This document shows, piece after piece, positions 1 to 64,000 of a stretch of 64,000 bases of DNA. How positions within the stretch are numbered: position 1 is the stretch's first letter; each line of letters starts with the position of its first letter. Position numbers and translations under genes: made by a program. The notes beneath the pieces were generated by a model. The model did no database searches. It saw only the letters and a list, made by a program, of their open reading frames with translations, and was not told the origin of the DNA. This stretch comes from Streptomyces alboniger (lineage in GTDB: Bacteria > Actinomycetota > Actinomycetes > Streptomycetales > Streptomycetaceae), in assembly GCF_008704395.1 (NCBI RefSeq), contig NZ_CP023695.1, positions 4,030,001 through 4,094,000 of the forward strand, given 5' to 3'.

Positions 1-288
1 GAGGTTGCGGAAGGCGCGCTCCTCGCGGAGGTATGCCAACTCGTCCTCGTCGCCGGCCAGGGAGAGCAGGACGCGGGCCTGGCCGAGCAGGTCGAGGGCG
101 ATGTTCGCGAGGGCGACCTCCTCCTCGAGGACGGGGGCGTGCCCCGCCCACTCCCCCAGGCGGTGCGAGAGCACCAAGGCGTCGTCGCCCAGGGCGAGGG
201 CGGGCAGGGCGGGCAGGGCAGGCGTCGCCACGGGAGTGGCGGTGGGTGCGGCCCCGGCAGCGGGGGTGGAGGCGGGTGCGGCGGTCAT
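1..288 (-). CDS. paaC: PaaC, phenylacetyl-CoA epoxidase structural subunit (N-terminal part only)
   Basis: The first 96 residues are present and the gene runs off the left edge. PaaC is the catalytically inactive ferritin-like partner of PaaA in the multicomponent oxygenase that epoxidises phenylacetyl-CoA. After a 27-residue Ala/Pro/Thr-rich leader the sequence enters the family helix with LGDDALVLSHRLGEW and then LEEEVALANIALDLLGQAR, as expected for a PaaC fold. The ATG at 288 overlaps the paaB stop (ATGA), so translation is probably coupled. It lies last of the three visible genes of a leftward paaA-paaB-paaC operon; paaD and paaE would be expected beyond the edge. The long Ala/Pro leader is unusual for the family but common in Streptomyces. 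Confidence 0.93.
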   Translation of the reverse strand, partial: MTAAPASTPAAGAAPTATPVATPALPALPALALGDDALVLSHRLGEWAGHAPVLEEEVALANIALDLLGQARVLLSLAGDEDELAYLREERAFRNL

Positions 289-575
289 AGGTGCTTCACC
301 CCGTCCGGGATGTCGTAGAACGTCGGGTGGCGGTAGGGCTTGTCGCCCGCCGGTTCGAAGAAGGAGTCCTTCTCGTCCGGCGATGAGGCGGTGATCGCCG
401 TAGACGGCACGACCCAGAGGGAGATGCCCTCGCTCCTGCGGGTGTACAGATCGCGGGCGTTGCGCAAGGCCATCTCCGCGTCCGGGGCGTGCAGGCTGCC
501 GGCGTGGGTGTGGGAGAGCCCGCGACGGGAGCGCACGAAGACCTCCCACAGCGGCCACTCGGTCGAGCTGCTCAT
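285..575 (-). CDS. paaB: PaaB, phenylacetyl-CoA epoxidase small subunit
   Basis: A 96-residue protein of the usual PaaB length. PaaB bridges PaaA/PaaC heterodimers in the epoxidase complex and has no catalytic residues. Recognisable family sequence includes [20 protein letters not shown] near the N-terminus, the central [12 protein letters not shown] and the terminal [16 protein letters not shown]. The ATG at 575 overlaps the end of paaA (stop at 572-574), and its own stop overlaps the paaC start, so the three subunits are made from one mRNA by coupled translation. An open frame continues upstream without a supported start; the MSSSTEW start fits both the length and the overlap. Confidence 0.96.
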
Positions 576-1579
576 GCTGTCGCCTTTCCGTGCTTCGCGG
601 CATGGGCGGCCGCGGCCTCCCGGACCCAGGCGCCCTCCTCGTGGGCGCGCCTGCGCTGGGTGATGCGCTGGTCGTTGCAGGGGCCGTTGCCCTTGAGGAC
701 GTCCCAGAACTCGGTCCAGTCGATCGGGCCGAAGTCGTAGTGCCCCCGCGATTCGTTCCACACCAGGTCCGGGTCGGGGAGGGTGAGGCCGAGCGATTCG
801 GCCTGGGGGACGCAGATGTCCACGAAGCGCTGGCGCAACTCGTCGTTCGAATGGCGCTTGATCTTCCACGTCATCGACTGCTCGGAGTGCGAGGACTCGT
901 CGTCCGGCGGGCCGAACATCATCAGCGAGGGCCACCACCAGCGGTTCACCGCGTCCTGCGCCATCTCGTGCTGGGCCTCGGTGCCGCGGCTCAGGGCGAG
1001 CAGGGACTCGTACCCCTGGCGCTGGTGGAAGGACTCCTCCTTGCAGACGCGGACCATCGCACGGGCGTAGGGGCCGTAGGAACAGCGGCACAGCGGGACT
1101 TGGTTGGTGATCGCCGCGCCGTCCACGAGCCAGCCGATCGCGCCGACGTCCGCCCAGGTCAGCGTGGGGTAGTTAAAGATCGACGAGTACTTCTGACGGC
1201 CCGAGTGGAGCTTGTCGAGCAGCTCGTCGCGGCTGGTGCCGAGGGTCTCGGCGGCGCTGTAGAGATACAGGCCGTGTCCGGCCTCGTCCTGCACCTTCGC
1301 CATGAGGATCGCCTTGCGCCGCAGGGAGGGGGCGCGCGTGATCCAGTTGGCCTCCGGCTGCATGCCGATGATCTCGGAGTGCGCGTGCTGCGCGATCTGG
1401 CGCACCAGGGACGCGCGATAGGCGTCCGGCATCCAGTCGCGCGGCTCGATGCGCTCGTCGGCGGCGACCGCCTCGTCGAAGGCGGCCTGCTGCTCGGCCG
1501 TGCGCGCGGGCGGGGCCGCCTGGCGCGCCGCCTCGCCCGGCTCCGTCCCCGCCGCCTTGTGTGCGGCTGCTGTCGCCAT
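572..1579 (-). CDS. paaA: PaaA, phenylacetyl-CoA 1,2-epoxidase catalytic subunit
   Basis: A 335-residue ferritin-like diiron oxygenase that converts phenylacetyl-CoA into its ring 1,2-epoxide, committing it to the aerobic hybrid degradation route. The diiron helices are visible as KVQDEAGHG and [12 protein letters not shown] (ExxH-type metal ligands), and the C-terminal block [20 protein letters not shown] is typical of PaaA. About 45 Ala-rich residues precede the conserved domain. The ATG at 1579 follows a GAGGGGGA ribosome site. It is the first gene of the operon; 33 bp upstream of its start codon lies a 14-bp palindrome shared with the paaN/paaH and bkd promoters, so repression by the PaaR-type TetR in this window is likely. 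Confidence 0.97.
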
Positions 1580-1611
1580 CTCGGTCCCCCTCGACCTGAG
1601 CGAACCGACCG

Positions 1612-1625
1612 ACCGATCGTTCGGT
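1612..1625. promoter_or_regulatory. Putative PaaR operator upstream of paaA
   Basis: ACCGATCGTTCGGT, a palindrome with perfect 5-bp arms (ACCGA/TCGGT), embedded in a longer run of ACCG/CGGT half-sites. It is the exact reverse complement of the site at 6443-6456. Position and arms suit a TetR-family repressor; the paaR gene is nearby. Binding itself is inferred. Confidence 0.75.
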
Positions 1626-1763
1626 TCGTTTGAATTCAATGGTGCGGCGCGCCGCCATAAGGTGTCAACCCTGTGGATAACTTCGCGAACACTGTGCGCG
1701 ACGGGCAGGCCTGAGTACCGTTCCGGCGGCAGGGTTCGGAGCGGGTACGGGGAACGGGGCGGA

Positions 1764-2618
1764 ATGGACGGGTACGAGGAGGGCTCCGGCGGCGGGCCCG
1801 CCGGTCCCGAGGGGCCAGAGGGGCCTGAGGGGCTCGGGAGACCTGAGGGGCCTGTCGGCAGCCCGGAAACCGTGCCGGAAGCGCCACGCGGAACCGCACT
1901 GGACGCGCCGCCCGGAACCGCCCCGGAAGCCCCGCCCGGAACCGCCCCGGAAGCCCGCGTCGGCATCGCCGGGCTCAAGCTCGGCTACCAGATCGCCGCG
2001 GCCTGCGCCCTCGCGCTCATCACCGTGGCCTCGTGCGTCCATATAGGGATGCTCTTCTTCCACGTCGCCCCTTCGAACACCCTGACCAAGCAGCACGGCG
2101 ACGTGGTCGACGCGTGGGTCTATCCCGAGTTCGAGCAGAACTGGAAGCTCTTCGCCCCCAACCCGCTCCAGCAGAACATCGCGGTGCAGGCCAGGGCGGA
2201 GCTTCGTACGGCGGACGGAGGGGTGCGGACCACCGACTGGTACGACCTCTCCGCGCAGGACGGCGCCGCCATCGACGGCAGCCTGCTGCCCAGCCACACG
2301 CGGCAGAACGAACTCCGCCGCGCCTGGGACTTCTACGTCGGCTCGCACGACGCGCAGAATCGTCCCGTCGGCCCGCGCGGGCAGCTCTCCGAGCACTACA
2401 TCCGCCGCATCGCGCACATGCGGCTCGACCGGGAGCGGCCGGGCGGTGAGGGCGACGCCATCGCGCGCGTGCAGCTGCGCTCCAGGACCACGAACGTGCG
2501 GGCGCCGAAGTGGAGCGAGGAGAAGGTCTCCCCGAAGCCGGTCTACCGGCTGCTCCCGTGGTGGCCGGTGGCGCCCGGCGACCTGCCGCTCGCGGGTGCG
2601 GAAGGGACCACCAGGTGA
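1764..2618 (+). CDS. DUF5819-family membrane-anchored protein
   Basis: A 284-residue protein with a collagen-like, Gly/Pro/Glu-rich N-terminal tail (residues ~8-72, repeats such as PEGPEGPEG and PPGTAPEA). A single transmembrane segment follows (~residues 75-100, [20 protein letters not shown]), then an extracytoplasmic domain containing the family signature [18 protein letters not shown] recognise this as DUF5819; no biochemical function is known to me. Its stop overlaps the GTG of an HTTM (vitamin K-dependent carboxylase-like) membrane protein, implying coupled translation and a shared role in the membrane. The ATG at 1764 follows GGGGCGGA. The frame is open further upstream but would run through the paaA promoter. 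The function is unknown. Confidence 0.82.
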
Positions 2619-3856
2619 CCCGTCTCGAACGTCCGCTGGCGCAGGGGCTCAGCAAGGTCACCGGGTTCGCTCTCGGCCCGTACCAGACCGCGGTGGTCCG
2701 CATCGGATTCGCCGCCACCTGGCTGTTCTTCCTGCTGCGCGAACTGCCCCACCGCCACGAGATGTACGGTCCCGACGGCCCCTGGGGCTGGGACATGGCC
2801 CGGCAGCTCATCTCGGGCAACGGTGCCTTCACCGCGCTGATGTGGTCGGACGGGCGGATCTGGTTCGAGGTCGTCTACGCGCTCGCGATCCTGAGCAGTG
2901 CCCTGCTGGCGCTCGGCTGGCGCACGCGCACGATGTCCGTGCTCTTCATGATCGGTGTGCTGTCGTTGCAGAACCGCAGCATCTTCATCGGCGACGGCGG
3001 CGACAACGTCATCCACCTGATGGCGACCTACCTGGTGCTCACCCGGTGCGGTCAGGTCTGGTCGCTGGACGCGCGCCGTGCGGCACGCGCGCGTGCGGGA
3101 GACGTCGACCGGGTGGGGCCCGTCCTGTGGTGCGCCCTCGGGGTCGGCCTGTCCGCCGTGACGTTCATGGGAGAGCTGAGCGGTGGATGGCTGCTGATCT
3201 TCTGGGGGCTGTGGCTGGTCCACGGCCTGTGGTGGGCGGTGGGGCGCCGTGCCCCGCACAGCGAGCTGCGCAAGCTGCTCGATGTCATCGCCAACCTCAC
3301 CCACAACGCGGGCCTACTCGTGATCATGGTCGAGGCCTGTCTGATCTACGCCACCGCGGGCTGGTACAAGATCCAGGGCAGCCGCTGGCAGGACGGTACG
3401 GCCGTCTACTACCCGCTGAACCTCGACTACTTCTCCCCGTGGCACGCCCTCTCCGAGCTGCTCTCGTCCAACGGTCTGATCCTGATGCTGGTGACGTACG
3501 GGACGGTCGCCGTGCAGGTCGCCTTCCCCTTCACCCTCTTCAACCGCCGGGTGAAGAACGTCCTGCTGGCAGCGATGATCTTCGAGCACGCCGTCATCGC
3601 CGTCGTCCTGGGGCTGCCGTTCTTCTCGCTCGCGATGATCACGGCCGACGCGGTGTTCCTGCCGGAGTCGTTCCTGCGGCGCGTGGGCGGCTGGGTGGCA
3701 CGCGCGCGTGGAGCACTGATTTCCCGTACGCCTCTCTCCCGTACGCCTCTCTCCCGCTTGGCGCTCCGGGACCTTACGCCGTCGCGGCAGCAGCGTCCCG
3801 CGGGCCGGCGGGACGAGGAGCCCTCCGAGCACGCGCGCGTAGGCTTCACCCCATGA
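2615..3856 (+). CDS. HTTM-domain integral membrane protein (VKGC-like)
   Basis: A 413-residue polytopic membrane protein of the HTTM family, the membrane module related to vitamin K-dependent gamma-glutamyl carboxylase. About seven to eight hydrophobic helices can be traced between residues ~18 and ~365. The family features GYxxQ-like loop material are represented by LSLQNRSIFIGDGGDNVIHL and a central AGWYKIQGSRWQDGTAVYY. There is no large lumenal carboxylase domain, so carboxylase activity cannot be assumed. The last ~45 residues are Arg/Pro-rich with a short repeat (SRTPLSRTPLSRLAL). The GTG at 2615 overlaps the DUF5819 stop, and its own stop overlaps the TrmH-family start, so three genes form one tightly coupled unit. 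DUF5819 is the likely partner; the substrate is unknown. Confidence 0.85.
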   Translation: MTRLERPLAQGLSKVTGFALGPYQTAVVRIGFAATWLFFLLRELPHRHEMYGPDGPWGWDMARQLISGNGAFTALMWSDGRIWFEVVYALAILSSALLALGWRTRTMSVLFMIGVLSLQNRSIFIGDGGDNVIHLMATYLVLTRCGQVWSLDARRAARARAGDVDRVGPVLWCALGVGLSAVTFMGELSGGWLLIFWGLWLVHGLWWAVGRRAPHSELRKLLDVIANLTHNAGLLVIMVEACLIYATAGWYKIQGSRWQDGTAVYYPLNLDYFSPWHALSELLSSNGLILMLVTYGTVAVQVAFPFTLFNRRVKNVLLAAMIFEHAVIAVVLGLPFFSLAMITADAVFLPESFLRRVGGWVARARGALISRTPLSRTPLSRLALRDLTPSRQQRPAGRRDEEPSEHARVGFTP

Positions 3857-4632
3857 ACAGGACGGACGCGGTGGGCCCCGACGCCGCCGTGCGCGCCTGG
3901 CGCGCGCTCGCCGACACCTCCGTGCTGCTCGACGGCTTCCACGCGATCAAGCACGCGCTGCGCTTCGACGCACGGGTGCCGGTCGCGCTGACCGGTGACA
4001 GGGCCGAGGTGCTGGCCCTCGCGGACGAGCTGGCGCCGGACGTGAGGGACGCGCTGGACGCGCTCCTCGTGGAGGTCCCCGAGGAGCGGCTGCGCGCGCT
4101 GGTGCCGCGGCTGCACCCCACCGCGACGGCCGCCCTGGCAGTACGCCCTTCGCGCGCGGCCAATCTCGATGCGCTGGGCCGCATGCCGAGGACCGCGCCG
4201 GTCGTGGTGCTCGACGACCCCCGCAATCTGGGCAACGCCGGGGCGGTGATCCGGCTCGCCGCCGGGTTCGGCGCGACCGGTGTCGTCACGACCGGGACGC
4301 TCGACCCCTGGCACCCCACGGTCGTACGGGGTGGTGCGGGGCTGCACTTCGCGACGGCCGTGGAGCGGATGGACATCGCCGGACTGCCGCCGGGGCCGGT
4401 GTTCGCCCTCGACGCGGAGGGCGACGACATCCGGGGGCTGAAGCTCCCGGACGACGCGGTGCTCGCCTTCGGGTCCGAGCGCAGCGGCCTGTCGGCGGAG
4501 CTGCGGGAACGGGCCGATCACTTGGTCTCCCTGCCGATGCGCCCCCAGGTCTCCAGCTACAACCTGGCGACGAGTGTCGGCATGGCGCTCTTCCACTGGT
4601 CGGCGGGCAGGCCTCCGGGCCTGGAGACCTGA
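3853..4632 (+). CDS. TrmH/SpoU-family RNA 2'-O-methyltransferase
   Basis: A 259-residue SPOUT-class methyltransferase that would transfer a methyl group from S-adenosylmethionine to a ribose 2'-OH of tRNA or rRNA. The three SpoU motifs are present: LDDPRNLGNAGAVIRLA (motif 1, ~residues 117-133), AFGSERSGLS (motif 2) and LPMRPQVSSYNLATSVGMAL (motif 3, cofactor knot). An N-terminal substrate-binding region of ~100 residues precedes them. The specific RNA target cannot be read from sequence. The ATG at 3853 overlaps the HTTM stop (ATGA). There is no obvious functional link to the two membrane genes ahead of it. Confidence 0.93.
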   Translation: MNRTDAVGPDAAVRAWRALADTSVLLDGFHAIKHALRFDARVPVALTGDRAEVLALADELAPDVRDALDALLVEVPEERLRALVPRLHPTATAALAVRPSRAANLDALGRMPRTAPVVVLDDPRNLGNAGAVIRLAAGFGATGVVTTGTLDPWHPTVVRGGAGLHFATAVERMDIAGLPPGPVFALDAEGDDIRGLKLPDDAVLAFGSERSGLSAELRERADHLVSLPMRPQVSSYNLATSVGMALFHWSAGRPPGLET

Positions 4633-4660
4633 GCCCGCCGGGTCACGCTCCGCGCGCGGG

Positions 4661-6352
4661 TCACGCGTCCTTGCGGACCTCCACCACGCGGAAGCGGTTG
4701 GCGACGAACGCGCCGTCGCACAGCGCGGCGTTCGCCGCGGGGTTGCCGCCCGAGCCGTGGAAGTCCGAGAACGCCGCCGTCTGGTTCACATAGACCCCGC
4801 CCGTGAGGTTCAGCGACAGCTGGGCGCACTCCTCCAGGCAGGTCTCCTCGATGGCCGTGGAGACCTCTTCCGAGGTGGTGTACGCCCCTACGGTCATCGC
4901 TCCCTTGTCGCGCACCGTGCGGCGCAACAGCTCCACAGCGTCGGCGGCGGAGTCGACGGCGACCGCGAAGGAGACCGGGCCGAAGCACTCGCTGAGGTAG
5001 GCCGACTCGGCGTCCGGCTTCGCGCCGTCCAGCTTGACGATCACCGGCGTGCGCACCACGGCGTCGGGGAAGTCGGGGTTCGTGATCGTCCTTGAGGGGA
5101 GGGCCACTTCGCCGAGGCCCGCGGCAGCCTCCAGGCGGGTCTTCACGTCCGGGTTGACCAGCGCGCCCAGGATGCCGTTCGCCCGGGCGTCGTCGCCCAG
5201 GAGGCCGCTCACCGAGGCCGCGAGGTCGGCCACCACGTCGTCGTACGACTTGGCTCCGGCGTCCGTCTCGATGCCGTCGCGCGGGATGAGGAGGTTCTGC
5301 GGGGTGGTGCACATCTGGCCGCTGTAGAGGGACAGGGAGAAGGCGAGGTTGGCCAGCATTCCCTTGTAGTTGTCCGTCGAGTCGACCACGACCGTGTTGA
5401 CGCCGGCCTTTTCCGTGTAGACCTGCGCCTGGCGGGCGTTGGCCTCGAGCCAGTCGCCGAACGAGGTCGATCCCGTGTAGTCGATGATCTTGATCTCGGG
5501 GCGCACGGCGAGCGTCTTGGCGATCCCCTCGCCGGGCCGCTCGGCGGCCAGGCAGACCAGGTTCGGGTCGAAGCCCGCCTCCGCGAGGACCTCACGGGCG
5601 ATCCGGACCGTGAGCGCGAGCGGCAGCACCGCGCGCGGGTGGGGCTTGACCAGGACGGGGTTGCCGGTCGCGAGCGAGGCGAAGAGGCCCGGGTAGCCGT
5701 TCCACGTAGGGAAGGTGTTGCAGCCGATCAGGAGTGAGATGCCGCGCGGCACGGGCGTGAACCGCTTGCTCAGGGCGAGGGGGTCGCGCTTGCCCTGGGG
5801 CTTGTGCCACTCGGCGGTGCCGGGCGTGCGGGTCTGCTCCGCATAGGCGTACGCGATCGCTTCCAGGCCGCGGTCCTGGGCATGCGGGCCGCCCGCCTGG
5901 AAAGCCATCATGAAGGCCTGCCCGCTGGTGTGCATGACCGCGTGCGCCATCTCGTGCGTGCGGGCGCTGATCCGCGCCAGGATCTCCAGGCTGACCATCG
6001 CGCGCGTCTCCGCGCCCGCCTCGCGCCAGGCGCGCATTCCGGCGCGCATGGCGGGCAGCAGCGTGTCGATGTCCGGGTGGGGGTACGTGATCCCCAACTC
6101 CGGGCCGTACGGAGAGACTTCGCCGCCGACCCAGTCGTCCGTGCCGGGCTGGTCGAGGTCGAAGCGGGCGCCCTGGAGGGCGTCGAAAGCGGCTTTGCCC
6201 TCGGGCAGGCTCAGGCTGCCGTCCTCCCCGTACGCCTTGGGGTGCTCGGGGTGCGGGGACCAGTACGCGCGCGTGCTGATGGTCTCCAGCGCCTGATCGA
6301 GGGTGGACCGGTGCTTGGCGATCAGCTGGTGCGCGGTGAGTTCGGCGGCCAT
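4661..6352 (-). CDS. paaN: PaaN, aldehyde dehydrogenase of phenylacetate degradation
   Basis: A 563-residue aldehyde dehydrogenase-superfamily protein matching the Gram-positive PaaN type, which lacks the hydratase domain of the longer E. coli PaaZ. It should oxidise the open-chain semialdehyde made after ring cleavage in the paa pathway. ALDH features include the NAD-binding region GNPVLVKPHPRAVLPLALT, the segment IDYTGSTSFGDWLE and the catalytic cysteine in YSGQMCTTPQN. The C-terminal FSDFHGSGGNPAAN is typical of PaaN. The ATG at 6352 is preceded by GAGGAG about 11 bases upstream. It is divergent from paaH across a 194-bp region holding a perfect PaaR-type palindrome. Confidence 0.94.
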   Translation of the reverse strand: MAAELTAHQLIAKHRSTLDQALETISTRAYWSPHPEHPKAYGEDGSLSLPEGKAAFDALQGARFDLDQPGTDDWVGGEVSPYGPELGITYPHPDIDTLLPAMRAGMRAWREAGAETRAMVSLEILARISARTHEMAHAVMHTSGQAFMMAFQAGGPHAQDRGLEAIAYAYAEQTRTPGTAEWHKPQGKRDPLALSKRFTPVPRGISLLIGCNTFPTWNGYPGLFASLATGNPVLVKPHPRAVLPLALTVRIAREVLAEAGFDPNLVCLAAERPGEGIAKTLAVRPEIKIIDYTGSTSFGDWLEANARQAQVYTEKAGVNTVVVDSTDNYKGMLANLAFSLSLYSGQMCTTPQNLLIPRDGIETDAGAKSYDDVVADLAASVSGLLGDDARANGILGALVNPDVKTRLEAAAGLGEVALPSRTITNPDFPDAVVRTPVIVKLDGAKPDAESAYLSECFGPVSFAVAVDSAADAVELLRRTVRDKGAMTVGAYTTSEEVSTAIEETCLEECAQLSLNLTGGVYVNQTAAFSDFHGSGGNPAANAALCDGAFVANRFRVVEVRKDA

Positions 6353-6442
6353 GGCAGGACCAACTCCTCGTCGGTCAGCTCTCCATCGAGCTGGCGAGTG
6401 GGCGGGAACAGTGGGCAGGGACTGGCTGACAGAGCTAGAGTA

Positions 6443-6456
6443 ACCGAACGATCGGT
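6443..6456. promoter_or_regulatory. Putative PaaR operator between paaN and paaH
   Basis: ACCGAACGATCGGT, the exact reverse complement of the paaA-proximal site. It lies 91 bp from each start codon, so one repressor could control both divergent transcripts. Binding by the adjacent TetR (8055-8648) is inferred from position and recurrence. Confidence 0.78.
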
Positions 6457-6546
6457 CGGGACAAGAGGGTCCGTCAAACCTGTGGACAACTTCTCCGGGC
6501 CACCCCGAACCCGGCGGTCGGCGGACCGTGCGGGAGGATCGCGAAC

Positions 6547-8058
6547 ATGACAGCACTCGAGCTCAGCAGCGCCGTTGCCGTGGTGGGCACCGGAACCATG
6601 GGGCAGGGCATCGCACAGGTCGCCCTGGTGGCCGGCCACCCCGTGCGGCTGTACGACGCGGCCCCCGGCCGGGCGAAGGCGGCGGCCGACGCGATCGGCG
6701 CCCGTCTTGACCGGCTCGTCGAGAAGGGCAGGCTCACCGCCGCGGACCGTACCGCCGCGGCCGCCCGCCTCACGCCCGCCGACAGCCTCGCGGAGCTGGC
6801 GGGCTGCGGTCTCGTCATCGAGGCCGTCCTGGAGCAACTGGACGTGAAGCAGCGGCTGTTCCAGGACCTGGAGGACGTCGTCGGCGGCGACTGTCTGCTG
6901 GCCACCAACACCTCCTCCCTCTCCGTCACCGCCATCGCGGGCGCCCTGGAGAAGCCGGGCCGTTTCGTGGGCCTGCACTTCTTCAACCCCGCGCCGCTGC
7001 TTCCCCTCGTCGAGGTCGTCAGCGGCTTCGCGACCGACGAGACGGCGGCCACGCGCGCGTACGAGACCGCGAAGGCCTGGGGCAAGAGGCCGGTGCGCTG
7101 CGCGGACACCCCCGGCTTCATCGTCAACCGCGTCGCCAGGCCCTTCTACGCCGAGGCGCTGCGCCTGCACGAAGAGCGCGTCGCCGACCCGGCGACGATC
7201 GACGCGGTCCTGCGCGAGTGCGGCGGCTTCAAGATGGGCCCCTTCGAGCTGACCGACCTCATCGGCCAGGACGTCAACGAATCCGTCACGCGCTCCGTGT
7301 GGGAGTCGTTCTTCCAGGACCCCAAGTTCACCCCCTCGCTCGCCCAGCGCCGGCTCGTCGAGTCACGCCGCCTCGGCCGGAAGTCGGGCCGGGGCTGGTA
7401 CGCGTACGGGGATGACGCCCCACGCCCGGAACCGCACACCGCCGGACCCGAGCGGGCCCCGGAGTCCGTCACCGTCCACGGTGACCTCTTCGCGGCGGAA
7501 GCCCTCCCGGGCCTCATCCGGGACGCCGGCATCCGCGTCGAGCACGGCACGGACGTTCCGAGCTATCCAGGCTCCATCGAGCTGCCCGGCGGCGCACGGC
7601 TCGCACCGGCCGACGGGACGTCCCCCGACGCCGCGGCCGAGCCCACGATCCACTTCGACCTCGCCCTGGACTACCGCACCGCGACCCGCATCGCCCTCGC
7701 CCCCTCCGGCAGGGTGGGCGAGCAGGCGCTGACGGAGGCGATCGGCCTCTTCCAGGCGCTCGGCAAGAAGGTCAGCGTCATCGGGCCCGCCCCGGGGATG
7801 ATCGTCGCCCGCACGGTGTGGATGCTGATCGACTTCGCCCTGGACGCCGTCGGCCGCGAGGTGGCCAACGCCGAGGGCGTCGACGCCGCCATGCGCCTCG
7901 GCGTCAACTACCCACTCGGGCCGATCGAATGGGGTCGCCGCCTCACCGCGTACCGCGTGGCCGAGGCGCTGGATCTCCTGAACGACGAGTACCCCACCGG
8001 GCGTTACGCACCCTCCCAGGCCCTGCGGCGCCAGGCCGTGCGAGAGGAGTACTCATGA
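6547..8058 (+). CDS. paaH: PaaH, 3-hydroxyacyl-CoA dehydrogenase (tandem C-terminal domains)
   Basis: A 503-residue NAD-dependent 3-hydroxyacyl-CoA dehydrogenase, expected to oxidise 3-hydroxyadipyl-CoA to 3-oxoadipyl-CoA late in phenylacetate degradation. The Rossmann motif GTGTMG is at residues 14-19 and the family NTSSLSVTAIA and GLHFFNPAPLLPLVEVV follow. The first 3HCDH C-terminal domain is at ~185-285 (DTPGFIVNRV, GPFELTDLIGQDV). A linker of ~110 residues and a second 3HCDH domain (~405-495, NYPLGPIEWGRRL) follow, as in many PaaH proteins. The ATG at 6547 has GGGAGGAT upstream. The stop overlaps the start of the TetR gene, tying repressor synthesis to the pathway transcript. Confidence 0.94.
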   Translation: MTALELSSAVAVVGTGTMGQGIAQVALVAGHPVRLYDAAPGRAKAAADAIGARLDRLVEKGRLTAADRTAAAARLTPADSLAELAGCGLVIEAVLEQLDVKQRLFQDLEDVVGGDCLLATNTSSLSVTAIAGALEKPGRFVGLHFFNPAPLLPLVEVVSGFATDETAATRAYETAKAWGKRPVRCADTPGFIVNRVARPFYAEALRLHEERVADPATIDAVLRECGGFKMGPFELTDLIGQDVNESVTRSVWESFFQDPKFTPSLAQRRLVESRRLGRKSGRGWYAYGDDAPRPEPHTAGPERAPESVTVHGDLFAAEALPGLIRDAGIRVEHGTDVPSYPGSIELPGGARLAPADGTSPDAAAEPTIHFDLALDYRTATRIALAPSGRVGEQALTEAIGLFQALGKKVSVIGPAPGMIVARTVWMLIDFALDAVGREVANAEGVDAAMRLGVNYPLGPIEWGRRLTAYRVAEALDLLNDEYPTGRYAPSQALRRQAVREEYS

Positions 8059-8648
8059 CCACCGCCCGGCGGGACACCTACACCCCGGAGACGCTGCTCA
8101 GCGTCGCCGTCCGGGTCTTCAACGAGCGTGGCTACGACGGCACGTCCATGGAGCACCTCTCCAAGGCGGCCGGCATCTCCAAGTCCTCGATTTACCACCA
8201 CGTGGCGGGCAAGGAGGAACTGCTGCGCCGCGCGGTGAGCCGGGCGATCGACGGGCTCTTCGGGATCCTCGCCGAGGAGCACGCGCGCGTGGGCAGCGCC
8301 GTCGAGCGCCTTGAATACGTCACGCGCCGCACGGTGGAGGTCCTGGTCGCCGAGGTGCCCTATGTGACGCTGCTGCTGCGCGTGCGCGGCAACACGGACA
8401 CCGAGCGGTGGGCCCTGGAGCGGCGCAGGGAATTCGACCAGCAGGTGGCCGAGCTGCTGAAGGAGGCCGTCGCGGACGGCGACCTGCGCTCCGACGTCGA
8501 GCTGCGCCTGGCCACCCGGCTGCTCTTCGGAATGATCAACTCCATCGTGGAGTGGTACCGGCCGGAGAGCCGGGGAGCGGCCAACGGCGCGGAGATCGCC
8601 GACGCCGTCGTGCGGCTGGCCTTCGCGGGGCTGCGCACCGACCGCTGA
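8055..8648 (+). CDS. paaR: TetR-family repressor, PaaR type
   Basis: A 197-residue TetR regulator. The N-terminal HTH is seen at ~residues 10-58 (FNERGYDGTSMEHLSKAAG, then ISKSSIYHHVAGKEELL). The remaining ~140 residues form the ligand-binding helical domain. It starts inside the paaH stop (ATGA), so it is the second gene of a paaH-paaR operon. In actinomycetes PaaR represses paa genes and is relieved by phenylacetyl-CoA. Three near-identical palindromes in this window are its likely targets, one of them in its own operon promoter, giving autoregulation. The symbol rests on family resemblance and context rather than on a diagnostic residue. Confidence 0.83.
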   Translation: MTTARRDTYTPETLLSVAVRVFNERGYDGTSMEHLSKAAGISKSSIYHHVAGKEELLRRAVSRAIDGLFGILAEEHARVGSAVERLEYVTRRTVEVLVAEVPYVTLLLRVRGNTDTERWALERRREFDQQVAELLKEAVADGDLRSDVELRLATRLLFGMINSIVEWYRPESRGAANGAEIADAVVRLAFAGLRTDR

Positions 8649-8688
8649 ACCTCGGAGTCGGCACGACGGCCGCTCGGGCGGCCGTCGG

Positions 8689-9258
8689 TCAGCTCTCGGG
8701 CTCCATGTCGTCCTCCTCGAAGACCAGCAACGTACGCGTGCTGAGGACTTCGGGGATGGACTGGAGCCGGGTGAGCACCAGCTCGCGCAGGGCGCGGTTG
8801 TCCGGCGTGTGCACCAGGAGCAGTACGTCGAAGTCGCCGCTTACCAGTGCGATATGGGACGCACCCGGGAGTGCGCGCAGATGCTCGCGCACTGTACGCC
8901 AGGTGTTCTGGACGATCTTGAGCGTGATGTAGGCGGAGGCGCCCTGCCCGGCGCGCTCGTGGTTGATCCGCGCCCCGAAGCCCCGGATGACGCCGTCGTC
9001 GATGAGGCGGTTGATGCGCGCGTACGCGTTGGCCCGCGACACATGGACGCGTTCGGCCACGGAGCGTATCGATGCGCGACCGTCCGTGTGCAGGATCTGG
9101 AGGATGTCGCGGTCGATGGCGTCCAGGGGTCGAGGATCCGGCACCCGGGCCTCCGGTACTCGGGGCTCTGGCACCCGGGGCTCCGGTACTCGGGATTCCG
9201 GTACTCGGGGCTCCGGTGGGCCGCCGGCGTGCTGGTCGGCCATTCGTTCAGATGCCAT
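8689..9258 (-). CDS. bkdR: Lrp/AsnC-family regulator, BkdR-like, with a pentapeptide-repeat N-tail
   Basis: A 189-residue Lrp/AsnC regulator. Residues ~45-95 hold the winged HTH (LDAIDRDILQILHTDGRASI, then VSRANAYARINRLIDDGVI); the RAM/ligand domain follows to the end. It is divergent from a keto acid dehydrogenase operon, the arrangement of the branched-chain regulator BkdR. Residues ~15-44 are near-identical pentapeptides (PEPRV/PESRV/PEARV/PDPRP) encoded by 15-bp tandem repeats at about 9130-9225, a disordered extension absent from ordinary Lrp proteins. The ATG at 9258 follows GGGAGG; an internal ATG at 9243 is less favoured. Its own control probably uses the inverted repeat at 9298-9331. 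Confidence 0.83.
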   Translation of the reverse strand: MASERMADQHAGGPPEPRVPESRVPEPRVPEPRVPEARVPDPRPLDAIDRDILQILHTDGRASIRSVAERVHVSRANAYARINRLIDDGVIRGFGARINHERAGQGASAYITLKIVQNTWRTVREHLRALPGASHIALVSGDFDVLLLVHTPDNRALRELVLTRLQSIPEVLSTRTLLVFEEDDMEPES

Positions 9259-9297
9259 GTCCCCCCGCCTCCCTACCATGGACGTACTGCATCCATC

Positions 9298-9331
9298 CCA
9301 GGCTGTGCAGAACCGTTTGTCCACAGCCTGG
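9298..9331. promoter_or_regulatory. Inverted repeat between bkdR and bkdA
   Basis: Perfect 10-bp arms CCAGGCTGTG (9298-9307) and CACAGCCTGG (9322-9331) separated by 14 bp in the divergent promoter region. Spacing of about one and a half turns between arm centres suits an Lrp-type dimer or multimer. The left arm sequence recurs at 24101-24110 upstream of the second bkd operon. Confidence 0.5.
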
Positions 9332-9359
9332 AGGTGCCTGTAGCCAAAATGTGCCGACG

Positions 9360-9373
9360 ACCGAACAATCGGT
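9360..9373. promoter_or_regulatory. PaaR-type palindrome upstream of the first bkd operon
   Basis: ACCGAACAATCGGT differs by one central base from the site at 6443-6456. It lies 76 bp upstream of the E1alpha ATG. It implies that the phenylacetate repressor also controls this dehydrogenase; this is inferred, not shown. Confidence 0.68.
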
Positions 9374-9448
9374 AGGTGAGGCGCATCACATCGCTGCGCC
9401 TCTTTTGCCGCTCCCACGAGGAGTCCGCTTCCCCCAGGAGGTGCCGTC

Positions 9449-10612
9449 ATGACGGTCATGGAGCAGCGGGGCGCCTACCGGCCGACCCCGCCCCCCGCTT
9501 GGCAGCCCAGGACCGACCCCGCGCCGCTGCTGCCGGACGCCGAGCCGTACCGCGTCCTTGGCACGGAGGCCGCCGGGAAGGCCGACCCGGGGCTGCTGCG
9601 CCGGCTCTACGCGGAGCTGGTGCGCGGACGCCGTTACAACACGCAGGCGACGGCACTCACGAAGCAGGGCAGGCTCGCGGTCTACCCCTCGAGCACCGGC
9701 CAGGAGGCCTGCGAGATCGCCGCAGCGCTGGTGCTGGAGGAGCGGGACTGGCTCTTTCCCAGCTACCGGGACACGCTCGCCGTGCTCACCCGCGGGCTCG
9801 ATCCCGTGAGTGCCCTGACGCTGCTGCGCGGCGACTGGCACACGGGATACGACCCGCGCGAGCACCGCATAGCGCCCCTGTGCACCCCACTCGCCACCCA
9901 GCTGCCGCACGCCGTGGGCCTGGCGCACGCCGCCCGTCTCAAAGGCGACGACGTGGTCGCCCTCGCCATGGTCGGCGACGGCGGCACCAGTGAGGGCGAC
10001 TTCCACGAGGCGTTGAACTTCGCCGCGGTGTGGCGTGCGCCCGTGGTCTTCCTCGTGCAGAACAACGGCTTCGCGATCTCCGTGCCGCTCGACAGGCAGA
10101 CCGCCGCCCCCTCCTTGGCCCACAAGGCCGTCGGGTACGGCATGCCGGGACGCCTGGTGGACGGCAACGACGTGGCCGCGATGCACGAGGTCCTCGGCGA
10201 GGCGGTCGCCCGCGCGCGGGAGGGCGGCGGGCCGACCCTGGTCGAGGCGATCACGTACCGCATGGAAGCCCACACGAACGCCGACGACGCCACGCGCTAC
10301 CGCCACGACGACGAGGTCGCGGCCTGGCGTGACCACGACCCGGTCCTGCTCCTGGAGCGGGAGCTGGTGGAGCGCGGCCTCCTGGACGACGACACCAGGC
10401 GACGCGCGAGCGAGGACGCCGAGGCCATGGCGGCCGACCTGCGCGAACGCATGAACAAGGATCCCCTCCTGGACCCCATGGACCTCTTCACGCACGTGTA
10501 CGCCGAGCAGACCTCGCAACTACGGGAGCAGGCGGCGCAGTTGCGGGCCGAGCTGGAAGCAGCCGCGGAAGAGGCGGAAGCGGCGGAGTCGGCGAAGGGG
10601 GAGACGCGATGA
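9449..10612 (+). CDS. bkdA: Branched-chain-type 2-oxoacid dehydrogenase E1 alpha
   Basis: A 387-residue thiamine diphosphate-dependent E1 alpha subunit. The TPP motif begins MVGDGGTSEGDFHEALNFAA and ends with the paired Asn of FLVQNNG. E1 decarboxylates a 2-oxoacid and reductively acylates the E2 lipoyl group. The C-terminus is a short coiled-coil-like Glu/Ala tail. The ATG at 9449 follows AGGAGG. Its stop overlaps the E1 beta start. I use the Streptomyces avermitilis naming (bkdABC first, bkdFGH about 12 kb downstream), which I recall and which fits the lengths and spacing here. The 2-oxoacid substrate is not readable; the PaaR-type site upstream raises phenylpyruvate as a candidate besides the branched-chain acids. 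Confidence 0.88.
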   Translation: MTVMEQRGAYRPTPPPAWQPRTDPAPLLPDAEPYRVLGTEAAGKADPGLLRRLYAELVRGRRYNTQATALTKQGRLAVYPSSTGQEACEIAAALVLEERDWLFPSYRDTLAVLTRGLDPVSALTLLRGDWHTGYDPREHRIAPLCTPLATQLPHAVGLAHAARLKGDDVVALAMVGDGGTSEGDFHEALNFAAVWRAPVVFLVQNNGFAISVPLDRQTAAPSLAHKAVGYGMPGRLVDGNDVAAMHEVLGEAVARAREGGGPTLVEAITYRMEAHTNADDATRYRHDDEVAAWRDHDPVLLLERELVERGLLDDDTRRRASEDAEAMAADLRERMNKDPLLDPMDLFTHVYAEQTSQLREQAAQLRAELEAAAEEAEAAESAKGETR

Positions 10613-11625
10613 CCACGGTCGCGGCGAAGCCGGCCACCAAACCGGCCACCATGGCGCAGGCGCTCGGACGAGCGCTGCGCGACTCCATGGCCGAGGACTC
10701 CTCCGTGCACGTCCTGGGTGAGGACGTCGGGGCCCTCGGTGGTGTCTTCCGGGTCACCGACGGGCTCACCAAGGAGTTCGGCGAGGACCGTTGTACGGAC
10801 ACCCCGCTGGCCGAGGCGGGCATCCTCGGGACGGCGGTCGGCATGGCGATGTACGGCCTGCGGCCCGTCGTCGAGATGCAGTTCGACGCCTTCGCCTATC
10901 CCGCCTTCGAGCAGCTGATCTCGCATGTGGCGCGCATGCGCAACCGCACCAGGGGCGCGATGCCGCTGCCCATCACCGTGCGCGTGCCCTACGGCGGCGG
11001 GATCGGCGGCGTCGAACACCACAGCGACTCATCCGAGGCGTACTACATGGCGACGCCGGGCCTGCACGTCGTCGCGCCCGCCACGGTCGCCGACGCGTAC
11101 GGCCTGCTGCGGGCCTCCATCGCCTCCGACGACCCGGTCGTCTTCCTGGAGCCGAAGCGCCTGTACTGGTCCAAGGCGGACTGGAACCCGGACGCGCCCC
11201 AGAGCGTTGAACCGATAGGCCGCGCGGTGGTGCGGCGCCCCGGGCGCAGCGCCACGCTCATCACGTACGGCCCGTCCGTGCCCGTCTGCCTGGAGGCGGC
11301 CGAGGCCGCCCGCGCCGAGGGCTGGGATCTCGAAGTGGTCGACCTGCGCTCGCTGGTGCCCTTCGACGACGAGACGGTCGCCGCGTCCGTACGACGCACG
11401 GGCCGGGCTGTCGTCGTGCACGAGTCGAGCGGCTTCGGCGGGCCCGGCGGGGAGATCGCCGCGCGGGTCACCGAGCGGTGCTTCCATCACTTGGAGGCGC
11501 CGGTGCTGCGGGTCGCGGGGTTCGACATCCCGTATCCGCCGCCGATGCTGGAGAAGCACCATCTGCCGGGCGTCGACCGGATCCTGGACGCGGTCGCGCG
11601 GTTGCAGTGGGAGGCGCAGAGCTGA
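10609..11625 (+). CDS. bkdB: Branched-chain-type 2-oxoacid dehydrogenase E1 beta
   Basis: A 338-residue E1 beta subunit, partner of the preceding E1 alpha in an alpha2beta2 tetramer. Family sequence is clear: VLGEDVGALGGVFRVTDGL, DTPLAEAGILGTAVGMAM, RVPYGGGIGGVEHHS and the C-terminal transketolase-like region VVVHESSGFGGPGGEIA. The ATG at 10609 overlaps the E1 alpha stop, and the last base of its own stop is the first base of the E2 ATG. The operon is therefore tightly coupled and stoichiometric. The first ~15 residues (TTVAAKPATKPATMAQ) form a short extra tail relative to the second copy at 25603. Confidence 0.92.
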   Translation: MTTVAAKPATKPATMAQALGRALRDSMAEDSSVHVLGEDVGALGGVFRVTDGLTKEFGEDRCTDTPLAEAGILGTAVGMAMYGLRPVVEMQFDAFAYPAFEQLISHVARMRNRTRGAMPLPITVRVPYGGGIGGVEHHSDSSEAYYMATPGLHVVAPATVADAYGLLRASIASDDPVVFLEPKRLYWSKADWNPDAPQSVEPIGRAVVRRPGRSATLITYGPSVPVCLEAAEAARAEGWDLEVVDLRSLVPFDDETVAASVRRTGRAVVVHESSGFGGPGGEIAARVTERCFHHLEAPVLRVAGFDIPYPPPMLEKHHLPGVDRILDAVARLQWEAQS

Positions 11626-13064
11626 TGGCGCAGGTGTTGGAGTTCAAGCTGCCCGACCTCGGCGAGGGGCTGACGGAGGCCGAGATCGTCCGCTGGCTCG
11701 TCGAGGTCGGGGACGTCGTCGCCGTCGACCAGCCGGTCGTCGAGGTCGAGACGGCCAAGGCGATGGTCGAAGTGCCGTGTCCCTACGGAGGCGTGGTCAC
11801 GGCCCGATTCGGTGAGGAAGGCGCGGAACTGCCCGTCGGGGCGCCGCTGTTGACCGTCGCTGTGGGGGCTCCCGCCGATCCTGGCGCGCCGGTCGACAGT
11901 CACACCCCCGACGATGGAGGCGCACCGGTCGGGGTCCGTGCGCCGGAGGAGCCCGCAGAGCGGGCGCTGCAAGCGGCGGCCGAGGAGTCTTCCGGCAATG
12001 TCCTGGTCGGTTACGGCACCGCGGCCGCGCCTGCCCGCCGCAGGAGGGTGCGGCCCACCCGGCCGGCCTTTGAGGTGCCCGCCGCGCTCTCCGGAGAGGC
12101 GACCTCCGGAGGGTCGGAAAGTCCCGCCACGCGCGTGGACGGCCCTGTGCCGGTGATCTCTCCGCTCGTACGCAGGCTGGCGCGGGAGCATGACGTGGAT
12201 CTGCGCGCGCTGGCGGGTTCGGGCCCCGACGGGCTCATCACGCGGGCCGACGTCGAGGCGGCCATCGGCGCGGGCCCGGCGGGCACGGCGGGCACACGTG
12301 AGGCCGTGGCCTCCGAGGAGCGCCGCCAGGTGGAGGCGGGGCAGGAGCCCACGCGCGCGGGCCTGGCGTCCCGGCATCCGCTGACCGGCGTCCGGGGCCT
12401 CGTCGCGGACAAGATGTCCCGCAGCAGGCGCGAGATACCGGAGGCCACCTGCTGGGTCGACGCCGACGCGACCGAGCTGCTCGCCGCCCGCGCCGCCATG
12501 AACGCCGCTGTGACGGAGCGCGACGGCCAGAAGGTGTCGCTGCTCGCGTTGTTCGCCCGCATCAGCGTGGCCGCGCTCGGCCGCTTCCCGGTGCTCAACT
12601 CCAGCGTGGACATGGAGGCGCGGGAGGTGCGCCGATTCGCCGACATCCACCTCGGGTTCGCCGCGCAGACCGATCGTGGCCTGGTCGTCCCCGTCGTACG
12701 GCACGCCCAGACACGGACGACGGAGTCGATCAACGCCGAGCTGATCCGGCTCACCGAGGAGGGGCGGGCCGGGAAGCTGACCCCCCGCGACCTCACCGGG
12801 GGGACGTTCACGCTGAACAACTACGGCGTGTTCGGGGTCGACGGCTCCACGCCGATCATCAACCACCCCGAGGCGGCCATGCTCGGCGTGGGCCGGATCG
12901 TGCCGAAGCCGTGGGTGCACCAGGGGGAGTTGGCGGTGCGGCATGTGGTCCAGCTGTCGCTCACGTTCGACCACCGGGTGTGCGACGGTGGTACGGCGGG
13001 CGGCTTCCTGCGGTACGTGGCGGACTGTGTCGAACAGCCGGCGTTGCTGCTGCGGTCGGTGTGA
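11625..13064 (+). CDS. bkdC: 2-oxoacid dehydrogenase E2, lipoyl acyltransferase
   Basis: A 479-residue dihydrolipoamide acyltransferase. Domains in order: one lipoyl domain (~residues 3-78, lipoylated Lys in VEVETAKAMVEV), a flexible Ala/Pro/Glu linker, the peripheral-subunit-binding domain (~167-205, ISPLVRRLAREHDVDLRALA), another linker, and the catalytic domain (~250-479). The active-site motif DHRVCDGG supplies the catalytic His and Asp, and NNYGVFGVDGSTPI is typical. It forms the core of the complex and passes the acyl group to CoA. No E3 gene is in the operon, so a shared lipoamide dehydrogenase must serve it. The ATG at 11625 shares one base with the E1 beta stop. Confidence 0.91.
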   Translation: MAQVLEFKLPDLGEGLTEAEIVRWLVEVGDVVAVDQPVVEVETAKAMVEVPCPYGGVVTARFGEEGAELPVGAPLLTVAVGAPADPGAPVDSHTPDDGGAPVGVRAPEEPAERALQAAAEESSGNVLVGYGTAAAPARRRRVRPTRPAFEVPAALSGEATSGGSESPATRVDGPVPVISPLVRRLAREHDVDLRALAGSGPDGLITRADVEAAIGAGPAGTAGTREAVASEERRQVEAGQEPTRAGLASRHPLTGVRGLVADKMSRSRREIPEATCWVDADATELLAARAAMNAAVTERDGQKVSLLALFARISVAALGRFPVLNSSVDMEAREVRRFADIHLGFAAQTDRGLVVPVVRHAQTRTTESINAELIRLTEEGRAGKLTPRDLTGGTFTLNNYGVFGVDGSTPIINHPEAAMLGVGRIVPKPWVHQGELAVRHVVQLSLTFDHRVCDGGTAGGFLRYVADCVEQPALLLRSV

Positions 13065-13167
13065 GGCGGGCGTCGGAGTGAGGGGGCGCCACCTGGTGAC
13101 GTAAGTCCCTTGCCCTGAGCGCCCTTAGCGGGGTGGCAATGATCCTCCGTATGCCCATACTCAGGGG

Positions 13168-14217
13168 GTGACCGCGAACGAGGGTGCCTCCTATGACGCC
13201 GTGGTGCTCGCAGGTGGCGGCGCCGCTCGGCTCGGCGGCGCCGACAAACCCGGCGTGCGCGTCGGCGGGCGGACGCTGCTCGACCGGGTCCTGACCGCCT
13301 GTTCCGGCGCCGGGACCACCGTCGTGGTGGCCGCGCCGAGACCGACCGCGCGGCCCGTGGTGTGGGCGCGTGAGGAGCCGCCGGGCGGCGGGCCGCTGGC
13401 CGCGCTGGACGCGGGACTGCGGCGTACCGCGGCGGAGTGGGTGGTGGTGCTCTCCGCGGACCTGCCGTTCCTGGAGGAGTGGACCGTACGCCGCCTGCTG
13501 GAGGCTCTGCGGGACAGCGGGGCGGACGGGGCGGTTCTCACCGACCCGGAAGGGCGTGATCAGCCGCTCGTCGCGGCCTACCGCAGTGCGTCGCTGCGGC
13601 GGGGGATCGCGGAACTCGCGGGCACGGGTGAAGGCGGCGGGCTCGGCGGGCTGCCACTGCGGCGGCTCGTTTCGCGGCTCGGTCTGACCCGGGTAGCCGA
13701 TCCCGTCGCCGCCTTCGACTGCGACACCTGGGACGACATCGCCACCGCGCGGGCGCGGATCAGGGAGCATGGGCATGTGTTGGATGAATGGATTTCCGCA
13801 GTCAAGGACGAGCTGGGCATCGAACTCGACGTCGATACCGGCATGCTCCTCGACCTCGCCCGCGACGCCGCGCACGGTGTGGCCAGGCCGGCGGCACCGC
13901 TGACCACCTTCCTCGTCGGCTACGCGGCAGCGCAGGCCGCTGCGCGGGGCGGGGCGGGGGCGACGGGCGGAGCCGAAGCCGTCGCCGACGCGTCGCGCAG
14001 GGCCGCGGCGCTTGCCGCCCGCTGGGCGGAGGAGGAGGCCCAGCAGGGTGCGACGCCGGGGGCCGGGGCCGCCCCCACCACCCCTGCAAAGCCGCAGACC
14101 TCGCCCTCGCAGCCGCAGACCTCCCCCTCGCGGTCGCAGGCCGCCGCCCCTACCCCGCACACCTCCCACACCTCCCACACTCCGCCCTCCCCCGGTTCCT
14201 CCTCGGATGCCGGATGA
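13168..14217 (+). CDS. MobA-like nucleotidyltransferase fused to a DUF6457 domain
   Basis: A 349-residue protein. Residues ~8-190 are a MobA-type NTP transferase with the signature VVLAGGGAARLGGADKPGV and the metal-site region VVLSADLPFLEEW; such enzymes attach GMP to molybdopterin. Residues ~200-285 (VLDEWISAVKDELGIELDVD, then LLDLARDAAHGVARP) match the small helical DUF6457 domain often found with molybdenum cofactor genes. The last ~60 residues are Ala, Pro, Thr and Ser low complexity. The start is GTG at 13168. The stop overlaps the moeA ATG, so cofactor synthesis is the context. It could alternatively act on another nucleotide; guanylyltransferase activity is inferred. Confidence 0.85.
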   Translation: MTANEGASYDAVVLAGGGAARLGGADKPGVRVGGRTLLDRVLTACSGAGTTVVVAAPRPTARPVVWAREEPPGGGPLAALDAGLRRTAAEWVVVLSADLPFLEEWTVRRLLEALRDSGADGAVLTDPEGRDQPLVAAYRSASLRRGIAELAGTGEGGGLGGLPLRRLVSRLGLTRVADPVAAFDCDTWDDIATARARIREHGHVLDEWISAVKDELGIELDVDTGMLLDLARDAAHGVARPAAPLTTFLVGYAAAQAAARGGAGATGGAEAVADASRRAAALAARWAEEEAQQGATPGAGAAPTTPAKPQTSPSQPQTSPSRSQAAAPTPHTSHTSHTPPSPGSSSDAG

Positions 14218-15701
14218 CCGGGCAGCCCCTGCCGGACGCCGAGTTCGATGAAGCTCTCGCGCTGGTGAACGAGTGCAGGGACGGCCACGGTGCCGTCCCC
14301 CGTTCGGCGCCACCGACCACGCCGACTCCCACCCCCGCGCCCGCGCCGCAGGATGCCCCGTACGCGCAAGCCACCCCGCCCGCACAATCCACGCCCCCCA
14401 CCCCCGGCGAGCCCAAGCACCGCGACGTCAGCCCCTGGCCCGCCGCCCGCGCCCGTGCCGCGCAGGCAGTGCCCCGGGCCGGGGGCGAGCCCGTGGCCGT
14501 CCCGCTGGACAAGGCGCTCGGCATGACCTTGGCCGCGCCGCTCGCCGCCCTGACCGATCTGCCGTCGTTCGACACCTCCGCGATGGACGGCTGGGCCGTC
14601 GCGGGCCCCGGCCCCTGGGTCGTACGGGCCGACGGGATCCTCGCCGGGCACGACCGCCCGGAGGCGCTGGGGGACGGCGAGGCGGTCCGCATCGCCACGG
14701 GCGCCCGTATCCCGCGGGACGCCACCGCGGTCCTGCGCAGTGAGCACGGCCGCATCGACGACAAGGGCAGGCTGCACGCCCTGCGCGAGGTCGTGCCGGG
14801 CCAGGACATCCGCCCGCGCGGCCAGGAGTGCCGTTCCGGCGACCACCTCCTGCCGTCCGGGGCCCGGATCACACCCGCCGTGCTCGGCCTGGCCGCGGCC
14901 GCCGGATACGACACGCTCAGCGCCGTCCGCCGACCGCGCGCCGAAGTCCTCGTACTGGGCGACGAGTTGCTGACCGACGGGCTGCCCCGCGACGGCCTCA
15001 TCCGGGACGCGCTCGGCCCGATGCTGCCGCCCTGGCTGCGCACGCTGGGCGCCGAGGTCACCGGGGTGCGGCGGCTGGGCGACGACCCGGAGGCGCTCCA
15101 CGAGGCCCTGACGACGTCCACAGCCGACCTGGTCGTGACGACGGGCGGTACGGCCGCGGGCCCGGTAGACCACGTCCACCCCACGCTGCGCCGCATCGGT
15201 GCCGAACTGCTCGTGGACGGCGTCGCCGTACGCCCCGGGCACCCCATGCTGCTGGCCCGCCTCCGTCCCGGTCGGCACCTCGTCGGCCTGCCGGGCAACC
15301 CGCTCGCCGCGATCTCCGGCCTGCTGACGCTGGCCGAGCCCCTGCTGCGTACGCTCAACGGACGCGGGCCGGGGCAGCCGGGCGGCCCCGCGACAACCGC
15401 GGCCTACCCCGCGAGCACCCCGCACCACGTAAGCACCGAGCACCCCGCAAACACCGCGTACACCGCACCTGTACGCGATGACGTGCAGGGGCATCCGTAC
15501 GACACCCGCCTCGTGCCCGTCGCCCTGCGCGGTGAGCACGCCGTGCCGCTGCGCTTCAACGGTCCGGCGATGCTGCGCGGCATCGCCGCGGCCGACGGGC
15601 TCGCGGTCGTGCCGCCCGGCGGCGCGCACAAGGGACAGGAGCTGGAAATCCTCGACCTGCCATGGGGCCCGGCCGACGACGGCGGGGAGTGTTTCACGTG
15701 A
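14214..15701 (+). CDS. moeA: MoeA, molybdopterin molybdenumtransferase
   Basis: A 495-residue MoeA-family enzyme, which inserts molybdate into adenylylated molybdopterin. After an N-terminal Pro/Thr-rich insert (~residues 25-75) the conserved sequence starts at SPWPAARARAAQ. The substrate region SFDTSAMDGWAV, VRIATGARIPRDATAVLRSE and the MoCF fold VVTTGGTAAGPVDHVHPTLR and VGLPGNPLAAISGLLTL are all visible. Another ~45 low-complexity residues (TPHHVSTEHPANTAYTAPV) are inserted before the last domain. The start overlaps the mobA-like stop. The last 11 bases are part of an exact parS sequence, and the stop overlaps the GTG of the next gene. Confidence 0.92.
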   Translation: MTGQPLPDAEFDEALALVNECRDGHGAVPRSAPPTTPTPTPAPAPQDAPYAQATPPAQSTPPTPGEPKHRDVSPWPAARARAAQAVPRAGGEPVAVPLDKALGMTLAAPLAALTDLPSFDTSAMDGWAVAGPGPWVVRADGILAGHDRPEALGDGEAVRIATGARIPRDATAVLRSEHGRIDDKGRLHALREVVPGQDIRPRGQECRSGDHLLPSGARITPAVLGLAAAAGYDTLSAVRRPRAEVLVLGDELLTDGLPRDGLIRDALGPMLPPWLRTLGAEVTGVRRLGDDPEALHEALTTSTADLVVTTGGTAAGPVDHVHPTLRRIGAELLVDGVAVRPGHPMLLARLRPGRHLVGLPGNPLAAISGLLTLAEPLLRTLNGRGPGQPGGPATTAAYPASTPHHVSTEHPANTAYTAPVRDDVQGHPYDTRLVPVALRGEHAVPLRFNGPAMLRGIAAADGLAVVPPGGAHKGQELEILDLPWGPADDGGECFT

Positions 15702-15704
15702 AAC
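15691..15704. other. parS centromere site (ParB-binding)
   Basis: GTTTCACGTGAAAC, a perfect 14-bp palindrome identical to the parS consensus of Streptomyces. It spans the last codons of moeA and the GTG start of the potassium channel gene, so it is under coding constraint in two genes at once. Streptomyces parS sites cluster around oriC, which places this window in the origin-proximal chromosome. I find no second exact copy in the window. Confidence 0.93.
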
Positions 15705-16795
15705 TTCCCGGCCACGACGCCATCGCCCGTCACCCCGAAGAACACCACACGACGCACCGGATCAAGCTGCCCCAGCGGGTGGTTGAACGGCCCCTGCGCC
15801 AGGTCACCCGGCGTCTGGTGATGGCCTTGCTGGTGCTCGCCCTGACGACGTTCATAGTCTGGATCGATCGCGCCGGCTATCACGACAACTCCGACGAGCG
15901 CGTCGACTTCCTCGATGCCGCGTACTACGCCACGGTGACGCTCTCCACCACCGGTTACGGCGACATCGTCCCGTACAGCGACAGCGCCCGGCTCACCAAC
16001 ATCCTCCTGATCACGCCGTTGCGCGTGCTCTTTCTGATCATCCTGGTCGGCACGACCCTCGAAGTGCTCACGGAACGGACGCGCGAGGAATGGCGTCTGT
16101 CCCGCTGGAGGTCCAACTTGCGTGAACACACTGTCGTCGTCGGCTTCGGGACGAAGGGCCGCTCGGCGATCCAGACCGTCTGCGCGACCGGGCTGAAGCC
16201 GGAGCAGATCGTGGTGGTCGATCCCAGCGCGAAGGTCATCGACGCGGCCACGGCGGAGGGCTACGCGGGTGTCGTCGGCGACGCGACGCGCAGCGACGTA
16301 CTGCTCCGCGCGGAGGTGCAGCGGGCCCGGCAGATCATCATCGCGACGCAGCGCGACGATACGGCGGTCCTCGTCGCGCTCACCGCGCGGCAGCTGAACC
16401 GCGGGGCGAAGATCGTCGCCGCGGTGCGCGAGGAGGAGAACGCGCCGCTGCTGCGGCAGTCCGGCGCCGACGCGGTGATCACCAGCGCCAGCGCGGCGGG
16501 GCGGCTCCTCGGGCTCTCCGTGCTGAGCCCGAGCGCGGGCATGGTCATGGAGGACCTGATCCAGCAGGGCTCGGGGCTCGACCTCGTCGAGCGGCCGGTC
16601 ATAAAGGCCGAGGTGGGGAAGGGCGTCCGGGATACGGAGGACCTCGTCGTGAGTGTCGTACGAGGGCATCGGGTGCTGGGGTACGACGACCCCGCCGTCG
16701 GGAAGCTCCAGTTGACGGACCGGCTGATCACGATCGTCCGGGCCTCGCCCGCGACGGTGATCGCGCCTGACACGAAGCCGCTGCCGACGGACTGA
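15698..16795 (+). CDS. Two-TM potassium channel with RCK (TrkA-N) domain
   Basis: A 365-residue ion-channel protein. TM1 is at ~residues 38-60 (RRLVMALLVLALTTFIVWI), the pore loop carries the filter TTGYGD, and TM2 is LTNILLITPLRVLFLIILVG. A cytoplasmic RCK domain follows with the nucleotide-binding VVVGFGTKGRSA and a C-terminal TrkA-C-like region. This matches MthK-type, ligand-gated K+ channels of the plasma membrane. The GTG start at 15698 overlaps the moeA stop and has GGGGAG upstream; parS covers the start codon, so ParB loading could affect its expression. Selectivity for K+ is inferred from the filter motif. Confidence 0.9.
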   Translation: MKLPGHDAIARHPEEHHTTHRIKLPQRVVERPLRQVTRRLVMALLVLALTTFIVWIDRAGYHDNSDERVDFLDAAYYATVTLSTTGYGDIVPYSDSARLTNILLITPLRVLFLIILVGTTLEVLTERTREEWRLSRWRSNLREHTVVVGFGTKGRSAIQTVCATGLKPEQIVVVDPSAKVIDAATAEGYAGVVGDATRSDVLLRAEVQRARQIIIATQRDDTAVLVALTARQLNRGAKIVAAVREEENAPLLRQSGADAVITSASAAGRLLGLSVLSPSAGMVMEDLIQQGSGLDLVERPVIKAEVGKGVRDTEDLVVSVVRGHRVLGYDDPAVGKLQLTDRLITIVRASPATVIAPDTKPLPTD

Positions 16796-16838
16796 ACGGC
16801 CCGAACGGCCCGAACGGCCCGAACGGCCCGAACGGCCC
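16794..16838. repeat. Five tandem 9-bp repeats after the channel gene
   Basis: The unit GAACGGCCC is repeated five times without a mismatch, beginning inside the TGA stop codon of the channel gene, followed by two degenerate units to about 16852. Copy-number variation between strains is likely. No function is evident. Confidence 0.9.
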
Positions 16839-16936
16839 GACGGTCCGAACGGTCCCGCCACGGTGGAGGGCGCCTCTCGCAGGGCGCCCCTGGCTTACAG
16901 GGCGCCCCAGTTGGGGTCGGGAGTAGCCTCGGAATC

Positions 16937-17914
16937 ATGTATGCGATCACGATCCCCGAACCCGGCGGCCCCGAAGCGCTCGTGTGGGCCGAGGTGCCCG
17001 ATCCCGTGCCCGGCGAGGGCGAGGTGCTGGTCGAGGTGGTGGCCAGCGCCGTGAACCGCGCCGATCTCCTCCAGCGGCAGGGCTTCTACAACCCGCCGCC
17101 CGGCGCGTCCCCGTACCCCGGTCTGGAGTGCGCGGGCCGCATCACCGCGCTCGGCCCCGGTGTCTCCGGCTGGGCGGTCGGCGACGAGGTGTGCGCCCTG
17201 CTCTCGGGCGGTGGATACGCCGAGCAAGTCGTCGTCCCCGCCGGGCAGCTGTTGCCCGTGCCCGAGGGCGTCGATCTCGTGACGGCGGCCGCGTTGCCCG
17301 AGGTGACCTCGACCGTCTGGTCCAACGTCTTCATGATCGCCCACCTGCGTCCCGGCGAGACGCTGCTCGCGCACGGCGGTTCGAGCGGCATCGGCACCAT
17401 GGCGATCCAGCTGGCCAAGGCGGTCGGCGCGAAGGTCGCCGTCACGGCGGGCAGCAAGGAGAAGCTGGAGTTCTGCGGGGAGTTGGGGGCGGACGTTCTC
17501 ATCAACTACCGCGAGCAGGACTTCGTCGAGGAGATCGAGCGGGCCACGGACGGGGCCGGCGCGGACGTCATCCTCGACAACATGGGCGCGAAGTACCTGG
17601 ACCGGAACGTGCGGTCCCTCGCGGTCAACGGCCGCCTCGCGATCATCGGCATGCAGGGCGGCGTCAAGGGCGAGCTGAACATCGCCACGCTCCTCAACAA
17701 GCGCGCCGCCGTCACCGCCACCTCGCTGCGGGCGCGCCCCGCCGCCGAGAAGGCGTCGATCGTCGCGGCGGTACGGGAGCATGTCTGGCCGCTGATCGGC
17801 GGGGGGCACGTGCGGCCGATCGTCGACCGTACGGTGCCGATGAGGGACGCGGCGGCGGCGCATCGGGTGCTTGAGGAGAGCGGGCACATCGGGAAGGTGC
17901 TTCTTACGCGGTAG
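16937..17914 (+). CDS. Zinc-independent NAD(P)H:quinone oxidoreductase (MDR family)
   Basis: A 325-residue medium-chain reductase of the quinone oxidoreductase/PIG3 group. The GroES-like N-half contains NRADLLQRQGFYNPPPGASP and GDEVCALLSGGGYAEQVVVP. The Rossmann half carries HGGSSGIGTMAIQLAKAVGA for NADPH binding. The zinc-ligand cysteine and histidine pattern of alcohol dehydrogenases is missing, which fits reduction of quinones or enals rather than alcohols. The ATG at 16937 stands alone after the tandem repeat; there is no operon partner, the next gene being 236 bp away. The physiological substrate is unknown. Confidence 0.88.
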   Translation: MYAITIPEPGGPEALVWAEVPDPVPGEGEVLVEVVASAVNRADLLQRQGFYNPPPGASPYPGLECAGRITALGPGVSGWAVGDEVCALLSGGGYAEQVVVPAGQLLPVPEGVDLVTAAALPEVTSTVWSNVFMIAHLRPGETLLAHGGSSGIGTMAIQLAKAVGAKVAVTAGSKEKLEFCGELGADVLINYREQDFVEEIERATDGAGADVILDNMGAKYLDRNVRSLAVNGRLAIIGMQGGVKGELNIATLLNKRAAVTATSLRARPAAEKASIVAAVREHVWPLIGGGHVRPIVDRTVPMRDAAAAHRVLEESGHIGKVLLTR

Positions 17915-17984
17915 CGGTAGCGGTGGCGGTAGCAGTGGCGTTGGCGGTGGCAGCAGCGGTATGCGGAGCGGCCGCGGGTCGGAC

Positions 17985-18023
17985 GTGGCTGAGCGCGCAG
18001 TTCCCCGCGCCCCTTTGGGGCGC
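17985..18023 (+). repeat. Dispersed Streptomyces GC-rich repeat, copy 1
   Basis: Contains the core GCGCAGTTCCCCGCGCCCCT followed by a short complementary GGGG tail. Similar copies occur at 33002, 41951 (inverted), 46281, 58741 and in a cluster at 62061-62368. It lies in the 236-bp gap before the next gene; the preceding part of the gap is GGTAGC-type low complexity. Confidence 0.8.
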
Positions 18024-18150
18024 TCGCCTTCGGGGCGCTCCCCTTCGGGCGCGATCAAGGTGCCGGAATTATTGCGTCATGTGAGGCTTGTCGGTGGCGT
18101 AGTGATCCGTCTGATCTTGGGCGTCCCGATGGCGGGAGGTGGCCGGCGCG

Positions 18151-18573
18151 GTGGCTGTTTCACGGGTGACTCTTCGCATGGCCCTCGTGGCCGCCCTCCT
18201 CACGGCCCTCGCGGCGGTCGTGCCCGGTCTCCTGGCGTACGCGGCCGAATCCGCGCCCAGCGGGCCCCTCACCACCGTCGACGAGACCCCCCGGGCCGGC
18301 AGTCGCCCCGGCGAGGGCCGGGCGCGGCCGGGCCGCCAGGACCCGCCCTTCCCCGACCCGCCACCACCGCCGCCCACGCCACCTCCCGCCGTCCCCCCGC
18401 CGCCACCGGACCCGTCGCCCGTGACCCATCACGACGGCGCGTCCGAGGCCACCGAGCCGACGCCCACCGAAACCGTCCTGACCGGCCTGCGCGTCCTGCC
18501 CCTCGGCGGCGGCCTGGTCCTCATCGGCCTCGGTCTCGGCTTCCTCGGTCTGCGTCTGCGGCGCGGTGGTTGA
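18151..18573 (+). CDS. Small proline-rich membrane protein, unknown function
   Basis: A ~140-residue hypothetical protein. A hydrophobic N-terminal segment (MALVAALLTALAAVVPGLLA) acts as a signal or anchor. A Pro-rich extracytoplasmic stretch with an unbroken poly-Pro run (PPPPPPTPPPAVPPPPP) follows. A C-terminal transmembrane helix (GGGLVLIGLGLGFLGLRLRR) ends in Arg residues. The layout resembles cell-wall-spanning single-pass proteins, but I see no LPxTG/LAxTG sortase motif. The start is uncertain: GTG at 18151 is placed best relative to GGGAGG at 18134-18139; GTG at 18139 is also open. Reading is supported by codon bias and the hydrophobic termini. No function can be given. Confidence 0.65.
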   Translation: MAVSRVTLRMALVAALLTALAAVVPGLLAYAAESAPSGPLTTVDETPRAGSRPGEGRARPGRQDPPFPDPPPPPPTPPPAVPPPPPDPSPVTHHDGASEATEPTPTETVLTGLRVLPLGGGLVLIGLGLGFLGLRLRRGG

Positions 18574-18638
18574 GGGTGGATCACCGCCGTACGGGGGCAC
18601 CAACGATGTGTGATGTACGGGTGCGAGAGAATGGCGGC

Positions 18639-19181
18639 ATGGAGATGCCGAGGAACGAACGGTCACCGGAGAACCCTCACGTCCTGGTCGTGGGCCAGGA
18701 CGGAATGGCTCTCGGTGGTGGCGGAGACGACGATTCCCGCGAGGTCCCGGTGACGGAGATGGTCGAACAGCCGGCCAAGGTCATGCGCATCGGCAGCATG
18801 ATCAAGCAGCTTCTCGAGGAGGTGCGGGCGGCTCCTCTCGACGAGGCGAGCCGGGTACGCCTCAAGGAGATCCACGCCAGCTCGGTCAAGGAGCTGGAGG
18901 ACGGCCTCGCCCCCGAGCTGGTCGAGGAGCTGGAGCGGCTGTCCCTGCCCTTCACGGAGGAGGCGACGCCGAGCGATGCCGAACTGCGCATCGCGCAGGC
19001 CCAGCTGGTCGGCTGGCTTGAGGGCCTCTTCCACGGGATCCAGACGACACTGTTCGCGCAGCAGATGGCGGCGCGGGCCCAGCTGGAGCAGATGCGCCGT
19101 GCGCTGCCGCCCGGCGTGGGCGGCGGCGAGGACGACGACGAGGGCGGCCTCGCGGGCCGTACGGGGGGCCCGTACCTCTAG
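18639..19181 (+). CDS. bpa: Bacterial proteasome activator (Bpa/PafE family)
   Basis: A 180-residue helical protein of the Bpa family (DUF2587), an ATP-independent ring activator that opens the 20S proteasome gate in actinobacteria. The body (residues ~40-150) shows the family helices AKVMRIGSMIKQLLEEVRAA, KELEDGLAPELVEELERLSL and HGIQTTLFAQQMAARAQLEQ. The acidic/Gly linker ends in the exact C-terminal GPYL, matching the GxYx tail (GQYL in mycobacteria) that docks into proteasome alpha-ring pockets. The ATG at 18639 is used; an in-frame ATG at 18606 would add 11 residues and neither has a strong ribosome site. It is a single gene followed by a strong hairpin; proteasome genes are not nearby. 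Confidence 0.92.
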   Translation: MEMPRNERSPENPHVLVVGQDGMALGGGGDDDSREVPVTEMVEQPAKVMRIGSMIKQLLEEVRAAPLDEASRVRLKEIHASSVKELEDGLAPELVEELERLSLPFTEEATPSDAELRIAQAQLVGWLEGLFHGIQTTLFAQQMAARAQLEQMRRALPPGVGGGEDDDEGGLAGRTGGPYL

Positions 19182-19190
19182 GCCCGTTGA

Positions 19191-19237
19191 ACGACGAGGG
19201 GCCCGGTACGCATCGCGCGTACCGGGCCCCTCGTCGT
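19191..19237. terminator. Bidirectional hairpin between bpa and the PASTA kinase
   Basis: A perfect 21-bp stem (19191-19211 with 19217-19237) and a 5-nt loop lie between the converging ends of two genes. There is no U-tract, as is usual in Streptomyces. It probably stops both transcripts. Confidence 0.85.
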
Positions 19238-19283
19238 GAAGAAGCAAAGACCCTCGTCGTGACGAAGCAGAGAGCAGAGAGAA

Positions 19284-20906
19284 CTAGGCCGGGTTGCCCG
19301 TCGAGATGTCGAACTGGATGTCCACGTTCTTCGGGTCGACCTCCGTGCCTTCCTTCGGGGTCTGCCGCATCACGGTGTCCTTGCCGTAGGCGTTCTCGTC
19401 GACCAGGCGCTTGTCGTAGTTCCATCCGGCGGCCTGAAGGCAGGTCAGGACCGACTTCCAGTCCCTGAAGGTGAAGTCGGGGAGCTTGATCTTGGTCTCG
19501 TCGTTGTAGCCGACATCGGGCTCCTTGCACTTCTCCTTCTCGATCGTGTTGTTGCGCTCGGGCCCCTTGTACCCCGCCACCGGCTGCTTCGACTTGTCGT
19601 CCGAGGCTTCCTTGCCGTCGCCGCCGTTGAGGGTGAGCGCGGTGATGAGGCCGCCGATGGCGATGAGCGCGACGATGATCGAGCCGACGATCACCGGCAT
19701 GTTCCGCCGCTTGCCGCCGCCCGAGCCCGACGCGGACGCGGTCGTGGCGGGCTGCGGGGAGAGGTTGTACGGGGGCGGGGTGTGCGCTCCCTGCTGCGGC
19801 GCGTACGCGTTGGTGGGCGCCGGGGTCGCGTAGCCCTGCTGGGGGTAGCCGTAGCCCGGCGTCGCGGCCGGGGTCGACGGGCCGTAGGCGCTCGGCTGGT
19901 ACGGCGTCTGGATGCCGCCGGACTGCGGCGGGAGCGAGGAGTCGACCGGCGGGAAGACCGCGGAGCCGACGCCCGCGCCACTCGCCGTCTGCGCGCCCGG
20001 CACGATGCTGGGGGCCGCCGCCTGGAAGGACTGCGCGACGCGCAGGCACTCGTCGCGCATCGCCTCGGCGGTCGGGAAGCGCTCGTTCGGGTTCTTCTTC
20101 AGCGCGCGGGCGACGATCGCGTCGACCGCGGGCGGCAGCGAACGGTTGATCGAGGACGGAGCGACCGGCTCCTCCTGGACGTGGGCGTACGCGATGGCCA
20201 GCGGCGAGTCCGCCTCGAACGGCAGCCGCCCGGTGACCAGTTGGAAGAGCATGATGCCGACCGAGTACAGGTCGGAGCGCGCGTCCACGCCGCGGCCGAG
20301 GGCCTGCTCGGGGGAGAGGTACTGAGGGGTGCCGACGACCATGCCGGTCTGGGTCATCGACGTGACGCCGGACTGCATGGCGCGGGCGATGCCGAAGTCC
20401 ATGACCTTGACGACGTTGCGCTTGGTCATCATGACGTTGCCCGGCTTGATGTCGCGGTGGACCAGGCCCATCTCGTGGCTGATCTCCAGCGCCGCCAGCA
20501 CATCGGCGGTGATCTTCAGCGCCTGGTCGGTCGGCATCGCTCCGAACTGCGTGACGGACGCGTCGAGCACGGAGCCGAGCGGCTTGCCCTCGACGTACTC
20601 CATGACGATGTACGGCATCGTCGTGCCGTCCAGCTCGTCCTCACCGGTGTCGAACACCGACACGATGTTCGTGTGCGTGAGCTTCGCCACCGACTGCGCC
20701 TCGCGCCGGAAGCGCTCACGGAAGGACTGCTCGCGGCCCAGCTCGGTGTGGAGCGTCTTGATCGCGACCTGGCGGTCGAGAACGGCGTCGTACGCCAGGT
20801 GGACCGAGGCCATGCCGCCCTCGCCGAGCAGATCGCGCAGTTGGTAGCGGCCGCCGGCCAGCGAACGCCCCGCGTACCGCCCCTGTGCGCCGTCCTGGCT
20901 GCTCAT
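19284..20906 (-). CDS. Transmembrane Ser/Thr protein kinase with one PASTA domain
   Basis: A 540-residue PknB-like kinase. The cytoplasmic kinase domain (~residues 20-285) has the P-loop LGEGGMASVHLAY, the VAIK lysine, HRDIKPGN, DFG in VMDFGIARA and the activation segment MTQTGMVVGTPQYLSPEQ with its phospho-Thr candidates. A Pro/Tyr/Gln/Ala-rich juxtamembrane linker leads to one TM (~400-425, MPVIVGSIIVALIAIGGLIT). An extracellular segment then ends in one PASTA domain (~470-538), a module that binds muropeptides or beta-lactams. It is divergent from a second kinase at 21213. It is expected to sense the cell wall; substrates are unknown. Confidence 0.93.
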   Translation of the reverse strand: MSSQDGAQGRYAGRSLAGGRYQLRDLLGEGGMASVHLAYDAVLDRQVAIKTLHTELGREQSFRERFRREAQSVAKLTHTNIVSVFDTGEDELDGTTMPYIVMEYVEGKPLGSVLDASVTQFGAMPTDQALKITADVLAALEISHEMGLVHRDIKPGNVMMTKRNVVKVMDFGIARAMQSGVTSMTQTGMVVGTPQYLSPEQALGRGVDARSDLYSVGIMLFQLVTGRLPFEADSPLAIAYAHVQEEPVAPSSINRSLPPAVDAIVARALKKNPNERFPTAEAMRDECLRVAQSFQAAAPSIVPGAQTASGAGVGSAVFPPVDSSLPPQSGGIQTPYQPSAYGPSTPAATPGYGYPQQGYATPAPTNAYAPQQGAHTPPPYNLSPQPATTASASGSGGGKRRNMPVIVGSIIVALIAIGGLITALTLNGGDGKEASDDKSKQPVAGYKGPERNNTIEKEKCKEPDVGYNDETKIKLPDFTFRDWKSVLTCLQAAGWNYDKRLVDENAYGKDTVMRQTPKEGTEVDPKNVDIQFDISTGNPA

Positions 20907-21212
20907 CTCGTGCGTCCCCCATCGGCGCGGCGGCCGGACGGCTCCGCGGCTGGTGATCGATTACCCGCTATTCCTGGCCAAGTCTGCCCCAGGACGATGA
21001 CGCGTCAAGCTCGGTGCCCGTTCCGTGACCGTACGCGCAAGAAGCGTCTCGGAAGCGTTACAAGTTTGCGCGTGAGGACCCGGGAACGCTTTTATGTCCG
21101 GTCCACCTCGAACCGGCAGGTGGCGTGAAGGCTGTAGCGTGGCCCGTCGGAGTACCCGTACAGCGGCGTACCCAGCACCAAGTACCACGACCAGAAACGA
21201 CGGCGAGGACTG
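20907..21212. other. Divergent promoter region of the two kinases
   Basis: 306 bp without a gene. It must hold the promoters of both kinase genes. A possible -10 (TAGCGT) lies at about 21135-21140 for the rightward gene. I see no strong inverted repeat or known operator. Confidence 0.5.
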
Positions 21213-22775
21213 ATGGCACAGACGCAGCGCGCTCAGGGCCCGTCCGACCCCGACGCGACTGGCGGCGGTATGTCAGACGCGCCCGAGTTGTGGGGCAATG
21301 GCGGGCTCGTCGGAGACGGCCGGTACCGGCTGACCCACCGGCTCGGCCGAGGCGGCATGGCCGAGGTGTTCGCCGCCGAGGACGTACGCCTGGGGCGGAC
21401 GGTGGCGGTCAAGCTGCTGCGCTCCGACCTCGCCGAGGACCCGGTCTCCAAGGCGCGTTTCACGCGTGAGGCCCAGTCCGTCGCGGGCCTCAACCACCAC
21501 GCTGTGGTCGCGGTGTACGACTCCGGTGAAGATGTCGTCGGGCCGAGCGTCGTCCCGTACATCGTCATGGAGATCGTCGAGGGCCGTACGATCCGCGATC
21601 TGCTGCTCAACGCGGAGGCGCCGGGTCCCGAGCAGGCGCTCATCATCGTCTCCGGGGTGCTCGAAGCGCTCGCGTACTCGCACCAGCACGGCATCGTGCA
21701 CCGTGACATCAAGCCCGCGAACGTGATCATCACCAACACCGGCGCGGTGAAGGTGATGGACTTCGGCATCGCGCGCGCCCTGCACGGCGCGCAGTCGACG
21801 ATGACGCAGACCGGCATGGTCATGGGCACGCCCCAGTACCTCTCGCCCGAGCAGGCGCTCGGCAAGGCCGTCGACCATCGCTCCGACCTGTACGCGACCG
21901 GCTGTCTGCTCTACGAACTGCTCGCGCTGCGGCCGCCGTTCACCGGTGAGACGCCGCTCTCCGTGGTCTACCAGCACGTCCAGGACACGGCCGTGCCGCC
22001 CTCCGAGGTCTCGGACGCGGCGCCGCCGGAGCTGGACGGGCTCGTCATGCGCTCCCTGGCCAAGGACCCGGACGACCGGTTCCAGACCGCCGAGGAGATG
22101 CGCGGCCTCGTCCAGTACGGGCTCCAGATGCTGCACGAACAGGGCAGCCACACGGGGACCTGGAACACCGGGCCCGTCGAGATGCACGAGGGCGGCAACA
22201 CCCCGGCGATGGGCGTCGCGGGAACGACCGCGATGGGGCACCCCGATTCCGGGACCGCGCAGATCCCGGGCCCGATGCTGCGTCCGCCGGGCGGCGACGA
22301 CGGTGGCTTCGAGGGCGGGCAGCGCGGGGGCAGGGGCGGCCGCGGCAAGATGTGGGTCTTCGCCGTGCTCGCGGTCCTCGCGATCGTCGTGGGCGTCGCC
22401 TTCGCGTTGAACGCCGCGGGCGACAAGACCAAGGACAAGACGCCCGACGTGACTCCTTCGACGAAGCAGTCGCAGGAGAAGAAGCCCAGCAAGAGCCCGG
22501 ACAAGGACGAGACGAACGAGCCGACGGAGCCGGGCAGCGACACCGGGGGCCAGACGGGCTATCCCCCGCAGACGAACCAGCCGACCGGGCCCACGCAGCC
22601 GACCGGGGGCCCCACGCAGCCGACGGGGAACCCGACCACGCCGACGACGGACCCGACGACCGACCCGACGACGCCGGACCCGACGGACGATCCGACCGAC
22701 GACCCGCCGCCGACGACGGACCCGACCGACGAGGGCGGCGACCCGGGCGGCGGCGGGGACGACCCGGGGGCCTGA
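21213..22775 (+). CDS. Transmembrane Ser/Thr protein kinase with Thr/Pro-rich extracellular tail
   Basis: A 520-residue kinase. The kinase domain (~residues 37-300) shows LGRGGMAEVFAAEDVRLGRT, the VAVK lysine, HRDIKPANV, VMDFGIARA and MTQTGMVMGTPQYLSPEQA. A Gly/Arg-rich stretch precedes one TM (~380-403, MWVFAVLAVLAIVVGVAFAL). The ~110 outer residues have no PASTA domain; they are Thr/Pro/Asp/Gly low complexity with repeats such as TDPTTDPTTPDPTDDPTDD, possibly a wall-spanning or glycosylated stalk. The kinase domain is closely related to that at 19284 but the sensor part is different, so the divergent pair may share substrates and differ in signal. The ATG at 21213 lies 33 residues upstream of the kinase fold. 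Confidence 0.92.
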   Translation: MAQTQRAQGPSDPDATGGGMSDAPELWGNGGLVGDGRYRLTHRLGRGGMAEVFAAEDVRLGRTVAVKLLRSDLAEDPVSKARFTREAQSVAGLNHHAVVAVYDSGEDVVGPSVVPYIVMEIVEGRTIRDLLLNAEAPGPEQALIIVSGVLEALAYSHQHGIVHRDIKPANVIITNTGAVKVMDFGIARALHGAQSTMTQTGMVMGTPQYLSPEQALGKAVDHRSDLYATGCLLYELLALRPPFTGETPLSVVYQHVQDTAVPPSEVSDAAPPELDGLVMRSLAKDPDDRFQTAEEMRGLVQYGLQMLHEQGSHTGTWNTGPVEMHEGGNTPAMGVAGTTAMGHPDSGTAQIPGPMLRPPGGDDGGFEGGQRGGRGGRGKMWVFAVLAVLAIVVGVAFALNAAGDKTKDKTPDVTPSTKQSQEKKPSKSPDKDETNEPTEPGSDTGGQTGYPPQTNQPTGPTQPTGGPTQPTGNPTTPTTDPTTDPTTPDPTDDPTDDPPPTTDPTDEGGDPGGGGDDPGA

Positions 22776-22824
22776 CCGGGCGACCCGGCCGCCCAGGGCC
22801 AGGTGGGTGAACCTGCCGCGTGCG

Positions 22825-23268
22825 TCAGCGGGCGTGCTGGAGGCCGCGGTCGCGGGCCGCGGTGAGGGTGTGGACCTTGGTCACCTGCGGCTCGATCCGC
22901 AGATAGACCGGGTCGAACAGCTCGCCGTCCGCGTAGTGCGGCGCGGGACCGAAGAGTTCCAGCTCGGCGTTGGACGGCTCGACCGCCTCGCAGAGGCCGA
23001 TGCACTGCACGGTCCACTGGCCGCCCTGACGCGCGGTCGCCACGTCGAGGTTGTCCGCGCCGTACGCGACGACGCTGCCCACGCACGCGTGGTGGTAGCC
23101 GTATCCCCTGTGCAGACGCAGCAGGATCTGCCCGCCGACGACGATGTGGCGGGCCGCCGCGAGGAAGGGCAGCGCGCGCATGCTGGTCGCCACCCGCCCG
23201 TAGTCCGTACGGCGGAGCAGTTCGAAGGCGAGCTGTTCATCGGCGGAGGCGGTGGGGTCGATGGACAT
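22825..23268 (-). CDS. Pyridoxamine 5'-phosphate oxidase-fold protein (flavin/F420-binding type)
   Basis: A 147-residue split-barrel protein of the PNPOx-like superfamily. Recognisable are LLRRTDYGRVATSMRALPFL, a beta-strand VVGGQILLRLHRG and an alternating strand/turn pattern to the end. Members bind FMN or F420 and many are stress-linked reductases rather than true PNP oxidases, so the cofactor and reaction are open. It is the second gene after a DevR-like response regulator, 73 bp downstream, and a near-perfect DosR box lies between them. It is probably a target of that regulator; DosR regulons of mycobacteria contain proteins of this fold. The ATG at 23268 follows GGGTGGGGG. Confidence 0.78.
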   Translation of the reverse strand: MSIDPTASADEQLAFELLRRTDYGRVATSMRALPFLAAARHIVVGGQILLRLHRGYGYHHACVGSVVAYGADNLDVATARQGGQWTVQCIGLCEAVEPSNAELELFGPAPHYADGELFDPVYLRIEPQVTKVHTLTAARDRGLQHAR

Positions 23269-23326
23269 GCCCCCACCCTCGTCCAGAGGCGGGATGCCGC
23301 AAAAGAGGAGCCCGCCCCCATCAAAC

Positions 23327-23340
23327 GGGACGAAAGTCCC
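23327..23340. promoter_or_regulatory. DosR/DevR-box-like palindrome
   Basis: GGGACGAAAGTCCC matches the 14-bp core GGGACTWWAGTCCC of the mycobacterial DosR box at 13 of 14 positions. It sits immediately after the stop codon of the DevR-like gene and 59 bp upstream of the PNPOx-fold gene it probably controls. Alone it could also form a 5-bp GAAA-loop hairpin, so an RNA role is the alternative. Confidence 0.65.
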
Positions 23341-23341
23341 T

Positions 23342-24004
23342 TCAGTGCTGCTTCTCGGCCTGCATGCGCGCCACATACGCGGCGGCCTGCGAGCGCCGCT
23401 CCATGCCCAGCTTGGAGAGGAGGCTGGAGACGTAGTTCTTGATCGTCTTCTCGGCGAGGTGCAGCCGCTCGCCGATGACGCGGTTCGTGAGGCCCTCGCC
23501 GATCAGGTCGAGGATCTTCCGCTCCTGGTCGGTGAGGTTGGCCAGGCGGTCGTCGCCCTTGGTGTTGTTGCCGTCGCGCAGCCGTTCGAGGACCCGGGCC
23601 GTGGCGACGGGGTCGAGCAGGGACTTCCCGGCAGCCACGTCGCGCACGGCGGTCAGCAGCTCATTGCCGCGGATGGCCTTGAGGACATAACCGGAGGCGC
23701 CGGCCATGATCGCGTCGAAGAGGGCCTCGTCATCGGCGAACGAGGTGAGCATCAGGCATTTGATGTCCTCGTTCTGCGAGCGGATCTCGCGGCACACCTC
23801 GACCCCGCTGCCGTCCGGCAGGCGCACATCGAGCACGGCCACGTCGGGCCGGGTCGCCGGGATCCTGACCAGGGCGTCCGCGGCGGTGCCGGCCTCGCCG
23901 ACCACCTCGATGTCGGACTCGACGGAGAGCAGCTCATGGACTCCGCGCCGCACCACTTCGTGGTCGTCGAGGAGAAATACCGTAATTTTTCCATCTTCGC
24001 GCAC
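23342..24004 (-). CDS. DevR/DosR-like NarL-family response regulator (orphan)
   Basis: A 220-residue response regulator. The receiver domain (~residues 7-125) starts VFLLDDHEVVRRGVHELL and has the phosphoacceptor Asp in VAVLDVRLPDGSGVEVC. The LuxR-type HTH (~155-215) reads LTDQERKILDLIGEGLTNRV and then HLAEKTIKNYVSSLLSKLGM. That recognition helix is nearly that of mycobacterial DevR (LAEKTVKNYVSRLLAKLGM, from memory), including the Lys and Lys-Asn contacts. It is therefore the best candidate reader of the GGGAC/GTCCC palindrome just downstream. No sensor kinase gene is adjacent. The start is GTG at 24004; an in-frame continuation upstream lacks a better start. Confidence 0.88.
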   Translation of the reverse strand: MREDGKITVFLLDDHEVVRRGVHELLSVESDIEVVGEAGTAADALVRIPATRPDVAVLDVRLPDGSGVEVCREIRSQNEDIKCLMLTSFADDEALFDAIMAGASGYVLKAIRGNELLTAVRDVAAGKSLLDPVATARVLERLRDGNNTKGDDRLANLTDQERKILDLIGEGLTNRVIGERLHLAEKTIKNYVSSLLSKLGMERRSQAAAYVARMQAEKQH

Positions 24005-24397
24005 GGAGCCAGTCTCACACACGATCTCTTCCGGTGCCCGGGCGGAACCCTTCCCGTGGCCGGGGTGGCCGGGATAACGTGCCGGTGTTCCGGCCCCCTG
24101 CCAGGCTGTGATCAGTGCTGTGACCAGGAAGTGTTCCCCCTTTTCTCGTGTACTTCTCGATGTACTCGGAAATCCGAGCAATCAGGTACTTGGATTTCCG
24201 AGTAAATTCGCAGGTCAGATGGGGTTTCACAGAATTGGCGAGCACTGGGTAACGTGCATTGTGCAGGGCGCTCGCCGGGGCACCTGTCACGCCTGTTCCC
24301 GGCCGAGACGCACCCACCCCGTGCGCGGGCACGGATCAGGCGAGCCGCACTGGCCTCACCGGTAACCCCCGGGGGCCGGACCGACGGAGGAGCACAC
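24005..24397. other. Intergenic region upstream of the second bkd operon
   Basis: 393 bp between the DevR-like gene and E1 alpha, with lower GC around 24120-24245. It contains the 10-mer CCAGGCTGTG at 24101-24110, shared with the first bkd promoter, and the tandem palindromes at 24163-24204. No coding frame is supported. Confidence 0.6.
24163..24204. promoter_or_regulatory. Two tandem 18-bp palindromes, putative operator of bkdFGH
   Basis: TACTCGGAAATCCGAGCA (24163-24180) and TACTTGGATTTCCGAGTA (24187-24204) fit one pattern, TACTYGGAWWTCCGAGYA, with starts 24 bp apart. The outer halves also pair with each other as perfect 13-bp arms. They lie about 195-235 bp before the E1 alpha start. An Lrp/BkdR- or TetR-type regulator is a plausible reader. 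Confidence 0.6.
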
Positions 24398-25600
24398 GTG
24401 ACCGTGGAGAGCACCGCCGCGCGCAAACCGCGCAGCAGCAGTACCGGCGGCGGCAAGCGCGCCGCAAGCGCCAAGAAGGCCGCTCCGCAGAAAAGCACGG
24501 AGCCCGAGCTCGTACAGCTGCTGACGCCCGAGGGCAAGCGGGTCAAGAGCGCGAAGAACGCCGTGTACGACGCGTACGTCGCCGGCATCACGAGCGAGGA
24601 GCTGCGCGGCCTGTACCGCGACATGGTCCTCACCCGCCGCTTCGACGCCGAGGCCACCTCGCTCCAGCGCCAGGGCGAGCTGGGCCTGTGGGCCTCGCTG
24701 CTCGGCCAGGAGGCCGCGCAGATCGGTTCCGGCCGGGCCACCCGCGACGACGACTACGTGTTCCCCACGTACCGCGAGCACGGCGTCGCCTGGTGCCGCG
24801 GGGTCGACCCGACGAACCTGCTCGGCATGTTCCGCGGCGTGAACAACGGCGGCTGGGACCCGAACAGCAACAACTTCCACCTGTACACGATCGTCATCGG
24901 CTCGCAGACCCTGCACGCCACCGGCTACGCGATGGGCGTGGCCAAGGACGGCGCCGACTCGGCCGTGATCGCGTACTTCGGGGACGGTGCCTCCAGCCAG
25001 GGGGACGTCGCTGAATCGTTCACCTTCTCCGCGGTCTACAACGCCCCCGTCGTGTTCTTCTGCCAGAACAACCAGTGGGCCATCTCCGAGCCGACCGAGA
25101 AGCAGACCCGTGTGCCGCTCTACCAGCGCGCCCAGGGCTACGGCTTCCCCGGTGTGCGGGTCGACGGCAACGACGTGCTCGCCGTGCTCGCCGTCACCAA
25201 GTGGGCCCTGGAGCGGGCGCGTACGGGCGAGGGCCCGGCGCTGATCGAGGCGTTCACTTACCGCATGGGCGCGCACACCACGTCCGACGACCCGAGCAAG
25301 TACCGCAACGACGACGAGCGGGTGGCGTGGGAGGCCAAGGACCCGATTCTGCGGCTGCGGGCGTTCCTGGAGTCCGAAGGCCACGCGGATGAGGGATTTT
25401 TCGCGGAACTCGACGACGAGAGCGAAGCGTTGGGCAAGCGAGTGCGAGAGGTGGTGCGGGCGATGCCGGATCCGGATCTGATGGCGATCTTCGAGAATGT
25501 CTACGCGGACGGGCACGCGCTCGTGGACGAGGAGCGCGCCCAGTTCGCCGCGTACCAGGCGTCGTTCGCCGACGCCCCCGCGGGCGGGGAGGTCAAGTAA
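24398..25600 (+). CDS. bkdF: Branched-chain 2-oxoacid dehydrogenase E1 alpha, second copy
   Basis: A 400-residue E1 alpha subunit. A basic Ser/Lys/Ala-rich tail (~residues 1-40, e.g. RKPRSSSTGGGKRAASAKKA) precedes the fold. The TPP motif runs from YFGDGASSQGDVAESFTFSA to the Asn pair of FFCQNNQ, and the phosphorylation-loop-like YRMGAHTTSDDPSKYR is present. With E1 beta it decarboxylates 2-oxoacids of Val, Leu and Ile, giving branched starters for fatty acids and polyketides. The name follows S. avermitilis bkdFGH as I recall it (E1 alpha about 406 residues). GTG at 24398 has GGAGGA upstream. It is clearly distinct from the copy at 9449. Confidence 0.87.
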   Translation: MTVESTAARKPRSSSTGGGKRAASAKKAAPQKSTEPELVQLLTPEGKRVKSAKNAVYDAYVAGITSEELRGLYRDMVLTRRFDAEATSLQRQGELGLWASLLGQEAAQIGSGRATRDDDYVFPTYREHGVAWCRGVDPTNLLGMFRGVNNGGWDPNSNNFHLYTIVIGSQTLHATGYAMGVAKDGADSAVIAYFGDGASSQGDVAESFTFSAVYNAPVVFFCQNNQWAISEPTEKQTRVPLYQRAQGYGFPGVRVDGNDVLAVLAVTKWALERARTGEGPALIEAFTYRMGAHTTSDDPSKYRNDDERVAWEAKDPILRLRAFLESEGHADEGFFAELDDESEALGKRVREVVRAMPDPDLMAIFENVYADGHALVDEERAQFAAYQASFADAPAGGEVK

Positions 25601-25602
25601 CC

Positions 25603-26583
25603 ATGACTGTCCAGAAACTGCCCATCGCCAAGGCGATCAACGAATCGCTGCGCACGGCGCTGGAGAACGACCCCAAGGTCCTCATCATGGGCGAGGACGT
25701 CGGCAAGCTCGGCGGCGTCTTCCGGGTGACGGACGGGCTCCAGAAGGACTTCGGCGAGGAGCGGGTCATCGACACCCCGCTCGCCGAGTCCGGCATCGTC
25801 GGCACGGCCATCGGCCTCGCCCTGCGCGGGTACCGCCCGGTGGTGGAGATCCAGTTCGACGGCTTCGTCTTCCCCGCCTACGACCAGATCGTCACGCAGC
25901 TGGCGAAGATGCACGCCCGCGCGCTCGGCAAGATCAAGATGCCGGTCGTCATCCGCATTCCGTACGGCGGTGGCATCGGCGCCGTCGAGCACCACAGCGA
26001 GTCGCCCGAGACGCTGTTCGCGCACGTGGCGGGCCTGAAGGTGGTCTCTCCCTCGAACTCGGCGGATGCCTACTGGATGATGCAGCAGGCCATCCAGAGC
26101 GACGACCCAGTGATCTTCTTCGAGCCCAAGCGGCGGTACTGGGACAAGGGCGAGGTCGACAAGGAGTCGATCCCCGGGCCCCTGCACAAGGCCACCGTCG
26201 CCCGCGAGGGCAGCGACCTCACGCTCGCGGCGTACGGCCCGATGGTGAAGGTCTGCCTGGAGGCGGCCGCGGCGGCCGAGGAGGAGGGCAAGTCCCTGGA
26301 GGTCCTGGACCTGCGCTCCATGTCGCCGATCGACTTCGACGCCGTGCAGGCCTCGGTGGAGAGGACCCGGCGGCTCGTCGTCGTGCACGAGGCCCCGGTC
26401 TTCCTGGGCACGGGCGCGGAGATCGCCGCGCGCATCACCGAGCGGTGCTTCTACCACCTGGAGGCCCCGGTGCTGAGGGTCGGCGGCTACCACGCCCCGT
26501 ATCCGCCGGCGCGCCTAGAGGAGGAGTACCTGCCGGGCCTCGACCGGGTGCTCGACGCCGTCGACCGCTCGCTGGCGTACTGA
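25603..26583 (+). CDS. bkdG: Branched-chain 2-oxoacid dehydrogenase E1 beta, second copy
   Basis: A 326-residue E1 beta subunit, two bases after the E1 alpha stop. Characteristic sequence: GEDVGKLGGVFRVTDGLQKD, DTPLAESGIVGTAIGLALRG, RIPYGGGIGAVEHHSESPE and VVVHEAPVFLGTGAEIAARI. It is close to the first-cluster E1 beta over its whole length but lacks the extra N-terminal tail. Heterodimer interchange between the clusters cannot be excluded. Confidence 0.92.
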   Translation: MTVQKLPIAKAINESLRTALENDPKVLIMGEDVGKLGGVFRVTDGLQKDFGEERVIDTPLAESGIVGTAIGLALRGYRPVVEIQFDGFVFPAYDQIVTQLAKMHARALGKIKMPVVIRIPYGGGIGAVEHHSESPETLFAHVAGLKVVSPSNSADAYWMMQQAIQSDDPVIFFEPKRRYWDKGEVDKESIPGPLHKATVAREGSDLTLAAYGPMVKVCLEAAAAAEEEGKSLEVLDLRSMSPIDFDAVQASVERTRRLVVVHEAPVFLGTGAEIAARITERCFYHLEAPVLRVGGYHAPYPPARLEEEYLPGLDRVLDAVDRSLAY

Positions 26584-26594
26584 GGGAGAGGGTC

Positions 26595-27980
26595 GTGACG
26601 ACGATGACAGACACCGCTCTTGCCGAGTTCAAGATGCCCGACGTGGGCGAAGGGCTCACCGAGGCCGAGATCCTCAAGTGGTACGTGGCGCCCGGTGACA
26701 CCGTCACAGACGGGCAGGTCGTGTGCGAGGTCGAGACGGCCAAGGCCGCGGTCGAACTCCCCATTCCGTTCAACGGCGTCGTGAGTGAGCTGCGCTTCCC
26801 CGAGGGCACCACGGTCGACGTCGGCCAGGTGATCATCTCGGTGGACGTGTCGGGTGGGGCGGGTGCTGGTGCCTCGACGGCGCCCGAGCCGGTGACCGAG
26901 CCCGAGCCCGCCGAGCCGCAGGGGCGCCAGCCCGTGCTCGTGGGGTACGGGGTCGCCGAGTCCTCGACGAAGCGCCGGGCTCGGAGGGCCGAATCGGTGG
27001 ACGCCCCTGTCGCGGCGCCGGAGCCGGCGGCACAGGGGCAGGGCGGGCTCAACGGCCACGGCGTCCGGCCGCTCGCCAAGCCGCCCGTCCGCAAGCTCGC
27101 CAAGGACCTCGGCGTGGACCTCGCGACGGTCACCCCGTCCGGGCCCGACGGGATCATCACGCGTGAGGACGTGCACGCGGCGGTGGCCCCGGCCGCCGCC
27201 GAGCCCGCGCCACAGGCGCCTCAGGCGGTGGAGGCACCCGCTCCGGTGGCCGCGTCCGCTCCCGCGGCCGGCGCGGATGCCAGGGAGACCCGCGTCCCCG
27301 TCAAGGGCGTCCGGAAGGCGACCGCGCAGGCGATGGTCGGCTCGGCGTTCACCGCGCCGCACGTCACCGAGTTCGTGACGGTCGACGTGACGCGGACGAT
27401 GAAGCTGGTCGAGGAGTTGAAGCAGGACAGGGCTTTCGAGGGGCTGCGGGTCAATCCGCTGCTGCTCATCTCCAAGGCCCTGCTGGTCGCGATCAAGCGG
27501 AATCCCGAGGTCAACGCCGCCTGGGACGAGGCGAATCAGGAGATCGTCCAGAAGCACTATGTGAACCTCGGCATCGCCGCGGCCACCCCGCGCGGTCTGA
27601 TCGTGCCGAACATCAAGGACGCGCACGCCAAGACCCTGCCCGAACTGGCCGAGGCACTCGGCGAGTTGGTGACCACGGCCCGCGCGGGCAAGACGTCGCC
27701 CGGCGCCATGCAGGGCGGCACGGTCACGATCACGAACGTCGGCGTCTTCGGCGTCGACACGGGCACGCCGATCCTGAACCCCGGCGAGTCCGCGATCCTC
27801 GCGGTCGGATCGATCAAGCTTCAGCCGTGGGTCCACAAGGGCAAGGTCAAGCCGCGCCAGGTGACGACGCTCGCGCTCTCCTTCGACCACCGCCTGGTGG
27901 ACGGGGAGCTGGGCTCCAAGGTGCTCGCCGACGTGGCGGCCATTCTGGAGCGGCCGAAGCGGTTGCTGACCTGGGCGTAA
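26595..27980 (+). CDS. bkdH: 2-oxoacid dehydrogenase E2, lipoyl acyltransferase, second copy
   Basis: A 461-residue E2. Lipoyl domain at ~residues 9-84 (lipoyl Lys in CEVETAKAAVELP), a Glu/Pro linker, the subunit-binding domain at ~158-195 (AKPPVRKLAKDLGVDLATVT), an Ala/Pro linker, and the catalytic domain from ~235 to the end with TITNVGVFGVDTGTPILN and the active-site SFDHRLVDGELG. The GTG at 26595 has GGGAGA five bases upstream; the ATG at 26604 is an alternative. A long open frame upstream belongs to the E1 beta antiphase and is not coding. The operon ends at the strong hairpin 24 bp downstream. E3 is again absent. Confidence 0.91.
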   Translation: MTTMTDTALAEFKMPDVGEGLTEAEILKWYVAPGDTVTDGQVVCEVETAKAAVELPIPFNGVVSELRFPEGTTVDVGQVIISVDVSGGAGAGASTAPEPVTEPEPAEPQGRQPVLVGYGVAESSTKRRARRAESVDAPVAAPEPAAQGQGGLNGHGVRPLAKPPVRKLAKDLGVDLATVTPSGPDGIITREDVHAAVAPAAAEPAPQAPQAVEAPAPVAASAPAAGADARETRVPVKGVRKATAQAMVGSAFTAPHVTEFVTVDVTRTMKLVEELKQDRAFEGLRVNPLLLISKALLVAIKRNPEVNAAWDEANQEIVQKHYVNLGIAAATPRGLIVPNIKDAHAKTLPELAEALGELVTTARAGKTSPGAMQGGTVTITNVGVFGVDTGTPILNPGESAILAVGSIKLQPWVHKGKVKPRQVTTLALSFDHRLVDGELGSKVLADVAAILERPKRLLTWA

Positions 27981-28003
27981 TGCCCGCAGGTAGGTGAACG
28001 ACA

Positions 28004-28047
28004 TGAAGGAGGGGCCCGCCGCGACAACGCGGCGGGCCCCTCCTTCA
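28004..28047 (+). terminator. Terminator hairpin of the second bkd operon
   Basis: A perfect 20-bp GC-rich stem (28004-28023 with 28028-28047) with an ACAA loop, 24 bp after the E2 stop. It also faces the converging DD-peptidase gene. An ACGC/ACGT tetranucleotide run follows at about 28050-28073. Confidence 0.9.
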
Positions 28048-28087
28048 CCTACGCACGCACGCACGTACGTACGGCTGCTGCTGAGCG

Positions 28088-28984
28088 TCAGGCGACCTTG
28101 AAGCCGTAGTCCAGCATCTTCTTGGCGTCCGCGGCGCGGTTGGCCGCCGAGGTGGAGGTCAGGACCGTGCCGACGAGCGTCTTGCCGTTACGGGTCGCGG
28201 CGAAGACGAGGCAGAACTTCGCCTCGGGGCCGGAGCCCGTCTTCACACCGATCGCTCCGCGGTAGGAGCCGAGGAGGGGGTTGGTGTTCTTCCACGGCAT
28301 GTAGCGGTAGCCACCGGACCGCGTGGTGACCTTCTGCTTGGTCTCCTTCGTCTTCACGACCGTGCGGAACGTGGAGTACTTCATCGCGTTGCTGGCGAGC
28401 TTCGTCAGGTCCCGCGGCGTCGAGTAGTTCTGGCCGTGCCCGATGCCGTCGAACGAGTCGAAGTGCGTGTTCGTCAGGCCGAGGGACCTGGCGGTGGAGT
28501 TCATCTGGCCGATGAAGTTCTTCACGCGGGCCGAACGGGTCGAGCCCTTGCCGAACTTGTCCGCGAGTGCGTACGCGGCGTCGCAGCCGGAGGGCAGCAT
28601 CAGCCCGTACAGCAGCTGGCGGACGGTGACCTTGTCGCCGACGATCAGGCGGGCGGAGGAGGCGTAGTTGTTGGCGACGATGTAGTCGCTGTACGCCTTC
28701 TGGACCGTGACCTTGGAATCCAGGTTGAGGTTCCGCTGGCCGAGGACCACGCGCGCCGTCATGATCTTCGTCGTGGACCCTGTGGACCGGCGGGTGTCGG
28801 CGGACTTGGTGAACAGGCTCTTGCCCGTGCCGTTGTTCATCACATAGCCGCCCTTGGCGGCGATGGACGGCTTCGGCGGTGCGGCCGCGTGGGCCGGGGT
28901 GGTGAGGGCGCCGCCGGCCAGTATCGCGCTCGCGGTGATGGTAACGGCTGATACGCGACGTACGCCCTTAATGCCGGTATTCAA
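28088..28984 (-). CDS. Exported DD-peptidase/transpeptidase, Streptomyces K15 type
   Basis: A 298-residue low-molecular-weight penicillin-binding protein (S11 family). A signal peptide (~residues 1-34, VSAVTITASAILAGGALTTP, cleaved near AHA-AAP) exports it. Active-site motifs are STTK (SxxK serine and lysine), SGC in LMLPSGCDAAYAL in place of the usual SxN, and KTG in GVKTGSG. The SGC variant is the hallmark of the K15 DD-transpeptidase, so it may crosslink as well as trim peptidoglycan. The start is best read as TTG at 28984, with GGAG 10 bases upstream; no ATG or GTG gives a sensible signal peptide. It is monocistronic, with a 12-bp palindrome upstream. Confidence 0.87.
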   Translation of the reverse strand: MNTGIKGVRRVSAVTITASAILAGGALTTPAHAAAPPKPSIAAKGGYVMNNGTGKSLFTKSADTRRSTGSTTKIMTARVVLGQRNLNLDSKVTVQKAYSDYIVANNYASSARLIVGDKVTVRQLLYGLMLPSGCDAAYALADKFGKGSTRSARVKNFIGQMNSTARSLGLTNTHFDSFDGIGHGQNYSTPRDLTKLASNAMKYSTFRTVVKTKETKQKVTTRSGGYRYMPWKNTNPLLGSYRGAIGVKTGSGPEAKFCLVFAATRNGKTLVGTVLTSTSAANRAADAKKMLDYGFKVA

Positions 28985-29032
28985 GTTCTCTGCTCCAAAT
29001 GCCCCTGGATTGCGGCCACATGGAGGGGCCGC

Positions 29033-29044
29033 TCTTACGTAAGA
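29033..29044. promoter_or_regulatory. Perfect palindrome TCTTACGTAAGA upstream of the DD-peptidase gene
   Basis: A 12-bp perfect palindrome 49 bp upstream of the TTG start, within the 186-bp region between the DD-peptidase and GntR genes. It could be an operator or part of the promoter; no regulator can be assigned. Confidence 0.4.
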
Positions 29045-29170
29045 CGAGCGGGAGACGTGAATGGATGTGCCGGATGACCCGGGAAATACCCGTGCGGCCT
29101 TCAAAGCGTCGAGTTTCCGCCATGTGGACCGGGGATTCCCGCGTATACGTGTTGTATCTATGCTGTGCGC

Positions 29171-29824
29171 ATGTCAGTCATCGCCATCAAGCAGCCCCCC
29201 GCCGCGGAGCGCGTCTACGCGTATGTGAAGCGGGCCGTCCTGGAGCGCCGCTACGAGGGCGGCACGCTCCTCACCGAGGGTGAGCTGGCCGAGGCCGTGG
29301 GGGTCTCCCGCACGCCCGTACGGGAGGCGCTGCTGAAGCTTGAGGTGGAGGGGCTGCTGCGGCTCTACCCCAAGAAGGGGGCGCTCGTGCTGCCCGTCTC
29401 CGCGCAGGAGATCACGGACGTCGTCGAGACGCGGCTGCTCGTCGAGACGCACGCGGTGCGCAAGGCCGTGCCGGCGCCGACGGGGCTCGTGGAGCGGTTG
29501 GAGGGACTGCTCTCCCGGCAGCGGGAGCAGGCCGCGGCGGGGGATCTCGCCGGGGCGGCGGTCACCGACCGCTGCTTTCACGCGGAGATCGTGCGCAGCG
29601 GGGGGAACGAGATTCTCTCGCGGCTCTACGACCAGTTGCGGGACCGGCAGTTGAGGATGGGCGTGGCGGTGATGCATTCGCATCCCGACCGGATCGCCAA
29701 GACGCTCTCCGAGCACGAGGAGATTCTCGCGGCGTTGCGGTGCGGCGACGCCGAGGTGGCGGTCTCCGTGGTGACCCGGCATGTCGGGTGGTTCCAGAAC
29801 CTGGCCCGGGGTGAGGTGCGGTGA
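29171..29824 (+). CDS. GntR-family regulator (FadR/FCD subfamily)
   Basis: A 217-residue GntR regulator. The winged HTH (~residues 10-75) contains LLTEGELAEAVGVSRTPVRE and ALLKLEVEGLLRLYPKKGAL. The C-terminal FCD helical domain has the metal/ligand histidines around CFHAEIVRSGGNEILSRLY and SEHEEIL, with VVTRHVGWF near the end. Its stop overlaps the GTG of an MFS transporter, so it probably controls uptake of the transported substrate. There is no Shine-Dalgarno sequence before ATG 29171 or the in-frame GTG 29165. A -10-like TATCTA at 29155-29160 puts the likely transcript start at the start codon, suggesting leaderless translation. The ligand is unknown. Confidence 0.87.
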   Translation: MSVIAIKQPPAAERVYAYVKRAVLERRYEGGTLLTEGELAEAVGVSRTPVREALLKLEVEGLLRLYPKKGALVLPVSAQEITDVVETRLLVETHAVRKAVPAPTGLVERLEGLLSRQREQAAAGDLAGAAVTDRCFHAEIVRSGGNEILSRLYDQLRDRQLRMGVAVMHSHPDRIAKTLSEHEEILAALRCGDAEVAVSVVTRHVGWFQNLARGEVR

Positions 29825-31197
29825 GTTCTCCAGGCTCTCCGGGTTCTCCGGGCTTTCCGGGTTCTCCTTCCGACCCCTTTTCCCTTCCCGGTGATCCTTC
29901 CCCAAGCTCTGAAGGAGCTGGGGGAGACCCCATTGGCGGCAGGAAGGCCGTGATCGTCTGGTCCATCGGGGTCGCCGTCTATTTCGTCGCCGTCATTTTC
30001 CGGACCTCTCTCGGTGTCGCCGGGCTCGACGCCGCCGACCGGTTTCACGTCAACGCGTCCGCCCTTTCGACTTTCTCCATACTCCAGTTGCTCGTGTACG
30101 CGGGGATGCAGATACCCGTCGGCCTGATGGTCGACCGGCTCGGCACCAAGAAGGTGCTGACCATCGGCGTCGTGCTGTTCACGGTCGGACAGCTCGGCTT
30201 CGCCTTCTCACCCTCGTACGCGATGGCGCTCGCCTCCCGCGCCCTGCTCGGCTGCGGGGACGCGCTGACCTTCATCAGCGTGCTGCGGCTCGGCACCCGC
30301 TGGTTCCCGGCCCGGCGCGGCCCGCTCGTCGCCCAGCTCGCGGGGCTCGTCGGCATGGCGGGCAACCTCGTCTCCACCCTCGTCCTGGCCCGGCTGCTGC
30401 ACTCCGTCGGCTGGACCGCCGCCTTCGCGGGCAGCGCGCTGTGCGGTGTCGTCGTCCTCGTCCTGATGACGCTCTTCCTGAAGGACCACCCGGAGGGCCA
30501 TGAACCGGAGCCGGCCGGCCGCGCCGGCGTGGCCTTCGTCCGCGAGCAGATCGCCCTGTCCTGGCGGGAGCCCGGCACCCGGCTCGGGATGTGGGTGCAC
30601 TTCACCACGCAGTTCCCCGCGATGGTGTTCCTGCTGCTGTGGGGCCTGCCGTTCCTCGTCGAGGCGCAGGGCCTGTCCCGGGCGACCGCGGGTGAGCTGC
30701 TGACGCTCGTCGTGCTGTCCAACATGGTCGTCGGCCTGGTCTACGGCCAGCTCGTCGCCCGGCACCACGCCGCGCGCCTCCCGCTGGCGCTCGGCACGAT
30801 CGGGGCGACGGCCGCGGCCTGGGCGGCCACGCTCGCCTTCCCCGGGGAGCACGCCCCGATGTGGCTGCTGGTCGTCCTGTGCGCCGTGCTCGGCGCCTGC
30901 GGGCCCGCCTCGATGATCGGCTTCGACTTCGCGCGGCCCGCCAACCCGCCGGAGCGCCAGGGCACGGCCTCCGGCATCACCAACATGGGCGGCTTCGTCG
31001 CCTCCATGACGACGCTGCTCGCGATCGGCCTGCTCCTCGACGCGACCGGCCAGAACTATCGCGTGGCGTTCTCGGCGGTGTTCGTGCTCGAAGCGGTGGG
31101 GCTCTGCCAGATTCTGCGGCTGGGGTCCCGGGCGGTCCGCCGGGAGCGGGAGCGGCTGGTGGCCTCCCGGGTCGAGGCTGTCCACGTCCCTGCCTGA
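29821..31197 (+). CDS. MFS transporter
   Basis: A 458-residue major facilitator with twelve predicted helices between residues ~42 and ~430. Motif A-like sequence is MVDRLGTKKVLTIGVVLF between TM2 and TM3, with a repeat-half counterpart near residue 300. The N-terminal ~35 residues are Ser/Pro/Gly low complexity from 9-bp DNA repeats (SPGSPGSPGFPGSPS). Translation is coupled to the GntR gene ahead (GTG overlaps its stop). The topology and ACS/nitrate-glycerol-like spacing suggest an organic anion or sugar-phosphate permease, but the substrate cannot be fixed. Confidence 0.87.
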   Translation: MSSPGSPGSPGFPGSPSDPFSLPGDPSPSSEGAGGDPIGGRKAVIVWSIGVAVYFVAVIFRTSLGVAGLDAADRFHVNASALSTFSILQLLVYAGMQIPVGLMVDRLGTKKVLTIGVVLFTVGQLGFAFSPSYAMALASRALLGCGDALTFISVLRLGTRWFPARRGPLVAQLAGLVGMAGNLVSTLVLARLLHSVGWTAAFAGSALCGVVVLVLMTLFLKDHPEGHEPEPAGRAGVAFVREQIALSWREPGTRLGMWVHFTTQFPAMVFLLLWGLPFLVEAQGLSRATAGELLTLVVLSNMVVGLVYGQLVARHHAARLPLALGTIGATAAAWAATLAFPGEHAPMWLLVVLCAVLGACGPASMIGFDFARPANPPERQGTASGITNMGGFVASMTTLLAIGLLLDATGQNYRVAFSAVFVLEAVGLCQILRLGSRAVRRERERLVASRVEAVHVPA

Positions 31198-31209
31198 ACC
31201 GCCCCGCCG

Positions 31210-32034
31210 CTACGGCGTCACCGCGAAGTTGCGCAGGATCGCCTCCGCGAGGTCCTGGTCGCCCTCAGCCTTGATCCGGTCGGCGACGGCCGGGTACGTC
31301 ACGCGGCCGCAGGCCAGCCTGAAGTACGTCTCCCAGTCGAGGGCGATCGTGGCGAGCGGGCCCAGCGAGGGCGCGTTGTCCACCGTGCCCCTGCCCTCGG
31401 CGTCCACGCGCACCGTGCGCAGGAACTCCACGGGGCCGCTCACGTCGAAGACGACCGCCGAGTTCGCCGGCGCGCCCGCCTCCTTGGCCACGACCTTCGC
31501 GAGGCCTTGCAGGAGGAGGTCCCGGACGACGTAGGCACCGGCGGAGTCGAGGTTGCCGGGCTTCCGCAGCGTCGTACGCAGGTCCTGCTCGTGCACCCAC
31601 ACATCGAACGCCCGCATCCGCATGGCCAGTTCGAGGGTCTGCTCGGAGCCGAGCGGGCCGCGGATCTTGGTGCTCGGGTCCCGTGACTCGTTCCGCAGCT
31701 GCCGGGAGCGGCGGATGATCGTGTACTCCAGCTCGGAGGTCATCTCCGGTGCGGTGTGGTGGCGCCGCACGTCGACCTGCATCTCCATGTACCGCTGGCT
31801 CTCGGTCTTCACGTGGTACAGATCGCGGGGCAGCGTGTGGATCGGGCGCGGATCGCCCAGCATCTCGCAGTCGAGGCCGATGACGTGGGAGACGATGTCG
31901 CGCACGGACCACCCGGGGCAGGGCGTCGCCCAGTTCCACTCACCCTCGGCGAGCGGCGTGACCAGCTCGGATATCGCTTCCACGGAGTGGGTCCAGGCAT
32001 CGGCGTAGGTTTGCAGGCTGGGATGGAGACTCAC
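31210..32034 (-). CDS. Maleylpyruvate-isomerase-family (DinB-like, possibly mycothiol-dependent) protein
   Basis: A 274-residue protein of the MDMPI family. The N-terminal DinB-like helical bundle (~residues 5-165) carries WNWATPCPGWSVRDIVSHVI, where the family metal-binding His lies, and AMRMRAFDVWVHEQDLR with a second metal His. The C-terminal ~90 residues form the smaller MDMPI C domain. Known relatives are zinc enzymes that use mycothiol in thiol-transfer or isomerisation; the actual substrate here is unknown. The start is GTG at 32034 with GAGGGG upstream. It is convergent with the MFS gene (12-bp gap) and divergent from the nitrilase gene. Confidence 0.82.
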   Translation of the reverse strand: MSLHPSLQTYADAWTHSVEAISELVTPLAEGEWNWATPCPGWSVRDIVSHVIGLDCEMLGDPRPIHTLPRDLYHVKTESQRYMEMQVDVRRHHTAPEMTSELEYTIIRRSRQLRNESRDPSTKIRGPLGSEQTLELAMRMRAFDVWVHEQDLRTTLRKPGNLDSAGAYVVRDLLLQGLAKVVAKEAGAPANSAVVFDVSGPVEFLRTVRVDAEGRGTVDNAPSLGPLATIALDWETYFRLACGRVTYPAVADRIKAEGDQDLAEAILRNFAVTP

Positions 32035-32179
32035 GGGACCCCTCGACGGTCGTACGCGGGCGGTGGGTGTCTGAGACGTTAAGTTACGCTGCCCGCAGGC
32101 ACCCCGGCAGTGCTTTCGTGTGACGATCGTAGGCTGTACTTGACGGTGCCGACGGATCGAATGCCAGGACGGTGGTAGT

Positions 32180-32989
32180 GTGCGCGCCTCCCTCATCCAG
32201 ATCGCTGTAGACGAGGGCGAGCCGGTCAATTCCCGTCGGTCGCGGGTTGCTTCACTGGTACGTGAGGTGAGCGCGCGGGACGGTTCGGACCTGGTCGTCC
32301 TCCCCGAGCTGTGGACCACGGGCGCCTTCGCCTACGAGTCCTTCGCCGAGGAGGCGGAGCCGCTCGAAGGGCCCACGTACGAGGCGATGGCCAAGGCCGC
32401 GAGCGACGCGGGCGTGTGGCTGCACGCCGGATCGGTCCCCGAGCGCGCCGCGTCCGACGGCGCGCTCTACAACACCTCGCTCGTCTTCTCCCCCGAAGGC
32501 GAACTCGCCGCCGCCTACCGGAAGATCCACCGCTTCGGCTTCGACAAGGGCGAGGCGGTACTGATGGCGGCGGGCTCGCAGCTCGTGACGGTACGGACGC
32601 CGGCCACCACCCTCGGCCTCGCCACCTGCTACGACCTGCGCTTCCCCGAGCTGTTCCGGGGACTCGTCGACGCGGGCGCCGAGATGTTCGTGGTGCCCGC
32701 CGGGTGGCCCGAACGGCGGCGTGAGCACTGGCGGCTGCTCGCCCGGGCGCGGGCGGTCGAGGACCAGGTGTACGTCCTCGCGTGCGGCACCGGCGGTACG
32801 CACGCGGGCGTCCCGCAGGCCGGGCACAGTGTCGTCGTCGACCCGTGGGGCGAGGTTCTCGCGGAGGCGGGTGACGGCGAGGAGGTCCTGACCGTCGACC
32901 TCGACCCCGCGAAGGTGGCGGCGACGCGCGAGCAGTTTCCCGCGCTGAAGGACCGCCTCCTGGGGCAGGCTCCGCCGCCGCGGGCCTGA
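32180..32989 (+). CDS. Carbon-nitrogen hydrolase (nitrilase superfamily amidase)
   Basis: A 269-residue C-N hydrolase. The catalytic triad is visible: Glu in VVLPELWTTGAF, Lys in RKIHRFGFDKGE, and Cys in GLATCYDLRFPELFR. The length and the absence of extra domains fit the omega-amidase/YafV-like or deaminated-glutathione amidase branches that hydrolyse short amides. The start is GTG at 32180, 20 bp after a purine-poor stretch, so initiation is not strongly marked. It is divergent from the MDMPI gene with 145 bp between. Confidence 0.87.
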   Translation: MRASLIQIAVDEGEPVNSRRSRVASLVREVSARDGSDLVVLPELWTTGAFAYESFAEEAEPLEGPTYEAMAKAASDAGVWLHAGSVPERAASDGALYNTSLVFSPEGELAAAYRKIHRFGFDKGEAVLMAAGSQLVTVRTPATTLGLATCYDLRFPELFRGLVDAGAEMFVVPAGWPERRREHWRLLARARAVEDQVYVLACGTGGTHAGVPQAGHSVVVDPWGEVLAEAGDGEEVLTVDLDPAKVAATREQFPALKDRLLGQAPPPRA

Positions 32990-33001
32990 GTCGCGGCCGG
33001 T

Positions 33002-33034
33002 GCTGGTCGCGCGGCTCCCCGCGCCCTCGCCCCT
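33002..33034 (+). repeat. Dispersed GC-rich repeat, diverged copy
   Basis: TGGTCGCGCGGCTCCCCGCG and the following CCCTCGCCCCT are a diverged copy of the repeat core seen at 17985, 46281 and 62061. It fills most of the 49-bp gap between two converging genes. Confidence 0.65.
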
Positions 33035-33038
33035 GGAC

Positions 33039-33536
33039 TCAGTCGTGGTCCTCCCGCTCCTTCTCGGCGAGGCGGATGACGCAGACCGTGACGGCGAGCA
33101 GCAGCGCCGGGTCGGCGTCCTCGCGCACGACGTGCAGGCCGTACGCGTCGCGCACGCTGAACCAGCGGCGCGAGATGTCGGCGAGCAGTTCACCGTCGTA
33201 CTCGATGGCGAACTCACGGTCGAGGATCTTGCCGCTGACGTCCAGCTCGGTGCCGTCGACGAGCGCGACGCGGTAGTGGTTGCGCAGCAGGGACAGGCGC
33301 TTGCGCTTGACGGTGGCGAGCGCCTGTCCCTCCCGCTCGATGACCATCGTGTCGCGCAGGGCGAGCATCTTGGCGTGGATGTCGACGAGGACCCTGCCCT
33401 GCATGTCCTTCAGCTCGAAGGTGTCGCGCAGCCGCATCGCCTTGCCGTCGACGAAGAAGACCTTGCGGCCCCGGTCGTCCTCGATCCAGTAGTCGTCGCC
33501 GATGCCGAGCAGCCGGTCGCGTACGAGTAGTTTCAT
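33039..33536 (-). CDS. LURP-one-related beta-barrel protein
   Basis: A 165-residue protein of the LURP-one/Tubby-like C family. Sequence landmarks: MKLLVRDRLLGIGDDYWIED, GKAMRLRDTFELKDMQGRVL, LALRDTMVIEREGQALATVK and a Trp-containing late strand SRRWFSVRDAYGL. The fold is a twelve-strand barrel around a hydrophobic helix, related to phospholipid scramblases; bacterial function is unknown. The last helix (LLLAVTVCVIRLAEKE) may be the central or membrane helix. The ATG at 33536 is used. It is followed on the same strand by the repeat copy and preceded by a small membrane protein gene. Confidence 0.82.
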   Translation of the reverse strand: MKLLVRDRLLGIGDDYWIEDDRGRKVFFVDGKAMRLRDTFELKDMQGRVLVDIHAKMLALRDTMVIEREGQALATVKRKRLSLLRNHYRVALVDGTELDVSGKILDREFAIEYDGELLADISRRWFSVRDAYGLHVVREDADPALLLAVTVCVIRLAEKEREDHD

Positions 33537-33602
33537 GCCGCCATCACTACCCCGAAACCGGCACGGACCGGACGCGGCCCGACCGTGTCACCCCTCGGGG
33601 GG

Positions 33603-33833
33603 TCAGTAACCCCTGCGCTCCTGGTCGGGGTCGACGACCGTCGTCTGCGCGGCCGGTGGCACCACCGCCCGCCTGCGCCGCGCGATGCTGGTGAACGCGG
33701 CGACACCTATGAGACCCACCGCCATCATGACGAGACCGGCGACGGTGACGTTCAAGCCTTCCATCTTCCAGTCGGTCGCGAACGTGAGAATGGCGCCCAC
33801 GGCGATGAGGATGATGCATCCGCCCAGGCCCAT
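33603..33833 (-). CDS. Small two-TM membrane protein (DUF6458-like)
   Basis: A 76-residue protein with two hydrophobic helices (GLGGCIILIAVGAILTFA and VTVAGLVMMAVGLIGVAAF) joined by a short TDWKMEGLN turn, then a basic RRRR patch and a cytoplasmic tail ending DPDQERRGY. The pattern resembles the actinobacterial DUF6458 family. GGGAGG lies at a good distance before the ATG at 33833. The role is unknown. Confidence 0.8.
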   Translation of the reverse strand: MGLGGCIILIAVGAILTFATDWKMEGLNVTVAGLVMMAVGLIGVAAFTSIARRRRAVVPPAAQTTVVDPDQERRGY

Positions 33834-33910
33834 ATGGACCGCCTCCCTGTGGTCGTGTCTGCGCAGCACCGTGTACCCGGCTCAGCCACCACCACACGGG
33901 ATGCGGCCGC

Positions 33911-35209
33911 TCAGCCCTCCAGGAACGCCACGAGCGCGTTGGCCAGCAGGTACGGGTCGTCCGCGCCGCACAGCTCGCGCACGCTGTGCATGGACAGGAT
34001 CGCGACGCCGATGTCGACCGTCTTGATGCCGTGCCGGGCCGCGGTGATGGGGCCGATGGTCGTGCCGCACGGCATCGCGTTGTTGGAGACGAACGACTGG
34101 AAGGGCACGCCCGCCTTCTCGCACGCGGCGGCGAAGACCGAGCGTCCGGCGCCGTCCGTGGCGTAGCGGTTGTTGACGTTGACCTTGAGGATCGGGCCGC
34201 CGTTGGCACGGGGGTGGTGCGTCGGGTCGTGCCGCTCCGCGTAGTTGGGGTGCACGGCGTGGCCGGTGTCGGAGGAGAGGCAGACGGTGCCGGCGAAGGC
34301 GCGGGCCCGGTCCTCGTACGAGCCGCCGCGCGCGAACACGGACCGTTCGAGGACGCTGCCGAGCAGCGGGCCGTCGGCGCCGGTGTCGGACTGCGAGCCG
34401 TTCTCCTCGTGGTCGAAGGCGGCGAGTACGGGGATGTAGGGGAGGTCGTCCCCGGCCGCCACGGCGGTGAGGGCGGCCGTCGCGGCGTGCACGGACAGGA
34501 GGTTGTCCATGCGGGGGCCCGCGACCAGCTCGCGGTCGCGGCCCAGGTACGCGGGCGGCTCCACGGAGTACGTCATGAGGTCCCAGCCGGTGACCTCTCC
34601 CTCGGCGAGGCCGGTCTCCTCCTCCAGGAAGCGGATGAGGTCGCCCTCGTCGACGTCGTCGCCCAGGCCCCAAATGGGCTGCATGTGCTTCTGCTTGTCG
34701 AGCTTGAGCCCGTCGGTGGGCACGTTCCGGTCCATGTGGATGGCCAGTTGGGGCACGCGCAGCAGCGGCCGGTCGATGTTCACGAGCCGCGAGGTGCCGT
34801 CGCGCAGCGAGAGGCGGCCGGCGAGGCCGAGGTCCCTGTCGAGCCAGGAGTTGAGCAGGGGGCCGCCGTAGATCTCGACCGCGACCTGGCGCCACCCGTG
34901 GGCGCCGGCGTCGGGCTGCGGCTTCACGCGGAGGTTGGGGGAGTCGGTGTGGGCGCCGACGATCCGGAAGGGGGTGTGCGGGGAGGCGCTCTCCGGGACG
35001 TACCAGGCGACGATGGCGCCGCCCCTCAGCACGTACTTGCCGCCGGTCGTCCCGTCCCAGGCGTCGGTCTCCTCGACCTGCCGGAAGCCGGCCTTCTCCA
35101 GCCGCTCGGCGGCGCTCGCCACGGCGTGGTACGGCGAGGGGCTCGCCGCGAGGAAGGACATGAGGTCTTCGGTGTGGCCGCGGTCGAAGGGGCCGGAGGG
35201 TGTGCGCAT
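33911..35209 (-). CDS. apeB: M18-family aminopeptidase
   Basis: A 432-residue dizinc aminopeptidase of family M18 that removes N-terminal (usually acidic or neutral) residues from peptides in the cytoplasm. Motifs: zinc His in IVGAHTDSPNLRVKP, the bridging Asp and catalytic Glu region AAFDHEENGSQSDTGADGPL, SSDTGHAVHPNYAERHDPTH, and the C-terminal RELCGADDPYLLANALVAF. The ATG at 35209 is chosen by family N-terminus (PFDRGHTEDLMSFLAASPSP); upstream open frame has no supporting site. It is a monocistronic gene. Confidence 0.93.
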   Translation of the reverse strand: MRTPSGPFDRGHTEDLMSFLAASPSPYHAVASAAERLEKAGFRQVEETDAWDGTTGGKYVLRGGAIVAWYVPESASPHTPFRIVGAHTDSPNLRVKPQPDAGAHGWRQVAVEIYGGPLLNSWLDRDLGLAGRLSLRDGTSRLVNIDRPLLRVPQLAIHMDRNVPTDGLKLDKQKHMQPIWGLGDDVDEGDLIRFLEEETGLAEGEVTGWDLMTYSVEPPAYLGRDRELVAGPRMDNLLSVHAATAALTAVAAGDDLPYIPVLAAFDHEENGSQSDTGADGPLLGSVLERSVFARGGSYEDRARAFAGTVCLSSDTGHAVHPNYAERHDPTHHPRANGGPILKVNVNNRYATDGAGRSVFAAACEKAGVPFQSFVSNNAMPCGTTIGPITAARHGIKTVDIGVAILSMHSVRELCGADDPYLLANALVAFLEG

Positions 35210-35427
35210 GGCTGCCAGCCTAGCCAGAGCGGTTGCTTTTCTGCGGGGCGGTTCTTCCGGTGCGGGGGCGGCTGTTCCCTGTCCCGCCGCTTCGCGACGG
35301 ATACCTCCCACCCGCCCGTACGCCCCGCATCAGCTGCGGGGTGAGCCGCTCGGCCTGGGGCCTGCCTCAGGTCCCGCGGTCGCCGGGTGAGGAAGGGGGC
35401 GGGGCCCCCGGGGTGGCAGATGCGCGG

Positions 35428-35456
35428 GTGGCCCGCCCCCGAGGGGGGCGGGCCAC
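35428..35456. terminator. Hairpin downstream of the acyl-CoA dehydrogenase gene
   Basis: A perfect 13-bp stem (35428-35440 with 35444-35456) and a 3-nt loop, 26 bp after the leftward gene's stop. The rest of the 272-bp gap to the aminopeptidase start shows no other feature. Confidence 0.82.
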
Positions 35457-35481
35457 TGCGTTGTGCGTGAGGTGGGCGGGG

Positions 35482-37308
35482 TCAGAACGCCGCCTCGTCC
35501 AGTTCCATGATGGACAGCTCCACGCCCTCGGCGAGCTTCCGCTCGGCCGCTACGCCCGGCAGGACCGTCGTCGCGAAGAACTTGGCCGCCGCGATCTTGC
35601 CCTCGTAGAACGGCTTGTCCTTCGCCGAGGCCGTCTCCAGCTTCTCGGCGGCGACCGCGGCACCACGGAGCAGCAGGTAGCCGACGACCACGTCGCCCGA
35701 GGCCATCAGGAGGCGCGTCGTGTTGAGGCCCACCTTGTAGATGGACTTCACGTCCTGCTCCGTCGCCGCGAGGTCCGTCAGCATGACGCCGACGATGGCC
35801 TCCAGCTCAACCGCGGCCTTGGCCAGCTCCTCGCGGGCGGCGGCCAGCGTCTCGCCGCCCGTGCCGACCGCCAGGAACTTCTTGATCTCCTCGGCGAGGC
35901 CGTTCAGCGCCGCGCCCTGGTTGCGGACGATCTTCCGGAAGAAGTAGTCCTGGCCCTGGATCGCGGTCGTGCCCTCGTACAGGGTGTCGATCTTCGCGTC
36001 ACGGATGTACTGCTCGATCGGGTACTCCTGGAGGTACCCCGAGCCGCCGAACGTCTGGAGCGACTGCGCCAGCAGCTCGTACGACTTCTCCGAGCCGTAG
36101 CCCTTCACGATCGGCAGGAGCAGGTCGTTGAGCGCGTGCAGCTGCGACGCGTCCTCGCCCGCCGCCTCCTTGACCTGGATCTCGTCCTGGACGGCCGCGG
36201 TGTGCAGCACGAGCGCGCGCATGCCCTCGGCGTACGCCTTCTGCGTCATGAGCGAGCGGCGCACGTCCGGGTGGTGGGTGATCGTCACCTTCGGCGCCGT
36301 CTTGTCCATGAACTGGGCGAGGTCCGGACCCTGGACGCGCTCCTTGGCGTACTCCAGGGCGTTCAGGTAGCCCGTCGAGAGCGTGGCGATGGCCTTCGTG
36401 CCGACCATCATGCGCGCGAACTCGATGATCATGAACATCTGGCGGATGCCGTCGTGCTTGTCGCCGATCAGCCAGCCCTTGGCGGGGTGCTGGTCGCCGA
36501 AGGTCATCTCGCACGTGTTGGAGGCCTTGAGGCCCATCTTGTGCTCGACGTTCGTGGCGTAGACGCCGTTGCGCTCGCCCAGCTCGCCGGTCTCCCAGTC
36601 GAAGTTGTACTTCGGGACCAGGAAGAGGGAGAGGCCCTTGGTGCCGGGACCCGCACCCTCGGGGCGGGCGAGGACGTAGTGGAGGATGTTCTCCGACATG
36701 TCGTGCTCACCGGACGTGATGAAGCGCTTCACGCCCTCGATGTGCCAGGAGCCGTCCTCCTGCTGGACCGCCTTCGTGCGACCGGCGCCGACGTCCGAAC
36801 CGGCGTCCGGCTCGGTGAGGACCATCGTGGAGCCCCACTGCTTGTCCACGGCGATCTGCGCGACCTTCTTCTGCGCCTCGTTGCCCTCCTCGAAGAGGAT
36901 GCCGGCGAACGCCGGGCCCGAGGAGTACATCCAGACGGCCGGGTTGGCGCCGAGCAGCAGCTCCGCGTACGCCCAGATCAGGGAGCGCGGGGAGGTCGTG
37001 CCGCCGATCTCCTCGGGCAGGCCGAGGCGCCAGTACTCGGAGTCCATGAAGGCCTGGTAGCTCTTCTTGAAGGACGCCGGGACGGGCGCGGTGTTGGTCT
37101 CCGGGTCGAAGACCGGGGGGTTGCGGTCGGCGTCCGTGAAGGACTCGGCCAGCTCGTTCTCGGCGAGGCGGCGCAGCTCGTCGAGGATGCTCTTGGCGGT
37201 GTCGACGTCCATCTCCGCGAACGGGCCGGTGCCGTACAGCTTGTCGCGGCCGAGCACCTCGAAGAGGTTGAACTCGATGTCGCGGAGATTCGACTTGTAG
37301 TGGCCCAT
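35482..37308 (-). CDS. Acyl-CoA dehydrogenase, FadE5-like long form
   Basis: A 608-residue FAD-dependent acyl-CoA dehydrogenase, much longer than the ~380-residue norm and close to the 610-residue FadE5 type with extra N- and C-terminal helical regions. Landmarks: the N-terminal [20 protein letters not shown] typical of that group, flavin-binding [18 protein letters not shown], the substrate region [40 protein letters not shown] and the catalytic-region [20 protein letters not shown]. It introduces the 2,3-double bond in fatty acyl-CoA beta-oxidation. The ATG at 37308 has ACGGAG upstream. A TACC-N4-GGTA palindrome lies 59 bp upstream. Confidence 0.92.
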
Positions 37309-37366
37309 GGCGAAGGCTCCGTAAGCAGGAAAGGGATGGAATACCAGCAAGTAGCTACGATGATGC

Positions 37367-37378
37367 TACCCGTCGGTA
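37367..37378. promoter_or_regulatory. Palindrome TACCCGTCGGTA upstream of the acyl-CoA dehydrogenase
   Basis: TACC-CGTC-GGTA lies in the 120-bp divergent region between the acyl-CoA dehydrogenase and SseB-domain genes. It has the form of a TetR-family (fatty-acid regulator) half-site pair. Assignment is inferred from position only. Confidence 0.4.
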
Positions 37379-37428
37379 ATAAGATGCAACCCCTAGCCGC
37401 CCATCTGTGACTCAGTAGGCTTCCACCC

Positions 37429-37920
37429 ATGTACGGCTATGACCAGAACCCCGGCGCTCAGCAGCAGTACGCACCGCCGGGGGCGCAGCCACCGCCGCAG
37501 CAGATGTCGGGCATGCCCGGCGGTGGGTACGGCCAGCAGCCTCCGCTCTACCCCGAGCCCTCGCCCCCGTCCCTGGCGGACGCGGTGCGGGCCTTCACGA
37601 CCGGATCGATGTCCGCCGAGGACTTCCAGCAGATCTTCGCGGCCTCGAAGGTCTACTGCCCCCGCGGCGACAACCCCGGCTTCCTCGCGCTGCACAACAC
37701 CCAGCAGCCCGTCATCCCGATGTTCACCTCCCTCAAGGAGCTGCGGCGGTACGCGGGCAAGGACTCGAAGTACTTCGTGATCACCGGCGCGGAGGTCATC
37801 GATCTCCTGCCGACGGGATACGGCTTCGTCCTGGACATGGAGGGCGAGCACCGGATGGTCTTCGACGCGAAGGCCGTGGAGCAGATGGTCGACTTCGCGA
37901 TGCGGCGCATGTACGGGTGA
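37429..37920 (+). CDS. SseB N-terminal-domain protein with Gln/Pro/Gly-rich leader
   Basis: A 163-residue protein. The first ~45 residues are Gln/Pro/Gly/Tyr-rich and disordered (MYGYDQNPGAQQQYAPPGAQ). From ~residue 45 an SseB N-terminal domain follows, seen in SLADAVRAFTTGSMSAEDFQ, VIPMFTSLKELRRYAG and TGYGFVLDMEGEHRMVFDAK. The family function is unclear; Streptomyces carries several such proteins, some near ESX-type genes, but none are visible here. It is divergent from the acyl-CoA dehydrogenase gene. Confidence 0.82.
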   Translation: MYGYDQNPGAQQQYAPPGAQPPPQQMSGMPGGGYGQQPPLYPEPSPPSLADAVRAFTTGSMSAEDFQQIFAASKVYCPRGDNPGFLALHNTQQPVIPMFTSLKELRRYAGKDSKYFVITGAEVIDLLPTGYGFVLDMEGEHRMVFDAKAVEQMVDFAMRRMYG

Positions 37921-38030
37921 GTGCGGCGCGCCCGGCCGGCTGACCTTCGGGGGCCGGACGGGGTACGGCAGGTGCCGCCCCGTCAGGTGAACGGGGAGCG
38001 GGGCGCGTTCGGGGCGGCGGCGGACGCGGG

Positions 38031-39737
38031 ATGTCTCCGGCTATGCCCGCGTCCCTGATCTCCTGGCGGCCCGTCGCGGTCGGTGTCCTCCTATGCGTGA
38101 CGATGCTCTGCGCTGTGCCGGTTACGTGGGCGGGGCCTCCCCCGCCTCCTGCGCCTGCGGCTCCTGCGCCTGCGGCTCCTGCGCCTGCGGCCCCCGCGCC
38201 TGTGGCCCCCGCGCCTGCGGCCCCCGGAGTCCCGGCCGACCCCGCCCTGGCCCGCCGCTTCGCGGCGGATGTCTCCCACCCACCCACCCGGTTGCCCCGC
38301 GCTGAGCAGCTGGGTGGGCGGGTGGCGGGTGTGCCTCCCGACCCGGGCCGTTTGCCCGGCGCTGAGCAGCTGAGCGGGAGGGTGGCGGATGTGCCTCCCG
38401 CCCGTTTGCCCGGCGCTGAGCAGCGAGCCGAAAGTCCCGCCGACCGTGCCCACCGCGACTTCCTCGACCGTGGGCCGGCGGCCCGGGTTATGACCGCCGC
38501 CCACCGGGGGCAGTGGCGCAAGGCGCCCGAGAACAGTCTCGCCGCGATCCGCGCGGGCTTCGCGGACGGGGCCGAGATCGTTGAGGTGGACGTCCGGCTG
38601 ACCAGGGACAAGGTGCCCGTCCTGATGCACGACGCGACCGTGGACCGCACCACGGACGGCACCGGCCGCGTCGCCGACCTCACCCACGCCCAGCTGCGCG
38701 GCCTGCGCCTTCGCGCGGGCCTGGGCGGTCGCCAGGCGCCGCTCACCGGCGAACGGATCCCCACGCTCGCCGAGGCCATACAGACCGCCCGCACGCTCGG
38801 TCTGGTCAATCTCGACCAGGCGTGGAAGGACCGCGAGGCCGTCTGGCGGGTGCTTGAGGAGACCGGCACCGTGCGCAACGGCCTCTTCAAGTCTCCCGCT
38901 CCGGTGCCCGAGGTGCGGGCGTTCCTCGACCGTCACCGGGGCGCGCTGTACATGCACCTGGTGGACGACACCAACGCGGCATCCGTCGAGGAGTTCGGGA
39001 GGAACCGGCCGCCCGCCTTCGAGGTCGTCTTCGACGACGTGCGCGACAAGGTGGCCCAGCCCGTCTTCCTCCGGGGGCTGCGGGCGACGGGCCGGGTGTG
39101 GTTCAACACCATGCGGAACGACTACGCCGCCAAGTTCACCGACGAGGCCTCCCTCATCGACCCCGCCCGCGGGTGGGCGGCGCTCATCGCCGGCTTCCAG
39201 GCGACGCTCATCCAGACCGACAACGTCGAGGCGCTGGAGTCCTACCTGGCCAAGGGTGTCGCGGACGCGGTGCCGCCCGGTGCGGTACGCGTCCAGGCGG
39301 AGAACTACGCCCCCGGCGGCGCGGGCGTCTCCTACCACGACACCGATGCGGGGAACCGGGGTGACGGGCCGGGGCGGCGCGGCGACCACGTCGACGTGTG
39401 CGACCACGACGGCGCGGTGGTGGTGTGCTGGATGCGCGGCTCGGAGTGGATCACCTACGGAGTGGACGTACCGAAGGACGGCAGCTACACGCTCAAGGCG
39501 CGGGCGTCGTCCCCGTACGCGTCCGCGGGGACCTATCGGATCGCCTACGACGGCGGCCCGCCCGGCAGGCCCGTGCACGTCGCCAACACCACGGCCCACT
39601 ACGCCTTCGCGCTCCAGGACAGCCGCGACCCGCGCCGCCTCACGCGCGGGCGCCACACCGTACGCGTCTCCCTGGACGCGGGCGCGTTCCAGAACTGGAA
39701 CCTCGATTACCTCCAGCTGGAGCCGGTCGGGCCGTAA
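38031..39737 (+). CDS. Exported glycerophosphodiester phosphodiesterase with C-terminal carbohydrate-binding-like module
   Basis: A ~568-residue secreted protein. A signal peptide (~1-35, VAVGVLLCVTMLCAVPVTWA) is followed by a PAAPA-repeat stretch and three imperfect copies of a unit like RLPGAEQLSGRVADVPP. The GDPD domain (~residues 150-425) has the catalytic AHRGQWRKAPENSLAAI, EVDVRLTRDKVPVLMHD and a late metal-binding His. The C-terminal ~135 residues (AENYAPGGAGVSYHDTDAGN to WNLDYLQLEPVG) form a CBM6/CBM35-like beta-sandwich. It probably cleaves glycerophosphodiesters or teichoic-acid-like polymers outside the cell. Starts at 38031 or 38043 are both possible. Confidence 0.87.
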   Translation: MSPAMPASLISWRPVAVGVLLCVTMLCAVPVTWAGPPPPPAPAAPAPAAPAPAAPAPVAPAPAAPGVPADPALARRFAADVSHPPTRLPRAEQLGGRVAGVPPDPGRLPGAEQLSGRVADVPPARLPGAEQRAESPADRAHRDFLDRGPAARVMTAAHRGQWRKAPENSLAAIRAGFADGAEIVEVDVRLTRDKVPVLMHDATVDRTTDGTGRVADLTHAQLRGLRLRAGLGGRQAPLTGERIPTLAEAIQTARTLGLVNLDQAWKDREAVWRVLEETGTVRNGLFKSPAPVPEVRAFLDRHRGALYMHLVDDTNAASVEEFGRNRPPAFEVVFDDVRDKVAQPVFLRGLRATGRVWFNTMRNDYAAKFTDEASLIDPARGWAALIAGFQATLIQTDNVEALESYLAKGVADAVPPGAVRVQAENYAPGGAGVSYHDTDAGNRGDGPGRRGDHVDVCDHDGAVVVCWMRGSEWITYGVDVPKDGSYTLKARASSPYASAGTYRIAYDGGPPGRPVHVANTTAHYAFALQDSRDPRRLTRGRHTVRVSLDAGAFQNWNLDYLQLEPVGP

Positions 39738-39796
39738 CCGGGGACCGGACCGGAAGAGCACGGGACAGAACCAGCCACGCGCGCAGCACCGGAGAG

Positions 39797-39820
39797 ACCC
39801 GGAGGGAATGTCCTCCGGGT
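39797..39820 (+). terminator. Terminator hairpin after the glycerophosphodiesterase gene
   Basis: A 9-bp stem, ACCCGGAGG (39797-39805) with CCTCCGGGT (39812-39820), and a 6-nt loop, followed by a T-rich TTCGTTCGTT. Confidence 0.75.
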
Positions 39821-39842
39821 TTCGTTCGTTCAAGTGGCAGAA

Positions 39843-39858
39843 AGTTCTACGTTCAACT
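39843..39858. promoter_or_regulatory. Imperfect palindrome AGTTCTACGTTCAACT upstream of the pirin gene
   Basis: AGTT-N2-ACGT-N2-AACT, 12 of 16 positions symmetric, ending 28 bp before the pirin ATG. It overlaps where a promoter should be and has the shape of a MarR-type operator. No cognate regulator gene is adjacent. Confidence 0.45.
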
Positions 39859-39886
39859 AAAGTGAGCGCACAAGGAGGTCCCGACC

Positions 39887-40843
39887 ATGCCCGCAGTGAC
39901 CGTCGAGAACCCGCTGACCCTGCCCCGAGTGGTGGCCCCGGCCGATGCCGTGGCGCGCCCCGTGCTCGCTGTGACCACCGCGCCGAGCGGCTTCGAGGGC
40001 GAGGGCTTCCCGGTGCGCCGGGCCTTCGCGGGGATCAACTACAAGTACCTCGACCCGTTCATCATGATGGATCAGATGGGTGAGGTGGAGTGGGAGGCCG
40101 GCGAGCCGAAGGGCACTCCGTGGCACCCGCACCGCGGCTTCGAGACGGTCACGTACCTGATCGACGGCACCTTCGTCCACCAGGACTCCAACGGCGGTGG
40201 CGGCACCATCCGCAACGGCGACACCCAGTGGATGACGGCGGGCTCCGGGCTGCTGCACATCGAGGCGCCGCCGGAGCAGCTCGTCATGTCCGGCGGCCTC
40301 TTCCACGGCCTCCAGCTGTGGGTGAACCTGCCCGCCAAGGACAAGATGATGGACCCCCGCTACCAGGACATCCGCGGCGGCCAGGTCCAGCTGCTCGCCT
40401 CCCCCGACGGCGGCGCGCTGCTCCGCGTCATCGCCGGTGACCTGGACGGCCACGAGGGGCCGGGCATCACGCACACGCCGATCACGATGATCCACGCGAC
40501 CGTGCGGCCCGGCGCCGAGGTGACGCTGCCCTGGCAGGCGGACTTCAACGGACTCGCGTACGTCCTCTCCGGGCGCGGCACGGTCGGTGCCGAGCGCCGC
40601 CCCGTGCACAGCGGGCAGACCGCGGTCTTCGGCGCCGGGTCCTCGCTGACCGTCCGCGCGGACGAACGGCAGGACGCGCACGCCCCCGACCTGGAGGTCG
40701 TACTCCTCGGCGGGCGGCCGATCCGTGAGCCGATGGCGCACTACGGCCCGTTCGTGATGAACAGTCAGGCCGAGCTGCGGCAGGCCTTCGAGGACTTCCA
40801 GAAGGGGTTGCTCGGCACGGTCCCGGCCGTGCACGGCATGTAG
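39887..40843 (+). CDS. Pirin-family protein (bicupin)
   Basis: A 318-residue pirin. The N-terminal cupin carries the metal site in GTPWHPHRGFETVTYLIDG (two His), a His in GTFVHQDSNGGGG context, HIEAPPE and the Glu following, all conserved in Fe-pirins. The C-terminal cupin (~residues 190-300) lacks a full metal set. Pirins include quercetin 2,3-dioxygenases and redox-responsive co-regulators; which applies here is unknown. The ATG at 39887 follows AAGGAGG. A palindrome just upstream suggests redox- or phenolic-responsive control. Confidence 0.9.
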   Translation: MPAVTVENPLTLPRVVAPADAVARPVLAVTTAPSGFEGEGFPVRRAFAGINYKYLDPFIMMDQMGEVEWEAGEPKGTPWHPHRGFETVTYLIDGTFVHQDSNGGGGTIRNGDTQWMTAGSGLLHIEAPPEQLVMSGGLFHGLQLWVNLPAKDKMMDPRYQDIRGGQVQLLASPDGGALLRVIAGDLDGHEGPGITHTPITMIHATVRPGAEVTLPWQADFNGLAYVLSGRGTVGAERRPVHSGQTAVFGAGSSLTVRADERQDAHAPDLEVVLLGGRPIREPMAHYGPFVMNSQAELRQAFEDFQKGLLGTVPAVHGM

Positions 40844-40889
40844 CCGTACATAACGTGCGCGGCGCCGGGCGGCGTGCTCGGGTGGGAGG

Positions 40890-41927
40890 GTGCTGACCCT
40901 CCTCCCCGAACCCGTCCGGCGCCTCGCCGCCTGGTGCGCGGTGGTGCTGCTCGTCGTGGGTGTGGCCGCCGTCGGCGTCTGGCTGTGCGTCACCTTCCAG
41001 ACGGCCGTGACGCCGGTCCTGCTCGCCCTCCTCGGGACCGCGCTCCTCGGGCCGCTGTACAGGCGGCTGCTCAGGATGCGGGTGCAGCGGTCGCTGGCCG
41101 CCGGGCTGACCTGCGCGGCGGTCGTCGCCGTGGTCGGCGGGGTCACCTACATCGTGGCCAAGGCCCTGATCGACACGGGCGACCAGATCATCGCCTCCCT
41201 GAGGACCGCGGCGACCGACCTCGCCAAGTACTTCGGGGCCGCCGGCACCTCGCTCGACGACCTGGCGTCGAACGCCAAGGAGCTGCTCGGCAAGTTCGGC
41301 GGGACCGCGGCCTCGGGAGTGCTCAGCGGGCTCAGCGTCGTCGGCGAGGTCATCGCCATGGCCGTACTCGCACTCCTGCTGGTCTTCTTCTTCCTGCGGG
41401 ACTCCGGCAAGGCGATGGCCTCGCTGCGCTCGCTCGCGCCGGGGGACTCCGCCGATGTCGTGGAGGCCATGGCGCACCGGGCCTTCGGCGCCATCGAGGG
41501 CTTCATGCGGGGCACGACGATCATCGCCTTCATCGACGCCCTCTGCATCACCGTCGGGCTGCTGATCCTCGATGTGCCGGGGGCGGTGGGCCTCGGCGCG
41601 CTCGTCTTCGTCGGCGCCTACATCCCGTACCTGGGGGCGTTCCTGTCCGGCGCGATCGCCGTCCTCGTCGCCCTCGCGGACCGCGGCTTCGTCATCGCGC
41701 TGTGGGCGCTCGGGGTGGTCCTCGCCGTGCAGGTCCTGGAGGGGCACGTCCTCCAGCCGGTGATCCAGAGCCGGACGGTGCAGATGCACCCGGCCGTGGT
41801 GATGCTGACCATCACGGCGGGCGCGTCCGTCGCGGGCATCATCGGCATGCTGCTCGCGGTACCGCTGACGGCGGCGGCCTTCGGCATCGTCGCGGAACTG
41901 CGCTCCCGCTACTCCGCCACGGCGTAG
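40890..41927 (+). CDS. AI-2E-family transporter (PerM/TqsA type)
   Basis: A 345-residue membrane protein of the AI-2E family. Two N-terminal helices (VVLLVVGVAAVGVWLCVTF and VLLALLGTALLGPLYRRLL), an extracytoplasmic coiled segment (~residues 90-140), and a C-terminal helical cluster with family motifs FFLRDSGKAMASL, GALVFVGAYIPYLGAFLSG and VLEGHVLQPVIQSRTVQMHP. Members export varied solutes or act as Na+/H+ antiporters; the substrate is undefined. The GTG at 40890 is the best start although the GGGAGG is immediately adjacent, so initiation may be weak. It follows the pirin gene by 46 bp and may be co-transcribed. Confidence 0.85.
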   Translation: MLTLLPEPVRRLAAWCAVVLLVVGVAAVGVWLCVTFQTAVTPVLLALLGTALLGPLYRRLLRMRVQRSLAAGLTCAAVVAVVGGVTYIVAKALIDTGDQIIASLRTAATDLAKYFGAAGTSLDDLASNAKELLGKFGGTAASGVLSGLSVVGEVIAMAVLALLLVFFFLRDSGKAMASLRSLAPGDSADVVEAMAHRAFGAIEGFMRGTTIIAFIDALCITVGLLILDVPGAVGLGALVFVGAYIPYLGAFLSGAIAVLVALADRGFVIALWALGVVLAVQVLEGHVLQPVIQSRTVQMHPAVVMLTITAGASVAGIIGMLLAVPLTAAAFGIVAELRSRYSATA

Positions 41928-41950
41928 CGCCCCGAGCAGCGCCCCGAATA

Positions 41951-41986
41951 GCGCCCCGAAGGGGCGCGGGCAACTGCGCGACCAGC
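41951..41986 (-). repeat. Dispersed GC-rich repeat, inverted copy
   Basis: Reads on the minus strand as GGTCGCGCAGTTGCCCGCGC then CCCTTCGGGGCGC, the same core as the plus-strand copies with one base change. It lies between two converging genes, where it could act as a terminator. Confidence 0.78.
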
Positions 41987-42032
41987 CAACGACAACCCGC
42001 GCGTTATCGGCCCCCCGCCGCTGCCCCGGTAC

Positions 42033-44246
42033 TCACTCCCCCGCCTCACCGCCAAAGACCCCCGCGTCCTCATAAAGCTCGAACCAGATGCTCTTGCCGT
42101 CCCCGCGCGGATCCACGCCCCACGCCCCGGCGAGCAGCTCCATCAGGACGAGGCCGCGCCCGGAGGAGGCCAGTTCGCCCGGCTGGCGCTTGTGCGGCAG
42201 GTCGTCGCTGCCGTCCGCGACCTCGGCACGCAGCCGGCGCGCGCCCGGCTCGCCGGTGACCTCGGCGACCAGCAGGGCGTCCCCGTCCGTGTGCACGAGG
42301 ACGTTGGTGAGCATCTCCGAGACCATCAGGACCGCCGAGTCGACCTGGTCGTCGTCCGCCCAGTCGTGCAGCAGCTCCCGCAGGTGGCGGCGGGCTCCCG
42401 CGACGCGCTCCGGCTCCGCCTGCGCGACCGTGAGGACCGTGCGGCGGGCGTCCGTGCGCTGCTCGGGGCGGCTCGTCCTGCTCAGCAGCAGCACCGCCAC
42501 GTCGTCCTCGCGGCGGTCGGCGAGCGGGCCGGTGGTGTAGTGCGAGGTGGGCCCGTGCACGGTCTGCACGAGCCGGTCGGCGAGGAGTTCGAGGCCGTCC
42601 TCCTCGTCCTCGCCCAGATACCCCTCCAGGGTCGACCTGATCCGCGCCCAGCCGCTGTCCAGGTCGTGGCCGCCGGTCTCGATCAGGCCGTCGGTGCAGA
42701 TCAGCATGGTCTCGCCCGGCTCAAGGACGAGGCGGGTCGTCGGATAGTCCGCGTCCGGGTCGATGCCCAGCGGAAGACCGCCCGCCGTGGGCCGTTGCAG
42801 AACCGTTCCGTCACTCGTGCGTATCGCGGGTTCGGGGTGGCCGGCGCGGGCCAGCTCCAGTACGCCGGTCGCCGGGTCGGCCTCGACGTACAGGCAGGTC
42901 GCGAAGCGCGGGTCGTAGACCGTGGACTCGTCGGCGCCGCTGCCGCTCGAACCGTAGGTGATGGACTCCGTGATCCCCGCGAGGAAACGTGTCGCCCGCG
43001 ACAGCACCGCGTCCGGGCGGTGCCCCTCGGAGGCGTACGCGCGCAGGGCGATCCGCAGCTGACCCATCAGGCCCGCCGCGCGCACGTCGTGCCCCTGGAC
43101 GTCGCCGATCACGAAGGCGATGCGGCCGTTGGGCAGCGGGATCATGTCGTACCAGTCGCCGCCGACCTGGAGGCCGCCGCCGGTCGGCACATAGCGGGCC
43201 GCCACGCTCATCCCCGGGATCCGCGGTCCGAGCATCGGCAGCATCGACCGCTGGAGGCCCTCGGTCAGCTCCCGCTCGGATTCCGCGACCCCGGCCCGCG
43301 AGAGGGCCTGCGCCAGCATCCGGGCGACCGTCGTCAGGACGGAACGCTCGTCGGGGGTGAAGGACACCGGGTAGGTGAACGCGGCCATCCAGGCGCCCAT
43401 CGTGCGGCCCGCGACGGTCAGCGGCAGGAACGCCCACGACTGCCGCTCGAAGCGCCGCGCCAGCGGCCAGGCCGCCGGATAGCGGCGGCGGTAGTCCTCC
43501 GGGGAGGAGAGGTAGACGGCGCGGCCGGTGCGCACCACCTCGGCGGCCGGGTAGTCGGTGTCCAGCGGCATCGCGGAGAAGGGGCCGTCGTCGCCCGGCT
43601 GGTGGCCGTGGTGCCCGATGATCGAGAGCCGGTCGCCCGCCACGCCGAAGACGGCGAGCCCGTCCGGCGAGAACCCCGGCATGGAGAGCCCCGCGGCGAC
43701 CCGCAGCACCTCTTCCGTCGACCGAGCCTCGGCCAGCGCCCGCCCGGCGTCCAGCAGGAACGCCTCGCGGGAGCGCCGCCAGTCGCCCGTGACGGGGGTG
43801 CGGGCGGCGGTGCCCGGCGTGGGCTCGGACACCTCTTGCAGGGTGCCGATCAGCTCGTACGCCTCGGTCGCGTCGTGCAGCACGGGCTTGGAGCGGCTGC
43901 GTACGGTACGCAGCACCCGGCGCCCCGTGTCGTCCATGATCCGCAGCCGGGCCTCGGCGAGGGTGCCCTCGGCGACGGCGAGCTGGACGGTTCCGTAGAT
44001 CTCGTTCCAGTCGACCGGGTGGAAGCGGGAGCGCACGGCCGCCTCCGTGAGGGTCTGGGCGCGCGCGGGCAGACCGAGGAGCCGGGCCGCCTCGGCGTCG
44101 AGCGTGACGGTCCCGGACGCGTTGTCCCACCGCCACAGGCCCGTCGCGATGGCGGCCAGGACATCCCCTACGGGAGGCAGGGACTCGTCCCCCACCTTCG
44201 AGAGGGGATCGTTCCCCACCTGCGAGGGGGGATCGTCGGTGCGCAT
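42033..44246 (-). CDS. SpoIIE-type PP2C phosphatase with PAS, GAF and HATPase domains
   Basis: A 737-residue multidomain regulator. A leader with a repeated DPLSKVGDESLPPVGD peptide is followed by a PAS-like domain (~30-140), a GAF domain (~165-320), the PP2C/SpoIIE phosphatase (~345-575; VGGDWYDMIPL, FVIGDVQGHD, CTDGLIETGG, REDDVAVLLL) and a RsbW-like histidine-kinase ATPase domain (~600-730; SEMLTNVLVHTDGDALLV, GRGLVLMELLAGAWGV). It combines an anti-sigma-type kinase and the opposing phosphatase in one protein, so it should control a partner-switching module in response to a small ligand. No anti-anti-sigma gene is adjacent; the target is unknown. Confidence 0.92.
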   Translation of the reverse strand: MRTDDPPSQVGNDPLSKVGDESLPPVGDVLAAIATGLWRWDNASGTVTLDAEAARLLGLPARAQTLTEAAVRSRFHPVDWNEIYGTVQLAVAEGTLAEARLRIMDDTGRRVLRTVRSRSKPVLHDATEAYELIGTLQEVSEPTPGTAARTPVTGDWRRSREAFLLDAGRALAEARSTEEVLRVAAGLSMPGFSPDGLAVFGVAGDRLSIIGHHGHQPGDDGPFSAMPLDTDYPAAEVVRTGRAVYLSSPEDYRRRYPAAWPLARRFERQSWAFLPLTVAGRTMGAWMAAFTYPVSFTPDERSVLTTVARMLAQALSRAGVAESERELTEGLQRSMLPMLGPRIPGMSVAARYVPTGGGLQVGGDWYDMIPLPNGRIAFVIGDVQGHDVRAAGLMGQLRIALRAYASEGHRPDAVLSRATRFLAGITESITYGSSGSGADESTVYDPRFATCLYVEADPATGVLELARAGHPEPAIRTSDGTVLQRPTAGGLPLGIDPDADYPTTRLVLEPGETMLICTDGLIETGGHDLDSGWARIRSTLEGYLGEDEEDGLELLADRLVQTVHGPTSHYTTGPLADRREDDVAVLLLSRTSRPEQRTDARRTVLTVAQAEPERVAGARRHLRELLHDWADDDQVDSAVLMVSEMLTNVLVHTDGDALLVAEVTGEPGARRLRAEVADGSDDLPHKRQPGELASSGRGLVLMELLAGAWGVDPRGDGKSIWFELYEDAGVFGGEAGE

Positions 44247-44410
44247 TGACCCACTTTAGGAAGATGTACGGGCCCGCCGCCACCGAGCCCCGGCGCCACG
44301 GGCCTCTGAACGGGGTGGCCGCGGCGGATATCCGGAAAGCGATCTTCGCCCGGACGGTAGCCTTGGAGGGTCTGCTCTCTCCCCTATTCGCGAAGACTGG
44401 ATGAACGACG

Positions 44411-46189
44411 ATGCATCGGTACAGGTCCCACACCTGCGGCGAGCTCCGCGCCTCTGACGTCGGCACCGACGTCCGGCTGAGCGGCTGGCTGCACAATCGC
44501 CGAGACCTGGGCGGCATTCTCTTCATCGATCTCCGCGATCACTACGGCATCACGCAGCTGGTGGCCCGCCCGGGCACGCCCGCCGCCGAGACGCTCGACA
44601 AGCTCTCCAAGGAGACGGTCGTGCGCGTCGACGGCAAGGTCGTCTCGCGCGGCGCGGAGAACGTGAACCCGGAGCTGCCGACCGGCGAGATCGAGATCGA
44701 GGCCGCCGAGGTCGAGGTGCTCGGCGCGGCGGGCCCGCTGCCCTTCACGATCAACGCCGAGGACGGGGTGAACGAGGAGCGGCGCCTGGAGTACCGCTTC
44801 CTGGACCTGCGCCGCGAGCGCATGCACCGCAACATCATGCTGCGCTCGGCCGTGATCGCCTCGATCCGCTCCAAGATGGTGGCCCTCGGCTTCAACGAGA
44901 TGGCGACGCCGATCCTCACCGCGACCTCCCCCGAGGGCGCCCGTGACTTCGTCGTCCCCTCCCGCCTGAACCCGGGCAAGTTCTACGCCCTGCCGCAGGC
45001 CCCGCAGCAGTTCAAGCAGCTGCTGATGATCTCGGGCTTCGACCGCTACTTCCAGATCGCGCCGTGCTTCCGCGACGAGGACGCGCGCGCGGACCGCTCG
45101 CCCGGCGAGTTCTACCAGCTCGACGTCGAGATGAGCTTCGTGGAGCAGGAAGACGTCTTCCAGCCCATCGAGAAGCTGATGACGGAGCTGTTCACGGAGT
45201 TCGGAAACGGCCGCGAGGTGACGTCTCCCTTCCCGCGCATCCCGTTCCGCGAGTCGATGCTGAAGTACGGCAACGACAAGCCGGACCTGCGCGCCAAGCT
45301 CGAACTGCACGACATCACGGACATCTTCGAGGGCTCCGACTTCAAGGCCTTCGCGGGCAAGCACGTGCGCGCGCTGCCGGTGCCGGACACGGCCTCGCAG
45401 TCCCGCAAGTTCTTCGACGGCCTCGGTGACTACGCCGTCGAGCAGGGCGCCAAGGGCCTGGCCTGGGTGCGTGTCGCCGAGGACGGTTCGCTGACGGGCC
45501 CGATCGCCAAGTTCCTGACCGAGGCGAACGTGGCGGAGCTGACCAAGCGCCTCGGCCTTGAGGCCGGTCACGCGGTGTTCTTCGGCGCGGGCGAGTTCGA
45601 CGAGGTCTCGAAGATCATGTCGGCGGTGCGCGTGGAGGCCGCGAAGCGTGCCGGGCACTTTGAGGACGGCGTCTTCCGGTTCTGCTGGATCGTCGACTTC
45701 CCGATGTACGAGAGGGACGAGGAGACGGGCAAGATCGACTTCTCCCACAACCCCTTCTCGATGCCGCAGGGCGGCATGAAGGACCTGGAGGAGAAGGACC
45801 CGCTCGATATCCTCGCCTGGCAGTACGACATCGTCTGCAACGGCATCGAGCTGTCCTCCGGCGCCATCCGGAACCACGAGCCCGAGGTCATGCTGAAGGC
45901 CTTCGAGATCGCGGGTTACGACGCGGAGACCGTGGAGCACGAGTTCGCCGGCATGCTGCGCGCGTTCCGCCTCGGCGCCCCGCCGCACGGTGGCATCGCG
46001 CCGGGCGTCGACCGCATCGTGATGCTCCTGGCCGACGAGCCGAACATCCGCGAGACGATCGCCTTCCCGCTCAACGGCAACGCGCAGGACTTGATGATGG
46101 GGGCGCCGACCGAGCTGGACGAGTCGCGTCTGCGGGAGCTGAACATCTCGCTGCGGAAGCCTGCGGCGCCGAAGCCTGCGGCGCAGTAG
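44411..46189 (+). CDS. aspS: Aspartyl-tRNA synthetase
   Basis: A 592-residue bacterial-type class II AspRS with the GAD insertion. Anticodon-binding OB domain at ~1-110 ([20 protein letters not shown]), motif 2 with [20 protein letters not shown], the flipping-loop and GAD region at ~290-420, and motif 3 [20 protein letters not shown]. It charges tRNA-Asp (and possibly tRNA-Asn as a non-discriminating enzyme in species using GatCAB). The C-terminus ends in a short [10 protein letters not shown] tail. It is monocistronic with its own terminator; the 164-bp upstream region shows no T-box or leader peptide that I can recognise. Confidence 0.96.
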
Positions 46190-46199
46190 CGGTTGTTTT

Positions 46200-46232
46200 A
46201 AGGCCCCGGAACCTGATTGGTTCCGGGGCCTT
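46200..46232 (+). terminator. Rho-independent terminator of aspS
   Basis: A 14-bp perfect stem (46200-46213 with 46219-46232), a TGATT loop and a trailing TTTT, 11 bp after the aspS stop. It is one of few hairpins here with a U-tract. Confidence 0.93.
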
Positions 46233-46280
46233 TTCTTGTGCGTCTACTTCTGCTGGTTCGTCTTCGAGTGCCGGTGCGGT

Positions 46281-46342
46281 GTGGCTGGTCGCGCAGTTCC
46301 CCGCGCCCCTGACGGGGCCGCCCCTGATGGGGCGCTTCTGCT
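46281..46342 (+). repeat. Dispersed GC-rich repeat with an extra GGGGC/GCCCC unit
   Basis: GTGGCTGGTCGCGCAGTTCC followed by the CCGCGCCCCTGACGGGG core, then a second partial unit (GCCCCTGATGGGGCGC). It lies between aspS and a converging small gene. Confidence 0.8.
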
Positions 46343-46356
46343 GAGGAGTTTTCAGA

Positions 46357-46536
46357 TCACGCGGCGTGTGTGGGGGAGGAGTTGGCTTCCGCTTCGGCCC
46401 ATTCGGTGACGAGTTGTTCGTACACCCGTCGCTCGTCGGGCCTCAGGCGTCCGCCGGCGCCCAGCCACAGCGCACGGATCTCCTCGTTGACCTCGTCGGC
46501 GGTGCGCCGCCGGTCGGGGGAGGGAGTCGTGGCCAT
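46357..46536 (-). CDS. Conserved-looking 59-residue acidic protein
   Basis: A short frame encoding MATTPSPDRRRTADEVNEEI, a helical middle (ALWLGAGGRLRPDERRVYEQ) and LVTEWAEAEANSSPTHAA. Composition (Glu, Ala, Arg, Trp) and the amphipathic helix pattern look like a real soluble protein, and third-position GC fits. No Shine-Dalgarno precedes the ATG. A good promoter (TTGACG, 17-bp spacer, TACGTA) ends 11 bp before it, so it is probably read from a leaderless or nearly leaderless mRNA. It shares its strand with the TetR gene upstream (149-bp gap). No family can be named from sequence alone, though similar short proteins occur in streptomycetes. Confidence 0.72.
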   Translation of the reverse strand: MATTPSPDRRRTADEVNEEIRALWLGAGGRLRPDERRVYEQLVTEWAEAEANSSPTHAA

Positions 46537-46547
46537 GTAGTGAAGCT

Positions 46548-46576
46548 TACGTAGGCGAGTGTGAAGGCGGCGTCAA
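46548..46576 (-). promoter_or_regulatory. Promoter of the 59-residue gene
   Basis: On the minus strand TTGACG (46576-46571) and TACGTA (46553-46548) are 17 bp apart, a good vegetative sigma-factor match. The predicted transcript start is within about five bases of the ATG at 46536. Confidence 0.65.
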
Positions 46577-46602
46577 ATTAAGCCATGACCGCGCATGACT
46601 TA

Positions 46603-46637
46603 GCTCACCGTGAGCAAGCGCTCAGCGCACGGTGAGC
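46603..46637. terminator. Hairpin downstream of the TetR gene
   Basis: Arms GCTCACCGTG (46603-46612) and CACGGTGAGC (46628-46637), 10 bp each, lie 49 bp after the TetR stop. The left arm also forms the 13-bp palindrome GCTCACCGTGAGC, so an operator role is an alternative. Confidence 0.45.
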
Positions 46638-46685
46638 CGTACTCAGTTCGCCCTGGACCGCGCCGAGTTGGCCGCGAGGCGGCGC

Positions 46686-47387
46686 TCAGATCGCCGTGAG
46701 CCGCACGCCGAGTCCGTCGAGGACGCGCTGGAGGCCGTAGTCGAAGGTCTCCTCACGGGCCCTGGCCGGGTCTTCGTCCCCCGGCTCCCGCTCCCCGCTC
46801 CCCTGCTCCGAGCCCCGGAGGCTCGCGGCGAACTCGCGTTCGGTCCTGCCGCTGCGGGCGATCAGCGACAGATAGGCGGCTTCGCTGGTGGCCATGCCGA
46901 TGACGTACGAGATGACGGTGCTCAGCGCCTGCTCGGTCTCCTCGGCGGGGAAGCCGGCCGCCCCGTACACGGCGGCCATCCGCTCCGACATCCTCGTCAC
47001 GTTCGGCCCGAGGTGGATGAGGCCGACCTGGCCGAGCACGGAGGCGACCCAGGGGTGGCGCAGGATCATCGCGCGAAGGCTGTAGGCGCTGCGGGCGGCC
47101 GCGTCGCGCCAGTCGGCGGGGCCGGTGGCGGCGGGCACCGCCAGCTCGCCGTAGACCTCGTCGACGACCAGCTCGATCAGCTCGTCCTTGTTGGCGACGT
47201 GGCGGTAGAGGGAGGTGGCGCCCGCGTCGAGACGGGTGCCGAGCTTGCGCATGCTGAGCGCTTCGAGCCCGTCGGCGTCGAGCAGCCGCACGGCCTCGCC
47301 CACGATCTGCTCCCGGCTCAGCTGCTCGCGCTGCCGGCGCGGCCGGGTCCACACCGAGGCGATCTCGGACTTCTGCTCAGCGGGCAC
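46686..47387 (-). CDS. TetR-family regulator (TetR_C-type)
   Basis: A 233-residue TetR regulator with a longer C-domain like that of drug-responsive TetR proteins. HTH region at ~residues 23-70: QIVGEAVRLLDADGLEALSM, then TRLDAGATSLYRHVANKDEL. The ligand domain contains AMILRHPWVASVLGQVGL and EQALSTVISYVIGMATSEAA. The acidic segment SEQGSGEREPGDEDPARARE near residue 205 is a low-complexity insertion. The GTG at 47387 follows GAGGAGG. A perfect 27-bp inverted repeat 47 bp upstream is almost certainly its own operator. Its target other than itself is not obvious; no exporter is adjacent. Confidence 0.88.
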   Translation of the reverse strand: MPAEQKSEIASVWTRPRRQREQLSREQIVGEAVRLLDADGLEALSMRKLGTRLDAGATSLYRHVANKDELIELVVDEVYGELAVPAATGPADWRDAAARSAYSLRAMILRHPWVASVLGQVGLIHLGPNVTRMSERMAAVYGAAGFPAEETEQALSTVISYVIGMATSEAAYLSLIARSGRTEREFAASLRGSEQGSGEREPGDEDPARAREETFDYGLQRVLDGLGVRLTAI

Positions 47388-47433
47388 AGGGGCCTCCTCG
47401 TACGTCCACGGGTTCGTCCCGCCATCGTAGCGC

Positions 47434-47460
47434 ACGGTGTACGCATCGTGCGTACACCGT
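47434..47460. promoter_or_regulatory. Putative TetR autoregulatory operator
   Basis: Perfect 11-bp arms ACGGTGTACGC (47434-47444) and GCGTACACCGT (47450-47460) around a 5-bp centre, in the promoter region of the TetR gene. Size and symmetry are typical of TetR operators. Confidence 0.75.
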
Positions 47461-47604
47461 CGGCGCGGGGGGCTTGCTACGCCGTTGCCCCCAGGCCGAC
47501 GTGGGAGGCCTCGTGGTGTGAGGTGACCATGGGGGGGGGAAGCTGAGCGGGGACGGGTGCGGAAATCCGATGAGTTGACTGCGATCACCCTTTCGAGGGT
47601 GGCG

Positions 47605-48480
47605 TCACCGCTTCTTCAGGAGTTCGACCGCCCTGCTGAAGCTGTCCGAGCCGTGGCCCGCCTCGACCACGCGGCGGAAGATGTCCCGCACCGCCTCCGG
47701 GAACGCCGTGTCCGTGCCCGCGTCCGCCGCCGTGTGGACGACGTGGTCCATGCTGGCCAGGCCCATCGCGGTGCGGTCCACGTCGCCCTCGTGGTTGCCC
47801 GCGTCGATGCGGGAGGCGTAGAAGTCGACGAAGTGGCCCATGCCCGCGAAGTTCTCCGTGACGTAGGGGGCGATGTCGGTGGCGGTGAGGCCGTGGGCGC
47901 CGGCCAGGGCCACGGTCTGCCAGTAGGCGATCATCGATGGCCAGAAAATAGCCATGTTCAGCTGGTACATCAGCGCGGCCAGGCCCGGGTCCTCGCCCCG
48001 GTAGTCGGTCTTGCCGGTGATCACTTCGAGGGCGTCGCGATGGGTGTCGTACGCCTCGCGCGGGCCGCTGTAGAACGCCGACACCTCGGCCGTGCCGATC
48101 AGGGGCGGCGGGCACAGCACGCCGCCGGTGAGGTGCGTCCCGCCGAGTTCCGTCACCCAGCGGGCGCCCGCCCGCGCCTTCTCCGGGGTGTCCGAGCTGA
48201 GGTTCACCAGGGTGCGGCCCGCGAGCGCCGCCTTGGCGGGTTCGAGGATCGCGTACATCGCGTCGAGGTCCGTGAGGCTGAGGACCGTCACGTCGGATGC
48301 GGCCAGGGCCTGCTGGGGGCTCGCGGCCAGTGTCGCGCCGGCCCGCACCAACGCGTCGGCGCGGGAGGGTGTGCGGTTCCAGAGGGTGACGCGGTAGCCC
48401 CGGCCGAGGTAGGCGGCGGCCATGGCCTGGCCCATCGGGCCCAGGCCGATGACGGTGACGGAACGTGACGACTGCGGCAT
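47605..48480 (-). CDS. Imine-reductase-like NADPH-dependent dehydrogenase
   Basis: A 291-residue beta-hydroxyacid-dehydrogenase/6PGDH-fold enzyme. The N-terminal Rossmann domain has VIGLGPMGQAMAAAYLGRGY and TLWNRTPSRADAL, the Asn-Arg-Thr signature for NADPH in imine reductases. A helical C-domain (~165-290) mediates the domain-swapped dimer. Length and signature fit the IRED family, which reduces cyclic imines; the helix carrying the proton-donor residue reads LAALMYQLNMAIFW at ~167-180, offering Tyr172 and Gln173. Natural substrates of this family are mostly unknown. It is divergent from a TetR gene over two copies of a 16-bp palindromic operator. The ATG at 48480 has GGAG ten bases upstream. 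Confidence 0.83.
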   Translation of the reverse strand: MPQSSRSVTVIGLGPMGQAMAAAYLGRGYRVTLWNRTPSRADALVRAGATLAASPQQALAASDVTVLSLTDLDAMYAILEPAKAALAGRTLVNLSSDTPEKARAGARWVTELGGTHLTGGVLCPPPLIGTAEVSAFYSGPREAYDTHRDALEVITGKTDYRGEDPGLAALMYQLNMAIFWPSMIAYWQTVALAGAHGLTATDIAPYVTENFAGMGHFVDFYASRIDAGNHEGDVDRTAMGLASMDHVVHTAADAGTDTAFPEAVRDIFRRVVEAGHGSDSFSRAVELLKKR

Positions 48481-48512
48481 GTTCTTCAGCTCCAAGTGAC
48501 GTTTCTCGTGAC

Positions 48513-48528
48513 TAGAACGAGCGCTCTA
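48513..48528. promoter_or_regulatory. TetR operator, copy 1
   Basis: TAGAACGAGCGCTCTA, part of the conserved 20-mer TAGAACGRCGCTCTAYTTAG-like block (one central base shown as R position). It is repeated 45 bp to the right and sits 33 bp upstream of the dehydrogenase start. Confidence 0.8.
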
Positions 48529-48557
48529 TTTAGGGTGGGGAAAACATAGCACAGCTC

Positions 48558-48573
48558 TAGAACGAACGCTCTA
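48558..48573. promoter_or_regulatory. TetR operator, copy 2
   Basis: TAGAACGAACGCTCTA, 15 of 16 identical to copy 1, in the same orientation and 24 bp before the TetR ATG. The 45-bp offset puts both copies close to the same DNA face, which suits two dimers repressing both divergent genes. Confidence 0.8.
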
Positions 48574-48597
48574 CTTAGGAGTGGGTAGGGTGGGGTC

Positions 48598-49242
48598 ATG
48601 ACCCAGAGCAGTGCAGACAAGAGCGGCGCAGAGAAGAGCAGTGCGGGGAAGAGCAGTGGGGGGAAGAGTGCGACTCCTGGTACTCGGGAGCGGATCGTCG
48701 TCGTCGCCGCTCGCCTCATCCAGCGGCAGGGATACGTGGGTACGGGCATCAAGCAGATCGCCAAGGAGGCGGACGCCACGCTCGGCTCCGTCTACCACTT
48801 CTTCCCCGGCGGCAAGGAAGCCGTCGCCGTGGCCGCCCTCGCGTACAGCGCCGAGGAGTTCGCGGACCTGCTGCGGGAAGGGCTGGCCGGTGAGGGTGGT
48901 CCGGGTGCGTCCGTCGAGCGGTGCGCGGCCGAACTCGCCGTCGCGCTGCGGGAGTCGGGCTGGGTCGACGGCTGTCCGGTCACGGCCGCGGCCCTGGAGA
49001 CCCTCGGCACGGACTCCGAGATCCAGCGGGTCTGCGCAAAGGCGCTGCGCGGCTGGGAGCGGATCGTCGAGGAGCGGCTCGCCGCGGCGGGGATCGCCCC
49101 CGAGGACGCGCGGGAGCTGGCGACGACCGTGATCAGTACGTTGGAGGGCGCGGAGGTGACCGCGCAGGTCAGCCGGAGCGAGGAGCCCCTGCGGGCGGCC
49201 GGACGGCAGTTGGCGAGGCTCGTCGGGACGTACGGGGTGTAG
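48598..49242 (+). CDS. TetR-family repressor of the imine-reductase-like gene
   Basis: A 214-residue TetR regulator. A Ser/Lys/Ala/Gly repeat tail (~residues 3-27, SSADKSGAEKSSAGKSSGGK) precedes the HTH at ~30-75 (RIVVVAARLIQRQGYVGTGI, then DATLGSVYHFFPGGKEAV). The C-domain shows the TetR_C_6/LmrA-like CPVTAAALETLGTDSEIQRV. That subfamily typically recognises TAGA...TCTA sites, matching the twin palindromes next to it. It overlaps the end of the converging EEP gene by 74 bp. The inducer is unknown but is probably the substrate of the neighbouring reductase. Confidence 0.88.
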   Translation: MTQSSADKSGAEKSSAGKSSGGKSATPGTRERIVVVAARLIQRQGYVGTGIKQIAKEADATLGSVYHFFPGGKEAVAVAALAYSAEEFADLLREGLAGEGGPGASVERCAAELAVALRESGWVDGCPVTAAALETLGTDSEIQRVCAKALRGWERIVEERLAAAGIAPEDARELATTVISTLEGAEVTAQVSRSEEPLRAAGRQLARLVGTYGV

Positions 49243-50113
49243 GGGCGGGGGCCAGGTCGGTGTGCAGCAGGTGGTGGTCCGAGTACGGGCTGGGACGCAC
49301 GCCGTGCTTGAGCGGGACGAAGTCGCGCAGGAAGACGTAGTCGAACTTGGCGTGCCAGTCGGTGGTCGTCTCGCAGACGCCGGTTCCGGTGACGCCGCTC
49401 CCCGTGGGGCCGGTGCCGGTGGGCGAGGGGCGGCAGTGGGGGTCCGCGTCCGCGGCCAGTGACCACATGCCGGTGAGTTCGGGGGTGTGCGGTACGGCGT
49501 TGAAGTCGCCGAGAACGATCGCCCGGTCGTGCCGGGCGACCGCCTTGGCGAGTACGCCGGTCTGCTCGGCCCGGACCGCTTCCTGCCGCCGCTGGGCGAG
49601 GTGGGTGTTGAAGACGCGGGTGGGCCTGCCGCCCACCGCGGTGGTCACGGCCAGGTAGCCACGGTCCTCGGATCCGCCATCGGGGTACTCCACGTTCACG
49701 CGGTCCGTCATCGGTGCCGCCGAGAGGATCGCCTGGCCGAACGCGCCCGGCCGCCAGGGCCATCCTCCGCAGCGACCCCGGTTGCGCAGGACCGTCCCGT
49801 ACTCGACGTGGTAGTCCAGCCCGTGCAGGCCCTTCAGATAGTCGCGGATCTTCTCGACGTCCCGTACGCAGGCTTCTTGCAGGCCGACGACCTGGGGCGC
49901 GTACCTGGCGATCTCCGCCGCCCGGCCGGCGTTGCCCGCGCCGCAGGGGTTGCAGATGTTCCACGTCATGACCCGGTTCGGCACGATGTCCTCGGCGGCC
50001 TCCGCGGGCAGCGACCTGCTGAGGAAGACGTCGCCCGGCGCGCTGGGGCCGATGAGCACCATGCAGGTCACGGTCATGGCGCCCGCGAGCAACCGCGTGC
50101 CTCTTCTGCGCAC
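49169..50113 (-). CDS. Exported endonuclease/exonuclease/phosphatase-family protein
   Basis: A 314-residue EEP-fold phosphodiesterase or nuclease. A signal peptide (~1-40, LLAGAMTVTCMVLIGPSAPG) is followed by the catalytic fold: MTWNICNPCGAGNAGRAAEI, VVGLQEACVRD (catalytic Glu), NTHLAQRR, IVLGDFNAVP (Asp-Asn pair) and YSDHHLLHTDL (His near the end). It may hydrolyse extracellular DNA, sphingomyelin-like lipids or inositol phosphates. Four cysteines suggest disulfides. The GTG at 50113 follows GGAGGAGG. The last 74 bp overlap the 3' end of the TetR gene on the other strand, and the final ~25 residues are Arg/Pro/Ala-rich, as if extended by read-through. Confidence 0.87.
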   Translation of the reverse strand: MRRRGTRLLAGAMTVTCMVLIGPSAPGDVFLSRSLPAEAAEDIVPNRVMTWNICNPCGAGNAGRAAEIARYAPQVVGLQEACVRDVEKIRDYLKGLHGLDYHVEYGTVLRNRGRCGGWPWRPGAFGQAILSAAPMTDRVNVEYPDGGSEDRGYLAVTTAVGGRPTRVFNTHLAQRRQEAVRAEQTGVLAKAVARHDRAIVLGDFNAVPHTPELTGMWSLAADADPHCRPSPTGTGPTGSGVTGTGVCETTTDWHAKFDYVFLRDFVPLKHGVRPSPYSDHHLLHTDLAPAPTPRTSRRASPTAVRPPAGAPRSG

Positions 50114-50155
50114 CCTGGCCTCCTCCGGCCCACCGATCGGAGAACCGATACGTAG

Positions 50156-50200
50156 AAGTCCCGGCGGCGCCCCGTCAAGTAAGGGGTTCCGCCGGGACTT
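50156..50200 (-). terminator. Terminator of metG
   Basis: Outer 12-bp stem AAGTCCCGGCGG (50156-50167) with CCGCCGGGACTT (50189-50200), plus an inner CCCC/GGGG pairing. It lies 37 bp after the metG stop and before the EEP gene on the same strand. Confidence 0.85.
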
Positions 50201-50237
50201 TTATGCGATGCGTGAAGCCCGTACCGCTACGCGAACG

Positions 50238-51857
50238 CTACGCGTCCGGCTTCTCCTCCAGGCGCGGGAACAGCACCGCGCCCTTCGTCACCGTCGTACC
50301 CGCGGGAAGCCGGCCCCACGTGCCCGCGTCCTGCACGCGCTGGTCGGCCAGCGCGCCGAGGGAGGTCTCCGCGCCGAGGGAGTCCCACAGCTTCTGGGAC
50401 GTCTCCGGCATGACGGAGTTGAGCAGGACGGCCATCGCGCGCAGTGACTCGGCGGAGGTGTAGAGGATCGTCGCGAGACGCGCCCGGCCCTCGTCCGAAT
50501 CGTCCTTGGCGACCTTCCACGGCTCCTGCTCCGTGATGTAGCCGTTGACCTGCTTGACGAAGTCGAAGATCGCCAGGATGCCGCCCTGGAAGTCCTGCTC
50601 GTCGCCGATCAGCCGGTCGGCCTCGGCGACGGCCTTCGCGAGGCCCTCCCGCACGGCCTTCTCGGCGTCGCCGGACGCGTCACCGGCCGGAAGCGTGCCG
50701 CCGAAGTACTTGCCGACCATGGCGGCCACGCGGGAGGCGAGGTTGCCGTAGTCGTTGGCCAGCTCGGAGGTGTAGCGGGCGGTGAAGTCCTCCCACGAGA
50801 AGGAGCCGTCGCTGCCGAAGGTGATCGCGCGCAGGAAGTACCAGCGGTACGCGTCCACACCGAAGTGGCCGGTCAGGTCCTGCGGCTTGATGCCGGTCAG
50901 GTTCGACTTCGACATCTTCTCGCCGCCGACCATCAGCCAGCCGTTCGCGACGACCCTGCCGGGGAGCGGGAGGCCCTGTGCCATCAGCATCGCGGGCCAG
51001 ATCACCGCGTGGAAGCGGAGGATGTCCTTGCCGACCAGGTGGACGTCGGCGGGGAAGGTCTCGTCGAACTTCTCCTGGTTGGAGCCGTACCCGACCGCCG
51101 TCGCGTAGTTCAGCAGCGCGTCGACCCACACGTAGATGACGTGCTTGTCGTCCCACGGGACCGGCACGCCCCAGTCGAAGGTCGAGCGCGAGATCGACAG
51201 GTCCTGGAGCCCCTGCTTCACGAAGTTCACGACCTCGTTGCGCGCGGACTCCGGCTGGATGAAGCCCGGGTTGGCCTCGTAGAACTCCAGCAGCTTCGGG
51301 CCGTACTCGCTCAGCTTGAAGAAGTAGTTCTCCTCCTTGAGGATCTCCACCGGCTTCTTGTGGACGGGGCAGAGCTTGGTCCCGTCCTCCGCCTCGACGA
51401 GGTCGCCGGGGAGCTTGTACTCCTCACAGCCCACGCAGTACGGGCCCTCGTACCCGCCCTTGTAGATCTCGCCCTTGTCGTAGAGATCCTGGACGAACTC
51501 CTGCACGCGGTCCGTGTGACGCTTCTCCGTCGTACGGATGAAGTCGTCGTTCGCGATGTTCAGGTGCTCCCAGAGGGGCTTCCAGGCCTCGGTGACGAGC
51601 TTGTCGCACCACTCCTGGGGGGTGACGTCGTTCGCCTCGGCCGTGCGCATGATCTTCTGACCGTGCTCGTCCGTGCCGGTGAGGAACCACACCTTCTCGC
51701 CGCGCTGACGGTGCCAGCGCGTGAGCACGTCGCCTGCGACGGTCGTGTAGGCGTGGCCCAGGTGAGGAGCGTCGTTTACGTAGTAGATGGGGGTCGAGAC
51801 GTAGAACGCCTTCGCGTTCTCGTCCGCTCCCTGCTTCTCGGATCCAGTGGCCGCCAT
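50238..51857 (-). CDS. metG: Methionyl-tRNA synthetase
   Basis: A 539-residue class I MetRS. The HIGH-type motif is HLGH at residues 32-35, the zinc/knuckle region reads GPYCVGCEEYKLPGD with a later CPVH, and KMSKS appears in MVGGEKMSKSNLTGIKP. The anticodon-binding helical domain follows from ~residue 375. It lacks the C-terminal dimerisation/tRNA-binding domain of E. coli MetG, as is usual in actinobacteria. The ATG at 51857 begins a 15-residue extra tail before AFYVSTPIYYVNDAP. It lies downstream of a VWA gene on the same strand (107-bp gap) and has its own terminator. Confidence 0.96.
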   Translation of the reverse strand: MAATGSEKQGADENAKAFYVSTPIYYVNDAPHLGHAYTTVAGDVLTRWHRQRGEKVWFLTGTDEHGQKIMRTAEANDVTPQEWCDKLVTEAWKPLWEHLNIANDDFIRTTEKRHTDRVQEFVQDLYDKGEIYKGGYEGPYCVGCEEYKLPGDLVEAEDGTKLCPVHKKPVEILKEENYFFKLSEYGPKLLEFYEANPGFIQPESARNEVVNFVKQGLQDLSISRSTFDWGVPVPWDDKHVIYVWVDALLNYATAVGYGSNQEKFDETFPADVHLVGKDILRFHAVIWPAMLMAQGLPLPGRVVANGWLMVGGEKMSKSNLTGIKPQDLTGHFGVDAYRWYFLRAITFGSDGSFSWEDFTARYTSELANDYGNLASRVAAMVGKYFGGTLPAGDASGDAEKAVREGLAKAVAEADRLIGDEQDFQGGILAIFDFVKQVNGYITEQEPWKVAKDDSDEGRARLATILYTSAESLRAMAVLLNSVMPETSQKLWDSLGAETSLGALADQRVQDAGTWGRLPAGTTVTKGAVLFPRLEEKPDA

Positions 51858-51964
51858 GGTCGAAATCCTAACGGCCGGATGAAGATCGACTCACACTGAT
51901 ATCGGGGGGTGGACCCGGGGGTTCCGGGGCCACCCCTCGGGGCCGCGTGCGTACCGTCTCGGGG

Positions 51965-53437
51965 TTACGGGCGCCAGGACGCCAGCAGGCCCTCGTACAG
52001 CTCCTTGTCCGTGAGTTCGCGCGGGGCGGGGCCCGCGTGGAAGAACGCCGCGTTCTCCGCCTTCAGCTTCCGGAGGTAGTCAAAGCCCTTCGCGTCGTGC
52101 TCGCCGAAGGCCACGAACTGGAAGAAGAGGGGGTGCGCGGCGGCCGCCGCCAGGGCCTGGGTCGCCGGGCCCTTCGCGTCCGGGGCGCCGTCGGTCTGGA
52201 AGATCACGAGGGCGGGGCCCTCGTGGGCCGACTTCTCGTAGTGCGATACGACCTCTTCGATCGCCCGGTGGTAACTGGTGCGGCCCATGTGGCCCGCGGC
52301 GGCGTGCAGCTCGTCGACGCGGCCCTCGTGGTCGGTGAGGGTGAGGGTGCCGGTGCCGTCGATGTCCGTGGAGAAGAAGACGACGTGGACGGTGGCGGCG
52401 GGGTCCGTGTGGGCGGCCAGGGCGAGCACCTGCTCGGCGAGGCTCTGGGCGGAGCCGTCCTTGTAGTACGGGCGCATGGATCCGGAGCGGTCGAGGACCA
52501 GGTAGACCTGGGCTCGGGTTCCTGTCAGGCCGTGCTTCTTCAGGGCGGTGCCTGCGGCCTTGTACGCGGTGGCCAGCCCCGGGGCTTTGGACCTCACCCT
52601 TGCCGCGGGGACGGCGGGCTTCCCGCCGACGCCGCCCTTGCTTTCCGGCTCCGCCGCGGTTTCCGGCTCTGCCGCAGGGGCCTCGGGCTCCGCCGTGGGT
52701 TCCGGCTCCGCCGAGGGGGTGGTGCTTGCCGTCGCTTCATCGGCCCCGGCGCCTTCGGGCTGTGCCCACCCGTCCCGCCCAGCGGGACGATTGCCCACAG
52801 TGGCGGGCGCCTCGCCTTCGGCGGCGTCTGCAGCGGGAGTGGCGGCCTCGCCTTCGGGGGCGGCGGCGTCAGCGGCAGCGGCCTCGCCTTCGGCGTCAGC
52901 GGTGGCAGCCTCAGCGGCGGGGGTCTGCTCCTGTTGTGGGCAGGCGTCCCGCAGGGCGGGACGGGTGGGCACAACTTCGTCGGCGGCGGGAGAGGCGGGA
53001 GCCTGACCCGGGGCTTCCGGGACGGCGGGCTCAGCCGCCTCGGCCTTCGGGGCGGCTTCCGGCTCGGGCTCGGGCTCGGGCTTCTGCTCCCGCGCCGCAG
53101 GCTGCTCCGCCGCCTCGGTCTCCGGGGCAGTCTCGGGCTCAGGATCGGGCTCAGGCTTCCGCTCCCGCGCCGCAGGCCCAGGTACCGAGACGTTGTCGAA
53201 CGCGGCCGCGACCAAATCGTCCACCGCCGAAGGCGAGGGCTCCGGGCTCGGGGACGGGACGGAGGCCTTGGAGGGCGGCGTCGGCTCCGGGGACGGGGAG
53301 GGGAGTGAGACGGCGCCCGGCGCCGAGGACTCCCGCTCCGGTTCAGGCGCAGCCGCACGCTCAGGCTCCCGCGCCTCAGGAACGCTCTCCTTGCGTGACC
53401 GTCCGAACGCGTTCCGCAGGCGATCCAGAATGCCCAT
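51965..53437 (-). CDS. VWA-domain protein with long disordered Ala/Pro/Glu region
   Basis: A 490-residue protein. A short amphipathic N-terminus ([17 protein letters not shown]) may bind the membrane. Residues ~20-285 are Ala/Pro/Glu/Ser low complexity (blocks such as [20 protein letters not shown]). The von Willebrand A domain (~300-488) has an intact [14 protein letters not shown] at its start and a later conserved TDGAPD, and resembles the VWA of tellurite-resistance TerF/TerY proteins. There is no signal peptide, so it is cytoplasmic, possibly a metal-dependent adaptor for a chaperone-like or stress complex. No ter genes are adjacent. The ATG at 53437 follows GAAGGG. Confidence 0.87.
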
Positions 53438-53597
53438 GTGCGCAACCCTTCGCGTGAGTTGATTCCCGAAATCCCTGGCCAGGGCGGACACGTAAGGTTA
53501 GCCGCCGCCCTGGGTGATCTTGGGCAGGGTCGCCGCCCATCACCCGGCCGAGCCATCCCCGGCCGCTCCCGGGTCAACTTCCTCCCATGTGCCACGG

Positions 53598-53619
53598 ATT
53601 CACCCGCCGTTCACCCGGA
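53598..53619 (+). promoter_or_regulatory. PHO box (PhoP-binding direct repeats) of phoX
   Basis: Two adjacent 11-bp units, ATTCACCCGCC and GTTCACCCGGA, match the GTTCACC-type direct repeats bound by PhoP in Streptomyces. They lie 93-114 bp upstream of the phoX GTG. An imperfect CCACGCC tandem repeat (about 53667-53697) lies between the box and the gene. Confidence 0.82.
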
Positions 53620-53711
53620 CGCCGCCGCCCTGCCGGAACCCACACCTAGCCTCACGGCGGAATCAAGCCACGCCAAGCCACGCCAGGCCACGCCACGACG
53701 ACGGAGGATCC

Positions 53712-55802
53712 GTGCCCAAGCTGCTGCCGATCATCACCTCGCATCAGGGGAGCGGCGGCCGTTCCGCCCTGACCTGCCGCTTCCGCTGCGGTGACGCCTG
53801 CTTCAACGAGGTGCCCAACACCAGCGACAACGAGTACGTCGGCGACGTCATCGCCGGTGCGCTCAGCCGCCGTTCGATGATGCGCGCCGCCGCCGTCGTG
53901 ACGGTCGCCGCCGCGGCGGGCAGCGCGGTCATAGCGGGCCCCGGCGCGAGCGAGGCCGCCGCGGCCACCCCGGACGGGATCAAGGGTGGGAAGGGCAAGG
54001 GGGCGCGTGGGCTGCGGTTCGCGCCCGTCGCTCCGAACACCACCGACGCCGTCACCGTCCCCACCGGCTACGAGCAGAACGTCGTCATCCGCTGGGGCGA
54101 GCCGATCCTGCGCGGCGCGCCCGCCTTCGACGCGGACCAGCAGACCGCCAAGGCGCAGGCCGGCCAGTTCGGTTACAACAACGACTTCCTCTCCCTGCTC
54201 CCGCTCCGCGGCGAGCACGGCCGCCAGGTCCTCGTGGCCAACCACGAGTACACGGACGAGATCCTGATGTTCAAGGGGTACGACCCCGAGAACCCGACCC
54301 GCGAGCAGGTCGAGATCGCGTGGGCGGCGCACGGCCTGTCCGTCGTCGTGGTCGAGGGCGAGCGCAAGGGCGGCGGCCTGCGCGCCGTCAGCCGGCACCA
54401 CCTCAACCGGCGGCTCACCGCCACCAGCCGGTTCCGCCTCGCGGGACCGGTCGCGGGCAGCCCCCTCGTACGTACGAAGGCCGATCCGCGCGGCACCACC
54501 GTCCTCGGCACGCTCAACAACTGCTCGGGCGGCACCACTCCCTGGGGCACGACGCTGCACGGCGAGGAGAACTTCAACCAGTACTTCGCCAACGCCGCGA
54601 AGGTGACCGACCCGACGGCCGCCGCCCGCCTGAAGCGGTACGGCGTCGCGGGTGAGGCCTCGGAGCGGAAGTGGGAGCGGTTCGACGACCGTTTCGACCT
54701 CGCCAAGGAGCCGAACGAGGCGAACCGTTTCGGCTGGGTCGTCGAACTCGACCCGTACGACCCGGACTCGACCCCGCGCAAGCGCACCGCGCTCGGCCGC
54801 TTCAAGCACGAGGCCGCGCAGCCGCGCCTCACGCACGACGGCAGGCCGGTGGTCTACATGGGCGACGACGAGAAGTTCGACTACTTCTACAAGTTCGTCA
54901 GCAGCAAGCGCGTCGCCAAGGGCAAGTCCCGTGCCGCGCACGAGCACAACCTCACGCTCCTCGACGAGGGCACGCTGTACGTCGCCAAGCTCACCGGTGA
55001 CTCCCCCGCGAGCGAGATCGACGGGAAGGGGACCCTCCCGGAGGACGGCGAGTTCGACGGCGGCGGCAAGTGGATCCCGCTCGCCACCGCCGGGCCCGGC
55101 GGGAAGGCCGTCAGCCACGTCGAGGGCATGACCGCCGAGGAGGTGTACGTCTTCACGCGCCTCGCGGGCGACAAGGTCGGCGCCACCAAGATGGACCGGC
55201 CCGAGGACATCGAGCCGTCCCCGCACACCGGCAAGGTGTACGTGGCGCTCACCAACAACTCCGACCGCGGCAAGGCCGGCAAGCCGGGCGCGGACGAGGC
55301 CAATCCGCGCAACCTCAACAAGCACGGGCAGGTGCTCGAACTGACCGAGCGCCGCAACCGCGCGGACGCCACGACGTTCGCCTGGTCGCTCTTCCTCGTC
55401 GCCGGCGACCCGAACGACCCCTCGACGTACTTCGCGGGCTTCCCCAAGGACCGCGTCTCGCCGATCTCCTGCCCGGACAACGTGGCCTTCGACCCGCACG
55501 GCAACCTGTGGATCTCCACCGACGGCAATCAGCTCGGCTCCCACGACGGCCTGTTCGGCGTCGCCACGCGCGGTGACCGGCGCGGCGAGCTGAAGCAGTT
55601 CCTGACCATGCCGAAGGGCGCGGAGACCTGCGGGCCGCTCGTCCAGGAGCGGCGCGTGGTCGTCGCCGTGCAGCACCCGGGCGAGGTCGACGGCGCGTCC
55701 GTGGAGAAGCCCGCGAGTGCCTGGCCCGACGGGCCGGGCAGGATCGTCCGGCCGTCGGTCGTCTCGGTGTGGCGCAAGGACGGCCGCGACATCGGCGTCT
55801 GA
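53712..55802 (+). CDS. phoX: PhoX-family secreted alkaline phosphatase
   Basis: A 696-residue PhoX (DUF839) phosphatase, a Tat-exported Ca/Fe-dependent monoesterase for phosphate scavenging. A cysteine-containing pre-region (LTCRFRCGDACFNEVPNTSD, ~residues 20-38), typical of actinobacterial PhoX, precedes the twin-arginine signal SRRSMMRAAAVVTVAAAAGS (~52-72). Catalytic-domain markers include LVANHEYTDEILM, NNCSGGTTPWGTTLHGEENF, YMGDDEKFDYFYKFVS, MDRPEDIEPSPHTGKVYVAL and CPDNVAFDPHGNLWISTDGN. The GTG at 53712 follows GGAGGA. A PHO box upstream indicates induction by PhoR-PhoP under phosphate limitation. Confidence 0.93.
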   Translation: MPKLLPIITSHQGSGGRSALTCRFRCGDACFNEVPNTSDNEYVGDVIAGALSRRSMMRAAAVVTVAAAAGSAVIAGPGASEAAAATPDGIKGGKGKGARGLRFAPVAPNTTDAVTVPTGYEQNVVIRWGEPILRGAPAFDADQQTAKAQAGQFGYNNDFLSLLPLRGEHGRQVLVANHEYTDEILMFKGYDPENPTREQVEIAWAAHGLSVVVVEGERKGGGLRAVSRHHLNRRLTATSRFRLAGPVAGSPLVRTKADPRGTTVLGTLNNCSGGTTPWGTTLHGEENFNQYFANAAKVTDPTAAARLKRYGVAGEASERKWERFDDRFDLAKEPNEANRFGWVVELDPYDPDSTPRKRTALGRFKHEAAQPRLTHDGRPVVYMGDDEKFDYFYKFVSSKRVAKGKSRAAHEHNLTLLDEGTLYVAKLTGDSPASEIDGKGTLPEDGEFDGGGKWIPLATAGPGGKAVSHVEGMTAEEVYVFTRLAGDKVGATKMDRPEDIEPSPHTGKVYVALTNNSDRGKAGKPGADEANPRNLNKHGQVLELTERRNRADATTFAWSLFLVAGDPNDPSTYFAGFPKDRVSPISCPDNVAFDPHGNLWISTDGNQLGSHDGLFGVATRGDRRGELKQFLTMPKGAETCGPLVQERRVVVAVQHPGEVDGASVEKPASAWPDGPGRIVRPSVVSVWRKDGRDIGV

Positions 55803-55820
55803 TCGCGGGCCGGTCTCGGC

Positions 55821-56684
55821 TCAGCCGTTCTGCCTGCGGCGGTAGAGCGCGAAGCCGAGGCCGCCCGCGCCCAGGGCGGCCATGCCGCCGCCCGCGGCGA
55901 CCAGCGGGGCGTCGGTGGCGGATTCCGGGGTGACCCCCTCGGCACCCGCCTTGACGCCCCCCTTCGGCACGACCTGGTGGGAGCCGTTCGCGGGCCGCGG
56001 CTTCGCGGGCTGGGGCTTCGTTCCGTTGTGGTGGTTCTTGCCCTCGACCCAGGACCTGACCGTGCCGTCGGGGTTGAGGACGACGTGCAGACCGTTGTTC
56101 TGGCCGTAGGCGGCCTTGCCGTTGGCGTCGAGGGTGTCGAGCTTGCTGCCGTGGGCGAAAACGTCGGCCTGGTAGTGGTGCGGCCCCAGCTTGTAGATCT
56201 TGGCGAGGGAGCCGTCGGCCAGCTTCACCGTGGTCCGGTAGACGCGCTTGGCGTCCGGCTTCGGCTCCGGCTTCGGCTTCGGCGGGGCCGGCTTGGCCGA
56301 CATCGAGAGGGTGCCGTCGGGGGTCAGGGTGAAGGTGTTGCCGTCGACGGTGGTGCTCGCGGCCTTCTCGTACGCGGTGAGCGAGCCCTTCGCGGTGCCG
56401 TTCAGGGAGAGCGCGGCCTTGGCGGTACGGGCGGACACGTTGACGTCGACCTTCGCGGACCAGCCGTGGCCGAGGTCCGTGGTGCCCTTCGACTCCCAGC
56501 TGCCGGGCGCGGGGGCCTCGGAATCCGTCCGGTCCCGCGCGTCGGACGTGGTCCGGTCCTGTGAGGGCGAGGACGAGGGCGAGGGGGCGTCCGCGGCGAA
56601 GGCGGCCGTGGCCGGAACGGCGAGAGCGGCGATGGCTCCGGTGGCGATGGCGGCGGTACGGAAGGTACGGCGGGTGGCGCGCAT
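55821..56684 (-). CDS. Secreted protein with C-terminal membrane anchor, unknown function
   Basis: A 287-residue exported protein. Signal peptide at ~1-31 (AAIATGAIAALAVPATAAFA, cut after AFA). The mature part has two short repeated modules: TLTPDGTLSMS and VVLNPDGTVRSWVEG, with a KPKPEPKPDAK linker between. The C-terminus has a hydrophobic helix (PLVAAGGGMAALGAGGLGFA) and a positive tail YRRRQNG, like a cell-wall or membrane anchor. No canonical LAxTG sortase motif precedes the helix. It converges on phoX with an 18-bp gap. I recognise no domain; a surface-exposed role is inferred from topology only. The ATG at 56684 follows GAGGGG. Confidence 0.78.
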   Translation of the reverse strand: MRATRRTFRTAAIATGAIAALAVPATAAFAADAPSPSSSPSQDRTTSDARDRTDSEAPAPGSWESKGTTDLGHGWSAKVDVNVSARTAKAALSLNGTAKGSLTAYEKAASTTVDGNTFTLTPDGTLSMSAKPAPPKPKPEPKPDAKRVYRTTVKLADGSLAKIYKLGPHHYQADVFAHGSKLDTLDANGKAAYGQNNGLHVVLNPDGTVRSWVEGKNHHNGTKPQPAKPRPANGSHQVVPKGGVKAGAEGVTPESATDAPLVAAGGGMAALGAGGLGFALYRRRQNG

Positions 56685-56874
56685 GAGTGGCCCCTCGTGA
56701 CTGGTCGTTCGAGCTTCGAGCTGTCCGTCTTTGTGCCCCTTTGCGGGGTGACGGCTCTGAAGGTACGGGCGCTCTGTGTGCGTCATCCGTAGGGAAGGTA
56801 ACAACTGCCCTCATGCCTGGGCGCAGTACCGTAAACCGGGTGAAAGTGCAGGTCGGAGGCGGTGTGGCCGAAGG

Positions 56875-57849
56875 TCACCGGGTGGCGGGGACCAAGGGCC
56901 CGCCGGTGGCGCCCCGCGGGTCGCCGGCCCGCAGCAGCCACTCCGTATAGGCGGCGGACTGCCGCGCGGCCTCCCAGTAGGCGGCCTCCAGCTCGCCGTA
57001 GACCGCGTTCAGTTCGTCCTCCGTGCGGGCCGCCACCAGGAGCCGCACGCCGAGAGGATCGCCGAAGAGGGGACGTACGGCCATGTCGGCGCGGCCCCGC
57101 GAGGTCGGCTGGCAGAGCGTGACGACCTCGCCGGTCGCGACGAGGGACGCCGCGGTGAGGTAGTCGCCGTGCAGGACAGGCGGGTTGAGCCCGGCCGCGG
57201 ACAGGACGCGGCGCAGGCCGTCCCACTCGCCGTCGACGGTGGGGTCGACCATCCAGCGGTCGTCCGCGAGGTCGCCGAGGCGTACGACGGGACGCTCGGC
57301 CGCCGGATGGTCCGCGGCGAGGGAGACGAACTGCGGCTCGCGGTCGAGCAGGACCCGTCTTCGGAGCGACTCGGGCAGCCGCAGCGGGCTGCCCTCGACC
57401 TCGTGCACGAACACGACGTCGAGCTGCGCCGCGGCCACCAGGCGCAGCAGCGCGTTGGCGGACACGTCCATCTGGAGGGAGATCTCGGTCCCCGGCAGGC
57501 GCACCCGCAGTCTGCGCAGCCAGCCCGGTATGGCGCGGCTCGCCGTGGAGCCGATGCGCAGCCGCGGCCCCTCGCCCCTGCCGGCGGCGGCGGCCTTGGT
57601 CTCGGCCACCAGGGCCCGCATCTCCGTGACCAGGGGGCGGGCCCGGCTGAGGACGATCCGGCCGAGCGGTGTGGGACGGCAGCCGGTGCGTTCGCGGGAG
57701 AAGAGCTGGCCGCCGAGCGCGTTCTCTATGCGCCGCAGCTGGGTCGTCAACGACGGCTGGCTCATACCGAGCTGGCGAGCGGCCTTGTGCAGGCTGCCGG
57801 CGTCGGCGATGGCGCACAGCGCGCGGAGGTGCCTGACCTCAAGCTCCAT
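56875..57849 (-). CDS. snpR: LysR-type activator of the snapalysin gene
   Basis: A 324-residue LysR regulator. The N-terminal HTH is LRALCAIADAGSLHKAARQL and GMSQPSLTTQLRRIENALGG (~residues 8-50), with the linker helix next. The effector domain runs from ~95 to 300. It is divergent from a small neutral protease gene, the classical arrangement in which the LysR protein (SnpR) activates snpA transcription in Streptomyces. A T-N11-A palindrome between the two is its likely binding site. The ATG at 57849 is used. The last ~20 residues (DPRGATGGPLVPATR) are an unstructured tail. Confidence 0.9.
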   Translation of the reverse strand: MELEVRHLRALCAIADAGSLHKAARQLGMSQPSLTTQLRRIENALGGQLFSRERTGCRPTPLGRIVLSRARPLVTEMRALVAETKAAAAGRGEGPRLRIGSTASRAIPGWLRRLRVRLPGTEISLQMDVSANALLRLVAAAQLDVVFVHEVEGSPLRLPESLRRRVLLDREPQFVSLAADHPAAERPVVRLGDLADDRWMVDPTVDGEWDGLRRVLSAAGLNPPVLHGDYLTAASLVATGEVVTLCQPTSRGRADMAVRPLFGDPLGVRLLVAARTEDELNAVYGELEAAYWEAARQSAAYTEWLLRAGDPRGATGGPLVPATR

Positions 57850-57937
57850 GGTCGATGAGCGTAGAGGCGGTACGGCTGCCGCACCAGACACCCAAACCCC
57901 ATGAGAACCAGCCGTTCTGGGCAGGTCGGGGCCTGGT

Positions 57938-57954
57938 GATAGCCCCGCGCTATC
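57938..57954. promoter_or_regulatory. LysR-box palindrome between snpR and snpA
   Basis: GATAGC-CCCGC-GCTATC contains the LysR T-N11-A pattern (T57940 to A57952). It lies 89 bp from the snpR start and 115 bp from the snpA start, a normal place for the activator. Confidence 0.75.
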
Positions 57955-58068
57955 GGGAGTTGCCATCATCCCCGCGCGGCTCGGGCTCCCCGAGACTCAC
58001 AGCCACCGAAAAGTTCATCTTTCATCGACCCCCCACGGTCGTTCGAACGAGTAGGGAGCCCCCCACAC

Positions 58069-58704
58069 ATGAGCAAGCGACACCTGTCCCGATACCTGTC
58101 CGTCGCGGCCGTCCTCGGTCTCACCGTCGCCGGTCTCGGCGTGAACTCGGCGTCCGCCGCACCGTCGTACGCCCAGTACGAGGGTTCGGCGCGGGAGGCC
58201 AAGGCCAACAAGGCGTTCTTCGAAGCCGTCGTGAAGGCGGTCGCCGAGAAGCGCGCCGCCAACCCCGGCGCGAAGTCCGTGACGGTCGTCTACGACGCGT
58301 CCGGGGCGCCCACCTTCGCCCGGCAGATAGCCGGCTCCACGTCCATATGGAACTCCTCGGTCTCCAACGTGAAGCTCCAGCAGGGCAGTTCCGGCGCCAG
58401 CTTCTCCTACCGCGAGGGCAATGACCCGCGCGGTTCGTACGCCAGCACCGACGGCCACGGCAAGGGCTACATCTTCCTGGACTACGCCCAGAACAAGGAG
58501 TACGACTCGACGCGCGTCACCACGCACGAGACCGGGCACGTGCTGGGGCTGCCGGACACCTACGACGGGCCGTGCAGCCAGCTGATGTCCGGGGGTGGAC
58601 CCGGGCCCTCCTGCACGAACGCGCAGCCGGACGCGGCTGAGCGCGGGAAGGTCGAGCAGCTCTGGGCCAACGGTCTCGCCAAGGCGTTGCACAAGGTTCG
58701 CTAA
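58069..58704 (+). CDS. snpA: Snapalysin, small neutral metalloprotease (M7)
   Basis: A 211-residue secreted zinc protease. Signal peptide ~1-29 ([20 protein letters not shown]), a short propeptide to ~70, then the mature M7 domain. The extended zinc motif is [11 protein letters not shown], in which the Asp replaces the third His of the usual HExxHxxGxxH, the family hallmark. A disulfide is likely between the Cys of DGPCSQLM and GPSCTNAQ. The ATG at 58069 follows GGGAG. Its transcription probably depends on the adjacent snpR. Confidence 0.95.
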
Positions 58705-58740
58705 CGGGGGCCCAGCTGTTGTCGGGGAGCCGCGGGGCCG

Positions 58741-58780
58741 TTGTGGCCGGCCGCGCGGTTCCCCGCGCCCCTATCGGGGG
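58741..58780 (+). repeat. Dispersed GC-rich repeat overlapping a stop codon
   Basis: TTGTGGCCGGCCGCGCGGTT followed by CCCCGCGCCCCTATCGGGGG. The TAG stop of the leftward FUSC gene (58771-58773) lies inside the element's distal arm. Confidence 0.78.
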
Positions 58781-60765
58781 GTCGCGATTGCTCGTGCTGC
58801 TCCTACCTCCTGGCGCAGCGGTTCCAGGACGCTCTCCTTGGGGCCGACCGTGAAGTGTGAGCGCACCTCTTCCAGTACGTCCGAGGCGCGCAGGCCGTCC
58901 GCCAACTCCCGCAGTTCGTGCGCTACTTCCGCCACCTCGGCGGGGTCCGGTGGCTGCGCTCCGTGCTTGATGCGGACGCGGGCGGCGGTCGTGGCGTCCA
59001 GGATGCGTTCGACGGCGACGACCAGCGGCCACCACGCGGTGGCGCGCCTTCCGGTGGGCGGTGGCTCGGTCAGGGCCCGCTGGAACTCGGAGCGGATCAC
59101 CGACAGGTCGCGGTAGAGACGGCGACGCAGGCGGGCCCGCGCGGCCGGTTCGACGGTGGCGCCGAACGCGCACTCCACGTACCCGGCGGTGTCCGCGACC
59201 GCGTCCGCGAGCCGGTCGCCGATCCGCGTCCCCCAGCTCTCGGGCCACAGCAGATACCCCGCGACGAGCGTGATGGCGCAGCCGATGAGGCTGTCGACCA
59301 GGCGCGGGACGACGAGGCCGAGGCCCTGGTGGTTGAGGATGTCGGAGAGCAGCAGGATGACGGGCGTGATCGCCGCCGTCTGGTAGCCGTAGCCGCGCGT
59401 GGTGAGCGCGGGGATGAGCGGGGCGAGCAGCAGCATCACGGGCACGTCCCACCAGCCGTGCGGCACCTCGGCGAGGACGGCGGCCGCGACGACCAGGCCC
59501 GCGGCCGTGCCGAGCGCGCGCAGGACGGCGCGGGAGAAGACCGAGCCGAAGTCGGGCTTGAGGACGAACGTGACGGTGAGGGCGACCCAGTACGACCTGG
59601 GCACGTCGATCAGCGAGACCAGTGCCTGCGCGACGCCGATGCACAGGGCGAGCCGCAGGCCGTAGCGCCAGGAGGCTCCGGAGAGTACGACGTTGCGGGC
59701 GGCGCGCCGGGCCCGCACCCGCAGCGCGGCGGGCCGGCCGAGGCGGTCGTCGGTCTCGATGACGCCGAGCGGGTCGGTGTCGCCCAGCGTCTCCACCGCG
59801 TGCCGCACGGCGTGGTCGAGGGCACGGGCCGCGTGGTCACCGGGCTCGTCGCCGGGCGCCGGGAGGGCCGTGGCGCCCTGCCCGCCCCGCTCCACGGCCT
59901 CCGCCAGGGACCGCACCGCCGCCGGGACCTCGGCGGGGAGGCGTACGCGCGCGTGGCGGGCGCCGAGGTGGGTGGCGGGTGCCGCCTCGATGATCGGGGT
60001 GAGGGCGTTCAACTGGGCGACGAGGCGGACCAGATCGGGGTTGCGGCCGTGGTCGCGGGCGCGGCGGGCGAGGACGAGGTCGTAGCTCTGGTTCAGCGAG
60101 GTGGTCACGGCGGCGCGCGCGTCGTCGTACGCGTCCGTGCCCGCCGCGTCGAGGAGCGCGGCCACCGCGCGGTAGGAGGCGGCGACCGCGGTGCGCTCGG
60201 GAACGCCGGACCGCAGCGGCCAGGCGAGCAGGCCGAGCGCGAGGACGAGGAGCCCGCCGCCGGTCATCAGGGCCGGGGCGAGCCACCACTGGCCGGGCAT
60301 CGGAAGCCCCGCGCCGATCACGCAGTTGAGCAGCAGGAGCAGTCCCGATACGGACGCGACGGCCCCGATCGTCGACATCATCCCGGAGACGAGCGCCACG
60401 AAGGTGACCGCGCCGACCGTCACCCAGCCGTGCCCGAAGGCGAGCGAGCCGAGGGTGACGCCGAGGGCGCCGAAGAGCTGGGGGACGGCGATGTTGAGGA
60501 CGCGCATGCGGTAGGCGTCGGCGGTGTCGCCGATGACGCCGGACAGCGCGCCCATGGAGGCGAGCGCGCCGTACGTGGGCTGTCCCGCGAGGAGGCCGAC
60601 GGCGAGCGGCAGCGCCATGGCGAGGGAGGCGCGGGCGACGGCCGCCCAGGGGACGGGCGCGGACTGCGGCCTGAGGGACCTGACCAGCCAGTCCGGTGGG
60701 GTCAGCGGGCGGGGGCGCCGGGGGCCGCGTGGAACCGGAGGTGCGGTGGGGGTCTCACGAGGCAT
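58771..60765 (-). CDS. FUSC-family (fusaric acid resistance-like) membrane protein
   Basis: A 664-residue inner-membrane protein with two clusters of five to six TM helices: ~40-190 (LAMALPLAVGLLAGQPTYGA, VASVSGLLLLLNCVIGAGLP) and ~385-520. The second holds the FUSC_2 signature SYWVALTVTFVLKPDFGSVF, followed by RALGTAAGLVVAAAVLAEV. A cytoplasmic helical region lies between and after them. Family members export aromatic acids or toxic weak acids. The ATG at 60765 gives MPRETPTAPP. The EEP gene upstream on the same strand is only 80 bp away, so they may be co-transcribed. The C-terminal residues fall in a copy of the dispersed repeat. Confidence 0.87.
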   Translation of the reverse strand: MPRETPTAPPVPRGPRRPRPLTPPDWLVRSLRPQSAPVPWAAVARASLAMALPLAVGLLAGQPTYGALASMGALSGVIGDTADAYRMRVLNIAVPQLFGALGVTLGSLAFGHGWVTVGAVTFVALVSGMMSTIGAVASVSGLLLLLNCVIGAGLPMPGQWWLAPALMTGGGLLVLALGLLAWPLRSGVPERTAVAASYRAVAALLDAAGTDAYDDARAAVTTSLNQSYDLVLARRARDHGRNPDLVRLVAQLNALTPIIEAAPATHLGARHARVRLPAEVPAAVRSLAEAVERGGQGATALPAPGDEPGDHAARALDHAVRHAVETLGDTDPLGVIETDDRLGRPAALRVRARRAARNVVLSGASWRYGLRLALCIGVAQALVSLIDVPRSYWVALTVTFVLKPDFGSVFSRAVLRALGTAAGLVVAAAVLAEVPHGWWDVPVMLLLAPLIPALTTRGYGYQTAAITPVILLLSDILNHQGLGLVVPRLVDSLIGCAITLVAGYLLWPESWGTRIGDRLADAVADTAGYVECAFGATVEPAARARLRRRLYRDLSVIRSEFQRALTEPPPTGRRATAWWPLVVAVERILDATTAARVRIKHGAQPPDPAEVAEVAHELRELADGLRASDVLEEVRSHFTVGPKESVLEPLRQEVGAARAIATPR

Positions 60766-60845
60766 GTGCCCATTATCGCCGCTTTGCGCGGGCTGCCCGG
60801 GAGGGCGGGAACGACCGGGAGGCGGGGTCGACGGGGAGGGCGGGG

Positions 60846-61886
60846 TCAACGCTCCTTCTCGGGGCGGTGCAGGGTGAGCGTGACGACGAGTGTCCGGTGG
60901 TCGGTGTCGCCGATCTCCAGGAAACGGGCGTCGCGGGCGGAGAAGTCGGGCGTCGCGAGGACGTGGTCGATCTGCGCGCCGAGCGGCGAGGGCACGGCGG
61001 TGGGCCAGCTGGGGGCGCGCGAGGAACCGTCGAGGCGGGCGGCGTCGCGCAGGCGGCCCGCGTCGAGGATGGCGCGGAAGGCGGCGTGGTCCTGGGTGGC
61101 GTTGAAGTCACCGGCGATGATCGTGGACCGCCCCTCACCGGCGGCGGCGTACTCCCGGATCTTCCCCAGCTCCTCGCGCCACAGGCCGACCTGGCGGGGC
61201 ATCGGGGGCATGGGATGGGCGAGCTGGACGCGCACGGGGTGCCCCTTCACGTCCGCCACCGCCGCGGGCATGCCGAGGGTGGCGGGGATGCGGGGGGCGC
61301 GCTTGAGGGGGACCTTGGAGAGGAGGACGGAACCCTCCGGGCCGTACGCGTCGACCGACGCGCGGTAGGGGTACTCGGCGCGGGGAAGCTCTTCGCGCAG
61401 GGTCGCGGAGCAGGCGTGGTCGCACTCCTCCACGAAGAGCAGGTCGGGTCGCTCCTCGCGGACGGCGCGGAGCAGCCCCGCTGTCTCGCGGTCGTACTCG
61501 ACGTTGGACGTCATGACGCGCAGTTCGGCGACGGCCCTTCCCTTCGGGGCGTCGGTGTTGCCGTAGGGCTCCATGTACCAGGCGAGGAGGCCCAGGGCGG
61601 CCACGCCCCAGACCATGCCGGTGCGCCAGCGGGCGAGGACGGTCAGCAGGAGTGCGGTGGCGGTGGGCAGGAGGAGCCAGGGCAGGAAGGCGAGGAGTTG
61701 CGGGACGGGGGTGGGGCCGTCGGAGTCGGCGAGGCGGAATCCCAGGACGGCGCTGACGCCGCTGAGCAGGATTCCACCGCTCCACGCGGTGCCTCGCCTC
61801 CTTCTTCTACCTCGTGTGTGCGTCCCTGCTTCTGCCGCTGCTTCTGCCTCCGGTTCGGTGGCCGGGTTGGCGGTCACGCTGTCCAA
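60846..61886 (-). CDS. Membrane-anchored endonuclease/exonuclease/phosphatase-family protein
   Basis: A 346-residue protein. The N-terminus is Ala/Glu-rich and ends in an Arg run (GRRRRRG), followed by three TM helices (~35-55, 65-85, 92-105). The EEP domain (~residues 120-346) faces out: MTSNVEYDRETAGLLRAV, LLFVEECDHA (catalytic Glu), VQLAHPMPP, IIAGDFNATQDHAAF (Asp-Asn) and DTDHRTLVVTL (catalytic His). The topology matches YafD-like actinobacterial proteins; the substrate is unknown. The best start is TTG at 61886, with GAGAGG eight bases upstream; GTG at 61877 is an alternative. Confidence 0.83.
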   Translation of the reverse strand: MDSVTANPATEPEAEAAAEAGTHTRGRRRRRGTAWSGGILLSGVSAVLGFRLADSDGPTPVPQLLAFLPWLLLPTATALLLTVLARWRTGMVWGVAALGLLAWYMEPYGNTDAPKGRAVAELRVMTSNVEYDRETAGLLRAVREERPDLLFVEECDHACSATLREELPRAEYPYRASVDAYGPEGSVLLSKVPLKRAPRIPATLGMPAAVADVKGHPVRVQLAHPMPPMPRQVGLWREELGKIREYAAAGEGRSTIIAGDFNATQDHAAFRAILDAGRLRDAARLDGSSRAPSWPTAVPSPLGAQIDHVLATPDFSARDARFLEIGDTDHRTLVVTLTLHRPEKER

Positions 61887-62323
61887 GGCGGTGGCCTCTC
61901 GCTGGTTCTCGCGGTTTCTCGCGGTTTCTCGCGGGGTCGCGTGGGTTCGCGTTCATCGAATGTCGTGGCAGATCCTCTCTCAGGGACGAGGGATTGCCGC
62001 TTCGGGGTTGCGTGGGCCCTGTCGGGGGGCGGGATTGTTTGTCTGTCTGTGCGGGTGGGTGGTGGTTGCTCGCGCAGTTCCCCGCGCCCCTGGGGGGCTT
62101 GTGCCGTTGGCTGTCCGCGGGTGGGTGGTGGTTGCTCGCGCAGTTCCCCGCGCCCCTGACGGGGCCTTCTGTTGTTGGTTGTCCGCGGGTGCGTCGTGGC
62201 TGGTCGCGCAGTTCCCCGCGCCCCTACGGGGCACTCCGTCAGCGCCCCCGCCAGGGCCCCGTAAGGGGCGCGGGGAACGGCGCGAGCAACCACGTCCGAT
62301 CCGCAGTCGCAGTACGTGCCCCT
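61887..62323. repeat. Cluster of dispersed repeats in both orientations
   Basis: 437 bp without a gene. At 61895-61950 there are short tandem TTTCTCGCGG units. Three plus-strand copies of the element (about 62061-62096, 62126-62165, 62196-62234) form a ~65-bp tandem array with GTCCGCGGGTG linkers. An inverted copy follows at 62257-62293 and another at 62319-62368, reaching into the next gene. Facing copies can fold into a long GC-rich hairpin between two leftward genes. Confidence 0.85.
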
Positions 62324-63205
62324 TTAGGGGCGTAGGGGCGTAGGGGCGCGGGGAACCGCGCGAGGGGCCGCTGCCCGCCGCACCCGGGGGGCGAGCCAAG
62401 CTCCCAGAGCCAGCAGCGTCCCTGCCCCCAGCACCACCCACCCCGCCACCCACAACGACTCCGTCAACGCGTCGTAGACGGACCCCACCGCCCCGCGGGA
62501 GATGTCCGGCGGGAGGTCGGAGAGGGTGAGCGCCCGGCCGACCGCCACGGCACCCAGGAGCAGCCCCGCCGCCAGGGCGATCCCGAGCCCCGCCACCACC
62601 ACCGCCCGCCGCCGGCGACCCGCGGCGAGGACCCCGCCCACCGCGGACACGGCCGCCGCCACGGGAAGCCACAGCCCCGCCGACTGGAGCAGCTGGATGA
62701 CCTGCCGCAGCCACCCCAGGTCCTTGGACCGCATGACCGTGACCTCCGTGTGCTCCACGGGGATCTTGGAGGCGAACGGCACCCCGTCGTCGGACAGTTG
62801 CTGCTTGATCCGCTGCGTGATCGGCGCGAGATCGATGGTGACCGCCCCGTCGGAGTCGTCGCTCAAGGCCCGCTGCACAGCGTCGTGCGCGGCCCGGTTC
62901 GCCGCGTTCCAGGCGGTCTTGTACGCCGCCGTCTCCGTGAAGGACCCCGCCGCGTCCCGTACGAAGGACTCCACCGCCCCCTGCAACGGCCCCACGTCGA
63001 TCTCCTCCATGACCGCGCCGGTGACCGCGTCCGCCACGGCCGACCGCACCGCGGGGTCGGAGGCGAGCGGCGCCATCGTGGCGACGTAGTTGTCCGCGTC
63101 CCCGATCTCGTACCGCGACCAGGTGGAGAGCGCGCCGAGGGGCACGAGGAGGCAGGCCAGGACCAGGAGAACGGCGGACAGGGTGCTGCGGACGCTGCGG
63201 GGCAC
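62324..63205 (-). CDS. Membrane protein with long extracytoplasmic helical domain, unknown
   Basis: A ~293-residue hypothetical protein. TM1 at ~residues 8-30 (STLSAVLLVLACLLVPLGAL) is followed by an outer domain of ~130 residues with the region YEIGDADNYVATMAPLASDP and ALSDDSDGAVTIDLAPITQR. Three further helices follow (~170-190, 200-225, 250-275). The C-terminal ~14 residues, APRAVPRAPTPLRP, are encoded by a copy of the dispersed repeat and look acquired. I chose GTG at 63205 (GGGA nearby); ATG at 63256 would add 17 residues without a clear ribosome site. It follows the ABC-2 permease gene on the same strand, so a shared transcript is possible. The function is unknown. Confidence 0.7.
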   Translation of the reverse strand: MPRSVRSTLSAVLLVLACLLVPLGALSTWSRYEIGDADNYVATMAPLASDPAVRSAVADAVTGAVMEEIDVGPLQGAVESFVRDAAGSFTETAAYKTAWNAANRAAHDAVQRALSDDSDGAVTIDLAPITQRIKQQLSDDGVPFASKIPVEHTEVTVMRSKDLGWLRQVIQLLQSAGLWLPVAAAVSAVGGVLAAGRRRRAVVVAGLGIALAAGLLLGAVAVGRALTLSDLPPDISRGAVGSVYDALTESLWVAGWVVLGAGTLLALGAWLAPRVRRAAAPRAVPRAPTPLRP

Positions 63206-63306
63206 GCATCCCAGGCAAGGCCCCGCTCGCACGGGACGCGAGCGGGGCGACTGCATATGGGGCAAAGAGATCAGCCGACAGAGCAGACCAGGAGGCGCAG
63301 CACCCG

Positions 63307-64000
63307 CTACTTGCGGTTGTACAACCGCATGGTCACCGGCCCGAACACCCCCACCAGCAGCACCACCCACCCCAGCGTCCACATCAGCTCCGTCGTCGGC
63401 GACGTGCCGTCCATCAGGGCGCGGACCGCCGAGGAGACATGGGTGATGGGGTTGTTGTTGACGAAGGCCTGGAGCCAGCCCGGCATCGTCTCGGGCTTCA
63501 CGAAGATGTCGCTGAGGAACGTCAGCGGGAAGATCACCATCATGCTGACGCCCATCACCGACTTCTCCGTGCGCAGCAGCAGCCCGAACATCGTCCAGAT
63601 CCACGAGAACGCGAAGGAGAAGACGAGCAGCACCGCGATACCGCCGACCACGCCGAGCAGGCCGCCGTCGGGGCGGAAGCCCATGATGAGGCCGACGGTC
63701 AGGATGACGACGGAAGCGATGGCATAGCGCAGGGCGTCGCCGAGGAGGTAGCCGACCATCGTCGAGGGGCGCCAGATCGGCAGCGTACGGAAGCGGTCGA
63801 AGACGCCCTTCTCGATGTCGGTGTTGACCGAGACGCCCGTATACATCGTGATCATGACCACGGACATCACCAGGATGCCCGGCAGCAGGTACTGGATGTA
63901 CTCCTGCGGCGACCCGGCCAGCGCGCCCCCGAACAGGTACGTGTACATCAGCACCATCATGATCGGGAAGGCCGTGACGTCGAACAGCTGCTCCGGTACG
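63307..64000 (-). CDS. ABC-2-type transporter permease (N-terminus beyond the window)
   Basis: The C-terminal ~231 residues of a DrrB-like ABC-2 permease; the start is past the right edge and translation continues as VPEQLFDVTAFPIMMVLMYT. Five to six TM helices can be seen (LLPGILVMSVVMITMYTGV, YAIASVVILTVGLIMGF, VVGGIAVLLVFSFAFSWIW, SVMGVSMMVIFPLTFLSDIF, LMWTLGWVVLLVGVFGPVTM). The ABC-2 loop motif FDRFRTLPIWRPSTMVGYLL, FVKPETMPGWLQAFVNNNPI and the typical NPITHVSSAVRAL are present. The ATPase gene is expected upstream, outside. It would export a hydrophobic or antibiotic-like molecule. Confidence 0.92.
   Translation of the reverse strand, partial: VPEQLFDVTAFPIMMVLMYTYLFGGALAGSPQEYIQYLLPGILVMSVVMITMYTGVSVNTDIEKGVFDRFRTLPIWRPSTMVGYLLGDALRYAIASVVILTVGLIMGFRPDGGLLGVVGGIAVLLVFSFAFSWIWTMFGLLLRTEKSVMGVSMMVIFPLTFLSDIFVKPETMPGWLQAFVNNNPITHVSSAVRALMDGTSPTTELMWTLGWVVLLVGVFGPVTMRLYNRK

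Follow-up and report, generated by a model that had tools for sequence, protein, structure and literature searches.

A conserved PaaR-type operator points to phenylacetate-linked control of the bkdR-associated 2-oxo acid dehydrogenase operon of Streptomyces

Older abstracts treat the bkdR-linked E1/E2 operon of Streptomyces as a branched-chain 2-oxo acid dehydrogenase operon. Published work treats it likewise, and describes it as a supplier of the acyl-CoA precursors of Streptomyces polyketides and as a target of strain engineering (PMC8176718). The locus studied here raises the question why this operon should be preceded by an operator of the kind that stands before genes of phenylacetate catabolism, and which regulator would read it. 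A sequence-only reading of the window (the whole stretch of Streptomyces alboniger DNA that was analysed, 64,000 nucleotides) had proposed that a PaaR-type site links the dehydrogenase to the paa regulon, and had named the TetR gene at 8055 as the reader. The features concerned are the following.

572-1579, minus strand: paaA (profile match; start assumed), followed by paaB (match 297-557) and then paaC (186 downward, leaving the window)
1612-1625, minus strand: PaaR-type operator 1, before paaA, reading ACCGATCGTTCGGT forward and ACCGAACGATCGGT on the minus strand
4661-6352, minus strand: paaN (TIGR02288, 974 bits)
6443-6456, plus strand: PaaR-type operator 2, ACCGAACGATCGGT, between the divergent paaN and paaH-paaR
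6547-8058, plus strand: paaH, first gene of the paaH-paaR unit (TIGR02279 below cut-off, PRK08268 over cut-off), overlapping paaR by 4 bases
8055-8648, plus strand: paaR, TetR-family regulator of 197 aa (PF00440 and PF17932 over gathering score; match to PDB 2IAI)
8689-9258, minus strand: bkdR-type Lrp/AsnC regulator of 189 aa (start codon assumed; named by position and SCO3832)
9360-9373, plus strand: PaaR-type operator 3, ACCGAACAATCGGT, between bkdR and the E1/E2 operon
9449-10612, plus strand: E1 alpha of a 2-oxo acid dehydrogenase (profile and structure matches)
10609-11625, plus strand: E1 beta (profile and structure matches)
11625-13064, plus strand: E2 with lipoyl, E3-binding and catalytic domains (domain matches)

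Reading of the sequence and a pattern search bore out the earlier description of the sites: operators 1 and 2 are exact reverse complements and operator 3 is one base off, and the window sequence with the gene models places them, as claimed, before paaA, in the paaN/paaH gap and before the E1/E2 operon. Operator 1 lies 32 bp ahead of the assumed paaA start; operator 3 is 75 bp ahead of E1alpha (start 9449) on one side and 101 bp from bkdR, with its start as assumed, on the other. The bkdR-type gene, not mentioned in the sequence-only reading, sits on the minus strand between paaR and operator 3, thus this operator is located in a gap between divergent genes. A sigma-70 consensus scan of the bkdR-E1 gap found no promoter, therefore promoter positions were taken by eye.

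The sites are rare. The tight pattern ACCGAWCRWTCGGT occurs at only four places in the 7,962,786-base genome, namely the three sites in the window and a fourth, ACCGATCATTCGGT, which precedes paaK at 7.48 Mb (locus L004) and was missing from the earlier account; the reversed control of this pattern occurs nowhere in the same genome, and all four matches precede paa genes or E1. The relaxed pattern ACCGANNNNTCGGT has 17 places in the genome against 7 for its control, and the chance of such a match in a given 190-bp gap is about 0.0004. One relaxed-pattern place near the window, at 4025804, lies within a long open reading frame (L178, 5217-6260) and was discarded as a chance match. With three mismatches allowed the 64-kb window yields 32 matches, 28.3 being expected; as this is the chance level, only close matches carry meaning.

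All 81 loci compared carry operator 3 unchanged and 80 of them carry operator 2, while operator 1 was found in 52 of 52, a count covering the loci with a local paaA match. The 29 loci without such a match result partly from contig ends; six of them (L025, L027, L053, L056, L069, L084) carry site 1 or a one-base variant, and a seventh (L028) is truncated. The sequence-only reading had named, as evidence that would speak against the link, a third palindrome lost from close relatives that keep the other two; such loss was not seen. The 14-mer of operator 3 is present in 243 of 247 Streptomyces genomes, its position before E1 being established for the loci read (about 150 places were listed) and not for all 243. 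Three of the four exceptions have neither PaaR nor the canonical locus, thus they provide no independent test, and the fourth (G222) has one base changed. The operator also occurs in all 33 canonical E1alpha loci obtained by E1 searches, which may overlap the 80 loci. In L177 (G084), where some 12 kb separate the bkdR-E1-E2 block from paaR, operator 3 is kept; in family f2 (L130) the paa sites are spelled ACCGAATGTTCGGT and operator 3 is unchanged; in L140, where no bkdR was found, paaR adjoins E1 and ACCGAACCTTCGGT stands before E1. Copies of paaA away from paaR have an operator within 2 mismatches in 7 of 8 loci. These comparisons left out G254, G255 and L146, which ends before the gap. Together with the genome counts, this conservation rules out a chance palindrome.

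Outside this group the site fades. Among the outgroup loci operator 3 is absent from 26 of 27 when 2 mismatches are allowed, two of these having paaR nearby. L139 and L156, which speak against the link, have no site before E1, their distances between paaR and bkdR-E1 being about 7 and 4 kb, and L154 shows by eye a three-mismatch likeness, below the threshold used. In favour of the link, the site was found in none of 10 genomes of family f17 with an E1beta 79-83 percent identical, no paaA over the cut-off and no bkdR match near E1.

The gene at 8055 fits the role of reader that had been assigned to it. It lies within the same 8 kb as paaH, paaN and paaA, its product has a TetR-type N-terminal HTH and a C-terminal domain, and inverted repeats precede the paa units including its own (operators 1 and 2 and the one before paaK). 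Among solved structures its best match is S. coelicolor SCO3833 (PDB 2IAI, E 9e-95). From the sequence evidence, above all the conservation of site 3 and its 14-mer, we consider PaaR control of the E1/E2 operon very likely, which agrees with the proposed extension of the paa regulon. The broader model that we favour, and regard as probable, is as follows. PaaR (8055-8648), as a TetR-type repressor, would control four units: the paaA operon, paaN with the divergent paaH-paaR, paaK, and E1alpha-E1beta-E2 (9449-13064). At the last of these it would bind at 9360-9373, close to where transcription presumably starts, and by analogy to PaaR elsewhere phenylacetyl-CoA would release it. The E1/E2 complex would convert phenylpyruvate by oxidative decarboxylation to phenylacetyl-CoA, probably besides branched-chain substrates, so that phenylalanine could enter the paa pathway without PaaK, and the divergent bkdR would provide a second input responding to branched-chain amino acids.

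The solved E1 chains nearest to those of this locus belong to PDH, 2-oxo acid and branched-chain enzymes. The family models leave the substrate unsettled, E1alpha passing a PDH model; the active-site residues of human BCKDH did not line up, and for this reason we make no substrate claim based on the pocket. Further, non-canonical copies of E1/E2 from the same large E1beta clade sit inside paa clusters in L142, L143, L144, L097 and L098, and in the other E1beta clade paa genes occur within 10 kb in 0 of 8 cases (for tree rows f16 and f17 the absence of paa genes refers to stretches of 6-9 kb). Two Streptomyces (G035, G149) have the arrangement E1-E2-paaG-paaABCE together with PaaN, and no PaaK over the cut-off was found in them. 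This leaves E1/E2 as their only visible source of phenylacetyl-CoA, which there probably comes from phenylpyruvate; other CoA ligases could replace PaaK.

It is possible, if distinctly less probable, that phenylpyruvate is no substrate and that the paaR-E1/E2 link serves to balance CoA esters or to tune bkdR. The linked regulator BkdR is named for controlling a branched-chain dehydrogenase (PMC8176718), bkdR itself, with its assumed start 101 bp away, may be the target of operator 3, and around two of the five extra E1 copies (L141 and L145) the stretch examined contains no paa genes. Against this, the recurrent clustering of the E1 clade with paa genes, together with the E1-E2-paaG-paaABCE operons lacking a recognisable PaaK, makes a role in phenylacetyl-CoA supply the simpler explanation.

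Streptomyces have many TetR genes, and a member of this family other than PaaR might read operator 3, which differs from operators 1 and 2 at the central base in all 81 loci; its affinity may differ for the same reason. We think this improbable, since paaR is only 0.7 kb away and within the unit of operator 2, it is still near E1 where the sites are spelled differently (L130, L140), and no other kind of target in the genome carries the tight pattern. That the 14-mer is conserved as a core promoter or as a BkdR or DnaA binding site is more improbable still: near relatives do preserve the upstream half of the gap well, and both an inverted repeat and a DnaA-box-like element lie there, but the 14-mer equals operators 1 and 2 save for one base and is exact in L130, L147 and L148 despite much more divergent surroundings.

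These elements of the gap, and their counterparts at the other two operators, are listed below; the 10-mers were absent from the sequence-only reading.

1671-1680, minus strand: DnaA-box-like element TTATCCACAG, upstream of operator 1 as read towards paaA, immediately ahead of a TTGACA
6480-6489, minus strand: DnaA-box-like element TTGTCCACAG, upstream of operator 2 as read towards paaN
9298-9331, no strand: inverted repeat CCAGGCTGTGCAGAA/TTGTCCACAGCCTGG, 15-nt arms, 87 percent complementary
9317-9326, plus strand: DnaA-box-like element TTGTCCACAG, upstream of operator 3

Apart from the places beside the three operators, TTNTCCACA does not occur in the 64-kb window. TTDTCCACAG accompanies operator 3 in 80 of 80 loci, always at 43 bp start to start, operator 2 in 76 of 79 and operator 1 in 52 of 55, in counts that exclude sites lying within 160 bp of where a locus ends. 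The high-affinity DnaA box of S. coelicolor, TTGTCCACA (PMC4285127), is matched exactly at 9317 and 6481, and TTATCCACA is found at 1672. The three box-bearing PaaR promoters are 55-64 kb from oriC, and the boxes pose a separate question on oriC-proximal promoters; the literature searched yielded nothing on DnaA-box clusters of S. coelicolor. The inverted repeat overlaps the box at 9317 and lies in a conserved block; we guess that it may be a BkdR (Lrp) site. We put forward only tentatively, and with more doubt than belief, the idea that the bkdR-linked Streptomyces E1/E2 is as much a phenylpyruvate as a branched-chain dehydrogenase, whose promoter would join PaaR (phenylacetyl-CoA), BkdR (branched-chain amino acids) and DnaA, the boxes tying the catabolic block to the control of replication or chromosome copy.

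The results as a whole suggest a second role for E1/E2, an enzyme known for supplying antibiotic precursors: it would also channel carbon from phenylalanine into phenylacetate catabolism. If so, an unnoticed second repressor would offer a new handle on precursor supply, and a PaaK-independent route from phenylalanine to phenylacetyl-CoA would be relevant to makers of phenylglycine and tropolones. The literature searched, with the 2015 S. pristinaespiralis PaaR paper outside its scope, contained no report connecting PaaR with bkd in Streptomyces and nothing on SCO3833.

It is instructive to compare this locus with known systems. The TetR-type PaaR proteins of Burkholderia cenocepacia, Corynebacterium glutamicum and Thermus thermophilus have phenylacetyl-CoA as effector (PMC9493321). 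Their regulons resemble the present one in the TetR repressor and in the inverted-repeat operators before paa units, and ACCGA-N4-TCGGT of this locus fits the Burkholderia operator quoted in PMC9493321; what is added here is a 2-oxo acid dehydrogenase operon, a target that the available part of that source does not mention. In the same genus, PaaR of S. pristinaespiralis (SSDG_03033) represses the paa genes, which leaves phenylacetyl-CoA available for L-phenylglycine; the available part of PMC10933834 mentions no E1/E2 target. The motif given there as 'putative', AACGA-N4-TCGGT, is matched by eye by site 1 four bases out of register, by site 2 with one mismatch and by site 3 with two, a comparison that speaks against the model. 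The bkdR-bkd operons of S. coelicolor, where bkdR is SCO3832, and of S. albus likewise combine an Lrp-type BkdR with a 2-oxo acid dehydrogenase that it controls; in S. coelicolor the TetR gene SCO3833 is its neighbour by locus number, and PaaR control is not mentioned in the available part of PMC8176718. A parallel to the proposed reaction comes from pristinamycin I, for which the pyruvate-dehydrogenase-like subunits PglB/PglC were proposed to convert phenylpyruvate to phenylacetyl-CoA (PMC7089894): these are genes of an antibiotic cluster, and it is by this proposed reaction that we liken them to the E1/E2 described here.

The three palindromes proposed as PaaR operators from the sequence alone (site 1, 1612-1625; site 2, 6443-6456; site 3, 9360-9373) were recovered exactly as described by a sequence search of the window. 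Across the whole genome the pattern ACCGAWCRWTCGGT has four matches only, and its reversed control has none. The fourth place, ACCGATCATTCGGT, lies 27 bp upstream of the assumed start of the gene for PaaK, the phenylacetate-CoA ligase (TIGR02155, 701 bits); an earlier in-frame ATG would overlap ACCGATCATTCGGT. The window, at 4030001-4094000 of a Streptomyces chromosome, carries from left to right paaC/paaB/paaA (minus strand), paaN (minus), paaH-paaR (plus), an Lrp/AsnC regulator gene (minus) and E1alpha-E1beta-E2 (plus). The closest named match of its PaaR is from Streptomyces sp. WAC 01529, and the closest solved structure is SCO3833 (2IAI, E 9e-95), followed by 3VPR (E 5.7e-19), which we take to be the Thermus PaaR. 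Because S. coelicolor bkdR is given as SCO3832 (PMC8176718), next to the PaaR relative SCO3833, the Lrp gene of the window can be identified as bkdR by locus number and position.

Site 3, which the sequence-only reading had added to the paa regulon, held up in relatives: it is kept, with identical spelling (ACCGAACAATCGGT) and orientation, in all 81 PaaR loci, a count that includes the window and 80 loci retrieved with PaaR as query and hence selected for PaaR presence. bkdR and E1alpha are within the PaaR locus in 81/81. Site 2 is kept in 80 of the 81 (the remaining locus reads ACCGAATGGTCGGT), and site 1 is present in all 52 loci with a paaA match; the other 29 have no local paaA match, partly owing to contig ends. 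Six loci (L025, L027, L053, L056, L069, L084) keep site 1 or a one-base variant without paaA beside it, where it may be a relic or serve another target. Seven of eight fetched paaA copies away from paaR have a PaaR-like site upstream (up to 2 mismatches), the exception being a divergent copy, 64 percent identical (L206).

In a second sample of 247 Streptomyces genomes, drawn independently of the site, PaaR was found in 244 (E 1e-30) and the exact 14-mer of site 3 in 243, in single copy in all but one of these; the reversed 14-mer occurred once in the entire sample. The genomes without the exact 14-mer are G222, where the place reads ACCGAACAATCGCT, and G035, G114 and G149, where PaaR is also absent. 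Since the last three also have no canonical bkdR-E1 locus, they represent co-loss of a block, not site loss. Site 3 is retained in G084, where the bkdR-E1-E2 block is about 12 kb away from paaR (L177), in 33/33 canonical E1alpha loci from E1 searches (L085-L087, L100-L129) and in the divergent Streptomyces loci L147-L149.

Outside Streptomyces, a locus from another family of the order (L130) has the whole block with an exact site 3, and its paaA and paaN sites read ACCGAATGTTCGGT. Without counting L130, a site was found in one of 27 outgroup loci: L140, of a third family (f3), has paaN, paaR, E1alpha and E1beta with ACCGAACCTTCGGT upstream of E1, and no bkdR match was found there. Nine other f3 loci (L131-L139) have bkdR-E1 and no site in the gap at up to 2 mismatches; in L139 paaR and paaK are about 7 kb from bkdR, yet the gap has no site. 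The same search gave no site in three f16 loci and L150, L152, L154 and L156, where bkdR and E1 are present; L154 has a likeness at 3 mismatches, beyond the rule, and L156 has paaK and paaR 4-6 kb from bkdR, without a site before E1. Ten f17 loci (L157-L166), which adjoin Streptomyces in the E1beta tree, have neither a bkdR match nor a site, and their genomes no paaA above the cut-off. The site thus tracks the compact arrangement with paaR, bkdR and E1 side by side; it follows neither E1 nor bkdR by itself, and does not accompany every nearby paaR. Outside the order, a class-level survey showed four genomes (G529, G380, G498, G361) in which 10-29 kb separate paaA from E1beta. Several f3 gaps (L133-L135, L137-L139) contain a CCGAACAAAGAATCGGCATCACAC-like sequence, whose half-sites resemble site 3 with a spacer 4 bases longer.

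DnaA-box-like elements and second E1/E2 operon of the window
1671-1680, minus strand, TTDTCCACAG, upstream of site 1, pointing to paaA
6480-6489, minus strand, TTDTCCACAG, upstream of site 2, pointing to paaN
9317-9326, plus strand, TTDTCCACAG, upstream of site 3, pointing to E1alpha
24602-27968, second E1/E2 operon, 41/56/37 percent identical to the first

The 64-kb window has three TTDTCCACAG matches, one per PaaR site; the narrower TTRTCCACAG finds the same places, against 0.05 expected (first-order Markov). For S. coelicolor, PMC4285127 tabulates TTGTCCACA as the DnaA box of high affinity. Across 80 loci (1,504,533 bases), 232 of 237 TTDTCCACAG matches have a PaaR site (up to 1 mismatch) no more than 150 bp away; counted by class of site, 52/55 (site 1), 76/79 (site 2) and 80/80 (site 3) have the box beside them. 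With dnaA at 3973608-3975560 and dnaN from 3976493, the densest box cluster in the scanned 324 kb lies between these genes. This is the presumed position of oriC, and the three TTNTCCACA boxes and their sites are 55-64 kb from it. TTRTCCACA occurs at 10 places in 3.93 to 4.05 Mb (120 kb) versus 1 in the next 204 kb, and seven 20-kb slices from elsewhere gave one TTNTCCACA match. No box was found in the paaK stretch (L004), in L130, L140, L147 and L148, or upstream of the eight paaA copies away from paaR; these are of a different type (64-77 percent identical), thus their absent boxes do not prove a position effect. The second operon has neither a close PaaR site nor TTNTCCACA. Judged from sequence, the boxes may mediate regulation by DnaA, act as titration sites or be used by another protein. 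The box at 9317 is half of an inverted repeat (9298-9331), a candidate BkdR site.

Site 3 starts 43 bp past the start of its box, a distance found in 80/80 loci, and ends 75 bp upstream of E1alpha. Read by eye, a TAGCCAAAAT block, which near relatives conserve, ends 9 bp upstream of site 3; a consensus promoter scan found none in the bkdR-E1alpha gap. If this block is the -10 region, PaaR at site 3 would cover the transcription start, as fits a TetR repressor. A rise in phenylacetyl-CoA would derepress paaA, paaN, paaH-paaR, paaK and E1/E2 together. A perfect 8-bp inverted repeat (GAGGCGCA/TGCGCCTC, 9378-9402) lies just past site 3, in the presumed E1alpha leader.

An E1beta tree with 48 rows was scored for paa neighbours, meaning matches above 120 bits to paaA, B, C, N, R or K within 10 kb. 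Such neighbours occur in 0/8 rows of the clade formed by the second bkd operon of Streptomyces (support 100/100; the window's copy is at 25624) and in 13/40 rows of the other clade, which holds the first operon. Extra E1 copies retrieved from five Streptomyces (L141-L145) adjoin paa genes in three cases (L142-L144); L141 and L145 are not beside paa genes. L142, L143 and L144 are second paa-type clusters, each bringing an Lrp gene, E1/E2 and PaaN-like genes of its own; the order in L143 is PaaN-like, Lrp, E1alpha, E1beta, E2, PaaN, 3-oxoadipyl-CoA-type thiolase, enoyl-CoA hydratase, PaaH-like, PaaG-like, PaaA, B, C. G114 (L099) has two near-alike second-type bkd operons in opposite orientation (6345-9005 and 10332-13852), one E1alpha match with an in-frame stop, and neither paaA nor PaaR found in its genome.

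In G035 and G149 the sole copy of the first-operon E1 type heads E1alpha-E1beta-E2-PaaG-like-PaaA-B-C-E (L097, genes assigned by similarity; L098, by family models). PaaN is present in both genomes, and neither has a PaaK above the cut-off (the best matches have E 2e-6 and 1e-8). Barring another ligase, no source of phenylacetyl-CoA other than E1/E2 is therefore visible in them. The operon possibly belongs to a phenylacetyl-CoA or a tropone-type route. A gene with an MmyB-like ligand domain and HTH adjoins it in both loci.

The literature searched, whose coverage ends short of the original papers on PaaR of S. pristinaespiralis and of C. glutamicum, gave no report of E1/E2 as a PaaR target, and nothing on SCO3833 or on PaaR together with bkd in Streptomyces. 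From the paa gene contexts of E1/E2 we infer that this complex probably acts on phenylpyruvate. The conversion of phenylpyruvate to phenylacetyl-CoA was proposed for pristinamycin PglB/PglC (PMC7089894), hence such a reaction would not be foreign to enzymes of this kind.
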